Source: Hysterangium stoloniferum
Lineage: Eukaryota > Basidiomycota > Agaricomycetes > Hysterangiales > Hysterangiaceae
Direction: 5' to 3'
Length of the DNA: 64,000 nt
Assembly: GCA_015178975.1 (NCBI GenBank)
Contig: WHVD01000006.1
Span: 124,001 to 188,000, forward strand
The translations under genes were made by a program, and so were the position numbers. Of the stretch, positions 1-64,000 are shown in pieces (the stretch's first letter is position 1; each line of letters starts with the position of its first letter). The notes beneath the pieces were generated by a model. It was not told the DNA's origin. It worked only from the letters and a program-made list of their open reading frames with translations, and did no database searches.

Positions 1-300
1 CCCTGGCCTTTATTCCAACCTTTTCAGCCCTTTTGTCTGACTTCAAATTCTATGAATTTTCAGACCTTTCCGGAACCCTCGGACTTTCCGAAAACCTTGG
101 ACTCTCCAAATTTTAACTCTTTGTTGAGTTTTGCTTCTTGCCATGATTGTTTTTATCTCGGCTTTTTAGCATATATGGCCTTTTGTGCCATTCCAACCCT
201 TTTAGCATACTTGGTCTTTTGGCACCAATGTTTCAGCTCAATTTCAGATTTCTGGATTTTCCGACCTCTTCGAACTTTTGGAAACTTCGGATTCCGAAAA
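1..300. other. Low-complexity C/T-rich spacer, probably retroelement 3' spacer
   Basis: No gene is visible. The stretch is rich in short repeats of the type GGACTTTCCGAA and resembles the spacer that follows the chromodomain at about 2250-2600, so it is probably the 3' spacer of another Gypsy-A copy joined to the element that follows. The small open frames here have no recognisable content. Confidence 0.4.
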
Positions 301-2629
301 TGCTATCACCCGGCCCTTCTCCGAATACCTCTCTGCCTTCAATATGGTCATCCGCTTCCATCCCGGCTGCCTTGGTGGAAAACCCGACGCTATGACTAGA
401 CGATGGGACGTCTATCCTAAAGAGGGGAGTAGCGACTACGCCACAGTTAATCTGCATAATTTCAAGCCTATGTTTTCATCCGAACAACTGTCCGAGTTAA
501 TCCGAGCTACTTACCTTATACATCCAGTCATGCGCAGTGTTATCCTTATGGACACTGAAAATTACATCAAGATATACTATCGGCAATTCCATTAGACCCA
601 GTCACCAAAGCACACCTCAATAACCCGTCCGACCCCGATCATTCCCGATGGTCACTCGACCCACAAGGTTTCATTAAACTTGACAATTGCATATATGTTC
701 TGGACTCCAACACTCTCCGACTTCAAGTTTTACAGCATAAACATGACCACCAGTTCTCGGGACATTTCAGTATCAATTTACCATCGGACTTATCTGAAGA
801 GAAAATACATGGCCCGGTCTCCGAGATTTTGTCAAGCATTATTGTAAATCATGCACCAACTGTGCACGTTCCAAATCAAGATGTCACAAACTATATGGCC
901 TACTCTAACAATACCGGAAAAACCCTGGAATTCAATATCAATGGATTTCATCGAACACCTACCGGCATCTAACGGCCATACCACAATTCTCGTTGTTGTG
1001 GATCGGCTTACCAAGCAAAGTATTTTCATTCCAACTTATGATACAGTAACATCCATACAGTTGGCCAAATTGTTCAACACTCATGTATTCTCCAAGCATG
1101 GCATTTCCGTTGCATGTCACTTCCGATTGCGGATCTGAGTTCATCTCTCACTTTTTTAGGTCACTCGGAAAAGCACTTGACATGAAATTCCATTTCACTT
1201 CTGGCTACCACCCAGAAAGCGACGACCAAACCGAATGCACTAATCAAACATTGGAACAGTACATCCGAGTCTATTGCAACTATCAACAAGACAATTGGAA
1301 ATCACTTCTACTGCTTGCCAAATTCGCATATAACAACACCCCAAATGCTACTACCGGCATTTCGCCTTTCTTCGCAAATAAAGGCTACAACCCCAACATC
1401 GCTATCCATCTGGAACACGATCTCATTTCAACCCATGCTCAGGACTTTGTCACAAACCTCAATGAGCTACACCAAGAACTTCGAAAGAACATCACATCGG
1501 CCCACGAACATTACCAACACTCCACAGACAAAAATCGGCTGCCGCCCCCTGAACTCAAGATTGGTGACCGAGTATTTGTCAAAACCGAGTTCTTCCAAAA
1601 GCCGAGTTCTTCTGAATGACTAGGCCATCAAAAAAGCTCGCCAATAAGTACTTAGGACCTTTTTGAAATTATAGCACAAGCAGGCACGCTCTCTTGAACA
1701 CTTCAGCTCCCCGAGAATATGCGTGCAGTACACCTGAATGCGTACAACCTCCACCTCCACCCATGGTTATTGACGGGGAACCCGAATTCGAGATATCGGA
1801 AATCCTAGATTCAAAGATGGATAATCACCGACATACCTGCAAAATACTCTATTTGGTCAAGTGGACAGGTTATGAAGGTACCGATGAATAAGCATCCTGG
1901 ATTCTTGCCACAGAACTCGGAAACACATCGGACATCATCAAAGACTTCCATCAAGCATATCCGAACATATCCGGACCCCGATCATCTACAGCATCCCGAC
2001 ATTTTCCGACACCCATATTTGTGTATCCTGTCTCGTTTCCTTCACTTCCTCCTCAGCCCTCTCAGTGGCTGCCAGCAACTCGGCATTCCCTGTTGCCCCC
2101 AGGTAACACTCCGGCCCCTCATAGGCAATTTCCGGTCCATCTGGACATCTTCTGGCCTTTCTGGCACCTTTCTGTCCTACTGGTTAGCGTTTATTCTCGC
2201 ACTGCCTTGCACCCTCTGCATTTTGGCATCTTTGGACTTTCGTCACCCCTGTCCCCCTTGCCCTGTTTGTCTGCTCCCACATTTTCAGTGTGCTCGGATC
2301 CCTTGGAACTTCCGGACTCTGTCCCGGACCTTTTCGGACTTTCAGACCTTATTGGATTTTCGGAATTTTTAGGTTTCCGGACCTTTTTGAGGTTTGAACT
2401 TACATTCAAGTATCCAAATATGACCATGGCCTCGTCCTGACCTTCATCTCGATCTTGACTTTCCGAATCCTCTCCGAATCCTTTCTGAATCCATTCCGAA
2501 CCTTTCTGAACCTTTTCCGAACCCTTTCCAGCACCTTGCCAAATCCCATCTCTTTCCGACCTTCCTGCTTTCATCTTATTCTTCAGCACTTTTCGGCCTC
2601 CTTGGGATTTCGGCCAAATGGGGGGATAC

Positions 2630-3594
2630 TGTTACGACTGTGTCGTAACCCATGTCGCAACCTGATGGTCTCCGAGAATACTACAGTCTATCGATGTTTC
2701 GAGTTATTGATCAAGTCATCATTTCGGCAACCTTCGGAATACCGACACTGACGTATACCTTCATGGCGATCAAACCTCGTTTACGCCCCTGTCAAATATA
2801 CTCGTACCATCTGGTTATGCTTTGATACGTCCCCTTGCATTATGATGATCTGTTTTACTCTATGTTTCACATATGCCCATATATACCTGTAGCCCGTGGA
2901 CTATTCCCTTTTCTCGTAATTCCGCTCTTGGCTAAATCTCGGCTTCCGATCTTATCGTAACTTTCCGGTTCCTAGTCAAGCTTATTTGTCAATGCCGTTT
3001 TCCGCTCTTCCCTTAGTTAGTAGTTTCTAGACGCCGATAACCCATATATAAACCCGCTGAAATGTAACTACTAGACAATCAGAATATCGACTTAGAATAT
3101 CGACTTAGATCAACTTAGATACCCTCTAATTTCCGACTCCATTATCTATTCACGACCACCACATTCTGACTCCATCCGATTTACGATTCAACCTACATTT
3201 ACGACTTCAACCTCTAATCTCCGACTCTCAGTCTCCGACTGCCTCAGTCTCCGACTGCCTCAGTCTCCGACTGCCTCCGACTGTCTCAGTCTCCGACTGT
3301 CTCAGTCTCTGACTCTCTCAGTCTCCGACTCTCTCGGTCTCCGACTCTCTCAGTCTCTGACTCTCTCAGCCTCTGACTCCTGGTCTCTGACCCCTCAACC
3401 CAACCCTCAACTTATCCTTCAGTTTCCGATCGGTAGTTTACCGTGAGGTTTACTTGACAGGACTAGTTTTCGCCCACCCGAAATTTAAGGACACCTGACG
3501 GTAACTTGCGAGGGCGCAGCACATAAGCTGAAGCCAAGTCCTTCCGTTCGGTCCCTGTCGGCCAGCCAACATCCGTCAGTTTCTGCTCTTAACA
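2630..3594 (+). repeat. 3' LTR of the Gypsy-A element (965 bp)
   Basis: It begins TGTTACGACTG directly after the polypurine tract and ends CTCTTAACA, giving TG...CA termini. The same LTR family occurs at 22607, 23503, 40898 and 42510. An internal array of a CTCAGTCTCCGACT motif makes it longer than the other copies. Confidence 0.85.
3219..3390. repeat. Tandem CTCAGTCTCCGACT array inside the LTR
   Basis: About ten imperfect copies of a 14-16 bp unit (CTCAGTCTCCGACT and variants) lie in a row. The same array, with a different copy number, is present at the same place in the LTR at 22607-23502, so the array is a length-variable part of this LTR family. Confidence 0.8.
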
Positions 3595-3775
3595 CCATGA
3601 TAAAGAGCTTCTCACTATTTTTGAGGCTTTTAAGACTTGGCATCATTACCTCAAAAAGGCTTGGGCATCCCAATTGACGTTGTCACTGATCATAAGAACT
3701 TGGAATGTCAGCCAGCAAGCCCAATGGTCAGAATATCTCTCTCAATTCAATCTAGTTGTTAGGAACCATGTCTTT
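3595..3775 (+). mobile_element. Gypsy RNase H fragment flanking the Gypsy-A insertion
   Basis: Directly after the LTR the plus strand reads the RNase H segment HDKELLTIFEAFKTWHHYL and continues weakly to about 3775. It is the interrupted target into which the Gypsy-A element was inserted. It is short and broken. Confidence 0.65.
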
Positions 3776-4382
3776 GGGGCCTCTGTGTTAAGATCTAAGC
3801 AAGAGGGTAAGAGGAGGCTCTATGTCAGGGAGCCAACAATAGAGATCATACTAGTCAGGAGGTCCAACTCTATGAAGATCATACTTGTTAAGATCTAAGC
3901 TAAAAGAGAGTAGGGGGACTCTAGTTGGGGTGGCTGGTGATGGTAACTAAGTCAATTGAGGGGCCAATGATAGAGATTGTACTAGTTGGGAGGTCCAACT
4001 CTATAAACGTAGTGGAGCTTGGCTTCAACATACAGTATGTGTTGCATCCTCATCTGACCTGTTAGGGTGCTCTGGTATTTCAAACAGAGTGGATAGTACA
4101 ATAGGAGGCAAAGATCAACACTTAGCTCAGATGACTGGACAGCCAAATTACTAAGAGTTATGAGAGAAAGAGTCACAGCTTGCTGAAGACTCCTTTGAGA
4201 GTATTAGATAGGAATAATAGGACTTGAGAACTAAAGGGGGGTAATATAAGTTGATTTTTGAAACTGAAGAAACTGTAGCATACATGAAAGAACTTTATAC
4301 TACAAGGAGATGGATAATTGGAGGGCTGATCAGAGAAGTGAGAGTGATGATGGGTCAAAAGAAAGTAGGGGAAGGAAATGGG
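3776..4382. other. Unassigned repeat-like stretch without a gene
   Basis: No coding region was recognised. A unit of about 40 bp ending in GAGGTCCAACTCTAT occurs twice (about 3838-3876 and 3970-4008), and AGATCTAAGC also recurs. This is probably decayed mobile-element DNA of unknown class. Confidence 0.4.
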
Positions 4383-5023
4383 TGTGAAGTGTTGATAGAT
4401 TCTGACTGCTCAATATACGAAGAATAGTGTTTATTCAACTACTATTAGAAAGTATTGACCGTTCAGTACAATACTATAGATTACTAGACTGATAGTACTA
4501 GTATAGGGATGCACTACACGTCACAAGAGCAATTGTACAGTTGCTCGTGACGGTTAGAACAAGAGAATAAAAGAGTTGATCTTTACGGTACAACTGGTAG
4601 CTAGAAATAAGATAGATAATCAGTGAAAGACTGAATATCTAGGATGGAGAGATAGCAGCGGGAGTCAACTACAGTGTCAATGAGTGCAGAGTCTTGAGAG
4701 TGGAACTTGACCTTCACGGTTCAAGTCCAAATTCTATTAGTATGCTAGAAGACACTACCTCTATGGGTAGCTGAGTTATTACCCTTGACACCTCTCACTA
4801 TTCGACGTCTGAGTTGTTATGAGGTGGTGTCTGCTGGGTAAAAAGTGTCTTTTCATTTGATGCCGAGAGCGCCTATAGATATACACAAGGCTTTGAACTA
4901 AGAAATAAGGGTATGCTCGAAAGATATAGAGAATTAGAGAAAAGAAATAAAAACTAGATGATAAAGTACTATAATACGTCTATTATTCCACAGTCCAATC
5001 ATGAGATTTGCATACCCTTCACA
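4383..5023 (-). repeat. LTR of element C, 641-bp form
   Basis: It starts TGTGAAGTG and ends GCATACCCTTCACA on the plus strand, with TG...CA termini. It shares its end sequences and several internal blocks with the 474-bp LTRs at 9903 and 15290 but is clearly diverged from them. Confidence 0.75.
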
Positions 5024-6334
5024 GTGCCCCCCAGTTCGAAGGGATGTGCTATACAAGGTATCGAAGAGCATCTGGGACACCACCCCAAGCTTCCTGTGAG
5101 GATCCCCCAAGGTCCAAAATGATGTTTCCCCACCATTCCCTTTTCACTCTGAAAGATTTGGCTATTCTCACCTGAGCCAAATTACTAGAATCCCTGTGCA
5201 AGGAGTTGGCCCAGCATCTGTAGGCCTTCTCTCTGCAATGAATGACTGCACGGACACTAACTGGCAGAGCGGAAATCCATGTGAGAAGAGGAGCATTGGG
5301 GAGGGGAAATGAAGACGCGGGTAGCGGGGCAGGAACAGGTGTCTGGGTAGTGGTCTCTGTGGGAGGCGTCAGGACAAGAGCCTCGAGTAAATCTACGAGG
5401 CTGGCAATAGAGAGGATACTCACTGAGTCTGGGGGCAGACGGTGTGGTTCTACTATGATATGCCGAAACATAGAGAGTTTAATCTCCTGGGCTGCTCACA
5501 CAAAGTTTTCCCCCTCTGCAGGATCCTCGAAGGAGAGATAGAAGTCTTCCATAATCTCAGATGACGGAGCAAGACCGCGACAACCCTTAAGGCTCCCTTG
5601 AAGGAGCGGCTGCTGAAGTACCGGCACTAGCTGCGATAGCACCCTTCCGACAGGAAACTGTTCAGAAGGGTAGTTGACAGCTACTCGTGTCCAGAAAGTG
5701 GTGGAGATGAGCTCAGTTGGGGGAAGCGAGCTGTCAAGGATGGGAATAGGGGATCGCTCTGGGAGAGGAGTGGTAGCCTTCTGTATCTCCTTTGCCTTTC
5801 CGCTCGTCGGGGGAATGATGACGTCCGGTGTAAGAGGGTCCAAATTGACGTCCATTCGCTCCTGTGGAAGGTTGTGGATAGGGCTACCTAAGGACACACA
5901 ATATGAATACGGAGAGTTGGGAGGGATAGCCAGTGACGGTGGAAGTGGGGTAGGAACCGGTATAGCCTTGGGGGAAGGGGGTAGATGAAGCGCTAGAATC
6001 GGGGCCGGGGGAGTGTGTGCAGGGTGGAGGATGGGAGGGGGTCTTGAAGTTGGCGAAAGGCGTGGGACTGGAATCAGGGAAGGTTTGCGTTCCTGTGACA
6101 GTTGACTAGGATGACGACCACTCCATACTTTGGATGATGGTTGTCGTGTTTGTCGTTGATTGGGGTCGCTGGTCACGAAGCGAACTTTCGAGGGAAGGAG
6201 GAACCCTTTGTGACAATCCTCTCCCAGATATTGGATGCTATATGCATCATTCCTATCCTCGTCTTCCTCCCCATCCTCATCCGAGGAAAAATCAATTGGT
6301 CCCCTACAATATCCTTTTTCTTGTTGGGGCAGTG
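4383..6334 (-). mobile_element. LTR element C, partial copy (3' LTR plus 3' internal part)
   Basis: A minus-strand relative of the whole element at 9903-15763. Its 3' LTR (4383-5023) is followed by the same 3' signature as the whole copy: a stretch reading TATAGCACATCCCTTCGAAC and the polypurine tract CTGGGGGGCAC. Further in (about 5050-6330) lies a long, nearly open minus-strand frame that encodes a proline- and serine-rich, acid-rich segment without a known domain. The 5' part is missing because the oppositely oriented copy at 6335 abuts it. The frame is broken at least once. Confidence 0.7.
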
Positions 6335-6967
6335 TGTGAGAGGTACGGTGAAATACACTCAGGAAATATAGTCAGATGAGCTCTTACTATATTCCCTTTA
6401 TTATTTCTGTTTTCTCTCTATTTTATTATACATCTATAATTAGTTCGACGACCTATGTATGCGGTACATCGACTCTTGTGGGCACATACACACCAGACTT
6501 ATGTATTCTAGTGCCCGTAGTTAAAACTCAGACACCTTTACACCACAACCACGACTTACCCAGACACCTGTTAGTGTCCTGTAAGTTGTGATTGGTGTAT
6601 TGTCTCGACCGTCACAGACGGGCTTTAGCTATCTACTCAATCAGAGTTTCAAACTGTACCAGTCAAAACTCAATCCTTATCTCAACCCGCATGGACTACA
6701 TCCACACCACTCTATTATTTGACTCTCTAGTTACTCTACTTTACACTCGAGCAGTCGTCCAGAATCGCACTTAACAGTCGATTTTACTTATTCGTTCTAG
6801 CTCTCTACTTTACTCTAGATAGCTACTTCTCTCTACCATATTGAACTAAGTAGTCAATACACATCCAGTCTGTATTAGACTTAGACAGTCAATACATCTT
6901 AGTGTCGTACCTAAATGGTCGATATTCTTCGTATATAGAACAGTTAGAACTTCCACCACTCTTCACA
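6335..6967 (+). repeat. 5' LTR of the plus-strand element C copy
   Basis: It begins TGTGAGAGG and ends CCACTCTTCACA. At 633 bp it matches the length class of the 4383-5023 LTR rather than the 474-bp class. Read in reverse, its end matches the start of the other C LTRs. Confidence 0.7.
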
Positions 6968-7888
6968 GTGGTGATCTGGGCTGGACCGCTCTTTCCCTAT
7001 GAAGAAAAAACGATACTTTACGACTATTAGCTTCTAAGCATGTAAATGACCACTGGCAAGAATTAAATGCCGAGACCTTCGATGACCCCAAGTAGTTCAA
7101 AACCTTGTCAAAGACCTGCAAGTCTGGAACCACCCCGTAACATCACTATGAGGAAGTCTTCATTGACTTTTCAAAAACCAGTTCCTCCTGGAAGTTCCCT
7201 TGGAGCAGCAGCTGGACTGTCAACAGATGCCCCCCCAAGTCCACATGAAGAATGTCTGTCAACTGGGCAGTTGAACATTCCTGGAGCTAATGATGAGACT
7301 ACCCATGCTGCTGAACCCATTCTCTCGTTCCCACCTAGGCAGGTCATCCTTAGGCAATTCTTTGGGGGTCATATGGTTTACGCTCAGCCCATCGACTTAC
7401 AATGGGATGCGTACTACACTGATTGAATCCCTGTGGATCAGGTTACTCCCTTCATGGAGGAGTACAATATGGATTACCCTCTTTTACCAGTGACTGTAGC
7501 AGTCTGGTTAGGTCGTTATCAGGCCATTTTATTGGCACAGGATCTATTCACGTGACCTGGAACCCTTGAGGATCTGACCCGCTCAATTCCCGAATGGTCG
7601 AGTGAGGTTACTTCTGTTATGGAAGGAGGAAGGACAGTTCTTAAACAAGAAGTGTTCTCTTTATTTCTCGAAGCGCTCTGCACACATGATGATGCATTGC
7701 AAATCCTTCATGTCCTACTCGGTGGGGATCACATCATCCCCAAGGTTGACTACCAGTATATATACATCCGGATGTTGGAGGAGTCTCTTAACGGGATCAC
7801 TCGGAATTTGTCATTTGCGTATTTTACTTTAAGGGGTCGGTTAAGGCGAAATCAGAGGAGACTTGATAAGATGGTTTTGGAAGTGCTC
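6335..7888 (+). mobile_element. LTR element C, partial copy (5' LTR plus start of ORF)
   Basis: This is the plus-strand counterpart of element C. A 5' LTR (6335-6967) is followed by GTGGTGATCTGGGCTGGACC, almost the same leader as in the whole copy (GTGGTGATCTGAGCCGGAC), and then by the conserved protein core from about 7310 to 7888. Conserved blocks include FPPRQV, TVAVWLGRY, LHVLLGG and FAYFTLRGRL. It ends abruptly where the Gypsy-B 3' LTR begins at 7889, so Gypsy-B inserted into this ORF. The frame is broken in two or three places. Confidence 0.8.
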
Positions 7889-8428
7889 TGTTAAGTGCCG
7901 TGTCGGGAACTTATTCCGGAACTATCAGAAAGTCACCGGGAAGTCAGGAACTATCGGATAGGGTCAGGACGTCGGCTTCAGCTTATGTGCTGCACCTCTA
8001 CGCAAACACTCAAAGTCCTTAATTTCAGAAGTGAGACTTACGATGGAAGATATGGATATTCAGAGTTCCGAAGAGTTCCGAATATCGAGCGTACAGAAAG
8101 ACGGGAGAAGGAATAAGAAACTAAGTCGATATCAGATCTAAGGTAAAGTACAAATTCGCGAAAACTAATATAAGTCTTCTCGTTATTGTACTACAAACTG
8201 AGACCATAATAAGACGGCAACGGAAGTATTCTTAAAATGGAAATACAATAAGACATATCAGGGAGACAATATTCTGAAACAGGAATATAATAAACAAACG
8301 AGTGAATACTTGTCAACGGACAAATTACCAAATGCAGAACAAGGGAAGAATGCGGAAGATACAGTAGCTATGATGTTCCATAGAGATCGGGAGTCGGATA
8401 TTGAAACATCTGGGAATGGGTTGTAACA
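7889..8428 (-). repeat. 3' LTR of Gypsy-B (540 bp)
   Basis: On the plus strand it runs from TGTTAAGTGCC to GGGTTGTAACA and is followed by a polypurine tract (on the minus strand CCTAACAGGGGGGTAC). Solo copies of the same LTR with perfect target-site duplications occur at 21608 and 39658. Confidence 0.85.
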
Positions 8429-8551
8429 GTACCCCCCTGTTAGGCCGAAGTCCCATAGAGGTGATTAGGTACTGAGTGATTGAAGCGACAGCTGATTATT
8501 ATGTGTTGTGAAATTTACGCAATTCTGGAGGTGAGAGTTTCGGCTGTTGTT

Positions 8552-9566
8552 CTGAGTATAAAAACCTCCAAATATTCGAATTAACGTTTTTGTTTCTTTA
8601 TCCACAACTTGCATGTTGATTCGTCGGCCATTATTCATCACTACCCCAGAAGATTCAGATACCGAAATTGCTGTACTTCCAAAAATGTCGAAGGTCACAG
8701 AACTTCAACAAAAACGACAAAGGATGGAGGAGTTGAAGCTACGACAGGAGGAGGAGGAAAAGGTGTTGATGCAGGAGTTGAAAGCGGCGGAAGAGGCGGA
8801 AAAACGGGAGTTGGAGCGAGTGAAGGCAGAAAGATTATGGCGGGAGTCAGAGGCGGCAAAAAAACGTGAGGAGATAAGGGAAGGAAAGGTAAGTGCAATC
8901 CGTAAATTTCCGTGGTTCCAACCGATAACTATTGGGTACAGTGAAAAGCTGTGGAGGTTGAGGTAGAGAGAGAGGCTGGACCTTCGAGTCCTAAAGTAAG
9001 TGCATCTACAAAAGGTCGGTATTTGATTAACTTCCGAAACAGAAGCCAAAGGTCAAGGCTCTGGAACGGATGGAAGTCATCCATGACAATCTGTGTTATC
9101 GATGTTCCATACGGAATATGACGTGTTGGAAACAGAAGGTAAAATGGGGTGGAACTTGCTATCCCTGATGGGCATTGAGCTCCTCAAGGACACCATTGAC
9201 GCATTAGTCTTTATTGGAACGGAAGTCATGAAAATGCGGGATACACTAGATCGCCATAATGATATCCAGGAAAAGGGTTTCCATTCGTTGATCTGGAACT
9301 TCCAGAGGCAAAACAAATTTCTGGAGAAGATAATGGTTAGCATCGGTGTTATCGCAGTATCCGAGAGGTTTTCCAATAAGGCACGGGAACAGCCTAATGA
9401 TCCATTGGCGGAATGTGTCGAGAAAAGGTGGGAGTCAGGAAATGGGCCGGAAGTATCAGAGAGTGAGGATGAAGAGGTGCAGGATATGGTGGAAAGTGCG
9501 GAGGTTGCTGATGAGATGGGAGTCGGGATGGAAAGTGGATTTGAGGTATCAGAGACTCTAAAATAG
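8552..9566 (+). pseudogene. Antisense gene inside Gypsy-B: coiled coil plus Cys-rich motif
   Basis: On the strand opposite to gag-pol, between the chromodomain and the 3' LTR, lies a gene-like unit. A TATA-type sequence (GTATAAAAACC, 8552-8562) precedes an ATG at 8613. The first exon (to about 8888) encodes a Lys/Glu/Arg-rich coiled coil and ends at a good 5' splice site (AAAG|GTAAGT). A second donor-acceptor pair frames an intron of about 45 bases before 9045. The next coding part contains a cysteine motif C-x2-C-x6-C followed by WKQKVK and GGTC, then a helical stretch and an acidic tail ending at 9566. The same layout recurs in the second Gypsy-B copy (42060-44049). It is part of a fossil element and carries at least one break here. 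The cysteine spacing resembles fungal zinc-finger clusters, but no function is established. Confidence 0.6.
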
Positions 9567-9902
9567 TCCTAATAATATTTTTTTTGACTTGCAAAACCTA
9601 AAAACAAGTGTGATATCGGAAGTGTCGGAAGTGTCAGAGACTGAACAGAAAGAAACAGAAAAGGGTTAGAGTGATGATAAAGGTCCAGGTTTACTTGGAT
9701 AAGCTGTGTGGAAGTCAGTAACAATTTCCATAGCGTGTCCAAGTTCCGTGGCCAATATCCATGAAGTTTCCTCGTCGGTACCTTCATAACCTGCCCATTT
9801 GACTAAATAGAGCAATTTACAAGTACGTCAACAATTGTCGATTTTAGAATCCAAAATTTCAGAAACTTCAAATTTAGGTTCTCCATCAATGATGACCAGA
9901 GG

Positions 9903-10376
9903 TGTGAAGAGTGGCGGAAGTTCTGACCGTTCTATATATGAAGAAATGAGTAGAAAGGAAGGATATTGACCTATTCGGTGCAATATAAGAGAAAGTGAGA
10001 GAAAGAGTATGAGATGACGAAGGAGTCAACGAGTGCGATGGTTCGAGTGGAGGCCTCGACTATTACAGTTCGAGGCCAGAAGTGCTCAGTAGTTCAGATA
10101 TTGCTACTTATGTAGTAGCTGACACGTTACCCTGATCACCGCTCGTAGTAGACCTAGTTTGTGTCTTACGAGTGGTGGTTCTTGGGTTAAAGTGTGTCTG
10201 AGTTCTAATTGGTGCTGAGTGCACCCACAAGTATACACAATGCTTCGAACTAATGAAATATGCAATATTCGAAGAATATGAAAGATAGAAAAATATGAAT
10301 AGAATATGTAAAATATAAATAAAATAAAAGGAGTGTTTTACCACAATGAAACTGTGGTAAAAGCATACCCTTCACA
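9903..10376 (-). repeat. 3' LTR of element C (474 bp)
   Basis: Runs from TGTGAAGAGTGGCGG to GCATACCCTTCACA on the plus strand. It matches 15290-15763 except for about three substitutions. Confidence 0.92.
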
Positions 10377-10920
10377 GTGCCCCCCAGTTCGAAGGGATGT
10401 GCTATACGAAGTTCTGGAAAGCTTTGGGGATGCCCCCCAGGTATTTTGTGTGGAGCCACCCAAACTACAAGGTGCCAAGACCCCAGTATTCGAAGAGAGG
10501 TTGGTGGGTTTAGGAGCAGTAAGGGAAGATGTCGATGTAGAAAAAGGGAGGGAAGGGAAGGGGAAAAAAATAGATCCATTCTTTTCCTTCAGTCCCTAGT
10601 CGAGCACTCCTTCAGTCCTCGAACAGCAAATGGACTACTTGATAGCCTTCTAGACACTGCCACATTGTCTCCTTCCAGGACACGAGGCATTCCTCATAGT
10701 AGATGTCCTGTAGGCGGACAGACTGTCATGTAACTCGTTGGGCAGTGCATCTTGGGGTTAGGAGGGTAAGCTATCATTAGAGTCCATCGGAATCTCCTCC
10801 TCCTTAAATGAGTACCGGAGGAGGTTTATGATGCTTTGCTGTGGCGAGATAGTGTAAGACTCGGGATTAGGATCTTTCCATGCTGCTAGTCTATGGGACC
10901 TAGCAGCATGCCAGGATGTA
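10377..10920 (-). other. 3' internal end of element C
   Basis: Starts with the polypurine tract (minus strand CTGGGGGGCAC) and a block conserved with 5024-5110 of the partial copy. The remaining minus-strand sequence is open only in short runs and has no recognisable domain. Confidence 0.5.
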
Positions 10921-10985
10921 TACCCTATACCCCCTATACCGCCCCCCACTTTGCGATATTGTGATTCCACCACGATCTCGCAAAT
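10918..10985 (+). repeat. Direct repeat bounding the non-coding insert of element C, left copy
   Basis: Shares TATACCCCCTATACCGCCCC, TTGCGATATTGT and ATCTCGCAA with 13817-13885. The two copies are about 70 bp long, diverged and in the same orientation, and they bracket the repetitive 2.9-kb part of element C. Confidence 0.6.
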
Positions 10986-11759
10986 TACCCATTATTGTGC
11001 ACAGTTAGGTTGCAGTCTGTGTTCCCGAAAGGTCTAGCCCATGGCAGGTCTAGAAAGTGTCCAGGAATGCTTCAAGTAGGTAGACGAGTCCGGAGGAAAA
11101 AGAAAAAATCATGAAATCGACTGAGTTCAGTACGATTGTAATAATGAACCCGAATACGGTACTTGAGTTGGGTGTGTACACATTCCTCACTCCAAAATCC
11201 CAACACTGGCACATAACTGCTTTTCCTGCCCCCGTCACAGCCGAATTTGACATCACAAGTCATGCCTATCGAAAATGTGTGTCGTCGCTATGCCTAACGA
11301 AAGCACATGAACTGAAATCGAAAGTGAAAGGGGTGAAGGGGAAAGAGTCCCTGTCACCGTCGTTGTTGCCTCGTCACAGACGTCGCACACCTTCCTGACA
11401 CTCATACTACGATGTCAACCTGGACCGCCGCCACGCCTTGTTGGAAGGCATGCGCTGCACTGAACCCAAACCCGAACTTGTCGAACAATGCTGCATATAA
11501 TGGATGGGTAACCGGGCATTCGTGACGAGTTCCATGTACCCAGGAGGGGAAAGAGCCCGTGTCCATTGGCGAAATACTGTCAGGGCATGGTGTTGTGTGG
11601 CCAGAGGATTGCAAATTCGACCACAAATGACAAGCGCGTTGGCGTGGCTCATGAACTCCATTAGAAGTCAGCATCCATCGGTGAGGTCATTGAGGCATGG
11701 TGTTATGCAGCCCGTGAGCTACGAGCGCATCAATGTAGTATATCTTCAAGCTGTGCCCC
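10986..11759. other. Non-coding part of element C
   Basis: No coding region with a recognisable domain. Several overlapping frames are open on both strands by chance because of the GC content. Nothing further is seen. Confidence 0.4.
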
Positions 11760-12250
11760 CACACCGTATTTGCGCACCCATGTAGCACAAGTTGCGCCCT
11801 CATGTAGCCCAGTCGCATGGTTGTACCGTTGCGCAGTCGCACCATCACGCCGTCGCGCTGTAGCACAGTCGCGCCGTCGCGCCGTCGCGCTGTAGCACAG
11901 TCGCGCAGTTGCGCCGTCGCGCTGTAGCACAGTCGCGCAGTCGTGCCGTCGCGCACCCGTGCAGCGCGGTCGTGCAGTCGCACCCTCGTACAGCGTGATC
12001 GCGCAGTCACACTGTCGTGCAGTCGCACCGTCGCGCTGTAGCACAGTCACGCAGTCGCGCCGTCGCGCACCCGTGCAGCGTGGTCGTGCAGTCACGCACT
12101 CGTACAGCGTGATCGCGTAGTCACACCGTCGTGCAGTCGCACCGTCGCGCTATCGCATGGTCGTACAGTCGCGCCGTCGCGCACCCGTGCAGCGCGATCG
12201 TGTGGTCGTGAACTCTTGCAGCGCAGTCACGCAATCGCACCATCATACCC
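11760..12250. repeat. Degenerate GC-rich minisatellite (CGTCGCGCTGTAGCACAGT)
   Basis: A run of imperfect units built from CGTCGCGCTGTAGCACAGT, CGCAGTCGCGC and CACCCGTGCAGCG. The open frames across it on the minus strand (RDGATARLC-type repeats) are products of the tandem array, not genes. Confidence 0.75.
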
Positions 12251-12689
12251 CGTCCCTCTATTTTTTGACGTTCCTTTGAAACAACCTCTGCTAGACCAGA
12301 TTCCCCGGACGTCTCCCTGACCAAGAGAAGTTCCGTCGACGCCATTTCCCGCAAGTCAACAACGTCGTGGGATAGTAGTAGTGTCGATGCTGATGACAAG
12401 GAGTGGGGAAGAGTACGAGACCGAGGTCAGGACCAAGACCGATGTCGAGACAAGTCAGAAAGGAAAAGCTTTGACTATTTCAGTACAAAGCTTTAACAGA
12501 GGGGAAGGCTAAGAGTAGATGACGTTGAAGGTTGAGATGGCGTGAAGGCGTCGTTATGAGGTGACACGGCCCCGTGTCCACATGTGTCCACAAGTTTTGA
12601 AAGTCAGTCCTTTACTCTGTTTCGTACTCGACTGTCGACCTCACACCATCTCCTTGCTGTTGAAGGGACTGGTTAAGGTATGTCCACTT
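12251..12689. other. Non-coding part of element C between the two arrays
   Basis: No supported gene. The sequence is less repetitive than its flanks, and no domain was recognised on either strand. Confidence 0.4.
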
Positions 12690-13790
12690 CTCTGGCATTG
12701 TCTTGCTCGGTGATGCCATCCACAAACTGACTTGCACACCTTTGAACCGCTGTGCAGCGCACCCTTGAACTACACTCCTGCCGCACTTTGCGCACTCGCA
12801 CAGCACGCCCTCGAACTGCACCCATGCAGTGCGGTTGCGTACTCTCAAACCGCACCCACCACCATGCGTTGTACCCATACGCCGTACCCATACGCCCACA
12901 CCCCTACGTTCGTACCATACGCCCACAAACTGCGCCTTCGTACCGCACTTGTGCACCCATGGGGCGTACTGGCATCCCTGCAGGACGCAGTCGTGCATCT
13001 GCGTGTCCTTGCAGTGTGCTAGTGCACTTGCACGGCATGTGTGCACTCCCGTGCAATGCGCTTGCGCACTCGCGCAGTACGTTTGCACACCTGTGCAGCG
13101 CACTTGCGCACTCGTGTGGTGTGCTTGCACACCCATGAGCCGCGCGCACGCACCATATCCATGCGCCACGCGCACGCGCACGCATCACGTCCACGCGCCG
13201 TGCGCACGCACCACGTCCATGCACCTCCACACACCGCACGCACGCGCCACGTCCCCGCGCCACGCGCACACGCCACGTCCACGCGCCTCCACACGCCGCG
13301 TGCACGAACCACGTCCACGGTCGTGCGCACGCACCATCTCCACGCCCCGCACGCGCGCACTACATCCACGCGCCACACGTGCGCACCCTCACGCGTCGTG
13401 CGTGCGCACTTTCATGCGTCGCGCGCGCGCACATTCACGTGTCGCGCAGCGCACTGGCGTCTTCAAACTACGCCCATGCGCCGCACCTGCGCACCCGCGC
13501 AATTGTGCCTTCAAACCATGCCCACGCACCGGACCTGCGCACACCTGCATCTTCAAACCATACCCACGCGCCACACTTGCACACTCTCGCAGCATGCTCG
13601 CGCACTGCATCCAGCTCTCGACCATTTCATTGGCGAGACTGGTGACGCAGTCGTTTGCATGCTGCCACACCTGCATCCATGCACCACACCCATACTCCCG
13701 CACACTTGCACCTATGTGCTCACGCACTGCACCCCACTCTCGACTGTTCTATCAGCGAGAGTGGTGACAAAGTCGTTTGCATGCTCTTGC
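12690..13790. repeat. Degenerate GC-rich array (CGCACGCACCACGTCCACG)
   Basis: Over a kilobase of imperfect units of about 18-25 bp such as CGCACGCACCACGTCCACG and TTGCGCACTCGTGCAG. A further unit containing GTCGTTTGCATGCT occurs twice (about 13650 and 13770). Frames of up to 312 codons are open on several frames and strands at once and encode only Arg/His/Thr/Ala-rich repeats, so they are not called as genes. Confidence 0.75.
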
Positions 13791-13814
13791 TGGCAATAGG
13801 TGACGATCCCGTAT

Positions 13815-13885
13815 GTGCCTTCTCCTATACCCCCTCTACTGCCCCCCTGTTGCGATACTGTTGTTCCAGAACAATCTCGCAACAT
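13815..13885 (+). repeat. Direct repeat bounding the non-coding insert of element C, right copy
   Basis: Right-hand partner of the repeat at 10918-10985, with the blocks CTATACCCCCTCTACTGCCC, TTGCGATACTGT and AATCTCGCAAC. Confidence 0.6.
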
Positions 13886-14044
13886 AATGATTGTCCCCTA
13901 CTTGATGTAATCTTTTGAGGGAGCGCCCTGGGTCGAACGGAAATGTATCCGTCCTTGGCTTGGTCTGTCGAGGGGTATCCTTCGCGGTGTGTCCATGATT
14001 GACTTCCATTCGCAGAAACCTTGTCAGTGCCCCCCATTCTGGAA

Positions 14045-15208
14045 CTAGGGGTTTATGTCGACAAATTCCCGTGGTATCTCCATGGGAAAGCTTTGGTTGA
14101 ATCCTGCAAGATGGGATCGCTTTACTGTTGGTGAGTTCTGTCCCATGCCTTTTATATCCTTAAAACCATCATCTGATTTCTGCTCCCCAGTTCCCAGGCC
14201 TCTACTGCAATCCCAATCATTCGAGCTATTGGACGACTTGTTGGAGGGTCCACTCGGGGAAGTAAATGGGATAGGATGGATAGGTGATGGATGGCAAGAT
14301 TCGTCAGGACACTGCGAATCTCGACCTGAGGATGATGGGGAACTGGAGATGACCTTGACTGTGATCTTTTCTGCAGACACATTCGAGAAAGACGACTGTC
14401 CTTTTTTGGCAGTTGATCTGGCATAGATTCCAGGACATTCTTCGACAAAGGGACCAGAGCTGGAGGATGAAGATGTTCGTTCTGGCTCATCAAATCTACT
14501 AAGCAATTCCACCTTCATCTTGTTACATCTCTCCAGGTTGTGCATCAATCTTGACCTGAGAGTAAAGTAGGCGAAACACACATTCGAGGGTTTACCGTAT
14601 ATGGATTCCTTCAACATTTGAATGTATCTGAAATCCATATCGACCCTTGGCATGATGTGGTTCCCTCCGAGCAATACATGCATAATCTGTAGCAGATCAT
14701 CATGTACACAAAGCAAATCGGAGAGCAGAATGAACAGTTCCATCTTGATACCCGCTATTCCCTTTTCTCGGAAGAACATCACTTCGTTTGACCACTTCGG
14801 GATCAACTTTGTTACCTCGTCGAGAGTTCCAGGCTGAGTGAATAAATCATGTGCTGATATGATGCCATGATACCGACCTAGCCAAACTGCTACTGTTGCA
14901 GGCATGGATGGGTATCTAGTCCTGTAATCCTTCGTGGCAGCAATGACCTTATCCCTTGAAACTCGAGAAGCATAATAGGAGCTCCACTTCACATTGACAG
15001 GCTCTGAATAAAGTAATTGACCATGATGCTCGAGCATAACTTGTCTCGGCGGGAAGACCAGTGTATCCTTCATGAAGATGCGAGCATTTTGCCTTTCCAA
15101 GGGACTCGACTGCTCGAAGTTCGAGTTACCTTCCATTTGACCAGATTCGCAACGCTCAGCGTGCGAGAAGTTCCAGACAGCGTTTTGTGAAGTTGCAAAT
15201 GTTGACAC
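14045..15208 (-). CDS. Conserved protein of LTR element C, unknown function
   Basis: One uninterrupted 387-codon frame starting about 80 bp inside the 5' LTR, where gag normally begins. I do not recognise the family. Residues about 50-240 form a compact core with mixed helices (FPPRQVML, ATVAVWLGRY, IMHVLLGGNH, FAYFTLRSRL), followed by a Ser/Pro-rich tail of about 140 residues. No zinc knuckle, protease DSG motif or polymerase motif is present. The same core is encoded by the copy at about 7310-7888, which I judge by eye to be about half identical, with conserved spacing. That divergence with retained blocks suggests selection on the protein. By position a Gag-like structural role is the simplest guess, but a captured host or regulatory protein is also possible. 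Confidence 0.75.
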   Translation of the reverse strand: MSTFATSQNAVWNFSHAERCESGQMEGNSNFEQSSPLERQNARIFMKDTLVFPPRQVMLEHHGQLLYSEPVNVKWSSYYASRVSRDKVIAATKDYRTRYPSMPATVAVWLGRYHGIISAHDLFTQPGTLDEVTKLIPKWSNEVMFFREKGIAGIKMELFILLSDLLCVHDDLLQIMHVLLGGNHIMPRVDMDFRYIQMLKESIYGKPSNVCFAYFTLRSRLMHNLERCNKMKVELLSRFDEPERTSSSSSSGPFVEECPGIYARSTAKKGQSSFSNVSAEKITVKVISSSPSSSGRDSQCPDESCHPSPIHPIPFTSPSGPSNKSSNSSNDWDCSRGLGTGEQKSDDGFKDIKGMGQNSPTVKRSHLAGFNQSFPMEIPREFVDINP

Positions 15209-15289
15209 TTCGCAGCTGTGTAGTTAGAATTTCGTATTGAATATAAAATTTTCTTCGTAGGGAAAGTACGGTCCGGCTCAGATCACCAC

Positions 15290-15763
15290 TGTGAAGAGTG
15301 GCGGAAGTTCTGACCGTTCTATATACGAAGAAATGAGTAGAAAGGAAGGATATTGACCTATTCGGTGCAATATAAGAGAAAGTGAGAGAAAGAGTACGAG
15401 ATGACGAAGGAGTCAACGAGTGCGATGGTTCGAGTGGAGGCCTCGACTATTACAGTTCGAGGCCAGAAGTGCTCAGTAGTTCAGATATTGCTACTTATGT
15501 AGTAGCTGACACATTACCCTGATCACCGCTCGTAGTAGACCTAGTTTGTGTCTTACGAGTGGTGGTTCTTGGGTTAAAGTGTGTCTGAGTTCTAATTGGT
15601 GCTGAGTGCACCCACAAGTATACACAATGCTTCGAACTAATGAAATATGCAATATTCGAAGAATATGAAAGATAGAAAAATATGAATAGAATATGTAAAA
15701 TATAAATAAAATAAAAGGAGTGTTTTACCACAATGAAACTGTGGTAAAAGCATACCCTTCACA
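15290..15763 (-). repeat. 5' LTR of element C (474 bp)
   Basis: Near-identical partner of 9903-10376. On the minus strand it is followed by the leader GTGGTGATCTGAGCCGGAC. The AGAGG duplication follows it at 15764-15768. Confidence 0.92.
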
Positions 15764-18700
15764 AGAGGGGACGGAGGTTGAATATGTTCTGGGATTTTGT
15801 TAGGAACACAGGGTTCTAACATGGAAATGTGGAAAATGGGGTGAACTGCTCGCATACTATCGGGAAGTCGGAGAGTCCATGAGAGTGAACTGGCTTGTGC
15901 TATAATTTCAAAAGGGCCTAAGAATTTCTCAGTGAGTTATTTAGAAGGTCAGGTAGTACGGAAGAATTGAGCTTTTACAAAAACCTGATCACCGATTTTA
16001 AAATTAGGAGGTGGGATCCTGTTTTTGTCTGTGGAACGTTGGTAATATTCCTGGTGCGGAAGAAATAGCTTTCTGAAGTTCTTGATGTAATTCGTCGAGA
16101 TCGGTAATAAATTCTTGAGCACGGACAGAAGCCAAATCTCATTCAGAATGTACAGTGAGATGCAGATTATAGCCTTTGTTGGCGAAAAAAGGAGATACAC
16201 TGGTAGTTGCATTCAGAGAGTTATTGTAGGCAAATTCCGCAATCGGAAGAAGGGATTTCCAGTTGTCCTGTTGATAATTGTAATAGATGTGGAGATATTG
16301 TTCCAATGTTTGATTTACGCATTCCGTTTGTCCATCACCTTCCAGATGATATCCCGAGGTGAAGTGTAGTTTCATGTCGAGGGCTTTTCTGAGGGCCTGG
16401 AAGAAATGGGAGACGAACTTGGAGCCTCGATCGGAAGTTATGTGAGATGGAACTCTGTGTTTGGAAAATACGTGAATAATGAAAAGTTCTGCTAATTGTA
16501 AGGATGTGATTGTATCATGAGTGGGTATGAAAATGCCTTGTTTTGAGAATCGATCCACAATAACTAGAATGGATGTAAAGCCTTTAGATGTCAGGAGTTG
16601 TTTGATAAAATCCATGGAAATTGAGTTCCAGGGTTTTTCTGGTATCGGAAGTTGTTTGAGAAGGCCGTACGGCTTATGCCTCTGGGTTTTAGAGCGTAAG
16701 CAGGTGGTGCATGACTTACAGAACTGAGTTACAAATCTTGGAGGTTGGGCCAAGTATATTCTCTACGGATTAAACCAAGAGTATTGTTAATGCTGTAATG
16801 TCTGGAGATTGGATGATCGTGTTTATACTGAAGTACGCAGAGTCGGAGATTGTTGGAATCTGGAACATAGATACGTCCATTGAGATGGATAAAACCTTGA
16901 GAGTCTTGTGACCATCGGGGTTGACCGGGATTGTCAGGAACTCCTAGATGTGGCTTGAGAGCTGGATCGGAAGTCAGTGCGGAAAGGATATCTTGATGTA
17001 ATTGCTCAATGTCCATAATCATGATGCTACGCATAATTGGATAGTAGAGGGAAGTTGCTTGAATAGATGCAGAAAGTTGTTGCGTTGTAAAAACCGGTTT
17101 CAAGTTATGCGGATTAACAACGGCATAGTTACTTTCCCCCTCTTTAGGATAGACGTCCCATTGTCGAGTCATGGCATCTGGTTTTCCACCAAGACGTCTG
17201 GGTCGGAAATGGATAATCATGTTGAAAGTGGAAAGGAATTCGGACCAGCGGGCTTGCCAGCGGGTTAAAAGTTTAGTGGTAGAAAAATATTCGAGATTTT
17301 TGTGATCGGTAACAATGTCAATGGGAGTTGCGGAACCTTCGAGATAATGGTGCCAATGTTTGAAAGCTTCAAAAATTGCTAAAAGTTCCTTATCATGAAC
17401 ATCATAGTTGAGTTCGGACACTTTCAGTGTCTGAGAAAGGAATGCAACCAGATGAATTTCACCATTGGAATCTTGAATGGAAAGAATCGCAGCAATTGCA
17501 TAATCGGAAGCATCGGTTTTCACAATAATTGGAACATCAGGTTTCCAATGGGAAAGAATCGGGGCAGAAGTGAAAGCATTTAAAGTCTGGAAAGCGGAGC
17601 GGCATTTATCGTCAAAGACCCATGGTTGAGTTTTACGGGTAAGACGAGTGAGCGGTACTGTAATATCCGAATAATTCCAAATAAAATGATGGTAAAAGTT
17701 GGCAAAGCCTAAAAATGACTGAATGTCCTTGACTTTTCGTGGTTCGGGCCAATCATGGACAACTTGAACCTTGGTTTCATCCATACAGAGACCCTCAGGT
17801 CTGATAATGAAACCTAAGTATTCAATAGAATCCATATCAAAGTAGCATTTTTTACCGTTGGCGAAAAGACCGTTTTTACAGAGTCTTCGGCATACTTCAC
17901 GGACCTGTTCATCGTGAAGAGTGGGATCTTCGGAAAATACCAAAATGTTGTCCAAATAGACTATAACACATACGTCAAGCATGTCGGAAAATATATCATT
18001 AACAAAACGTTGAAAAGCAGAAGGGGCATTGGTAAGGCCGAATGGCATAACCAACCATTCAAAGGATCCATAGTGAGTCCGAAAAGCAGTTTTCCATTCA
18101 TCGCCCTTGGCATTTTGGACCAAATGATAGGCGTGTTTGAGGTCTATTTTGGTGTAGATTCGAGCTTTCCGTGGGGCGTCGAGTAAATCGGTAACAAGTG
18201 GAAGTGGATACTTATCTTTCCGTGTGATGGAATTTAATCCTCTGAAATTGACACAGAGTCGAAGGGAGCCATCCTTCTTTCTGATGAAAAGGACGGGTGC
18301 TCTGTACAGAGACTTTGAGGGACAGATAAAACCTATCGACAGATGTTCATCCAGGAACTCCCGAATAGACAAAAGTTCCGACTGGGATAATGGGTAAATA
18401 GGTCCTAACGGAGGGTTTGAACCGGGCTCAATATCAATTTTTAAGTTGTAGGGCCTATGTGGTGCAAGCCTGTCAGCTTTTTGCTTACTGAAAATGTCCG
18501 CAAAATCATGGTATTTTTTGGGAACTCCTTCCAGGTCAGCTTTTAGCTCGGATAATTCTGGAGTCACAAAACGTCCAGATGCTTCATCAACTTTTAAGCT
18601 GATCGAAAAACACTGTGAACCATCCAGTTTACTCGCCCTAACAAATGCCGAAGTGTTGATGAGAGAGATTTTTGGAGGCATGGAGGTTTCAGTAGAAGCC

Positions 18701-18804
18701 GTTGATGCCATTGATGCCGAAAAGGCATTGGCCAGAAGAGACGCTGCAGGAGGAACCAAAGTGTTGGGAATTCGGAAATTAATACTGCCCCAATACCCAG
18801 TCAA
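15764..18804 (-). pseudogene. Gypsy-B pol: reverse transcriptase, RNase H, integrase, start of chromodomain
   Basis: Read leftwards from 18804, a long open stretch encodes reverse transcriptase (start region with VNFRGLNSITRKDKYPLP and the catalytic box VYLDNILVFS), then RNase H (IVKTDASDYAIAAIL, HDKELLAIFEAFKHWHHYL), the integrase zinc-binding part and the catalytic core (SISMDFIKQLL, ITSDRGSKFVSHFF, QTECVNQTLEQY) and the linker to the chromodomain. The enzyme would copy the element RNA and insert the cDNA. The Tc1 insertion separates it from protease and gag, and element C cuts its end. It is a fossil with only a few breaks. Confidence 0.85.
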
Positions 18805-18815
18805 TCAATGGATTA

Positions 18816-19030
18816 CAGTGAGGGACAAAACCCTTCCAATGATTTTTAGTTGTGCAAAGATCCTTGAATAACTCAAGAACCACTGTAGATACAGATCTGA
18901 AATTTGGGGTTTGGTTAGGCCTATATGTTATCTATATGCCCTTAAAATATTATGACATAAGCATTAGTATTTCCCACACTATAAACAAAACACTAATAAA
19001 ATCACATTGGAAAAGTTTTGTCCCTGGTAT
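18816..19030 (+). repeat. Left terminal inverted repeat of the Tc1 element
   Basis: Begins CAGTGAGGGACAAAACCC next to the TA target. It is the inverted counterpart of about 20205-20418, with a second GGGACAAAAC-like block at its inner end. Confidence 0.85.
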
Positions 19031-19053
19031 AAAAAGAACACAAATCAAACAAT

Positions 19054-20068
19054 CTAGTACTTGGTATAGCCTCTCTTGGCCTTCAAAACAGCCTCATCCC
19101 TTCTAGGAATACTCTCTATCAAGTTCTGACAAGTAGAGGCAGGGATATTCTCCCACTCTGTCTGAACCCTCTCCCACAACTCATGAATACTCTTGGGTGC
19201 CACTTCATACTCTCCCAACCTCCTTTTGAGGTAATACCAGAGGTGTTCAATTGGATTATGGTCATCAGACTGAGGTGGCCATACCATAACCATAAATCCA
19301 TTGTCTTTGAACCAATTAATGGCCTTTGTGCTCTTGTATTTGATATCATTGTCCTGCTGAAAGACCACATCTTCTGTGTTCTTGCTATAATACTCCACAG
19401 TTGCTTGAAGTTCATCTTCCAAAATGCTACCATAAAGATCAGCATCCATTCTCCCATTAATCTTGGTGGAATATCCTGGGCCTTCCCACAACATACAGCT
19501 CCACAACATCAGATTTCCTCCCCCAAACCTGACCGTACCCTTGACCAGCCTACCACTGAGCCCCTCTCCTGCCCTTTTCCACATCTAATTCCTCCCATAT
19601 GACCCCAAACAGTTGATTTTTGTCTCATCTGACCAAACAACCCTCTTCCAATCATCCACAGTCCAGTCCTTGTGTGCCAGAGTAAAGTTCATCCTTGCCT
19701 TCCTATACCTCTTATTGAGTAAAGGCCTTTTTCTCTTCACATAGCCCTCATTTCAGCCTTCTTGAATGCCCTATGAACAGTTCTAACTGAAATAGACTCT
19801 CCAGTCATATCTTGAATGGTTTGGTGACCTCAGTGGCATTTTCAGCCTTTTGAGAAGTGACTTGTTGAATAGAATAATGAATATCTGAGGAGGAAAGCTT
19901 GCATAAACAGCCACCAGATGAGTTGGCAAGTGATGAGCAATGGGTAGAATGAATTCTGGATATAGTGAACAGATCCTGGCCAGTGATTTCAGAGATCTGA
20001 GGAGCAGACTTGCCCTTATTGAGAAAAGTGAGAATATGGCTAAGCTGAGGAGGAGTAAGAGCCTTCAT
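19054..20068 (-). pseudogene. Tc1-type transposase, decayed
   Basis: The N-terminal part (20068-19805) encodes the helix-turn-helix region (MKALTPPQLSHILTFLNKG, then a serine-rich second HTH). The catalytic part begins with WTVDDWKRVVWSDETKIN (first Asp, near 19640), then a stop codon at about 19585-19587, then an open frame of 176 codons (19584-19054) with VVFQQDND (second Asp) and NPIEHLWYYLKRRL (final Glu). The last part, PRRDEAVLKAKRGYTKY, is typical of the Tc1 family C-terminus. A frame change near 19800 and the in-frame stop mean this copy is probably inactive. The protein would cut and paste DNA with TA target preference. Confidence 0.88.
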
Positions 20069-20204
20069 GGTGTAGAATGTTGAGCTATGGGGATGTTTTT
20101 GGATTGGAAAGTAAACAGATGTATATATATATAATTTTGACAGGTCAGATGATTTTTATTTGCACTTATTTGCATATAAACAATATGGTTATATGTTAAT
20201 CATG

Positions 20205-20418
20205 TGACAGGGACAAAACCCTTCCAATGCAGTTTAATTGGTATTTTATTTATAGTGTGGGAAATACTGATGCTTATGTAATAATACTTTAATGGTAAAT
20301 AGACAACATATAGATCTAACCACTCCCCAAATCTTAGGTCTGTAGCTACAGTGGTTCTTGAGTTATTCAAGAATCTTTGCACAACTAAAAATCATTGGAA
20401 GGGTTTTGTCCCTCACTG
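20205..20418 (-). repeat. Right terminal inverted repeat of the Tc1 element
   Basis: Ends GGGTTTTGTCCCTCACTG followed by TA. It mirrors 18816-19030. Confidence 0.85.
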
Positions 20419-20713
20419 TATATCGGGTGAGCCAGTTGTATCCAAGAACTACCGAACAGCTAGAGTCCAACTGTGTTACGAAAAAAGTAACCATCTGGGA
20501 TGTTCCACAAGAGAACCGGATAGACATGTTGCAGGCTTGGGTAATTGCCGTATTGCTAGTGCCATCAAACAAACACAAGGAAATTGTGGGAACAGAATGG
20601 AGTTTCAGATTATGTTTCGTGGCAAAGGTGGTATCTACAAAACAGTGTGTGGAGCTGGAATCTATCAGAGCTTGGAACACTAAATTTCCAAGAAAGTCAG
20701 AGACGAGTTTCAC
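20419..20713 (-). pseudogene. Gypsy-B protease region
   Basis: Minus-strand coding stretch with the retroelement aspartic protease signature ALIDSSSTHCFVD and a later block VVLGYNWL that is typical of gypsy proteases. It follows gag and is cut by the Tc1 transposon; the rest of pol continues at 18804. Fossil. Confidence 0.75.
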
Positions 20714-20820
20714 AAATAATGAATTAGGATTAGAGAGAGCGGATGCATTGAGATGGATAACCTCGGAAACACGGAGAGTGTCAACACAACCCTCTGTCCG
20801 TGCAGATTCCGGAGGGTTGC

Positions 20821-22559
20821 CTACTCTTTTTTTGACTCTGTGGTGGGTTTTTCCTTGGACATTGTAGTTGTAGTGGAAGTTGCTGCGCGGGCCTTGGAAG
20901 AGTTAGATTTAACAGTACAGTCGGAAACCTTGTGTCCACCTTTCCCGCAGAAAAGGCAGAGGTCGTTGTCCATACGTCGTTGTTTCTCCTTCGGGGTGAG
21001 TTTACGGTTGGTGCCCAACAAATGGGAAATGTCGGGTTTGTTGGAAGTTGACTGTTTATCCTTGTTGGATTTCTTGTCTTTCTTCCGGTCGGAGTTTGAT
21101 TTGCCAGTATTAGTGCCAGAGTTGCCGGTGTTATTGCCTGAGTTGTTGCCGGAAGACTTGCTAGTCGACGCCTTGTTATTCTGAGAACGTTCCGTCAGGT
21201 TCTCTCGAGAGACCTCGGTTTTTTGTTTCCAATAACGGGCATTGGATGTCTGAGCTTTAATCCACATGAGTTGGAGAGTTTTCAGCTTCCCATCTTTGCA
21301 GATTTTGTCTTTAAGGTGTGACAGAAGTCCCATATAGAAATGGTGCCTGAGGGTGGAATCGTCCCATCCACATCGTGCAGTGAGGGTATTGAACTTGACG
21401 AGATAATCGGAAACTCGTTGATTGTCCTTCATCTTAAGCGTCATTAATTCATTTTCCACTTCACCAGATTGATCGTAAGGTCTGAAATTAGTTTCCAGTT
21501 CTTCCACAAAAGCATCCCAGTCATCGAGCCATACGGGTGTCTCGTCGGATATTCCAGATAGTCCAGGTTTGAACCAATCTTGAGTGGTATCCTTGAGATA
21601 AGAGAGCTGTTAAGTGCCATGTCGGGAACTTATTCCGGAACTATCGAAAAGTCACCAGGAAGTCGGGAACTATTGGATAGGGTCAGGATGTCAGCTTCAG
21701 CTTATGTGCTGCACCTCTATGCAAATGCTCAAAGTCCTTAATTTCAGAAGTGAGACTTACGATGGAAAATACGGATCTTCAGAGTTCCGAAGAGTTCTGA
21801 ATATCGAGCGTACAGAAAGATGGGAGAAGGAATAAGAAACTAAGTCGATATCAAATCTAAGGTAAAGTACTACAAACTAAGACCATAATAAGATGGAAAC
21901 GGAAATATTCTTAAAACGGAAATACAATAAGACATATCAGGGAGACAATATTCCGAAACGGGAATATAATAAACAAACAAGTGAATACTTGTCAACAGAC
22001 AAGTTACCAAATGCAGAACAAGGGAAGAATGCGGAAGATACGGTAGCTATGATGTTCTGTAGTCGGAGATCGGGAGTCGGATATTGAAACATCTGGGAAT
22101 GGGTCGTAACAAGAGCATGAAATTGACTTTTTGACTGTCGGATTTAAATGCAGCGGGTCAATCACAGAAACTGAAACGGCATTGGAGAAGGAAATTCTTC
22201 AATTTTTTCGGATCCTTGCCAGTAAATGGTTCGGGTTCTTTGACTCCGGTGCGGGATGATTCTTTACTATCCTCAGCAGATTTCAAATAGGCAGTGAATT
22301 TCACAATGGAGTTGATAAACAACATTTCAGTCAGTTCATCGGAAGATTTCTTTTTCGATATCTCTGGCTGATCTTCTGCTTCGTTGTCAGAAGTGTGGGG
22401 AATATTGGTGTCCTTCGTTACCTCGGTAACCTCCTCAGTAACTTCTTCAACTGAAGCTGATGTTGTCAGCTGAATTGGGGTTTCAGATTGAGTGGTGTAA
22501 AGTTGCAATGGGGATTGACGTTGTGATGGTCCTTCGGCAGCTTTGCATTTGGGACCCAT
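20821..22559 (-). pseudogene. Gypsy-B gag, interrupted by a solo LTR
   Basis: Gag starts with MGPKCKAAEGPSQRQS at 22559. It has an acidic region, then a capsid-like region with the block EPEPFTGKDPKKLKNFLLQC, and after the solo LTR (21608-22111) continues with ELETNFRPYDQSGEVENEL, RVSDYLVKFNTLTARCGW and a low-complexity Ser/Asn/Gly stretch. A zinc knuckle CLFCGKGGHKVSDC lies near its end. Gag would package the element RNA. Apart from the LTR insertion it is largely open. Confidence 0.85.
21608..22111 (-). mobile_element. Solo Gypsy-B LTR inserted in Gypsy-B gag
   Basis: A single LTR of 504 bp (TGTTAAGTGCC ... GGGTCGTAACA) flanked by the perfect 5-bp duplication AGAGC (21603-21607 and 22112-22116). 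It is the product of LTR-LTR recombination of an element that had inserted into a member of its own family. Confidence 0.92.
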
Positions 22560-22593
22560 GATGAGCGAGTCGCAGAGTTGAGATCTGATATAC

Positions 22594-22606
22594 TGTTAAG
22601 TGCTGT
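22594..22606 (-). repeat. Remnant of the Gypsy-B 5' LTR (13 bp)
   Basis: TGTTAAGTGCTGT directly follows the gag leader and is then cut by TGTTACAACC, the start of a Gypsy-A LTR. The rest of this 5' LTR is not found in the window. Confidence 0.65.
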
Positions 22607-23502
22607 TGTTACAACCATGTCATAACCCATGTCGCAACCCAATGGTCTCCGAGAATACTACAGTCTATCGATGTTCCAAGTTATTGATCAAGTCATCATT
22701 TCGGCAACCTTCAGAATACCGACACTGACGTATACCTTCACGGCGATCAAACCTCGTTTACGCCCCTGTCAAAATATACTCGTACCATCTGGTTATGCTT
22801 TGATACGTCCCCTTTCATTATGATGATCCATTTTACTCTATGTTTCACATATGCCCATATATACCTGTAGCCCGTGGACTATTCCCTTTTCTCGTAATCC
22901 CGCTCTCAGCTAAATCTCGGCTTCCGATCTTATCGTAACTTTCCGGTTTCTAGTCAAGTCTATTTGTCAAATAGTGTTTCCACTCTTCCCTTAGTTAGTA
23001 GTTTCTAGATGCCGATAACTCATATATAAACCCACTGTAAATGTAGTTATTAGACTATCAGAATATCGACTTAGAATATCGACTTAGATCGACTTAGATA
23101 CCCTCTAATTTCCGACTCCATTATCTATTCACGACCACCACATTCCGACTCCATCCGATTTACGATTCAACCTACATTTACAACTTCAACCTCTAATCTC
23201 CAACTCTCAGTCTCCGACTCTCAGTCCCCGACACTCTCAGTCTCCAACTCTCAGTCTCCGACTGTCTCAGTCTCCGACTCTCAGTCTCCGACTCTCAGTC
23301 TCCGACTCTCAGTCTCCGACTCTCTCAGTCTCTGACTCTCTCAGCCTCCGACTCTTGGTCTCCGACCCCTCAACCCAACCCTCAACTTATCCTTCGGTTT
23401 CCGATCGGTAGTTTACCGAGAGGTTTACTTGACAGGACTAGTTTTCGCCCGCCCGAAATTTAAGGACACCTGACGGTAACTTGTGAGGGTGCAGCACATA
23501 AG
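22607..23502 (+). repeat. Gypsy-A LTR lacking its last ~70 bp
   Basis: From TGTTACAACC it follows the LTR at 2630-3594 closely, including the internal CTCAGTCTCCGACT array (about 23198-23372), and stops after GCAGCACATAAG where a second, diverged LTR of the same family begins. Confidence 0.85.
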
Positions 23503-24226
23503 TGTTACGACCGTGTCGCAACCCTATCGGTCCCGAGGTTATCGCCACCTATCAATGTTTCAAGTCACCGTCTCGGAAACCATCGGCCCCGAAGCTGACG
23601 TATGTTTTCGCGAAGATCAAACTCCGTTTACGCCCACGTCAAAATAACTCGTATTGTCTGGTCAAACTTTGATACGTCCCCTTTTATTATGTTGATACGT
23701 TCAATCTTATGTTTCATATATGTCTATCTATATTTGTAGTCCTTGAACTATTTCCTTTTATCGTAATCCCACTCTCGGTTATCATCAGCCTCTGAACTAA
23801 TCATAAACCTCCCGTTCCTAGTCAAGCTTATTGTTAATACCGTTTTCCGCCCTTCTCCCCATCAGTATTTTCTAGATGCCTGTTACTTGTATATGAACCC
23901 ACTGTAGTTGTAGTTACTAGGCAATCAGAATATCGACTCAGAATACCCTCATACGTCTGTAACAGTCTCATACTAAGAATCCCCCATCCACCTTTGCGTG
24001 CGCTCGCCCACTTCCGGCCCTGACCCCCTTGGCCTGACGCTCGACTTGTCCTTCGGTTCCGATCGGTATCTCGCCGAGAGGAGCTCTTTAGGATTAGTCT
24101 TCACCCGCCTGAAATTTAAAAACACCCTACAGATATTTGCGAGGGTGCAGCACATAAGCTGAAGCCAAGTCCTTCCGATTGGTCCCTGTCGGCCACTGAC
24201 ATTTAGTCAGTTTTCAGTTCTTAACA
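23503..24226 (+). repeat. Diverged Gypsy-A LTR, directly followed by a minisatellite
   Basis: Starts TGTTACGACCGTGTCGC and ends CAGTTCTTAACA. It is 724 bp long and lacks the long CTCAGTCTCCGACT array. It joins the preceding LTR head to tail, but no matching target duplication is seen around it, so the junction may come from recombination rather than simple insertion. Confidence 0.8.
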
Positions 24227-25072
24227 ACTGGTTGGAGAACGGAAACTGGTTGGAGAACGGAAACTGGTTGGAGAACGGAAACTGGTTGGAGAACGGAAAC
24301 TGGTTGGAGAACGGAAACTGGTTGGAGAACGGAAACTGGTTGGAGAACGGAAACTGGTTGGAGAACGGAAACTGGTTGGAGAACGGAAACTGGTTGGAGA
24401 ACGGAAACTGGTTGGAGAACGGAAACTGGTTGGAGAACGGAAACTGGTTGGAGAACGGAAACTGGTTGGAGAACGGAAACTGGTTGGAGAACGGAAACTG
24501 GTTGGAGAACGGAAACTGGTTGGAGAACGGAAACTGGTTGGAGAACGGAAACTGGTTGGAGAACGGAAACTGGTTGGAGAACGGAAACTGTTTGGAGAAC
24601 GGAAACTGTTTGGAGAACGGAAACTGTTTGGAGAACGGAAACTGTTTGGAGAACAGAAACTGTTTGGAGAACAGAAACTGTTTGGAGAACGGAAACTGTT
24701 TGGAGAACAGAAACTGTTTGGAGAACAGAAACTGTTTGGAGAACAGAAACTGTTTGGAGAACAGAAACTGTTTGGAGAACAGAAACTGTTTGGAGAACAG
24801 AAACTGTTTGGAGAACAGAAACTGTTTGGAGAACAGAAACTGTTTGGAGAACAGAAACTGTTTGGAGAACAGAAACTGTTTGGAGAACAGAAACTGTTTG
24901 GAGAACAGAAACTGTTTGGAGAACAGAAACTGTTTGGAGAACAGAAACTGTTTGGAGAACAGAAACTGTTTGGAGAATGGAAAGTCTTTAAAGAACGGAA
25001 AGTCTTTAAAGAACGGAAAGTCTTTAAAGAACGGAAAGTCTTTAAAGAACGGAAAGTCTTTAAAGAATGGGA
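24227..25072. repeat. 18-bp minisatellite, 47 units in homogeneous blocks
   Basis: The unit ACTGGTTGGAGAACGGAA is repeated perfectly about 20 times, followed by three ACTGTTTGG...CGGAA units, then about 17 ACTGTTTGG...CAGAA units (with one reversion and one end variant), and five AGTCTTTAAAGAACGGAA units. The block structure shows local expansion of single variants. Because 18 is a multiple of three and the unit has no stop, long frames are open on both strands; these are not genes. Confidence 0.95.
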
Positions 25073-25470
25073 AACAATGGCTATAAAAGGAAACAACAGT
25101 TACAAAAGGACACAATGGTCACCAAAGGAAACAATGGTCACAAAAGAAAACAGCAGTCACAAAAGGAAACAATAGTCACAAAAGCAAACAACATTTACAA
25201 AAGCAAACAATGGTTACAAAAGGAAACAACAGTCACAAAAGGAAACAATAGTTACAAATGGGAACAACAGTCACAAAAGAAAACAATGGTTACAAAAGGA
25301 AACAACAGTTACAAAAGGAACAATGGTTACAAAAGGACTAATGGTTACAAAAGGACTAATGGTTACAAAAGGACTAATGGTTACAAAAGGACTAATGGTT
25401 ACAAAAGGACTAATGGTTACACAAAAGGACCAATGGTCACAAAAGGAACAACAGTTACCAAAGGAAGAAC
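25073..25470. repeat. Degenerate 19-bp then 18-bp tandem array
   Basis: Directly continues the minisatellite with about twelve imperfect units of TTACAAAAGGAAACAACAG (19 bp), followed by about six nearly perfect units of GGTTACAAAAGGACTAAT (18 bp). Confidence 0.9.
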
Positions 25471-27039
25471 AGTTCCAATAGTTGTTTTGGTGGGTGCAAT
25501 GGGCCCTCCCGTGCCACCTCACTCACATTGTGCCCTCCTGCACCACCTCACTCACGTCACCAGTGTGTTACATCATGAATACGCATATTTGGGTGTTCCG
25601 CAAGGGTGCTGGCAGGTGCGACGGCCCCTCATGTGCCACCTTACTTGTGTCGCGCAACCCGACATGTTGCATGTGTATGTGGGGGGTCCATCGCATCTGT
25701 CAATGTGCGTGTGAGTGGGGCAGCATGGACCTGTGTATTATTACCTAACTCTAAGGGTGGCTGCAGTTCCTAAAAACAATTACAATAAATTTCAGAATTG
25801 TGGGAAATGGTGAAAAATGCCAGTCAATTAAATGAAATACCCATAAACCTGTAAATCCACTAAATCCAATAGAATTCCAGTAAATTTCAGTAAATTCTAA
25901 TTAAATTCAGTTAAATAACATTGTTAAACTGTTCTATTCCTGACCATTCTGTTACATCCTTTGTGGACTGTTATTCCATCCTCATTGATATTTTGCAAAG
26001 ATTTTAAATAAATGTATAGCACCCAGTGTAATTACCAGAGGCTTGGGATACTAAGAGTGATTATTCCATAAGCTTCTACAGATGAGAGGGGCATTCTGAG
26101 TCAATATTTAAACTGAAGGGTAGTAGTGTACAAGATCAGGTTTTATACCAATGTAAATGGAAACATGGAGGACTGAAAATGGAGATTTTATATTAACAGA
26201 ACACAGGAAATTAGGAAAATGGAACAGTGGGTCAAGAAAAGGAATACAAGACCATAGAAAAAGATCAATACTCTGAGGTGGCAAATGATGTGGTGAAGTG
26301 ATGCAAGGGATGGAGTGGCTACAAAATGAAGTCATTAAGTAGGTGTGTTGTTAATATATTGTTATAAGAGATGTTGTTATTAGTGTTAGGATGTTAGAGA
26401 TAGTATACAATAGGTTGAAAATACACATTGGGGCCTGAATGATGTGGTTCCTAACAGGTAGGTTCTAACTTAATCTTTGAACTGGATATTAGTAGAATAT
26501 AAAACAATGATTTATACTAGAAAGTGTAATGACAGACAGATGAGTAGAAGAGAAGGGAAGTGGGGTATGAGTATGATTGAGAATAAATGGGAAACTGGAA
26601 TGTGCAGAAGCCCTCAATATAACATGGTCATGGAAGGTAATATAAAAGTAATGTGATCAAGTATTGAGGCACTATCAACAAAGATACCACAATCAAAGAA
26701 CCAATGTCAGGATGCTGGATGAATAATGATTGTGGAAGGATGTTTGAAGTGCCTGAAATACCTGTCATAATGGAGCAAAGCTGTGGTTGATACAAATGTC
26801 TCACAGAGTACTTTGAGTGTAAATTAGAGATGTGGCATTCATTGCTTGAATAACAACTATTCCAACTTTAAAACAATTGTTGTTCAGATTGGCTCAGGTA
26901 ATATAACAATAAGTCAGAGGTCAATCACTAAAATAGTATTGGCATCTGTACACTCCTGTGTTCTCACATGTACAGTTTTATGTTGATGCTTCAGGGAACA
27001 AGTTAAGGAAGAATGAAAATACTATTCCCAAGACAGATA
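25471..27039. other. AT-rich, CpG-poor stretch without recognisable genes
   Basis: After a short GC-rich part (25480-25740) the sequence is AT-rich and has no coding region longer than about 90 codons. No motif, terminal repeat or domain was recognised. The near absence of CpG beyond 25,740 suggests old, formerly methylated repeat DNA. Confidence 0.4.
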
Positions 27040-27247
27040 CATATGACTGCTAATATAGTGTTTAAAGACATTATTATTGATCCATCAGATCACAGAGCAA
27101 GTAAAGTTGTGGGTGGGAGAGTTTCTCTGAGTTAGATCACATGTGCTACTAAATACTTAGAATTGTTGATCCAGGTCACAAAGTGACTGAGTAAAGTTGT
27201 AAGGTGGTAGCATGGTGGGGGCTTGCCCCCCGGGTCACAGCCTTGTG
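27040..27247 (+). repeat. Dispersed repeat of unknown class, copy 1
   Basis: Shares TAGTGTTTAA, TTATTATTGA, the block GAGYTAGATCA and a closing GGGGGCTTGCCCCC hairpin with 44395-44690. It ends where the second Tc1 transposon begins. No coding content. Confidence 0.55.
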
Positions 27248-27249
27248 TA

Positions 27250-28605
27250 TAGTCCAAGACACCATAATGACATTATGTAATATCCATATATGGTAACAAT
27301 ATGAATATTTTAATAGAGAGGGGTCATTGGATGCCTTTTGTCACTGACAGGCTTTTGGCAAGAAATTACTTCTATTTAGTACTTGGTATAGCCACCCTTT
27401 GCCTTTAATACATCTGCAACTCTCCTAGGCATACTTTCAATCAAACCTGGCACACCTTTGCATCAATCTTGTACCATTCCTCCACCACCCTCTCCCAAAG
27501 CTCTTCCATCCCCTGGGGTGCATTCTCATACCCTGCTAACCTCCTCTTCAGGTCATTCCATGAGTGTTCAATGGGATTCAGGTCAGGAGACTGTGCTGCC
27601 ATGTGAGAACCCTGAAACCATTTTCTTGGAACCAATTCTGGGCCTTCTTGCAGGTATGCTTGGGGTCATTATCCTGCTGGAAGATGACATCATCTGTAGA
27701 TTTACCATAATCCCTGAGGCTGGCTTGCAGGTCATCCTCCAGAATCTGTATGTAGAGATCCCCATCCATCCTTCCATCAATCTTGCATACATATGTACAT
27801 AACCCCCCCCCCCCCCAGCATGCACTCCCACATCATCAAGGATCCACCATCAAACTTCAGGGTTCCCTCAACCAGTCTGTCACTCAAGTCCTTCCCTGCC
27901 TTTTTCCACACCCACTTCCTACCATCTGACCCCAGCCTATTGATTTTTGTCTCATCAGACCACACCACCTTCTTCCAGTCCTCCACAGTCCATCCTCTCC
28001 TTCCTATACTTCTTAGAAAGAAGAGGCCTTTTCTTCTTTACCACAGGCTTCATCCCAGCTGCCTTGAGTCCACAACATACTTTTTGAGGATTGAGTGACT
28101 GGTTGGTGATAGTGCAAAGTGCCTTTGTTGCATCTACAGCTGTATCAGCCTTCCCAGAGCTGATAAGATGTTGTGCAAAATGAATATTGGCTGTAGAGAG
28201 TTTGGAAGGATGACCACCAGAGGACTTAGAAAGGTGGGAGCAATGTTTAGAGCAAAGTCTAGAGATAGTAGCAAAGCCATATCCAGTGGAAACTGAAATA
28301 TGTTTGGCAGAATGGCCAACATCAAGTAGAAAAAGGATCTCTTGCTAGGCAGCAGGGGACAGAGGATGCATAGTTGAAATTAGAAGAATCTTAGCTGTGA
28401 GAGCCCTTCTACTTATACTTTAGCACAGCATGATCACATGACATATTGAAAAATATAAACAAGTGCAAACAATCAACATTGTCATATGATTTTCATGCAA
28501 AAGCATGTCAGTTACAAAAAGGTATCCAATGACCCTCTCTATTAAAATATTCATATTGTTACCATATATGGATATTACATAATGACCCTATGGTGCCTTG
28601 GACTA
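27250..28605 (-). mobile_element. Tc1/mariner DNA transposon (1356 bp), second family
   Basis: Flanked by TA (27248-27249 and 28606-28607), with inverted repeats of about 110 bp starting TAGTCCAAGACACC and ending GGTGCCTTGGACTA. The interior encodes a decayed transposase. The element lies beside a copy of a dispersed repeat. It contains essentially no CpG. Confidence 0.92.
27441..28330 (-). pseudogene. Tc1-type transposase, decayed
   Basis: The helix-turn-helix part reads VGHSAKHISVSTGYGFATIS near 28325-28260, in a frame without a start in this copy. The catalytic domain shows DWKKVVWSDETKINRLG (first Asp, about 27950), DDVIFQQDNDPKHTCKKA (second Asp, about 27680) and SPDLNPIEHSWNDLKRRL (final Glu, about 27570). 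Frameshifts separate these blocks; one lies near 27800, where a run of about 14 C follows CATAA, and another near 27610. The protein family cuts and pastes DNA at TA sites. This copy cannot make a full enzyme. Confidence 0.88.
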
Positions 28606-28926
28606 TACATGATAGAGCATGTTGGCAAATATTTTGGTGATTTTTATGATTTTATCTACTAGGGTATAAGCTATACAAGTTGAAACTGCAAACATTGGAT
28701 ACATTTTGTAAGTCACTGTATTTTGCAGTACCTCTCACACTCTGGACCAATCCTATATGCACCCGACTCTCTATACCAGGTCACAGTTACCTGGAAAACC
28801 CACCAGGCTCCAAACCCCACCTTATAGGCACCCAACCTCTGTTTCATGCATCAGTCATTGGAGAACCTGCTGGGACCTGCACTTGTCAAACCTACCTATG
28901 CCCAACTCTGCCAGAACCCATGCACA

Positions 28927-30400
28927 TCAAACCTGTCTATATCCAACTCTGAAGTCTTCAGCGCTTGATATGTAAGACACTTCCTGATGACCCTCCGAGC
29001 TCAAAGACATCTTGGCAATTTTGATTCCATTAGAGAGCCACCCTTGGCCCCTGGGCAATAATTGAGCACTCATAACACCTACTGCCTCCAGGTAATCCTT
29101 CAATGGCTGGACATGCTGAACATCTTGATATGGCAAACAGGTAGATTCTCTAGTGTTCCACAAAACCTCAAAGAAGGCATTGAGGCCCTTGCCCGAATGA
29201 GCAAGAATCTTCTCAACTGCCCACTCATGAGGCTAACTACCAAAGCCAGGAATCTGCCTCAACTGCCTCCCTGGGAACAGATGATCATCATTCAGAATGT
29301 GTATACGAAGCAATGAAGCATGAAAAGTTGGGTTAATCCCTTGCTGCTTGAGCTCCCTTGACAGTTCCAACTGGTATGTCACTCCTGGCTCCAGTATCTG
29401 GCTGATCCTAAAAGGCCCAATATATTTCAGTGCCCAATTTTTTGGTAAGTGTAAGTTCTTCATGGACAGATAAACCAAATAATTGATGCTAAATGCAGCA
29501 GACCTCCAGTGTCGATTTGCCTGCCACGTCTACTTAACCCTGGCTGTCAGTATCTCATCATGTGCACTCATGATTGCTAGCTTCATCCATTCTGCAAATT
29601 CAATGACACCTGGATACTTCATGTTGTTGTCCCAGAGCAGTGGCTATGGCAGCCAACCATAATTCAGAAAAAACAGTGAGAATCCAGTTGTTTCTGATGT
29701 AGCATTATTCATAGCAAACTCAATAGCTGGCAGCTTCGACACCCAATCTTTCTGGTTTGGTGCCACACATTGCCTAAGCATTTGAGTCATTGTTCAATTT
29801 GCACATTCAGTAGCTCCATCTGTTTGGGGGTGGTATGATGAGGACATCCACAATTCGACTCCTATCAACCAATGAGGCTCTCTCCAAAAGATACTTGTAA
29901 ATAGCGAATCTTGATCACTAATGATTTTGACTGGCAGCCCATGCAACTTGTAAACATGTTCAAATATCACCTCAGCCATTTGAATAGCAGTATAGTTGCT
30001 GCATGCCAGGACCAAATAGACCATGCAAGTTAAATGGTCAATAATAACACAGATGCTATCAAACTCTCTGAGGCAATTCTTGGACGCTGGCAAGGGTCCT
30101 ACAAAATCAATCCCAATTGCCTCCCAAGGCTGCGATGGCACTTCCAATGAGCAAAGGTATCCCTGCAGTTTCTGGGTTTCAGATTTTGAAGTGGCACACA
30201 AGCTGCATGACTTGCAAAATGATTTGACATCCTTGGTTAATGACAGCCACCACACATTGGTTTGCAGATATGTGGCAGTTTTCCTTGCCCCTAGATGGGC
30301 CAAGATGGAATGGGCATGTGAGATAACAATTTCCCACACCCATCAATTCCCAATGGTAATATCAGGGATGCAAAGCAGTTTGACACCATCCAGATTTAAA
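28927..30400 (-). pseudogene. Gypsy-D integrase and chromodomain
   Basis: The integrase zinc-binding part (HSILAHLGARKTATYL, then CKSCSLCATSK), the catalytic core (AIGIDFVGPLP, KIISDQDSLFTSIF, HPQTDGATECAN), the C-terminal barrel (WALKYIGPFRISQILEPG) and a chromodomain-like end occur in the expected order on the minus strand. Together they would insert element cDNA and tether it to modified chromatin. The region is a decayed fossil. Confidence 0.8.
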
Positions 30401-31604
30401 AACAGAAAGCTGTCCTGTGATGTAAAGCCCTTATACTCCAGCGGCATTGCCTATATCCTAGAAAAGAAAATGTCTGATCCATACTATTGTCATAGGGCTT
30501 CAATGTCCAATCCTGGGTGGCCCTCCAATAGAATTTCCACTAGTGGAAAATCTGAGGGCAACTCAGGTAACCCACCCTCCATTGTCAATCATGAAGATCA
30601 CCATTCAAGGTAATCTTGATGACCAGACTTATTTGGTGTTTCACCCCTCTCCCCTTGTGATGGATGTTCCAGGGGCGATCCAGATGATGTACTATGACCC
30701 TTTTGTGTGTTTTCTGTTGCCTGTCCTGATATTTTGATGCTTCTTTTCCTACTTGCTCCCAACCCTGCAAGTGTTGCATACAATGGACATGTTTGAGTGG
30801 CCAACCTACCTGACTGTCTTGGTGCTTCCTCCAATGCTAATGCTGCTGACCCTGTATACAGTGGTGTCAACACACTGTTGAAGCCAGGTACCCCTGAAAT
30901 GTAGTGCACCCCCTATATGTCCTCCTCCATCCCTGGAATGTCAGCTACATACTCCAATTCAGCCCTAATAGTACCAAGGGCTCATCACTATACATTCTTG
31001 ACAGTGCATTGGCAAAAGTATTTGACTTTCCAGGGATATAGTGTATCTTGAAGTTGAACTCATTTAGAAGATCCAGCCAACGTGTCTGCCTCGGAGACAA
31101 GTTCTTCTGTGTAAGTATATATTCTATCCCCTTATGGTCAGTACAGATTCAAAATTTTACCCCCAACAATTGTGAGTGAAATTGTTTCAATAATTCCACA
31201 ATAGCCAACACCTCCTGTTCATGAACAGGATAGTTCTGTTGAGCCAAGTTGAACTTCCCTGACTAGAATGACACTACTGCAGCAGTGCTAAGATCTTCAC
31301 CTTGACTGAGAATGCCACTTGCATCTGTTAAACAAGTGTCTGTCACCAAGTTAATAGTTTGGTGACCTAGTGAGTAGTCCAATGCAATTCTATAGCTGTC
31401 ACAATGGGCCTGAACAATACGCTTGATGTCTTCAAAGGCATGCTGCTCAGTTGCACTCCAACACCACTGCCTGTTTACTCCTGTCTGGGATGTTAAAATA
31501 GCCATTGTGATTCAAACTCCCTCACAGTTGTTAGTGAGATATCCCACTGCCCCCAAAAATCCAGCCAGAAGTTGCTTATTCGCCAGAATCTTCCAGTTGG
31601 CCAC

Positions 31605-33555
31605 TGTAATGTATTAGCCTTATTTTAATACTATTTTCCGAAAAAGGAGTCCAATGCTCTATCAAAATGTGCAAATACTCAATTCACTACAAGGTAAAAT
31701 AATTTAAGTATTTGATATTAATCAGTGGCAGCCTAAATAGACTTAGAACCCCTGAAGTCAAGAGTTTACTTGAATATATGCACCCTACTTCGCAAAGAAG
31801 GTTTTGAGAGCTGCTTGTGCAAGCTTGTTCTTTTTCTGTGATAACAACTACTAAAACAAGAATAACAATTTACTGATTCCGAAGCTAGATTTAACTTCAA
31901 TGCTAGCTAGTTTATATATATTTTATACTATTTGTCAAACAGTAAAAATATCTATAAACGGGTCAAAAGATTAGATATAGAATAAAACACTATTTGGCTA
32001 ATATATGCTTTATTTACACTAACCTACAAGGTCTACTGTGATATTAACTTATCAGGATCTTAATGTAGTCTTAAGGATTCTGCAAGGATATTCTCAGTAT
32101 TTGTTTATGTGAATATGCTTTACTGATTCACAATAAATGAACAAAGGAACGGGATTATTTGCAATGTAATAAACAGTCAAATTACTCAACTAGAGGTGAC
32201 TGAAGTCTTAAACTACAAATAACAATGTAAGGAAAACTAATAATCAGTACTCAATTAAGAGATGACTATAGTATGAGATTATTTATATATTATTAGTTGA
32301 TAACCAACAACTCTAACTGAAGTGGAAATAATATATAAAAGATAGCCAACTATTCAATTAAGAAGTGGCAAGGGGGAACAAAAGTCAACAACTCAGATTG
32401 AGGTGACAGGGGAACAGCAGATCAGTCAACAGCTCAGATTGAGGTGACAAGGGATCTGATTGGGCCAACAACTCTGATAGAGGTGGCAAGGGTTTCCAAC
32501 AGCGGAATTAGATGTCCAACTGCCCAGATAGGGGTGGAGTAGCCTGCTTGCTGCAGTGACACACACAGATGTGGTGAGATGATATGATGATATGATATAT
32601 TTTTTTTATTCAAGGCTGGAGCTGAGCTCCTTATATACATTTTAGTCTGAGACATTTAGAAGATTCTAGAAGATTTAATGATGTCATTCTGGGAGGAGTG
32701 ATGTCATTTAGAATTTTCTAGAATTTTCTAGAGCATTGTGGAAGGTTCTAACTACTTCTAAGACACTATAGAATATTCTTGGCATAATGGAACATTGTAG
32801 AATTTTATAGAATATTCTACAATATTCTATCTAATATTAGTACCTATTAACTAATGTTCCATTGGAAGCCACTGGAATGTTCCAGAGAGTTTCCTGTTTT
32901 TGTTGCAGTAGCATATATGATGACATAATGCTCTCGCGCCTGTGCGCGCGCATGACACCCTTCGCGTCTTGTGACTGTCACGCGTTGTGACAGTCGCGCG
33001 CCTCTGTGACCGTCGCGCGCCTTTGTGACCGTCGCGCGCCTCTGTGACCGTCGCGCGCCCTTGTGACAACTGTCACCTGTTATGACGGTTGTCACTCGTT
33101 GTGACGATTTTCCCGCGCGCCGTGTAATAAACGCCAGGCCGGTTTTATATTATTATATAATTATTATATTTACTTTTAGTTAGTTATAAATATAATATTT
33201 TATTATAATAATATAAATATATATATATTTCACCTTGATAATGCGCGAGTATTTCAAATCGCGTTTTGTCAGCGTCGGAGTTTGAAATATCATGTGAATA
33301 TCACATGATTACTCGCGCGTTGTGAATAAGCGCTGAGTCGCCGACATATTAATCAAAAAAGAATAAAAAGTAGAAATTCAATTACTTGCTCAATTTATTA
33401 GATAAAAATACAAAATAAATTGTATAAATTCAGGATAAATCAAAAAAATATTGTACAATTTATTCGTCGCAATATAATTACATTTGAATATTTGTTTTCG
33501 CAATTTGTTAGGGGAAATTGTTTAAAAATTGGAAGAAACTTAGAAATACATAACA
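31605..33555. mobile_element. LTR-like insertion of 1951 bp in Gypsy-D
   Basis: Bounded by TGTAATGTATT at the left and AATACATAACA at the right (inverted TG...CA termini) and by the direct repeat GCCAC (31600-31604 and 33556-33560). Reverse-transcriptase coding sequence of Gypsy-D resumes on either side. The interior is AT-rich, has no coding region, and contains a small GC-rich tandem array. It is best explained as a very long solo LTR or a short non-autonomous LTR element; no second internal LTR was found. Confidence 0.7.
32985..33070. repeat. Short tandem array GTGACCGTCGCGCGCCTYT
   Basis: About four near-identical units of 20 bp (TGTGACCGTCGCGCGCCTCT and variants) stand out as a CpG-rich island inside AT-rich DNA. 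Confidence 0.85.
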
Positions 33556-34798
33556 GCCACTGTGTCCACTTTATGTGGGTCCATTTTTATACCTTTATCG
33601 TTAATCACATGTCCTAGAACTTGTAACTCCAAAGCAAACAAGTGCATCTTGTTTACTGCCAAATATAATTTTTCCCAATGGAGCACTGTAAACACAGTGT
33701 ATAGGTGCTTCACATGATCACTAATGGAATCGGAATATATGACAATATCATCCAAGTATACATCCATAAAGATACCAATGTATGGTGCAAATATGTGGTT
33801 CATCAGTGTCTGGTAGGTGGAAGGACCATTGTAATCCCTGATTTGTAATGTTAGGCTTTCCATAGTGCCATCAGGAGAGGTAAACAATGTCCGGTGGACA
33901 TGCTCGGGAACCACACAGATCTGCTCATAAGCATCCTTTCCATCTATCAGATTCCAATACTTATGGCACACAACATTCCATAGAATGGCTTCAATATCTG
34001 GCAAGGGGGTAGCCAGCTTATATGTGTTAGCATTCTGCTCACACTTATCCACTACTGTGCATATTCACAAAGTGCCATCAGCCTTTGGAGGTTTAGGAAT
34101 AATGAGCATTGGAGCTGCATTCATGCCTGTGGCTACCCTCCACCTCCCATTCCTGAGATACGCCATTTTTTTTCATGCCATAGCTCCCTCATTGCTTCAG
34201 GACATTTGGATGGTCTCCAGGAGTAAGCTTTGGCATCATCAATGATTGGAATGGTATGATTAACAGCCCTTAATGGTGGCAGTGCTGTTGATGCAGTGTC
34301 TGGGTCAAGGTCAGCCACTTTAGCACATAAGTCTGCCCTTAAGCTTTCTAACTTGTCGTCAAAAATTTCTGCTACTGCAGAATGGAGAGTCTCAATGGTA
34401 TCTCCTTCCATGGGAAGTGGTAGAGGAAACCCAATGTTGACCCTTGTAGGATTCAAGCCAAGCATCACTCCATGTTGAAAAATAAATGGAGTCCTCAAAA
34501 TCAAATCATAAGAATTGAGGTCGGCTACATCAAAATGACATGAACAATTTATGTTCTGGTACACAAACTGAGCAGTTGCTGAATAATTGATTTTAGATCT
34601 CAACCCGTGAACAGCCAATTGAATGGTGAGGGGTTTGAGCAGTGAATCCTTAATAACTCCTAACTGATCGACCAACGTTGTGGACATAAAATCTGTGAGT
34701 GACCCACTATCAATTAAAGCTTTTACAGGTCGTCCATTAATGAATGCTTCAATGACAACTGGTTTAGGCAGCCACTGAGTAAAGTCCTTGGGCTGCAT
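33556..34798 (-). pseudogene. Gypsy-D protease and reverse transcriptase
   Basis: The protease carries AFINGRPVKALIDSGSLTDF near 34740. The reverse transcriptase shows fingers and palm blocks ending in FMDVYLDDIVIYSDSISDH at about 33740 and a DKGIKMDPHKVDTVA end immediately before the LTR-like insertion; the sequence continues with NWKILANKQLLAGFLGAVGY beyond it. Decayed fossil. Confidence 0.8.
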
Positions 34799-34989
34799 TG
34801 AAGTATGCTTGACTGTTTCAATACCTCCATTTTTAATTGACTCCTTTTAGGTCCTAATGTTTTCCTCCTGGTGACATGGGCAGCATTTGCAAAAACAATA
34901 GGTTCTGACGAATCCTCCCTGGATTCTCCCCAAGTTAATATCTGAAGTATGGTCCATTCCTCATGTTGCAGATGGTTGGCTGTCACAGT

Positions 34990-37900
34990 GTATGTTATTC
35001 ATAATTCACGATCGCAAATCTCATATAACCCTGCAGTAAAGAAAACTTGGAATCGCTGCTGCTCCACTCCATTTGCATCATTAAAGACACTTGTCTTATA
35101 GTAGACTCAAAAACAGAGATCCAGAAGATTGCACATTGCCTCTTAACAATACCTTCAAAATGCAGGCATATCTTCAGAGAAACCAGGTATATGTTCCTCA
35201 TAGACAGCCTCTATTTTATCATCCATGTTCTCATTCAGCCTGAACACAGACCAGGGCATAAACAGAGTTAGGTCAGTGTGGTTCTCATCCCATATCTGAA
35301 GTCCCAACTCTTCTGTATGTACCCTAAACCAGGCTTCAGGATTAATCCCCTCCTGCAGTGCTTCTTCCAGTGTAAAGTACTCCTTCAGGGCTTCAAGAAG
35401 ATGCTGTGCTGGACTAGTTCCATCTGACTCCAGTGGGTCCTCATCCTCCATTGCTTCCCATTGGGTAGTCCCCCCTGCCATTGGGATAGCAGTGCTAACC
35501 ACTTGCACCATTTCCCAGTCACCACTAAAGAGGGCTTGTTTCGTAATCACCATGTATAAATGGGGTTGTAAGTGATCATACACCCAATGCATACCATCAA
35601 AAGATACCTGAAACCGTTCTGTGTGTCACATTCTGCCATGGATTCAATTCGCGAAAAATGTGTACAACAATGCTGTTGTATAATCCTTGCAACTGTAATA
35701 TGGTCTGCACAGTCATCAGTGAGCTTTTTCCCTAACCATTCAGGGTCATTCACAATGCTTTGAGCAACAGTAAATCCTGGTTTCCTACATTCAACTTTGC
35801 CAATTTGAAGAGGGTCCCCAGGTATGACATTGTCTCTCACCCTGAAGTCTTTGATCTAATAGGACACCTCAAACCTTGTCAGCAGATTTTGACCCTCAGC
35901 TATGGCAGTATCTGGCCCAAAATACTCTGTGATTGATCTCTGCAGCCAGGCAGCATAAATTTGATTGTGTAAGTTATTGAACTTCTGTTGTGTCTCCTCA
36001 TCCCTAAGCACAAATGAGGCCATATGTAGTTGTAACTCTGCCCACTCTTTCTTTCTTTCCAAATTGGTAAGTCATTTTACTCGGACAGATCCAGCAGACA
36101 TGGCTACCCCCTTTTTCGATGCCGACACAACCTTCCTGTTGGGACAGTTGCAGGATTGATGACCCTCATTCTTGCAAGAGAAACATTACCCCTCCACTTG
36201 AAGTTGATTCATCTCACTCCAACTTAATCTAGGACTCGGTTCAAGAGTGGTACTTGGGGTCCAGATGGCTTGGACTGGTAATTTCTCACCCCTTGGGTAT
36301 CAGCCTTCTGCCCAGTCTGACTCACTAGGTCTTTCTTTCAGGGCCATATCCAAGATGATCTGGACAATGCATTTTCCCTTCTCCCTTTTTCTGCCATCTG
36401 AAATTCTTGTGCAGCCTCAAACCGGGTAGCAGTTTTGATAAGTTTCTTCCATGACATATTGTCAGGATTAAGTCCATTATCTAACCACTTCTCTTTAATA
36501 TAGTCATATGCCCCGTCCCACACGATTTGCTTTAGTTGTCACTCGTGGATGTCAGGAAACCTCCTTGCATTATTTTTGACATCTCATGCAAAATCACAAA
36601 AACACTTTCTACCCTGCCTAGTGGATGTAAGTTGCTTTCGAAGATGCACCTTATAATCAGCAGGAAAGCAATAATTGAATAGGCCATCATACACAGCCTT
36701 CAAGGTCCACTTCTGTTTGCTCAAAGCTACATGCTTCATATAGAAGGAGCTTGCCTTTCCATCAAGGAAGTATATAATCAATTTCATTGCCCACTTGTAA
36801 TCTAACCCATTGATCTCTGCCCAGAGATCATACATAGGCATATATAAATGCTTCAAGAATGTCAATCTCAGCAGTGCCTGTGTAGATCACAGCTTGCTTA
36901 GTCTTAACTCCAGCAAGCAGCTTTTTGGTTTGTTTCACCTCAGCCATGGACCATTTGTGTTTGTCCTTTCTTATGTGCTGAGAGTAGGTGAGTTTTTCTT
37001 TCTATGCTTCCTTCCTGTTTCAGATCAACTTAGGGGAGTATCCCCTGATCCTGACCCAGACACAGGGGAGTCGGTGCTACATTCACTGGCTGATGAATCT
37101 GACTCAGTAGCTGTGCTATCCGACGACTCATCATCTCCATTGCTAGAAGATGAGCTGCTTGAATGGGATGGTGGTCCAAATTTCCCTTGCCCTCCTACTG
37201 CAAAGTACCCACCCTCTGGCACTTGTGAAACTTCTGTACATAACAGCTAGTAACTTTCTTGGGCTTCTGCTCTTTTTTTGGCTGACTATTCTGCATTTCA
37301 CTCCCTTTGTGCAGGTTCTTTAAGGGACATTCACCTTCCATTCTTTCCCTCCCTTTGTTGGACGGTGTTGGCAACTTCTTTTTAGATCCATCTGCATTTG
37401 CAGGCTCTAACATAGAAGATATGGGTTTGGTTGTCATTTTCCTCCACCTCAATGACAATGGCACTAAGATCTATGGATGAATGGGGAAAGATTCGAGAAC
37501 TTTCCAACCCTCTAATCCCTCCAGTTTTCACTTTATAAGATAACATCCATGCTTCTGGGAGTGGCCCAAACTGATCTTCATCAGACTCCGAACAATTGGA
37601 CCATTTAAACTTAGCACCCTGGTGGTTCTCGAGTGCCATTTCCTTGGACAGTCCTTCCCCCCTTTCATCACCACTCTCTTCTTCAAACCACTCTGGAAAG
37701 AAGAGTGCTTCTAGGTGAATGAGAGGTTTCCCCTTTTGGTACCTCCTCCAGAAGGTCTTTCGAGGTGCCGCCAGCTCTTCAGGGTACACCAAACCATACT
37801 GGCAAGTCCAGTTGTGGAGGGCGACCTGAGTACTGAGATATTCACTAGGACAGGGGAATGTTGTGTTGTCTTTGCCACTCTCAACAGATTCATTTGAAGC

Positions 37901-38113
37901 TTCACTTACAGGAGCAGAATTGTTCCCACTGGAAGTGGCCATTGAGGAATCAGAGGCAATTTGTGATACCTCTTCCATCTCAGCATCACAGTCCATCCTC
38001 CCCTCTCTTTCTGCATGTGCAGTGTAGATCGGTTCAGGGCCTGTGGCATTCAAAGGTGAAGAGATAATACTCACCATTTCAGTAGTGGGACTATTCAAGT
38101 CATCACTAGCCAC
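34990..38113 (-). pseudogene. Gypsy-D gag and gag-associated region
   Basis: From 38113 leftwards a long acidic, Ser-rich segment, then a Lys-rich part, then a capsid-like stretch (KHLYMPMYDLWAEINGLDYK, 36865-36584), the zinc knuckle (about 36190-36145) and a further region (35840-35155) with no recognised domain. The order fits Gag with an extended C-terminal part. Decayed fossil. Confidence 0.65.
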
Positions 38114-38208
38114 CTATTGTCGAGCAATTCTCTTGCTCCACACAGAAATTGCACTTCAGACAGTGCCTCAATGAGTGACAGATTGATTAATCTCGGACAT
38201 CATGGTGA

Positions 38209-38612
38209 GAATATATTTGTGTAGTTTTATTGCATCCATGCATTTTTTTTTTTTATTGTTTAAAACCTAGTGGGTGATCAGTCCACTAGTATAGAATATA
38301 AAAAGAATATGAAGTTGGAGACAAAGTACTCAAAAAGTGTAAGGTTCAGCTTTGTAGATAGTATAATCCTTCAGTTGAGCTCTTACGAAGAGGAATGCAC
38401 AGAGTAGGAATAGGCTCCAATTCAAAAATTACTACCGTAACTAGGGGTGGTTTCCCTATATATGCTAGCATTCGTAGACTAAACCCCCTAATGACAGATA
38501 ATAGAAATGAAATGGTGCAATGATCGGAAAATAATCTACCCTCTATTTACCTCCTGAGACAAGGTGGTGGACCACCCCATGCCAAGTCTGCCACCAGGTC
38601 CACTCCCGTTAC
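38209..38612 (-). repeat. Probable 5' LTR of Gypsy-D
   Basis: Sequence between the gag leader and 38612, ending CTCCCGTTACA on the plus strand. On the minus strand it begins TGTAACGGGAG. The partner LTR is not visible in the window, so the inner boundary near 38209-38212 is a guess. Confidence 0.45.
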
Positions 38613-39657
38613 ACTGATGTTCTGATCATTGTGTAAACTGATGCTTCCAATTATGCAATTGCTGCAATCCTTTCCATCCAAGATTCTGACAGCAAAATTC
38701 ACCCAGCCACATTTCTTTCCCAGATACTTTCAATTTCCAAACTCAATTATAATATTCATGATAAGGAACTTTTGGCTATCTTTGAGGCTTTCAAACATTG
38801 GTGGCACTATCTCGAATGTTCTGCAATTCCAGTCAATGTCATTACCAATCACAAAAATTTGGAATATTTTTCAACTACTAAACTTTTGACCCATCAGCAA
38901 GCCCAATGGTCCAAATTTCTTTCCACTTTCTACATGATTATCCATTTCCAACCTGGATGTCTTAGTGGAAAACCAGATGCCATGACTTGATGATGGGATG
39001 TCTATCCTAAACAGGAGGAAAGTAACTACACCATTGTTAACCCACACAATATGAAACTAGTTTTTACAATGTAACAACTTTCTGCATCTATCTGAGTGAC
39101 TTCTCTCTACCATCCAATTATGTGTAGCATGGACATTGAGCAACTACATCAAGATATCCTCCCTGCACTTACTTCCAATCCTGCTCTCAAGTCACACTTT
39201 GAAGTTCCTGAAGTTCCTGATCAACCCTGGTGGTTCCAAGACTCTCAAGATTTCATCCATCTCAATGGACATATTTATGTTCCAGATTCCAACAATCTCC
39301 AACTCTGCATATTTCAGTACAAACACAATCATCCAATCTCCAGACATTATGGCATCAACAACACTCTTGGATTAATCTGAAGAGAATACACTTGGCCCAA
39401 CCTCCCAAGATTTCATAACCCAGTTCTGTAAGTCATGCACCACTTGCTTACACTCCAAATCCCAGTGATATAAGCTGTACCACCTTCTCAAGCAACTTCC
39501 AATACCAGAAAAACCCTGGAACTAAATTTTCATGGATTTCATCAAACAACTTTTATCTTCAGAAAGTTATACATCCATCCTCATTGTTGTAGACCAATTC
39601 TCAAAACAAGGAATTTTCATACCCACTCATGATACAATTACATCCTTGCAACTAGCA

Positions 39658-40259
39658 TGTTAAGTGCCATGTTGGGAACTTATTCCAGAACTATCAGAAA
39701 GTGACTGGGAAACTGGGAAACTTCCAAATAGAGTCAGGATGTCAGCTTCAGTTTATGTGCTGTGCCTCTACACAAACACTCAAAGTCCTTAATTTCAGAG
39801 ACAGGATTTACACTGGAGGATACAGATATTCAGTGTTCCAAAGAGTTCCAAATATCAAGTGTACAGAGAGAAGGAAGGAATAAGAAACTAAGTTGATATT
39901 AGATCTAATATAAAGTACAAATTTGCAGAAACTAATATAAGTTTTCTCATTATTGTACTACAAACTAAGATCACAATAAGATGGAATCAGTAGTATTCCG
40001 AAATGAGAATACAATAAGATGGACTAAGGAAAGTATTCTGAAATGGGAATACAATAAGCAAACAAGTGAATACTTGTCAATCAACAAGTTACCAAATGTG
40101 GAACAAGGATGAGATCTGGAAGTATGGGAACTATGAATGTTCTGTAGTCAGAAGTCAGAATCAGATATTGAGGCAGGAAGTCAGATTAGAGACTTGGGGT
40201 GGAGGTCGGATATTTCAGATGATATTGGATATTGAAGTATCTGGGAATGGGTCATAACA
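39658..40259 (-). mobile_element. Solo Gypsy-B LTR (602 bp)
   Basis: Runs from TGTTAAGTGCC to GGGTCATAACA and is flanked by the 5-bp duplication TAGCA (39653-39657 and 40260-40264). It interrupts the integrase region of the remnant. Confidence 0.9.
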
Positions 40260-40897
40260 TAGCAGAACTTTTCATCATTCAAATATTCTCCAAACATGGT
40301 GTTCTGTCTCACATAACTTCTGATTGAGGTTCCAAGTTCATCTCCCATTTCTTCAAGTCTCTTGGAAAAGCTCTTAACATGAAGTCACACTTCACCTTGG
40401 GATATCATCTGGAAGGTGATGGACAAACAGAAGGTGTCAACCAAACACTGGAACAATACCTCTGCATTTATTGTAACTATAACAGGACAATTGGAAATCC
40501 CTTCTTCTGCTTGTTGAATTTGCTTACAACAACTCTCTGAATGCCACTACTGGCATTTCACCCTTCTTTGCCAATAAAGGATACAATCCTAATCTTGCAG
40601 TCCATCCTGAACAAGATCTTGCATCTGCTTGTGCTCAAGAATTTATTACTGACCTTGATGAGTTATACCAGGAACTTCAGAAAGCTATTTCTTACACCCA
40701 GGAACTTTACCAATGTTCTTCAGATAAACACAGAATCCTGCCTCCTAACTTCAAGATTGGAGACCATGGTTTTGTGAAAGCTCAATTCTTCCAAACTATC
40801 TGACCTTCCAAAAAACTCACCAAGAAATTCTTAGGTCCTTTCAAGATCATAGCACAACCTGGCTCACTTTCCTGGACTCTCTGACTTCCTGACAGTA

Positions 40898-41651
40898 TGT
40901 TAAGAACAGAAAACTGACTAATGTCAGTTGGCTGACAGGGACCGATTGGAAGGACTTGGCTTCAGCTTATGTGCTGCGCCCTTGCAAGTTAGTGTCAGGT
41001 GTCCTTAAATTTCGGGTGGGCAAAAACTAGTCCTATTGAATTCTTCACAGTGAGTTACCGATCAGAACTGAAGGATAAGCCAAGTGTCAGGCCGAGTGGT
41101 CAGAGGCCAAGGGTGGGTGAGCACACACCGAGGCAGGGAGCGGGATACTTAGAGTGAGACTTATGAGAGATGTATGTGGGTGTTCTGAGTCGATATTCTG
41201 ATTGCCCAGTAGCTACAATTACAGTGGGTCTATATACAAGTTATCGGCATCTAGAAAATACTAACTAAGGGAAGAGTGGAAAATACTATTGACAAATAAG
41301 CTTGACCAGGAACTGGAAGGTTACAATGAGTTTGGAGGCCATTAATTAACCGAGAGCGGGTTTACAAGAAAAGGAAATAGTCCAAGGGTTACAGATATAT
41401 ACGGCATAGGTGAAACATAGAGTAGAGCAGATCAACCTAAGTAAAAAGGGGATGTATTAAAGTATAACCAGATAGTATGAGTATAATTGACAGGGGCGTA
41501 AATGGGGTTTGATTGCCATGAAGGTATATGTCAGTGTTGGGTGACTGACGGTTTCCGATATGATGACTTGATCAATAACCAGAAACGTCAGTCGGTGGTA
41601 ATATCCTTGGGGACCATCAGGTTGTAACACGGTTGCGACACGGTCATAACA
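40898..41651 (-). mobile_element. Solo Gypsy-A LTR (754 bp)
   Basis: Runs from TGTTAAGAACAG to GGTCATAACA with the duplication CAGTA at 40893-40897 and 41652-41656. Its CpG content is higher than that of the surrounding remnant, so it inserted later. Confidence 0.9.
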
Positions 41652-42059
41652 CAGTATGTGAGCAGTTCATCCCATTTTCCACATTTCTATATTAGAGCCT
41701 TGTGTTCCTAACAACATCCTGGAATGTATTTAACCTCTGCCTCCTCCAGTCATTATTGAAGGAGAACCCAAATTTGAAGTTTCCGAGATTTTGGATTCTA
41801 AAATCAACAATTGCTGACATACTTGTAAATTGCTTTATTTAGTCAAGTGGGCAGGCTATGAAGGTACCAATGAAGAAATTTCATGGATATTGGCTATGGA
41901 ACTTGGACATCCTATGGAAATTGTAATCAACTTCCACACCACTTATTCTCATAAACCCAGACCTTTATTGACACTTGGACTTCCATTTTCTTTCCAAGAT
42001 TTTCAAGATCACACCAAGAAATTTTTGCACAAGTCAAACTGTTATAAATATAATAATAC

Positions 42060-44049
42060 AATTATTTCAAGGTTTCCAGTTTTCCAAATCCTTCCTCTGT
42101 TTCAACTCCCATCTCATTCACAATATCCATCCCAATTTCCACTCCCCTCACTATTTCCTCACCTCATCATCATCACTTTCCAACTTCTTTCCCAAAGCCT
42201 ACCTCTCCTCAACCATATCTGTCAACAGACCGTTCAGCTTCCCTTTTTCCTTGTCTACATATCTTTCAGAAACTTGATTATACTGATACTAAGCATTACC
42301 TTCTTCAAGAATTTGTTCTGTCTCCGGAAGTTCTAATTCATCATCTGGAAACCCCTGTCTTGGATATCATTATGGCACTCTAAGGTCTCTTGAGCCTTCA
42401 TCAACTCCAGCCCAATAAATATCATCACATTTACAATATCTTTGAGAAGTCCTATACTGGTACCATCATCTAGGCTCAGCCATACAGTTTCCAAAGGTTT
42501 GGTTGTTTCTGTTAGGAACTGAAAACCAACTAATGTCGGGTAGGCCGATCGGGACCAATCGGAAGGACTTGGCTTCAGCTTATGTGCTGTGCCCTCACAA
42601 GTAACCGTCGGGTGTTCTTAAATTTTGGATGGGCAAAGACTAGTCCTCATGAGTTTCTCACAGTGAGTTGCTAATTGGGACCAAAGGATAAGTCATGTGT
42701 TGGGCCGAGGGGTCAGAGGCTGAAGAGAGGCAAGTGCACACAGAGGTGGGGAGTGGGATACTTAGTGTAAGGCTTATAGAGATGTATGTGGGTGTTCTGA
42801 GTCGATATTCTGATTGCCTAGTATCTACAACTACAGCGGATTCATATACGAATTATTGGCGTCTAGAAAATACTAACTAAGGTAAGAGCAGAAACATTAC
42901 TGACAAATAAACTTGACTAGGAACCGGAAGGTTACAATAAGTTCAGAGGCCGTGATTTAACTGAGAGCGGAATTACAAGAAAAGGAAATAGTCCACGGGT
43001 TACAAGTATATATGGGCATATGTGAAACATAGTGTGGAACAGATCATCATAATAAAAAAGGGACATATCAGAGTATAACCAGATAGTACGAGTATAATTT
43101 GATGGGGGTGTAAATGGGGTTTGATCACCATGAAAGCATACATCAGCATCGGGTGACCAACAGTTTCCGATGCGATGACTTGATCAATAACTTGAAAGGT
43201 CAATAGGTGGCAATAACCTCGGGGACCATCGGGTTGCGACATGGTCATAACAGTTTCTGAGATTTCTGCAATCACTACTTTTTCCATCTTTTCCAATTTC
43301 CCTGCCTTTTCAACCCTCTGAATTTTCTCACCTTTTGGAGTTTGCTTTATAGCAGGAGTGCATAGAATCTTGTTTACCATATACAGGAAACAGGTTCCAC
43401 CCTATTTTACCTTTTGTCTCCAGCAAGTAATACCTTGGTCTGCACATCACTGGCACAGAACTTCATGGGCAGTTTCCATACATTCTGGAGCCCTCGTTTT
43501 TTGTTTCTGTTTAGGATATTAGCCATTTTCCAGAACTCTCACAAATCACTTACTTTTGGACTCAAAGGCCCACCTCTTCCTCCTCATCCACTTCAACAGC
43601 TTTCCACTGTTGTTTTACTGTTATTGGGAACAATGGAATTTTACCTGTTCACTCACCTTTCCTTTCCATTTCTCCTTTAGCTGCTGTTCTTCCACCTTGG
43701 CAGCTTTCCATTTCTTCTCTGCCTCATCCTGCAACCTCCAATCTTCTGCTATTTTCCACAACAATTCCTTCCTCTGCTCCTCTATCTCTTTCTCCACCTT
43801 GACCCACTCCAATACTTTTCCACCTCTTCTGCCTCTCTCAACTCCTGCATCAACTCCTTCACCTCCTCTTGTTGTCACCTTACCTCCTCCATCCTCTGTC
43901 ATTTGCATTGAAGTTCTTCCACTTTCAACATTTTGGCAGTTTTGGCTTCTGAGTTTTCCAGTGTGGTGGTAAATAAGGGATGACAAATGAACATGCAAGT
44001 TGTGGTGAAAGAAAGAAAAATTGCTAATTGAATATTTGGAAGTTTTCAT
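42060..44049 (-). pseudogene. Second copy of the Gypsy-B antisense gene
   Basis: Matches the antisense unit of 8552-9566 in the same relative place. The coiled-coil exon lies at about 44049-43660 and ends in AAAG|GTGAGTG. The next intron has a matching donor (AAAAGTAAGTGA) and acceptor (CCTAAACAG), and the following part carries the ITCWRQKVK ... GGTC motif (about 43440-43390). The helical part (RRQNKFLKK, near 42320) lies beyond the solo LTR. Broken in several places. Conservation of both splice junctions in two diverged copies is the main support that this was a real gene of the element. Confidence 0.6.
42510..43252 (-). mobile_element. Solo Gypsy-A LTR (743 bp)
   Basis: Runs from TGTTAGGAACTG to GGTCATAACA with the duplication GTTTC at 42505-42509 and 43253-43257. 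It splits the antisense gene of the remnant. Confidence 0.9.
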
Positions 44050-44160
44050 ACTCAGACCTGGCCACTGAAACTCTCACTTCCAGACACATAATGGATAACT
44101 GACAGTTCAACGCTCAGTACCTAATCGCCTCCATGGGACTTTGGCCTAACAGGGGGGTAC

Positions 44161-44391
44161 TGTTCCCAGATACTTCAATCTTCCATATGTAATTATCCAT
44201 AACTTTCTGACCTGACTTCTGTTCACGGAACATTTCTAGTTCCCGCACTTCTGAACCTCATCCTTATTCGGTATTTGGTAACTTGTCTGTTGACAAGTAT
44301 TCATTCATTTGCTTGTTGTATTCCCATTTCAGAATACTCATCCTAATCTGTCTTATTGTGATCCTAGTTTGTAGTACAAGAATGAGACCTG
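44161..44391 (+). repeat. Truncated 3' LTR of the Gypsy-B remnant
   Basis: Begins TGTTCCCAGATACTTCAATC right after the polypurine tract and follows the Gypsy-B LTR in reverse until TTTGTAGTACAA, where similarity stops and a dispersed repeat begins. Confidence 0.75.
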
Positions 44392-44690
44392 AGCTTAACA
44401 ATATGATGGTAAATGTAGTGTTTAAGGATGTTATTATTGACCATGAGTAAATATTCAGCAAGGTTGCAAAAGGAGACTAACTTATGTCTTTTAGGTTTAG
44501 TGTATTCAAAAAAGAATATAATTGTATATAATTGTAAATGATTAATAAACTCTGATCACTTTAGAATAAGTTCCTCTGAGCTAGATCATATACATTAATA
44601 AATACTTATGTAGAATTCTTGATACAGAACAAAGTTGCAAGGGTATGTGGGGGGCTTGCCCCCACAGGTCACCTTCACTGGAGACACCCC
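44392..44690 (+). repeat. Dispersed repeat of unknown class, copy 2
   Basis: Related to 27040-27247, ending with the hairpin GGGGGCTTGCCCCC and then CAGGTCAC. No coding region. Confidence 0.55.
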
Positions 44691-45482
44691 AAGGTTTATA
44701 GAGTTGGAGAACCATCTGAAAATCTTAATATTTAACCAAATTTACTAAACATTTTTTAACTGGCAAAGTGTTTTAAATTTTGAAATTTTAGTTGGTTTTT
44801 TCAAGGTAGAAAATCACATCTGAAACCCTTAAAGATCTGCATACATAAGAGCTCTGAGGAAACATCATCAGTCAGAGTTTCCTGTTAAAAATTTTGAAGG
44901 TTTTCATATATGATTTTTCACTTTGGAAAACCCTCCTAAAACTTAAAAATTTCAAAGAGTTCTCATCAGTTCATCAGTTCAAAAAATTCTTAGGCAATTT
45001 GGCCAAATATTAAGATTTTCGGAAACTTTTCAAACTCCAAAAACCTTGGGGTGCCTTCAGTGCCTTGTATGTCCTCTACTCTATGGAATAGTCGCTTTCG
45101 AATGCGCCAAGGTTTATGGAATTCAATGCAGGAGAAGTCTTAGGGCGACCGACGATGGCTTCTCGCGACCGGTTCGTTATCACTGCCGATTTGTCATATC
45201 GGGAGACATTAATATAGCGTGTAGGATCGACATCGGAAAGTATCAACCCGCGACACCCGTTGTCACAACTCACTTCAGTTTCTGAACGAGAAGTTGTCAC
45301 AGGCATGGTTCCGCTGATATACTCTGCTCTTTAAAAGGTCTTTCGTAGCCTGTCTTCATTTTCTTTTCAATATTTGCCGAACTCATACCGAGGCTGTTAG
45401 ATTAATTTTATTCTGACCCCTTACAAGTTCAAATTTACTGTTCGAAGCACACAGACGCCCCTCCCAGCAAATTTATCACGGG
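44691..45482. other. Boundary between repeat block and gene block; upstream region of the permease gene
   Basis: Bases 44691-45050 are AT-rich and CpG-free, without a gene. From about 45080 CpG and base composition change sharply to the level of the host genes. A TTTAAAAGG sequence at about 45331-45340 and CT-rich stretches lie some 100-150 bp before the permease start codon and may belong to its promoter. Confidence 0.45.
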
Positions 45483-48104
45483 ATGCCTGGTGGGAAAAAT
45501 TCCAATCGTGATTCCATTACAATAAGTCTCGATGGTAATAGCGTTGTGGCGTTAAACAACGGCTCTACTGCTCAAGGAGAACTTGTTGCGGAAAGCGGGA
45601 CAGCATGTATGACCATTATAATGAATGTGGCAACAGACCCTCTGACTTATTATTGATGCAGGCTCGATCACTCCCTGCCCACCTTCATTCGAAGTCAGCG
45701 AGTTTGATACTATTATTCGGAGACAGCGAACGAAGCGACCGGACGGTCTTAAATTTGTCAACATACGTTCCCGCTTTTCTGATCTTGGAAATCAATGGGA
45801 ATTTGCGGTGAGTACGTACATTCGATCAATCAAACATAGTTAGATGACAATAATTTTTAGGGGTGGGGAATGATGACTTATCTGGGCATAAGTTCAGAAG
45901 AACTTTTGGCGGCTGATCAAAAAATGAATCAAAAGCTAGATACGGTCGGACAACTTCGAGGAACAGGTCTTCCTGGAAATAGTATGACCTCCTCGGTATT
46001 TTATGCTTTTCCCGCAGGTCTGTAGGCCTCTTTTGACTGAATACCCTCTGTTTATCATCTTTCTTTTTCTAGTAATAGCCGTGGCGTCCATTTTCTCCCC
46101 AATCTCGCTATTCGTAGCATGCCTTGTTGCCTTTCTTTGGAAACCTATATTTCTTGAACTTGGTTCGGCCATTCGGTTGAATGGGGGAAACTATACATAT
46201 CTCCTTCAGGTTAGCGGGACCACCATGAGTTTGGTGGGAGCCGCAGTTACTTTACTGGACTCTGTCGCAACGTCCACCGAATCAGCTGCTACCGCGGCGA
46301 GTTACTTAGGGGGGGAGTTCGATTTATTGACCGCCTCCTCGACCGCAATAACAATTCTGATCCTATTTGGACTTGCAATACTCTGCCTCGTAAATATTCG
46401 TAGGAGTAGTACAATGACGCTAGTCATTTTCATAATTCATGTTTGTTATCACTTTCCTAAAAAGATCAAATACTCATTAACAGGTTTTGTAGATGACAAT
46501 GATGCTAGTTTTAATGCTCGCTTCAGTGGTCGCATGGAGTCGTCGAGGATCACATGTCTTGATTTCCAACTGGGATCTTCGTCCCAGAGGTATGTCGGCC
46601 ACGGCTAAAGCAATTTTCAACGGGATATGTGTCGGTTTTTTAGGCGTCACTGGTTTGTCACTGGTTTACTCCTAAGAGCTATGAGCAATTTAATTATCTG
46701 TGTTTAGGTTTTGAAACGACACCGACATACATTGAAGCTATCGATAAAGAATCCTACAGCTCGGTTCTCCGCAATGTTCTAATTTGCAACTTAGCTTTGA
46801 ACGCCCCGTTAATGATCTGTGTCTTCGCCATTCTCCCGATGCAAAGCATTTTAGGGGGTGCAAACATACTCTCCGTCTTGGCGGAATCCGTAGCTGGTCG
46901 GTGGTTAAGAATCCTCATAGTGACCGACAGTGTTTTGGTTCTGTCTGGTGGCGTAATTGATGGTATATGTGCTGCGTGTGCTTTACTCGAACGCCTTGCA
47001 AAGTGGGTCAAGATATTTTTTTTGGCACGGCGTTAGTGACCCTTATTCAGGGATGGGGTATTTTCGAAGTTATTACTTCGGACCATGCCCGGAACCGGCT
47101 CGCCATATATCGGCATTGCTTTCGCCTTTGTTTTGAACATCTTGTTATACGCTGCCTCAGCCTTCGATCTCTCGACCATCTCATCTGTGTTCACAATAAC
47201 GTTTTTAAGCACTTTGATGCTAGTACGTCTAATACTATACAGACAAGTTATAACAGATAGCCCACATTTATTAGTTCGTTTGGAGCGATTTCTTACTCAA
47301 ATTTAATCACGACAGACTTCCGGGCATCCAGCTATGCAGCCTTCTCACCTTACTTGTCACTTTGGCTGTCAATTTCATACTACTCGGTGGCAATATTGCT
47401 ATAGAGTTAGTGGAGGTCAAAGACTCAGAAATATCTCTAACTTATCCTGTGTTATCTGTAGGCCAAAAATCTTGGGGTTGTTTGCGGGATACTTCCTGCT
47501 CGCATTTTTACCACTATTCATCATGAAGGTTAAGGATGATATTGCTAGGCTTTTATTGTGGGTTTACTACCAGAGCACATTAAAACGCTGGAGTTGGACA
47601 TCTACGTGGGATGGAAAAATTATTGGAATGATTCAGGGGTTTCGTAGTCAACCTGTCGTCGTTTGGGTTAGCCGAGATGACGTGAGTATTAAATCAATAG
47701 CTCTTTGCCTGCATTGACGATATACAGATTCATGATCTCGTCAATTATATCCTATATGTCCGTGAAAATGAGACAACTGCACACATTATATTCGCACATG
47801 CCTACGATGATATCAGCCTAATTCCTCAAGAGCTAGGACCCAACATCAAAATCTTAGACGAAGCTTTTCCTACTATTACCATTGAGCTAATGTTCGTGAG
47901 CGGGACCTTTAGCCCTACGGTAACATTTACTTCAACAGTCATTAACGATATTAGCTAATCGAAGTTCTCTGTTCGCAGTTAATAGAGGCTGTTAGCATTA
48001 AACGAAATATCCCTCGAACGAAGATGTTTTTTGGGTGCCCGAGTATAAACCATGGCTGGAACTTAGGGGAGTACCAAGGTGTTAGAATAGCTGGCCGAAC
48101 ATGA
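45483..48104 (+). CDS. APC-superfamily amino-acid permease with long C-terminal tail
   Basis: Predicted integral membrane transporter for amino acids or related cations. Eleven exons fit GT-AG rules and keep frame: 45483-45606, 45662-45807, 45861-46017, 46073-46440, 46493-46652, 46708-47002, 47051-47222, 47275-47405, 47462-47681, 47728-47919 and 47979-48104, giving 696 residues. After a soluble N-terminus, hydrophobic helices follow (AVASIFSPISLFVACLVAF, ITILILFGLAILCLV, MTMMLVLMLASVVAW and others). The family motif GFETTPTYIEAI and the later GTGSPYIGIAFAF match the helix 6 and helix 9-10 regions of APC transporters. The last ~170 residues are soluble (VVVWVSRDDIHDLV, AHIIFAHAYDD) and look like a universal-stress-protein-type fold, a feature of some cation/amino-acid carriers. 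The start is the first ATG in a frame that splices cleanly. Substrate unknown. Confidence 0.82.
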
Positions 48105-48272
48105 GAACCTTCATTTTGCCTTCATAGAAGCAATTTTGCCATAATTGCACATTGATACCATAGAATCTATAGACATTATAATACCTGTGAATGGGAAATC
48201 GTAGTTCATCAGGTTAGAACCACCAGTGGGGGGGGGGCGAACAATAAATTAGATCCCATACAACGACAGTTA
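48105..48272. other. Convergent intergenic spacer
   Basis: Only 168 bp separate the stop codons of the permease and TRM5, so their 3' untranslated regions probably overlap. It contains a run of nine G (48229-48237) and no gene. Confidence 0.6.
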
Positions 48273-50107
48273 TTAGAAAACCACTTCATTCGGGAGTCTA
48301 AAACTGAGGCAATACATGTCTTTATTTGGCGCCACCCGCCGGACGAAATGCAGATTTTGAATGTTCAAAAGTGAATATTCAAGAGAATCCGATGCACGCT
48401 ATAAAAATAGTTACAGTAGTGGAATTTACGGTGATACAATCGACTCACTTGGCGGATATCCCTTTCGGCACCCTGAAATTCCAACTCCCTTGTGAAACAG
48501 TAACAATGGACAATAGGGTTCTGCTTGTAGACATCTACAAAGTCGTCTTCATGGTGTAAATCGGCAAACAGTCCTCTATAGGCACCAAGGAAAGAGATAG
48601 CGCTGTCAGGGAGGTTCATCACAAAATGAGATATGCGTCTTGATCCCTCTTGAGGTGACACAGTTATGGATCGTTGCCGGGCTTCTCGCGCTCTTTGAGT
48701 GGCGGATTTTGGTAGCCCGAGGGCTGGAAAAGGGTTATCCCATGCTTCTCGAACTATTCTTCGGATGAATGCAGCGCCATCTTCGCAGGACACCCGAACG
48801 CGATCTTGCGTCTGAATGAGGGTTATAAAAGGATACAATTGAAACTATTAATGCCAACTGACGTGATTACGGACGACATTTTGCTGCATCCACTTCGCAC
48901 TATCGGGATTGAGGTCATTGGCAAAAACTACACATCCACGCTTGGCGGCAGGAAGCGCAAAGGGACCTACACCCGCGAAAACATCCACGATCACGTCACC
49001 TACGTTGAAAAGGGAGACAAGTCTCTCATGCTCGTGATGTAGACGTGAGTTCCAGTATACTTTTGTAAAGTCAAAATTAAATTTGCATCCCGATTCACTC
49101 TACAAGTGTATGATGCAATACTACCTGAGCGGTGCCCCATACCGGTTTAACAGTTGGAACGCACCACTTCTACGACATAATCTGGATCCCCTGCAAGCAA
49201 CTCCATTTCAAAATATCGAAATTGATTATGGATGTTATTCAGCTTGTTAACGACTGTCCTGATATTGGGGTTTTTCTACAGCGCAAGTCAAAACGCACAT
49301 CAAGAAGGCACCCTGAGTGAAAGGGCTTAGACGGACATCTAGAATGACCTGTCCAATTATATGCTTGTAAGGTAAGTATTCGTCCCTAAGGTTCACGTGA
49401 GCTAGAAATAAATTGTACGGTTGTTATCGTTATCAAAAAAGGAAATCTCATACCTAAGTGTCCCGCGGTGGTGAACGAGGTGGGGGTCCCTTCAGGTAAC
49501 CCTGAGGGAAGTATTGCATCCAAAATTTCATCTACCACATAATCAGTGCTACCGCAGTAGTTCATAATATATTGATTCCTGCCTGTTGTCCAGTAGGTAT
49601 ATTCCAAGTTCACTATGTAGGATACTAAACCAAGGCCTTCCTGTCTCACAAATTGGCGAACGTCTGGGGTTAGGAGCTCTAATAAAATCTAAGAAAAAGG
49701 TGGAAGTTGATTGGACAATCTCGACCTTCATTGTCAGTCCCTAATAGGACTAATCTTTCGTCGGGCTTAGATTCATCTGATACTATGCTTTTAATTTTGG
49801 GTAGTTGAAGCAGAGATCTAAGATGAGATAAGAAACCGCATTGGCATATAAACTGTAGAATTAAAGGGAGAGAAATGTACCCTCTCATTATGGGTGATTT
49901 GAGAAATAATCCTGCTTTACTTGGACTGACTTTAACAGCCAATACAGGGATACGTTTTTGGAAGCCCGTCCGGTCAAATGAATCCGACGAAGAATTTATA
50001 GGAGGGGAGGTATCAATCTTGGGCAATCTCTGAGATGACATTCTAACAAAGGGTATGTTAGCGACTGTCTTCTTGACTCGAAGGATATTCAAGGCCAGGC
50101 TAAACAT
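48273..50107 (-). CDS. TRM5: tRNA (guanine(37)-N1)-methyltransferase Trm5
   Basis: Methylates N1 of G37 next to the anticodon of tRNAs, using S-adenosylmethionine, which prevents frameshifting. Nine exons (50107-49881, 49817-49726, 49678-49631, 49582-49454, 49401-49337, 49275-49165, 49099-48863, 48811-48449, 48398-48273) give 465 residues. Family blocks are in order: GHLAHVNLRDEYLPYKHIIG, VILDKNPNIRTVVNK, FEMELLAGDPDYVVEV, FTKVYWNSRLHHEHERLV, the SAM-binding DVFAGVGPFALPAAKRG, VFANDLNPDSAKW, HFVMNLPDSAISFLGAYRG, and a C-terminal VRRVAPNKDMYCLSFRLP. The N-terminus up to residue 22 (MFSLALNILRVKK) is basic and hydrophobic and is followed by a second Met (MSSQRLPK), suggesting mitochondrial and nuclear/cytosolic forms, as known for yeast Trm5. 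The start lies 66 bp from that of the divergent TatD-like gene. Confidence 0.93.
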
Positions 50108-50173
50108 GCACTAGTTTCGAACTCAGCAGATTTTCGGAAACAACCTTGTGTTTCATTGTGGTCAATCATATCG
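50108..50173. promoter_or_regulatory. Compact bidirectional promoter between TRM5 and the TatD-like gene
   Basis: The two start codons are back to back with just 66 bp between them. No TATA box is evident. Transcripts of the two genes must start within this interval or inside the opposite gene. Confidence 0.5.
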
Positions 50174-51436
50174 ATGCCTGACGGTTCAGCTCAGTCCATC
50201 CCTTCAAAAGAAATTTTGGAACATGTTGTGGATGTCCACTGTCACCCTACTGACTCCCCAATTTCTAAGAATGCTATGGATTCGCTCTCTATTACGATCT
50301 GCGCCATGTCTGTTTTATCCTGTATCCGGTCTGCCTTTACATTGAACGAATCTCTCCCAGGGCCACAAAAGAGAGTGATCAAGATTTAGTTCGTGACTTA
50401 GCATCGACATGGCCCAATAGTGTGATTCCATGCTTTGGTTAGCAGCACATCTCACAACTAGTGGCAGATCGTCTCTGATTCTAGCTTCTGGAGATAAGGA
50501 TATCATCCTTGGTTTACTCATTGGATCGCTATAGACTCCCCCGTATCAAAGGAACATCACTATAAAAGCCTTTTCATGGACAAGAGTGACGAGCGGTTGT
50601 CAGAAGCATTTAAAGAAGTTTTAGAGGAACTGCCAGAACCTACCTTACTCTCAGATGTTCTATCGACTCTCAGGAAGAATCTGTCGGATTTCCCAAAAGC
50701 AATGCTCGGGGAGGTGGGCTTGGACCGTGCATTTCGCATCCCACGGTCCTTGAATCCTGACATCCCTCGCAAATTATCCGAGTTTACTGTGCCTTTGGAA
50801 CACCAGATGCGTGTTCTTGAGGCCCAGATAGAGGTTGCTGTCGAATTGGAACGAAACATAAGCTTTCACAGTGTCAAAGCCCAGCAAGCTACAATTCAGT
50901 TAATTGATCGCATGTCAAAAAGGTATGGGGAGCGTTGGGATATGATCAGTCTTGACATGCATTCCTGTGGTCTAAGTCCTGAAATGTGGGTGACCTTGGA
51001 GGTACGTAAATTCAGATTTCATACATAATGGCCCTGAATATAGCTATGCTTCCAGAGAAACCACCCGAACATTTATTTATCCCTTTCTACAACCATCAAT
51101 GCTCGTTCCCCTTCTCACAAAGCCTTAATAGCAGCCTGCCATCCATCCCGTATTCTCGCCGAATCCGATTATCATGATGTGAACGGATCCACGGAACGAA
51201 CATGGGAAATGATTGTTACCATAGCAGTAGTCAAAGGCTGGCCGATCGAGACAGAGTGGAACTCACAACTAAAAGAAACAAACTGGGGGATTGTCCGAAA
51301 ATTACACGAAAACTGGAAGTCTTTTTCAAACGGAAATCACGTAGAGAAACGGCGAGCTTTAGAAGCAAGCCGCCAGAGTCGAAAAATCAGGAAGGATAAT
51401 ACATGGGAAGTGGAGTCGAACTCGGATGAGAATTAG
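50174..51436 (+). CDS. TatD/Scn1-family metal-dependent hydrolase
   Basis: Predicted metal-dependent nuclease-like hydrolase related to TatD DNases and the fission-yeast Cut9-interacting protein Scn1. Exons 50174-50311, 50374-50437, 50499-51001 and 51056-51436 give 361 residues. Motifs in order: DVHCHPTDSP (first metal ligands), IPCFGYHPWF, GEVGLDRAFRIP (metal-binding Glu), a MRVLEAQIEVAVELE helix, SFHSVKAQQATIQL (His ligand), DMHSCGLSPEMW and ILAESDYHD (final Asp). The C-terminal ~90 residues are Lys/Arg-rich. The first intron can also be ended at a nearer AG, but only the one used here keeps frame with a normal intron length. It diverges from TRM5; a young copia element follows about 100 bp downstream. 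The substrate in fungi is not settled. Confidence 0.87.
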
Positions 51437-51537
51437 TATTCTGAGGAATTGGTTAGATGATGTAATCATTTGTAGATATCTACAGTCAGCTTTGTTACTT
51501 GCGCAGTTCTATTAATAACTCTCAGTGAGTGATAAAT

Positions 51538-51824
51538 TAATAGCAACTTTAAGTCTCAGCAATATGCGATTCGCTATATATACGTTACCTAATAGCAACT
51601 TTAAGCTACAAATACATATGAGTTTGTTTGTTTTTGTAAATGATAACACCTAAGTACTTACTCTCAGCGATATGCGATTCGCTGAGAGTTCCACCTTACT
51701 ATACTACACGTATATAACAATACATTTTAAGAGGAGATTCAAACCGAAGTTAATTATGTCATTTTGAGACATACACTGTCTCATTTTTCCGTTTGCGCAT
51801 TCTTCAAGGCTCGATTACCTAACA
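51538..51824 (-). repeat. 3' LTR of the copia element
   Basis: Contains a perfect 10-bp hairpin stem, CTCTCAGCGA paired with TCGCTGAGAG, at 51661-51688 with an 8-base loop, and two copies of TAATAGCAACTTTAAG. Confidence 0.93.
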
Positions 51825-54800
51825 CTCCTCCTCGAGTCTTGAAGAATTAAGACCTAGACGTTGTGTGTGATAAAGATGTGTGGCTGGGGAAAGTGTTTTT
51901 GTCAATATATCCGCAATCATTTCCTTGGTTGACCGATATATGAGTTGAATAGTGCCGTTTTGGATTAAATGCCGAATAAAATGATATTTAACCTCAATGT
52001 GTTTGATCCTTCGCAAGGTACATTGGTTATTCGCGAAAGCTATTGTGCCTTGGTTGTCTTCAAATATTGCCGTCGGTTCTTCGTATACTATGTCGAGTTC
52101 TTCCAAAAAATGACGCGTCCACATGACTTCCCGAGCCGCTTCCGAAAGTGCTATGTATTCCGCTTCTGTAGACGAAAGTGCTACCGTCGTTTGCTTTTTC
52201 GAAGACCATGATATCGGCCCTGAACCTAGAAATAACACATAACCGCTTGTGGATCGCCGATCCTCGGTGTCACCAGCGAAGTCGGCGTCTGAGTACGCGT
52301 GCAAACATAACGCATTTCCTCCGAGTTTCAGTTCAAAATTTCGGGTTGTGTATAAGTATTGAAGAATGCGTTTCGCTAAGTTCCAATGGGTTTGTGCTGG
52401 GTTTGATGAATACTGAGATAACTTGTTTACAGAATACGCAATATCAGGTCGCGTTACAATTGCTGTAAACATAAGGCTGCCGATTAGTTCGCGATACGGT
52501 AACTTCATAGTATCTTGGCGTTCTTCATCGGTTTCTGGACGCGTTATTGAAGAAAAATCAATCCCAAGGGGAATGGGAGTGTGCGTGGGTCTTGTATTTT
52601 GTACGTTGAATTTCTTCGCTATGCTCTCAATATAATCCATTTGCGATAGAAATATTGATTTGGATTCTTCGTCACGTCGTATATTCGTTCCAAGAATCCA
52701 ATGCGCATCCCCTTCGCTAGATATTCCGAATCTTTCGTCGATCGCCTTTTCTAATTCGCGAAGTCGGCTTTCGTCTCCCACACTTGTAGCATCATCCACC
52801 CAAAACGCTACAACAGCCCAACTTCCGTCTTCCCACGTCTTGAAAAAAACGGCGCTATCGAAGTCGGAACAAATCCATGCGAGTTCGTTGACCATAAAGT
52901 TGTACAACGTTTTTCTCCACTCGTTCCCGCCTTGTTTTGTTCCATACAGCGCCTTCAATAACGGCAGCGCTAAGTGCTCTTTTCCTGGCTGTTCAAACCC
53001 TTCTGGTTGCTGTACCCACACTCTTTCCTTCATTATCCCGTGGAGATATGCCGATTTAACGTCAAATTGCCGTATCGGCATATTTTTGATCGCGCCCAGA
53101 GCCAATAGAATTCGAAAGGATTCCCACTTCATTACAGGTGCGTATGTTTCGTTGAAGTGTAATCCAGGAATTTGGCTAAACCCTTTTACGACTATGCGTA
53201 CCTTCCTTTTTACTAGCTTGCCATTCTTATAGGATCCACGACACACTGTTCCCGTTTTCAAGATACGCGTTCCTTGCGGCGGCTCTTCTGGGGGACCAAA
53301 TACCTCGTGATCAATCATATTCTTCCACTCTTTTTGTCGTGCCTCTTCCCAAGCTTTACCTTCCTCTCCAGGCATTCGCAACGCCTCTTCGATTGTTGGA
53401 TCTTTTCCCATTGCGGAGTACATTACCGGTTCGTCAGCCGTTTCTAATGTTGCACTACTGATAGTTCCGCGTAGCTTTCCCGACCTCGTTTTGCCTTGTG
53501 GATAATCAGGTACGTTGGACACCAAACGAGATTCCTTAATTGGTTCGCTGACTTCTGTTTCATCCGTCTGTCTGGGCCGCGGAGGGATACGGATTGTCAG
53601 TTTTGGTTGAGAAGGTAGTTGACTTAACGTTGTTGGTTGCGAAGGTATGTTCCTATCTCCTATTTTCTTAAATTGACCCTCGTCTTCATAAGGAACCGGA
53701 GTCGGCAATATCATAACGTCTTCATGAAACACAACATCTCGTACTTTTTCAATACGACTCGATCCTGGAAACCACACCAAATATCCTGTCGAATATGGTT
53801 CGTACCCAACCATAAATCCTCGTTTCGAGCGCGAATCCCATTTTTGTCTCCTTTGTTTAGGTACCGCTACACTTACTGGGCTCCCGAATATGCGCAAATG
53901 TGATAAATCAGGTTTTTCTCCAGTAATCATTTCGATCGGAGTATGACCATTGTTTGCGCGTGCAGGGCAACGGTTCCTAAGGTATGCCATTGTTTTTACT
54001 GCGACGGACCAGAGAGACTTAGGCAATTGAGATGTATAGAGCATGGACCTGGATTCATCAATAATCGAATACTTCAATGCACAAAGCATAGAACGCGCTC
54101 CCTCCGTTATGGTACATATGTTTCTTTCCGCAACTCCATTTTGTTGTGGCGTATATGGGACTGATGTGAATAATGACATCCCTTTCGAAGCTAGATAATT
54201 CTTGAAGTCGGCATTAATAAACTCGGTTCCATTATCCACCATGACGCCTTGAATCTTTGCGTCGAATAATGTTTCGAGACGAGACACATAGGTTCGTATT
54301 TTCATTATAGCTTCGAATTTGCTTGATAGCGTATCCACCCAAATAGCACGTGAGTAATCATCAACGATGATGATAAAATATCGCTTTTTATCGAAACTTA
54401 ACGTTTCCATAGGTCCCGCAAGATCCATATGGAGAAGTTCACCTATTTTCGTAGCTCGAGATCGTCCCGATTTAAAAGGCCACTTATGTTGCTTTCCCTC
54501 AAGACAAGCGATACAATCTCCATCCGATTGGACAACATTTTCGTCAATTGATATTCCTGAAGCGAAACGGCGTGCAAGGTCTTTTACTGCGGAAATATTC
54601 AAATGACCTAGGCGTTGATGCCATGTCATTATATCGCATTTAGATTCCATTGAGTAGGCCATTGGTACGTCCTCTAATCGATCCTGCAATTCTTCGTCTG
54701 ACGATTTTGTATATTGACATATATCAGGCGTCGCGGGGATTATATTCAATTGGAATGGGTAAACATTGCCCCTTTCTTTCGCCTCGATGATAGTACGGCC

Positions 54801-56129
54801 TGATGGATCAATAACGGTAGAGCCATTTTTGTTTATCATAACCCGATAATTGTCCTTGAAGAATTGCGCAGGATTTAAAAGTCGAACCTTTACTTCCGGC
54901 GTCCACTCTACATTAGGAATTTCACCTATAAACTCCGGCCCAAATTGCGATACCTTAAATCGCAATGTTCCAATACCTTGGGCGTAAATATACGCTCCGT
55001 TCGCAGTGCGAATTCCTCTTGGAGTTTTATATGCCAAAAAGTCATGTAAGTCTTGCATATTGGATACGTAATGGCCTGATGCTGCCGAATCTAGGAAGTA
55101 TTGCTGTTCAGAAATTTCCTTGCCCATGAAGAAGGTGGGCTCGACCGCGGTAAACATTCCTCGTGCTGATACTGAAGGGGCTGATGTATTTTTAGATGAT
55201 TCGGGTAATCTTTTATCGGACCTGCCCTGATTATCGCCATATTGGGGATTAGGGCGAATTTCTCCTGGACGATGAAAACGACTTCTCCTCTTAGGGCAAT
55301 CTCTCGCCCAATGGGAAAAATCTCCGCATTCGAAACAACCCGTAGACGGAGGGTTATTCGGTCCGCTATATGAACCACGTCCAGGTGGCATACCACGCAT
55401 GATGCCACCGCGTCCGCGTTGGCCCCTTCTAAATCGACTTGTACCTCTATGTGGATTTGTACTTTGGGCACGGAATGCCGATCCTTCCGCATAGCCGGGA
55501 CGAATTTCTTTCCTAATTTCGACTTGACGCAATTTATTGACGACCTCTTCAACAGTGTCAATGTCGTAGTCGATGGTCGTGGACATAATATCAAAATCTT
55601 CGGGCAAAGTGCTCATAAATAGGCTGAGATAATCGGCATTCGATATAACATGGCCAGCTTCCAACAGCTTAAGCCTGATCGCATCCATCCGCGATTTATA
55701 CTCAATAATTCCTGTTCCATCGTAACGCATTCGGACCAGCTCCGAAAGCAAAGTTGCTCGGCTATTGGCCAAACGCGTTCCGTACGTAGTTTTCAACGTT
55801 TCCCATGCACTCTTTGGATCGTTGTTCACCATTATAGCCACTCTAGGCTCATCTTCGACGCGCAACATTATTTCACTGTAGGCCCTCTTTTTCCGAAGCT
55901 CCCAGGCTTCTTCAATCTCAAGTTCTTCTTTCGTAGGGACTTTTGCATCTGCGCGTACCGGATCCACCAGTTCTCCCGTCACGACCTTCCATTGGTCCAA
56001 TGACTCGAGTACGGTCTTCATACTCGCACTCCAAGTGAAATAATTATCCTTTTGTAATTTGGGGAAAACCTGGTAAGCACTCCCAGTGCTTATTTCATAA
56101 TCTTTGATTTTGTCCAGAGTGCTCATCAT
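51819..56129 (-). CDS. Copia Gag-Pol polyprotein, complete frame
   Basis: A single 1436-codon frame in copia order. Gag comes first (residues 1 to ~260) with a zinc knuckle CFECGDFSHWARDC. The protease shows FLDSAASGHYVS. The integrase has the zinc-binding WHQRLGHL and CIACLEGKQHKW blocks and a catalytic core with HMDLAGPM, VMVDNGTEFIN and PQQNGVAERN. The reverse transcriptase shows QFDVKSAYLHG, LLKALYGTKQGGNEW and the catalytic AFWVDDATSVGDE. RNase H has YSDADFAGD, ALSSTEAEYIALSEA and HIEVKYHFIR. The protein replicates and inserts the element. The frame ends with a codon and stop supplied by the first bases of the 3' LTR. The leader from 5' LTR to start is 64 bases. Confidence 0.95.
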   Translation of the reverse strand: MMSTLDKIKDYEISTGSAYQVFPKLQKDNYFTWSASMKTVLESLDQWKVVTGELVDPVRADAKVPTKEELEIEEAWELRKKRAYSEIMLRVEDEPRVAIMVNNDPKSAWETLKTTYGTRLANSRATLLSELVRMRYDGTGIIEYKSRMDAIRLKLLEAGHVISNADYLSLFMSTLPEDFDIMSTTIDYDIDTVEEVVNKLRQVEIRKEIRPGYAEGSAFRAQSTNPHRGTSRFRRGQRGRGGIMRGMPPGRGSYSGPNNPPSTGCFECGDFSHWARDCPKRRSRFHRPGEIRPNPQYGDNQGRSDKRLPESSKNTSAPSVSARGMFTAVEPTFFMGKEISEQQYFLDSAASGHYVSNMQDLHDFLAYKTPRGIRTANGAYIYAQGIGTLRFKVSQFGPEFIGEIPNVEWTPEVKVRLLNPAQFFKDNYRVMINKNGSTVIDPSGRTIIEAKERGNVYPFQLNIIPATPDICQYTKSSDEELQDRLEDVPMAYSMESKCDIMTWHQRLGHLNISAVKDLARRFASGISIDENVVQSDGDCIACLEGKQHKWPFKSGRSRATKIGELLHMDLAGPMETLSFDKKRYFIIIVDDYSRAIWVDTLSSKFEAIMKIRTYVSRLETLFDAKIQGVMVDNGTEFINADFKNYLASKGMSLFTSVPYTPQQNGVAERNICTITEGARSMLCALKYSIIDESRSMLYTSQLPKSLWSVAVKTMAYLRNRCPARANNGHTPIEMITGEKPDLSHLRIFGSPVSVAVPKQRRQKWDSRSKRGFMVGYEPYSTGYLVWFPGSSRIEKVRDVVFHEDVMILPTPVPYEDEGQFKKIGDRNIPSQPTTLSQLPSQPKLTIRIPPRPRQTDETEVSEPIKESRLVSNVPDYPQGKTRSGKLRGTISSATLETADEPVMYSAMGKDPTIEEALRMPGEEGKAWEEARQKEWKNMIDHEVFGPPEEPPQGTRILKTGTVCRGSYKNGKLVKRKVRIVVKGFSQIPGLHFNETYAPVMKWESFRILLALGAIKNMPIRQFDVKSAYLHGIMKERVWVQQPEGFEQPGKEHLALPLLKALYGTKQGGNEWRKTLYNFMVNELAWICSDFDSAVFFKTWEDGSWAVVAFWVDDATSVGDESRLRELEKAIDERFGISSEGDAHWILGTNIRRDEESKSIFLSQMDYIESIAKKFNVQNTRPTHTPIPLGIDFSSITRPETDEERQDTMKLPYRELIGSLMFTAIVTRPDIAYSVNKLSQYSSNPAQTHWNLAKRILQYLYTTRNFELKLGGNALCLHAYSDADFAGDTEDRRSTSGYVLFLGSGPISWSSKKQTTVALSSTEAEYIALSEAAREVMWTRHFLEELDIVYEEPTAIFEDNQGTIAFANNQCTLRRIKHIEVKYHFIRHLIQNGTIQLIYRSTKEMIADILTKTLSPATHLYHTQRLGLNSSRLEEEC

Positions 56130-56193
56130 CGCAAATTCGAACAGGATTTGTTAATTTGAATATAATTAATATATAAGGCCGGGGCCCATAACC

Positions 56194-56480
56194 TAATAGC
56201 AACTTTAAGTCTCAGCAATATGCGATTCGCTATATATACGTTACCTAATAGCAACTTTAAGCTACAAATACATATGAGTTTGTTTGTTTTTGTAAATGAT
56301 AACACCTAAGTACTTACTCTCAGCGATATGCGATTCGCTGAGAGTTCCACCTTACTATACTACATGTATATAACAATACATTTTAAGAGGAGATTCAAAC
56401 CGAAGTTAATTATGTCATTTTGAGACATACACTGTCTCATTTTTCCGTTTGCGCATTCTTCAAGGCTCGATTACCTAACA
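56194..56480 (-). repeat. 5' LTR of the copia element
   Basis: Partner of 51538-51824 with one visible difference. It carries the same hairpin at 56317-56344. Its transcription would run away from riboflavin synthase. Confidence 0.93.
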
Positions 56481-56608
56481 TAAATCGCTACGCGGTCGGT
56501 CTCCATTCTATATACCTTGGTGCGTTTCTCAACTACAGCCGTTCTGTGTTTCAGCTTACCAAAGGTAGCAGACGTACATTCTTCATACTGGTGGTTTACT
56601 GGATCGAT

Positions 56609-57543
56609 ATGTTTACTGGACTTGTAAGTTTCTGAATTATTACGTATGAAGTTCCAAGTTACCGTGGTGCGCAGGTTGAGCATATGGGCTATGTTTCATC
56701 CATCGTCCCGCTTGATACAACTGAGAGTGGTGGCGAGGGCTGGAGCATGACAATATCGAATGCAGCAGAAATTCTCGATGATTGCCATATAGGAGACTCC
56801 ATCTCCGTCAATGGGGCATGTCTGACTGTTACGGAGCACACGACAGACTCCTTTAAAGTAGGACTTGCACCAGAGACATTGGAGAAAACCAACCTGGGTA
56901 GGCACGCCCACATACACAGACGTAGTGATCAAGTGCCAATTGTGACCCACTTTTGAAGGAAAGCTAGCAGAAGGGGATTATGTCAACCTGGAAAGAGCCA
57001 TGGCGGCGCATGTGCGATTCGGTGGCCATTTTGTCCAGGTACGGTTTCCCTTCAAATGCTATGTTTTTGCTCACAGCCAGCTACAAAGGGCCATGTTGAT
57101 TCGACAGCCACGATTGTATCGATAATTCCCGATGAAAACTCGATGCGCTTTCTGTTTAAACTTCCCGAAGGGACATCCTTGCTGCCATACATCATACCAA
57201 AGGGTTACATTGCTATTGACGGGATATCGTGAGTTTTCTTTATCGTCACATCAAGGTCCTGCGTCATAGTATATTGTTAAGCCTCACCTTGACATCTGTC
57301 TCCGACATGGATCACACGTTTGGTGTTATGATCATAGCTCACACTCAAAACAAAGTGACGCTTGCACGGAAATCCGTTGGCGAGACTGTCAACATTGAAG
57401 TTGATATGTTAGGTAAGTACGTTGAAAAGGCCGTTATTGCCAGCTTTGGCGGAGACAGTGAGAGTCCTGGATCTGCGGGAGAGGGTTTGCGTGCGATGAT
57501 TGAGAAAGTTGTCGAGAGAGTATTAAAAGAAAAGGGTATATAG
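56609..57543 (+). CDS. RIB5: Riboflavin synthase
   Basis: Catalyses the last step of riboflavin synthesis, dismutation of two 6,7-dimethyl-8-ribityllumazine molecules into riboflavin and a pyrimidine. Exons 56609-56623, 56675-56897, 56959-57038, 57089-57228 and 57282-57543 keep frame and give 239 residues, close to the usual length. The protein begins with the canonical MFTGLVE, has the N-terminal barrel with DSISVNGACLTVTE and GEVE-like ends, the linker NLERAM, the barrel junction GGHFVQGHVD, and the C-terminal barrel with YIAIDGISLTLTSV, HTQNKVTLARKSVGETVNIE and DMLGKYVEK. The first exon holds only five codons. For the third exon an alternative acceptor exists 16 bases further on; the one used restores the family's KLAEGDYVNLERAM. 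A copia element was inserted about 125 bp upstream of the start codon. Confidence 0.93.
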
Positions 57544-57619
57544 ACAGAGGGTATTTAGAAGTACACAGTAAGGAAATGGATGAATTCTTGAGCAAGCAAC
57601 GTCAAGGACACTGGTGTCA

Positions 57620-58402
57620 TCAGGCTTGCCCGTCGCTCACGGTTATCAGTATATCGTCAAGTTGTTTCTTCTCTTGTTCCGCCCGCTCTATGGCCTGTTG
57701 TAGTCTCTCTTCGCCACCCTGTAACCGCTCGGACATGCCCATTAACATAACACGAATTTGCTCCATGTGAGCAAGTGTTGCTTCCGCTGAGGATGTTGAG
57801 GGGTGTGGTCTTTCCATTGCAGATGCTGATGATGCCGACGCATCACCGACACCTATACGAGACATGGTAACACCTATAGGTCGTGTAGAAGACAAAAAAT
57901 TTCCACCAATGTTAAGTGTTTCCTACAAAGCGACGATGTGAGTTAAGAACTATGAAGGTATGAACTGACCAACCTCCCAGTCATCTCCAGCAAACCTCTT
58001 CAACTCCCGCTCCATCAACTTTTCTCGTGATTTCACGCGTTCTAGCTCTGCCATGGCCCTTTCATTTTCTCTCTGGGTGCCATGCAAAAGAAGCTCCAGC
58101 CCTTGAAACTCTTTCTCCAGTTCATGGACTTTCTCAATAGGTGGGCGAGCCCTCAAAGCAGCGTTAAGCGATTCAACCTGACTTTGTAGCTATAACTGAT
58201 ATCAGCACTAGTTTCTCCTTATGCCACGGGTATCGATGGGGTGAACACACACTTTCTCATTCTCCCGTCGGGCCGCGGCCAAATCTTGTCGCAACAGATC
58301 TTCGATGGAATTGTGTTCACCGTCCCAAACAAAACCTAAATCATCGGTTCCTGCGACACTTTGTGACTGACGATGCCGGACAGTCTGAGCTCGTCGATTC
58401 AT
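57620..58402 (-). CDS. Coiled-coil protein of unknown function
   Basis: Three exons (58402-58253, 58189-57974, 57922-57620) splice cleanly into 222 residues. I do not recognise the family. The N-terminus is basic (MNRRAQTVRHRQSQS), followed by an acidic segment (DDLGFVWDGEHN), a long heptad-rich coiled coil (about residues 35-120, including ELEKEFQGLELLLHGTQREN), a Ser/Ala-rich linker and a second short coiled coil (ERLQQAIERAEQEKKQLDDI) at the end. No signal or membrane segment is visible. The frame stays open upstream of the chosen ATG to about 58525 but without another ATG, and a possible upstream intron (GTAAGTG ... GATCAG) lies there, so a 5' exon could be missing. It converges with riboflavin synthase; 76 bp separate their stop codons. 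Confidence 0.65.
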
Positions 58403-59889
58403 GGAAGCGTGTTCGGGGCACGATACCTGATCACGTGACACAAGATACTTGCTGATTAATACACTTACAAAGAAAGCTTGCTGCTTGGGTGAGCTACTTT
58501 TTGTGCACCGCAAAATCCTTCCCAAAAGGTTGAAATTTAAGAAATGACTTTTGCTTTGTACTAAATATTTTTAGATCACACAAATGTGCAATGGAAGGAC
58601 ACCTTTGGCTTGAATGTAGTTTGTCAGTAATTTAAGTTCAATATTGGCTACAGTATGTAAAATCCGTGCAAAAAATTAGCAGTGTTTTGTGACTGCATAA
58701 AATGTAGGGCAAGATTATAGTGGGTTGCAAAACACAAGGCACCAGTTCTGGGCCTTATGTAAATGACTCATTTTATGCAGGCACAAAATACTGATAAAAG
58801 GTCATTTTTTGGGTATATTTTGGCATGCACAATATTGAAATTGGATGTAATAATTACTGCTATCTGCTGGCTAAACTCAGCCCTACCTTTACATAATTCC
58901 ACTTTTGTGTAGCCTAAATTGCCTACATTAAGATTTAGTAAAAAATTCATTTCCTTCATCTCGAAGCCTGAGACTCGAAAGTACCAGTTCACGTTTTAGT
59001 GCCGGCATTATACTTCTATAGTCATCTCTCAAGTTTTCCCACAAAGGGCATGATATTGCATGAGTATGCTTAAAGGATCGAGACAAATGCTCTCAGAAAG
59101 GGATGTTAATCGGGATGAGGCATATCGCCCACCCGTCCTCAACACTGTGGGGCGCCAACCACCATCAACATATACAGTCCAGACGATTTTCGCTTGCAAT
59201 TGTCTACAGGGAACCAGACGGCCCACCGCCTTGGCGCTAGCTCGTCTATCGTGTTAATGCCTAGTTAACTTCATAGGATGACCACACACGAGTAAAATGA
59301 TGCAGTCATCAAATAATACTTATTGCTTGTCCTAGTCTATTAGTTTTTTTCAGGAAGTGTAACCCACGTTGCTTCAACTTCGGGAATACATACTTATTTG
59401 ATAACAACAACGATAACAATGAGGTAGTGATACAGTGTGGAAGCTTTTCTTGCACGTTCTTGAACAAAGAAAGGGATGTCGTAGGAACATGCTAATGTGC
59501 ACTTCTCTCTGTTATCTGGAAATATTTGACGATAATGCTAGAAATAACTCGCGAATAGTTAGCAGACAGTGCGGGATAAACTGCAACTGATTAACGATTA
59601 TCGCGGCACTCCGTCCATGTTCCATTCCATGTGTGTCCATTAATGCTCTTGTTATGAAAATAACGTATAGACTGGCCTGGGAACTATTCGACGGGACGTT
59701 CACGGAAGGCGCTGATCGACCGTCGGCTGCGGATGCATGCCGACATCATTTTTTGGTACCGCTCGTCCTGCGCCTAACTGATTGGGTTTGGTGCCCAAAG
59801 TTCCACTTATACCCTCTCTATTTTTCTCTCTTTTCGTTCTAGATTTTAGACCCACACACCGCTCGCCTTGATACTATTTGCTATAAATC
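58403..59889. other. AT-rich intergenic region and carrier promoter
   Basis: No gene was found. Bases 58550-58990 are AT-rich and contain an imperfect inverted repeat (TGCATAAAATG at about 58695 and CATTTTATGCA at about 58770), possibly a small decayed DNA element. Bases 59780-59889, with the pyrimidine-rich TACCCTCTCTATTTTTCTCT and TTTGCTATAAATC just before the ATG, probably include the carrier gene's promoter and leader. Confidence 0.4.
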
Positions 59890-62800
59890 ATGGTTCTCAA
59901 TGCCATTCGACAGACGGTGGCTACGCCAGAGACTGAACTTAGACGATGGAAGCGTGCGTTCGAGAGCCATGCTAAAAAGGAGATCGGTGGACAAAAGTGC
60001 GTCTTTTACTTTTTGTAAACTGAGAACTGCCCTTCTGAGGCTACGACTGCACGTCATTTAGGTACTTAGATATAGACACATTCATCAATGCTATTGCTCC
60101 TACGGGTGATTTAGACAAGATAGATCGCGCACAGTACGCTATACTTTTCCGCGTGGCCGATAGTTCGCGACGAGGCCTAGTTTCTTGGGATGATTTTGTG
60201 GTGTTTGAGACTATGCTCAAACGGCCAGATGCTGATTATTGGATGGCGTTCAAATATTTTGATGCGTGAGTCATATACTATAAATAAAGTCAGCTACTTA
60301 GAAAAGAGTTGCATCTTTCCAGAGATTCTTCCGGAACAATAACATATGACGAGTTTAAAAACGTATTCTCAGCCAACCTTGGTCCCGATAGTATACCTTT
60401 TGACTTTGACTGGTATGTGGTAGTTATTTGTAGTTATTCTACATGTTCTGATATTAAATTATTATAGCGACTGGGTAAAACTATACTTGGGCAAACGGGA
60501 TGGCACACATGTGCTTGGATGTGAGTATTTGGACTGGTACTAAGCTACAGGCGACATTGCTGACAAGGTCTAACTAGATAACGAGTTCACTCAAGTCATG
60601 AAAGGTCTTCAGGGTGAACGCTTGCGACAAGCATTTAAATACTTAGACGATAATCAAGATGGTTTTATCCGTCCTGAACAATTCCGAAGGATTATTGTGG
60701 TGCGTCGATGTGTAACTCTCCAGGTATCAAGCTAAAAATGACTTCTAGGAATTGGCCGGGCATAAATTATCAGATACCGTTATCGAAAGGCTACCCACTT
60801 TATGCACTATTTCTCCTGGAGGTCGGATATCTTATTCGGAAGTGATTGCTTTCCATAATGTCATTCGAGGTGCGGCATCCCTATACATTACCTCGCCTCG
60901 TCTCATAATTTATAGATATGGATATGGTTGAGCGGTCAGTGTGCTTATTGTCGCTCAATTAATATGCAACTGATATTCTTGACAGAGTGATCCGCGAAGC
61001 CACCGCCAAATCAAAAGACGGTCGTATAGACCAGGTAGACTTTTTAAATCACGCAGCAGCGACGACGCGTTATGGTGTCTTCTCTCCCATGGAGGCATCG
61101 ATTGTTTTCCATTTTGCTGGACGGGGGAATGGCAACCAACGCCTCGCCCTGGTGGACTTTGCTCAACTTTTAGATCCCCGATGGGAACCACCAGCAGATA
61201 CATTCGCCAGGCCGGCCGTATCAGATGCTGCTTCATTTCTCCAAGGATTCGCACATTCAGCGTATAACTTTGTTTTGGGTGGATTTGCAGGATCATTTGG
61301 CGCTACAATTGTCTACCCAATTGATTTAGGTCTGTGATCGGATATTGTGTTGCAGCGCATTACTGAACCATGGAAATGCCATAGTCAAGGTAATGTCGTA
61401 TCTTCATAGCATGTACCGGGTGTTGTCAACGCACTTTCATTTCACTTTGTAGACGCGGTTAGTCCGTCTTTTATCCCTGGATTTGTCTAGCACTGACGTT
61501 CTTTCAGTATGCAAAATCAGCGAAGTACGGTTGTCGGCCAGTTGCTATACGAGAATAGCATGGACTGTGTTAAGAAGGTATTCCGCAATGAAGGTTTATT
61601 AGGATTTTATCGCGGCCTTGGCCCTCAGCTTGTGGTACGTCGTCAGATTTACGATTGGTAAATTTTGCAGTCTGACGGTACGTATTTTACAGGGTGTGGC
61701 CCCTGAGAAAGCCATCAAGCTCACTGTGAATGACCTTGTTCGCGGGAGAGCTATGGATCCTGAGACTGGCCGGATCGCGCTACCATGGGAGCTTATTGCA
61801 GGTGCAACTGCCGGTGGATGCCAAGTTGTGCGTCTAAAGCTTGCGTTTTGATGCTTTGCCTTCATTTCTGTGCTGCAGGTCTTCACGAACCCCTTAGAGA
61901 TTGTGTAAGTCAGGGGTTTCTTCTTATTCCTGATCTTGACTCAACGCCATTAATGTTTCAGTAAGATCCGCCTACAAATCCAAGGCGAAGTTGCGAAGGC
62001 TGAAGGTGTCGTTCCGCGAGGAGCGATCCATATTGTGAAGCAATTGGGCCTTGTTGGTTTATACCGCGGCGCGTCGGCATGTCTATTGCGCGACATACCT
62101 TTTTCGGCCATTTACTTTACCGGTGAGTATGAACGCGCGGTGGCCGTGTTTCGGTTCAGCTCATAACCGGTAAATGCAGCATACTCCCATTTGAAGAAGG
62201 ATTTTTTCCAAGAGGGTTACAACGATAAGAAGCTCAGCTTTCTAGAGACACTAGCAGCAGCAGGTATCGCGTAGGTGTACGAGCCTTTACGGACCATGTG
62301 GATCGCTTATCTCCTCGTAGCGGTATGCCTGCTTCATATCTGACCACACCAGCAGGTAAATTTATTCAATCCTATTTGGGAGAATACTAACCCTTGTCAG
62401 ATGTGGTGAAGACGCGTTTACAAGTGGAAGCGCGAAAGGGTCAGACGTCGTACAAAGGCCTAGCTGATGCCTTTGTGAAGATCTGTAAGACAACTGACTA
62501 GTCCTTGATGTGTATTGATAGTGGATGATAGACCGGGAAGAGGGCTTTAAAGCTCTCTATAAAGGTGGTATGGCTCGTGTCCTGCGAAGTAGCCCACAGT
62601 TCGGATTTACGCTAGTGGCATATGAATATTTACACAAGGTACGTACCTTTGCTGCACATTGCAAGGTGACTTGCACTGATCCCAACTTTCTAGTTCCTTC
62701 CCGTGAGTTTAGCGGTGTTGAAAGTGTCCACATAATGACCTAATTATATTTAGTACCCATGGCAAGAACAACCACGACAGTTGGAAACCCGGTTGACTTC

Positions 62801-62946
62801 GGCTGACTCGGATTTATCTCGTATCCGGTATGCATTCTCTTCTGTAGTATCTAAGTGGAAGTGTTCACCTTCGCTGTAGAGCTCGGAATGCACTCAAGAT
62901 CCTTTTGGATGTACATGGGGACTTTGGGCGTCGATCTGCGAAGTGA
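59890..62946 (+). CDS. AGC1: Calcium-regulated mitochondrial aspartate/glutamate carrier
   Basis: Exchanges mitochondrial aspartate for cytosolic glutamate across the inner membrane, part of the malate-aspartate shuttle. Twenty exons keep frame for 657 residues: 59890-59996, 60062-60265, 60323-60412, 60468-60520, 60578-60699, 60749-60869, 60916-60934, 60986-61329, 61385-61389, 61453-61457, 61508-61634, 61693-61824, 61879-61904, 61962-62122, 62180-62270, 62321-62355, 62401-62484, 62532-62638, 62754-62827, 62880-62946. The N-terminal half holds EF-hand regions ([33 protein letters not shown]) facing the intermembrane space. The C-terminal half has three carrier repeats with signatures YPIDLVKTR, NPLEIVKIR and TPADVVKTR, and [25 protein letters not shown] and [15 protein letters not shown]. 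Two adjacent 5-nt exons encode most of the first signature. Length and order fit the Aralar/citrin/AGC1 family. Confidence 0.93.
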
Positions 62947-64000
62947 TTGATAGCTGTCTAGTATTTATTCGTGACGGGGGCCTAGTTCCTGTCAGTAAAT
63001 CAACATGGTAGACCTTTCTATTTTCAGAGATGCTCTGATTGGTTCCCGGCTTAAGTGATGTGATTAGAGATTGAATCTTTAACAAATCAAAATACCGATA
63101 GGATCATTGAGAATTATTACTGTCGTCTGGCCACGCCAGGTATTCGGTAGCTAATTATGTAGCTGCGCTATAAATATTGCATTCGGTGACCTCGGTCACT
63201 AGCGGCATTTTGTCTCTTCATATGTAACGGGACCGGCTTCACGGCACCGTTTGGGGGTGGGAACTCTATTCTCCTAACGGAACAGCGCTGACACAAAATG
63301 AGGTCGAACACGATGCAGTAAGAACAACAGAGGTTGTGACAAAATGATCAGAAGTTTTTAACCTATGGTACCCTTGATTTTGGGGTGGACATCGGGTCTG
63401 GCCAAGCTATGTATTTGTCTGATAGCTAGATGTAAGGCACTACCTATTGAAACACCTATTAATTTCAAATCAGCCAGTAGTAACTTGTAGTGTGGTCTGG
63501 CCAATGTATTCAATATAGGTCTGCCCAGCGCTGGACAAACCGCTCTGCTACTGATTTTCGTAGTATTGCAATGATTTCGAACCCGTCAAAAGGGTATTAT
63601 AGCCTTCAAGTTCTCTGAACTCATCAACTGCTTTCTTGATGATGTGAGGATTCTATTCTGATCTTTCAATTTAGTTTTGCCAGGAGAGCACGGGGTCTTG
63701 ATCGCTTGTACTTCTACGAGCGGTTCGTAACCAAGTGCCAAAAAACGCGCAACCTTACAGGATATAATCTACTCGATCCTTAAGCCCGAAATTTCCAGGA
63801 AAAAATTGAAGACAATTTTGTACATACCGTTTCATATACTGCTTGGTTTTGTTAGAAGATAATCGTGTCGTCGGTGCGGAAGTTTATTTCGATCGATCAT
63901 ATCGCCAATCCCGTGGCTGTGCTCTGATGACTTTAGTTGTTGGTGGATTTCTCACTCCGACATATATAATACACTGGAGGCTAATGGAACTTCTCACCCC
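62947..64000. other. Region downstream of the carrier, no gene recognised
   Basis: About one kilobase without a convincing coding region; only frames below about 65 codons are open. Part of the carrier's 3' untranslated region should lie at its start. Short GT-AG-like signals occur, so the start of an unrecognised gene beyond the window cannot be excluded. Confidence 0.4.

Follow-up and report, generated by a model that had tools for sequence, protein, structure and literature searches.

The LTR element at positions 9,903 to 15,763 of the window (the whole 64,000-nucleotide stretch of Hysterangium stoloniferum DNA analysed here) is, judging from sequence comparison, very probably a semi-autonomous Ty3/gypsy derivative of a gag-pol ancestor, with an abundant complete family of this genome copying it in trans. 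Protein alignments identify the predicted product of its one intact 387-codon frame as the part of that family's Gag that lies N-terminal to the zinc knuckle, and the amino-acid sequence of this protein's core has been conserved as the copies spread.

The element is 5,861 bp long and lies on the minus strand, so that its right-hand LTR is the 5′ LTR. Its features, from the 5′ end, are as follows (window positions).

15764..15768, no strand: right target-site duplication (TSD) AGAGG, outside the LTR end
15290..15763, minus strand: 5′ LTR, 474 bp, TGTGAAGGG...CTTCACA, from LTR comparison
15271..15288, minus strand: primer-binding site (PBS), complementary at 16/18 nt to the CCA-bearing 3′ end of a tRNA-Val(AAC)-like gene
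14045..15208, minus strand: 387-codon frame for the N-terminal segment of a Ty3/gypsy Gag ahead of the zinc knuckle, by homology to the autonomous Gag
14474..15061, minus strand: conserved protein core, about residues 50-245, under purifying selection by dN/dS and variant simulations
10790..14044, minus strand: tandem-repeat-rich filler replacing most of gag-pol, from repeat families
10598..10789, minus strand: degraded integrase relic with one stop, colinear with the partner, by protein alignment and shuffles
10363..10470, minus strand: 3′ end of the partner's post-pol ORF, polypurine tract (PPT) and LTR start, 82% DNA identity to the partner
10377..10385, minus strand: PPT core GGGGGGCAC, G-rich, adjoining the 3′ LTR
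9903..10376, minus strand: 3′ LTR, 474 bp, from LTR comparison
9898..9902, no strand: left TSD AGAGG, outside the LTR end

The near-identical LTRs (3 of 474 positions differ), the AGAGG duplication outside both ends, the G-rich polypurine tract (10385-10377) and the single intact frame (14045-15208) are all as the earlier note had described them. TG...CA LTR ends with a short TSD are those of a Ty3/gypsy LTR retrotransposon, and the PBS is of host-tRNA type; among the 29 protein loci having a PBS, eight match the tRNA-Val(AAC)-like 3′ end at 18/18 nt. tRNA gene calls at 10 of 12 pattern matches gave two Val, one Thr, two tRNAs without an assigned type and five places without a tRNA. Genome-wide, the pattern of LTR end plus PBS occurs 621 times vs. 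once for the reversed pattern, and that of PPT plus LTR start 177 times vs. 0, counts far above chance. Full-length matches to the window LTR at 98-100% number at least 40, including the window's own two (40 of 2171 candidates scored). That the element lacks an integrase motif, as had been claimed, stands as far as intact domains go; a degraded integrase stretch is nevertheless present (36% over 64 aa, 42.4 bits, against a maximum of 26.9 in 400 dinucleotide shuffles). This relic, the only trace of pol found in the window element, recurs in three further copies (L011, L017 and L038). The filler of sibling copies is similar to that of the window element, but variable.

A genome search for an autonomous partner sharing the LTR ends, as the earlier note had proposed, led to the family of L070 (G000:C24), with LTRs 648 and 644 bp long and the TSD CCAAT on both sides. 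Pfam matches above the cut-off, in separate frames, are RVT_1, RT_RNaseH, RT_RNaseH_2, Integrase_H2C2, SH3_Tf2-1 and Chromo; the order of reverse transcriptase (RT), RNase H, integrase zinc domain, SH3_Tf2-1 and Chromo places RT before integrase. The integrase core model (rve) gave no match in the L070 pieces, whose frame is broken there. The family also carries a post-pol ORF. The last 28 nt ahead of the 3′ LTR and the first 14 nt within it are the same in L070 and the window element, the LTR tips TGTGAAG/CTTCACA are common to both, and their PBSs, both of tRNA-Val type, differ at 1 of 18 nt. An alignment of window and partner LTRs scored -21 vs. -291 ± 17 for 200 shuffles. PBS, LTR termini and PPT thus agree between the two, as in autonomous/non-autonomous pairs defined in PMC9744471, as given in the excerpted text of PMC11302176.

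An autonomous partner closer to the window element than L070 could exist. A 9.9-kb PBS-to-PPT pair (L069, G000:C1) was rejected as a partner, being a nest of pieces with no pol frame seen. Inspected by eye on contigs C1-C44, with about 100 of the 621 PBS junctions listed, none of the best 150 Pfam RVT_1 matches lay close behind a junction.

The window protein itself matched nothing above the cut-off in Pfam (best E 0.13), so the profile search suggested earlier for a standard Gag returned none; queries of NCBIfam and of PDB sequences, made with either the protein or a profile of it, likewise gave no significant match. Against the Gag of L070, it aligns at 44% over 137 aa (E 3e-34). A non-autonomous sibling (L044) aligns with the unbroken partner Gag of L089 at 48% over 168 aa (E 1e-51), and the linker adds a further 94 aa at 35%. 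The L089 Gag runs on into a CCHC knuckle, scored at 22.1 bits in a shorter piece and 20.3 bits in a longer one (cut-off 20.8). The window frame stops short of the region leading to this knuckle; it lacks both zinc knuckle and middle Gag region and matches no Gag family. It begins with GTG in the ORF listing, and its end is atypical, since 18 of the 30 protein loci have a longer open frame of 438-538 aa. A capsid-family match was sought for the partner's middle Gag region and not found, so the label "pre-capsid" is an argument from order (N-domain, middle, CCHC, DTG motif, RT). The suggestion of a divergent Gag came close, in that the protein corresponds to the N-terminus of the partner's Gag, but the view that the lineage has a protein all its own was not supported. 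The motif DTFPFDPG, following the tail of the Gag N-terminal segment (Gag-N), was discarded as proof of a second junction, being too short (E 0.06-0.6).

The non-autonomous copies form their own clade apart from the partner (32 vs. 4 rows, SH-aLRT 100). Synonymous sites between clade and partner are saturated (pS 0.74-0.86), whereas pairs inside the clade have dS of 0.05-0.76 and core dN/dS of 0.15-0.46. Over 30 copies, dN/dS is 0.23 for the core and 0.60 for the nearly neutral tail. Core variants shared between copies show a deficit of non-synonymous changes, with 0 of 1000 simulations as low, and the constraint is absent among singletons. The dN/dS analysis among copies that the earlier note had called for thus bore out its proposal of a non-autonomous lineage whose protein is under purifying selection. 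Of 61 copies covering 330 aa or more, 34 are free of stops; a second count took in 60 of the 61.

These data bear directly on whether the copies are plain deletion derivatives, that is, single gag-pol copies that lost their middle and are decaying, with a protein conserved only because the parents were recently functional. The relics are indeed colinear (Gag-N, integrase piece, end of ORF B, PPT), and the earlier note had held that larger, pol-bearing copies of the family would make the element such a derivative. Related full-length copies with pol and with the core as Gag N-terminus do exist, but the step from there to simple deletion does not hold. Separate clade, saturated divergence from the partner and constraint confined to shared variants indicate that the window element is not a fresh deletion. 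Moreover, a partner RT lies 1-9 kb downstream in only 1 of 106 typed protein copies among the matches listed (123 of 3803 RT candidates), and there at 7.3 kb vs. the partner's usual 3.5 kb; a partner Gag lies at most 9 kb downstream in 3 of the 106 (2.1, 4.1 and 5.7 kb), again among the matches listed (95 of 1551 Gag candidates). Plain deletion is already disfavoured and we consider it unlikely. Less probable still is that the frame is conserved for its RNA, as a signal for packaging or priming, with the protein a mere by-product. Synonymous divergence is lower over the first 50 codons (pS 0.12 for residues 1-20 and 0.07 for residues 20-50, vs. 0.19 for the core), as such a signal would predict. 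However, the core combines high synonymous with low replacement change, and amino-acid similarity between the lineages outlasts synonymous saturation, which together argue for constraint at the protein level.

Could the frame instead be a captured host or viral gene without Gag kinship, the "captured factor" of the earlier note? The empty family searches would fit such an origin, but the core lies within the partner's Gag frame (95 scored matches, the best of 1551 candidates, in open frames of up to 2322 aa). As stated, this origin is refuted, and a rescue by late insertion of the domain into both families is extremely improbable. Gag-N might also act as an inhibitor or competitor that enters partner particles and limits copying, the lineage persisting as a parasite. 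Ty1 p22, a shortened Gag with a trans effect on the full-length protein, offers a precedent in the excerpted text of PMC4599808. It is, however, the C-terminal half of Ty1 Gag and comes from an alternative transcript of the Ty1 element, not from a separate family, whereas the window protein corresponds to the N-terminal part of a Ty3/gypsy Gag. Selection in a mobile lineage promotes its own spread, for which interference is not obviously useful, and an inhibitory role seems rather unlikely, if somewhat less so than plain deletion.

Under the preferred reading of a semi-autonomous element copied in trans, the partner would supply capsid, nucleocapsid, protease, RT and integrase. tRNA-Val would prime reverse transcription, and the partner's integrase would join the shared TGTGAAG/CTTCACA tips to the target. 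The Gag-N fragment may aid entry into partner particles, most likely by attaching to partner Gag or to the RNA of the element itself. We tentatively suggest, as a possibility short of an even chance, that the lone Gag-N is a swappable "boarding pass", a domain kept by selection after the rest of gag was lost, through which the element's RNA or protein would dock onto partner particles and whose divergent cores are traded between otherwise near-identical elements. Trading is proposed because two pairs of loci mix a divergent core with a near-identical flank: in L071/L072, the core has 56-68% DNA identity to the window and the adjoining tail 90-97%, and in L073/L074, the leader has 90-96% and the adjoining core 70-85%.

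Gag-keeping semi-autonomous retrotransposons are already known, and the following comparisons extend as far as excerpts of the cited papers. In wheat, the non-autonomous RLG_Quinta carries its own Gag-type ORF and has LTR termini, PBS and PPT in common with its autonomous Gypsy partner RLG_Cereba; its Gag is kept as protein but barely as DNA, with exchange of the gag region between sub-lineages (PMC11302176). RLG_Quinta retains a GAG domain together with one of unknown function, whereas the window element has only the pre-zinc-knuckle segment, and the window's partner has an extra post-pol ORF relative to RLG_Cereba. RLG_Kyoko of a lichen alga is a GAG-only deletion derivative with PBS and PPT identical to those of its chromodomain-bearing partner RLG_Beelzebufo, but it is centromere-specific and is reported to have a GAG protein, not a Gag-N fragment (PMC12542154). 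The wheat RLG_Sabrina_SA/NA families are likewise semi- and non-autonomous Gypsy elements, with gag-pro replaced by other short ORFs in some variants; the proteins encoded by four Sabrina derivatives have no homologues among other proteins of wheat, unlike the window protein with its clear partner relative (PMC9744471).

Plant TR-GAG elements, described as lacking the POL polyprotein region (PMC5818461), resemble the window element in having LTRs and a gag-type frame with no pol. The window gag is itself incomplete, without zinc knuckle and middle region, and the TR-GAG label was rejected on our reading that this description requires a complete gag. LARDs also have a long internal filler without pol, but no coding regions (PMC5818461); that label was set aside because the window element has a selected frame. 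In powdery mildew, a non-autonomous retrotransposon encoding a peptide has been described (PMC6022647, in excerpt). No fungal element with Gag-N alone was found in the excerpted literature on non-autonomous LTR elements.

The segment ahead of the zinc knuckle carried alone, in many copies and under clear selection, would point to a trans function of a Gag domain, one that the family libraries searched do not recognise. With 113 protein matches scored in the genome and a clear partner, the family provides a comparative set for the question of what a non-autonomous element has to encode on its own. This case also shows that finding the partner in the same genome can settle what an "unknown conserved protein" of an LTR element is.

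Two further fragments of the autonomous family lie elsewhere in the window.

6925..7894, plus strand: 5′ fragment (LTR end, PBS, Gag-N with stops), from tree and frame
5010..6176, minus strand: 3′ fragment (post-pol ORF, PPT at about 5031, 3′ LTR start), from sequence comparison

The first is part of a region (6335-7888) that had been taken for a diverged copy of the element. In the tree, however, its core clusters with the autonomous Gag, and its frame holds stops, which identifies it as a 5′ remnant of the complete, pol-bearing family. Elsewhere in the genome, window-type LTRs with their own TSD sit inside partner Gag (L015) and partner RT (L030).

The LTR element at 9903-15763 is real, well formed and largely explained. 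The near-identical 474-bp LTRs, the AGAGG target-site duplication (TSD), the polypurine tract (PPT) and the intact 387-codon frame that an earlier note had read from the sequence are all present: the aligned LTRs differ at 3 mismatched positions, AGAGG flanks the element at both outer ends, and the 5′ LTR is the right-hand one. Its features are as follows.

9903-15763 (-): LTR element, from LTR comparison and TSD
15288-15271 (-): primer-binding site (PBS), after the 5′ LTR
15208-14045 (-): 387-codon frame, after the PBS
Between the 387-codon frame and the PPT (-): filler of about 3.3 kb, dense in tandem repeats, from repeat families
10385-10377 (-): PPT, GGGGGGCAC

The element is nested in another chromovirus (9560-9902 and 15764-18804, minus strand), whose RT and integrase frames flank one side of it and whose chromodomain-like coding, read by eye in translation, lies on the other, the insertion being just upstream of the latter.

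The element types suggest that the host is a fungus, probably a mushroom former. Across the genome (111 Mb, 554 contigs), at least 40 full-length LTR copies at 98–100% identity were found, including the window's own two (40 scored among 2171 first-look candidates), and 20 of 30 LTR loci examined are solo LTRs with a 5-bp duplication directly at their flanks. The protein search gave 113 matches, and 34 of the 61 spanning at least 330 residues are stop-free (a second stop count covered 60 of the 61; the omitted one, C168:73487, contains stops). LTR, leader and frame are common to most of 30 protein loci examined, with an open frame of 438–538 aa in 18 of them. Two loci, L059 and L064, have a partial tandem duplication in the protein tail (around element position 1368), giving frames of 534–538 aa.

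The search for an autonomous partner with the same LTR ends, suggested in the earlier note, yielded a pol-bearing one. A genome-wide pattern count gave 621 occurrences of LTR end plus PBS, vs. one of the reversed pattern, and 177 of PPT plus LTR start, vs. none. Same-strand PBS/PPT pairs about 9.9 kb apart, chosen by eye among the places listed, pointed to L069 and L070. L069, a nest of pieces with no pol frame seen, was rejected. L070 is a full-length Ty3/gypsy element flanked by a CCAAT TSD; its two LTRs, 648 and 644 bp long, align with 21 mismatches and 4 gap columns. It contains in separate, in places interrupted, frames a Gag N-terminal (Gag-N) region, a CCHC segment, RT, RNase H, an integrase zinc domain, a Tf2-type SH3, a Chromo domain and a long post-pol ORF; none of its pieces was matched by an integrase core model. 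In other copies Gag and RT share a single frame, at most 2322 aa long, so intact-looking partner copies exist, and Gag–RT spacing is 3507–3523 bp in 29 of 42 Gag–RT pairs among the matches listed. The post-chromodomain ORF, at the envelope position (L070:49-2177, minus strand; window 5496-6176, minus strand), has 212 matches genome-wide, with open frames up to 950 aa, and no match in Pfam.

The window protein aligns with L070 (44% over 137 aa, E 3e-34) and with the preceding L070 frame (41% over 34 aa, E 9e-8). A sibling protein (L044) matches the unbroken Gag stretch of another partner copy, L089, at 48% over 168 aa (E 1e-51), and also its linker, at 35% over 94 aa (E 1e-4). By sequence similarity, the protein is thus identified as the Gag-N of the partner family, which settles the earlier choice between a divergent Gag and a captured factor on the Gag side. 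The window frame stops short of the L089 stretch running to the CCHC knuckle, beyond which lies what we take to be a DTG motif. The knuckle scores 22.1 bits (cut-off 20.8), and 20.3 bits in a longer piece. The partner's middle Gag stretch matched no family in profile searches and is called capsid by position only.

Relics in the window element follow the partner order: LTR end and PBS, Gag-N, integrase stretch, post-pol ORF end, PPT, LTR start. The earlier note had seen no integrase motif, but a degraded integrase stretch with one stop scores 42.4 bits vs. at most 26.9 in 400 shuffles (maximum 32.3 when all L070 frames were tried), and the relic recurs in L011, L017 and L038. The end of the post-pol ORF, PPT and LTR start are 82% identical in DNA between window and partner, and the two families have homologous LTRs. 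In the window element, 16 of the 18 PBS nucleotides are complementary to the 3′ end of a tRNA-Val(AAC)-like gene; the figure is 17 of 18 in L070 and 18 of 18 in 8 of 29 protein loci. Together, the colinear relics, homologous LTRs and PBS fit indicate descent from a gag-pol ancestor. The tRNA-Val(AAC)-like genes with fitting 3′ ends, L083 and L084, have a short extra stretch after the anticodon, which may be an intron.

Recent deletion as the origin is ruled against by a 36-row tree splitting 32 non-autonomous from 4 autonomous-like rows (SH-aLRT 100; one autonomous row contained a stop, treated as a gap), and by the rarity of neighbouring partner RT: among 106 typed protein copies (the 113 matches less 7 short fragments), at least one is followed within 1–9 kb, in the same orientation, by partner RT, at 7256 bp. 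Partner Gag lies within 9 kb of at least 3 of the 106; both counts are among the 123 RT and 95 Gag matches scored out of 3803 and 1551 candidates. The segment at 6335-7888, previously taken for a diverged copy, groups with the autonomous side.

The protein core of the non-autonomous lineage is under selection. The proposed dN/dS comparison among copies (n = 30) gave 0.23 for the core (residues 50–245) and 0.60 for the tail (residues 245–362); within-clade pairs gave 0.15–0.46 for the core, and synonymous sites are saturated in non-autonomous vs. partner pairs (pS 0.74–0.86). Core variants present in at least three copies include 47 replacement changes vs. 63 expected (none of 1000 simulations gave so few), whereas core singletons are consistent with neutrality (47 vs. 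44), so constraint acted during spread of the lineage, copies drifting once inserted. Common tail variants show no deficit (56 vs. 50), and that in residues 1–50 is non-significant (10 vs. 12; 175 of 1000 simulations).

Compared with window 15289-14014, four loci are mosaics whose breakpoints fall close to residues 50 and 235: L071 and L072 have cores at 56–68% DNA identity followed by tails at 90–97%, and L073 and L074 have leaders at 90–96%, cores at 70–85% and tails below 60%. Searching with the L071 core gave 28 further places (57–98%, counted by eye) ranked above the first window-type copy, a few shorter ones ranking lower; 22 of the 28 have stops, and no open frame exceeds 386 aa. Divergent cores thus sit in common backbones, resembling the gag region exchange reported for RLG_Quinta A and B in PMC11302176.

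The window element is kin to the partner and has cis-acting signals in common with it. Non-autonomous LTRs with their own TSD lie inside partner Gag (L015) and partner RT (L030), so both families occupy one genome. Following the trans-mobilisation steps proposed for such pairs elsewhere (PMC11302176), the element would be transcribed from its LTR, its RNA would enter particles built by partner Gag, partner RT would reverse-transcribe it from the tRNA primer, and partner integrase would insert it at the common LTR tips. For the lone Gag-N protein, docking on partner Gag, or tethering its own RNA to it, has about even chances of being its role. Interference with the partner is an unlikely alternative role, and that the protein is a by-product of an RNA signal seems very improbable.

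Such an element would work like RLG_Quinta and TR-GAG elements. It does not have the complete gag that we read as a feature of TR-GAG and, unlike LARDs, has coding capacity. The algal pair RLG_Beelzebufo/RLG_Kyoko, as described in PMC12542154, has the same make-up as the window element and its partner; no fungal pair with Gag-N alone was found in the literature searched, which covered few subscription journals and is weak evidence.

Elsewhere in the window, 51819-56129 (minus strand) holds an unbroken 1436-aa frame, labelled a Ty1/copia-type polyprotein by reading of its translation, and 24207-25714 is a long array of tandem repeats in which several reading frames, on both strands, stay open; the repeats read ENGNWL/ENRNCL-like.
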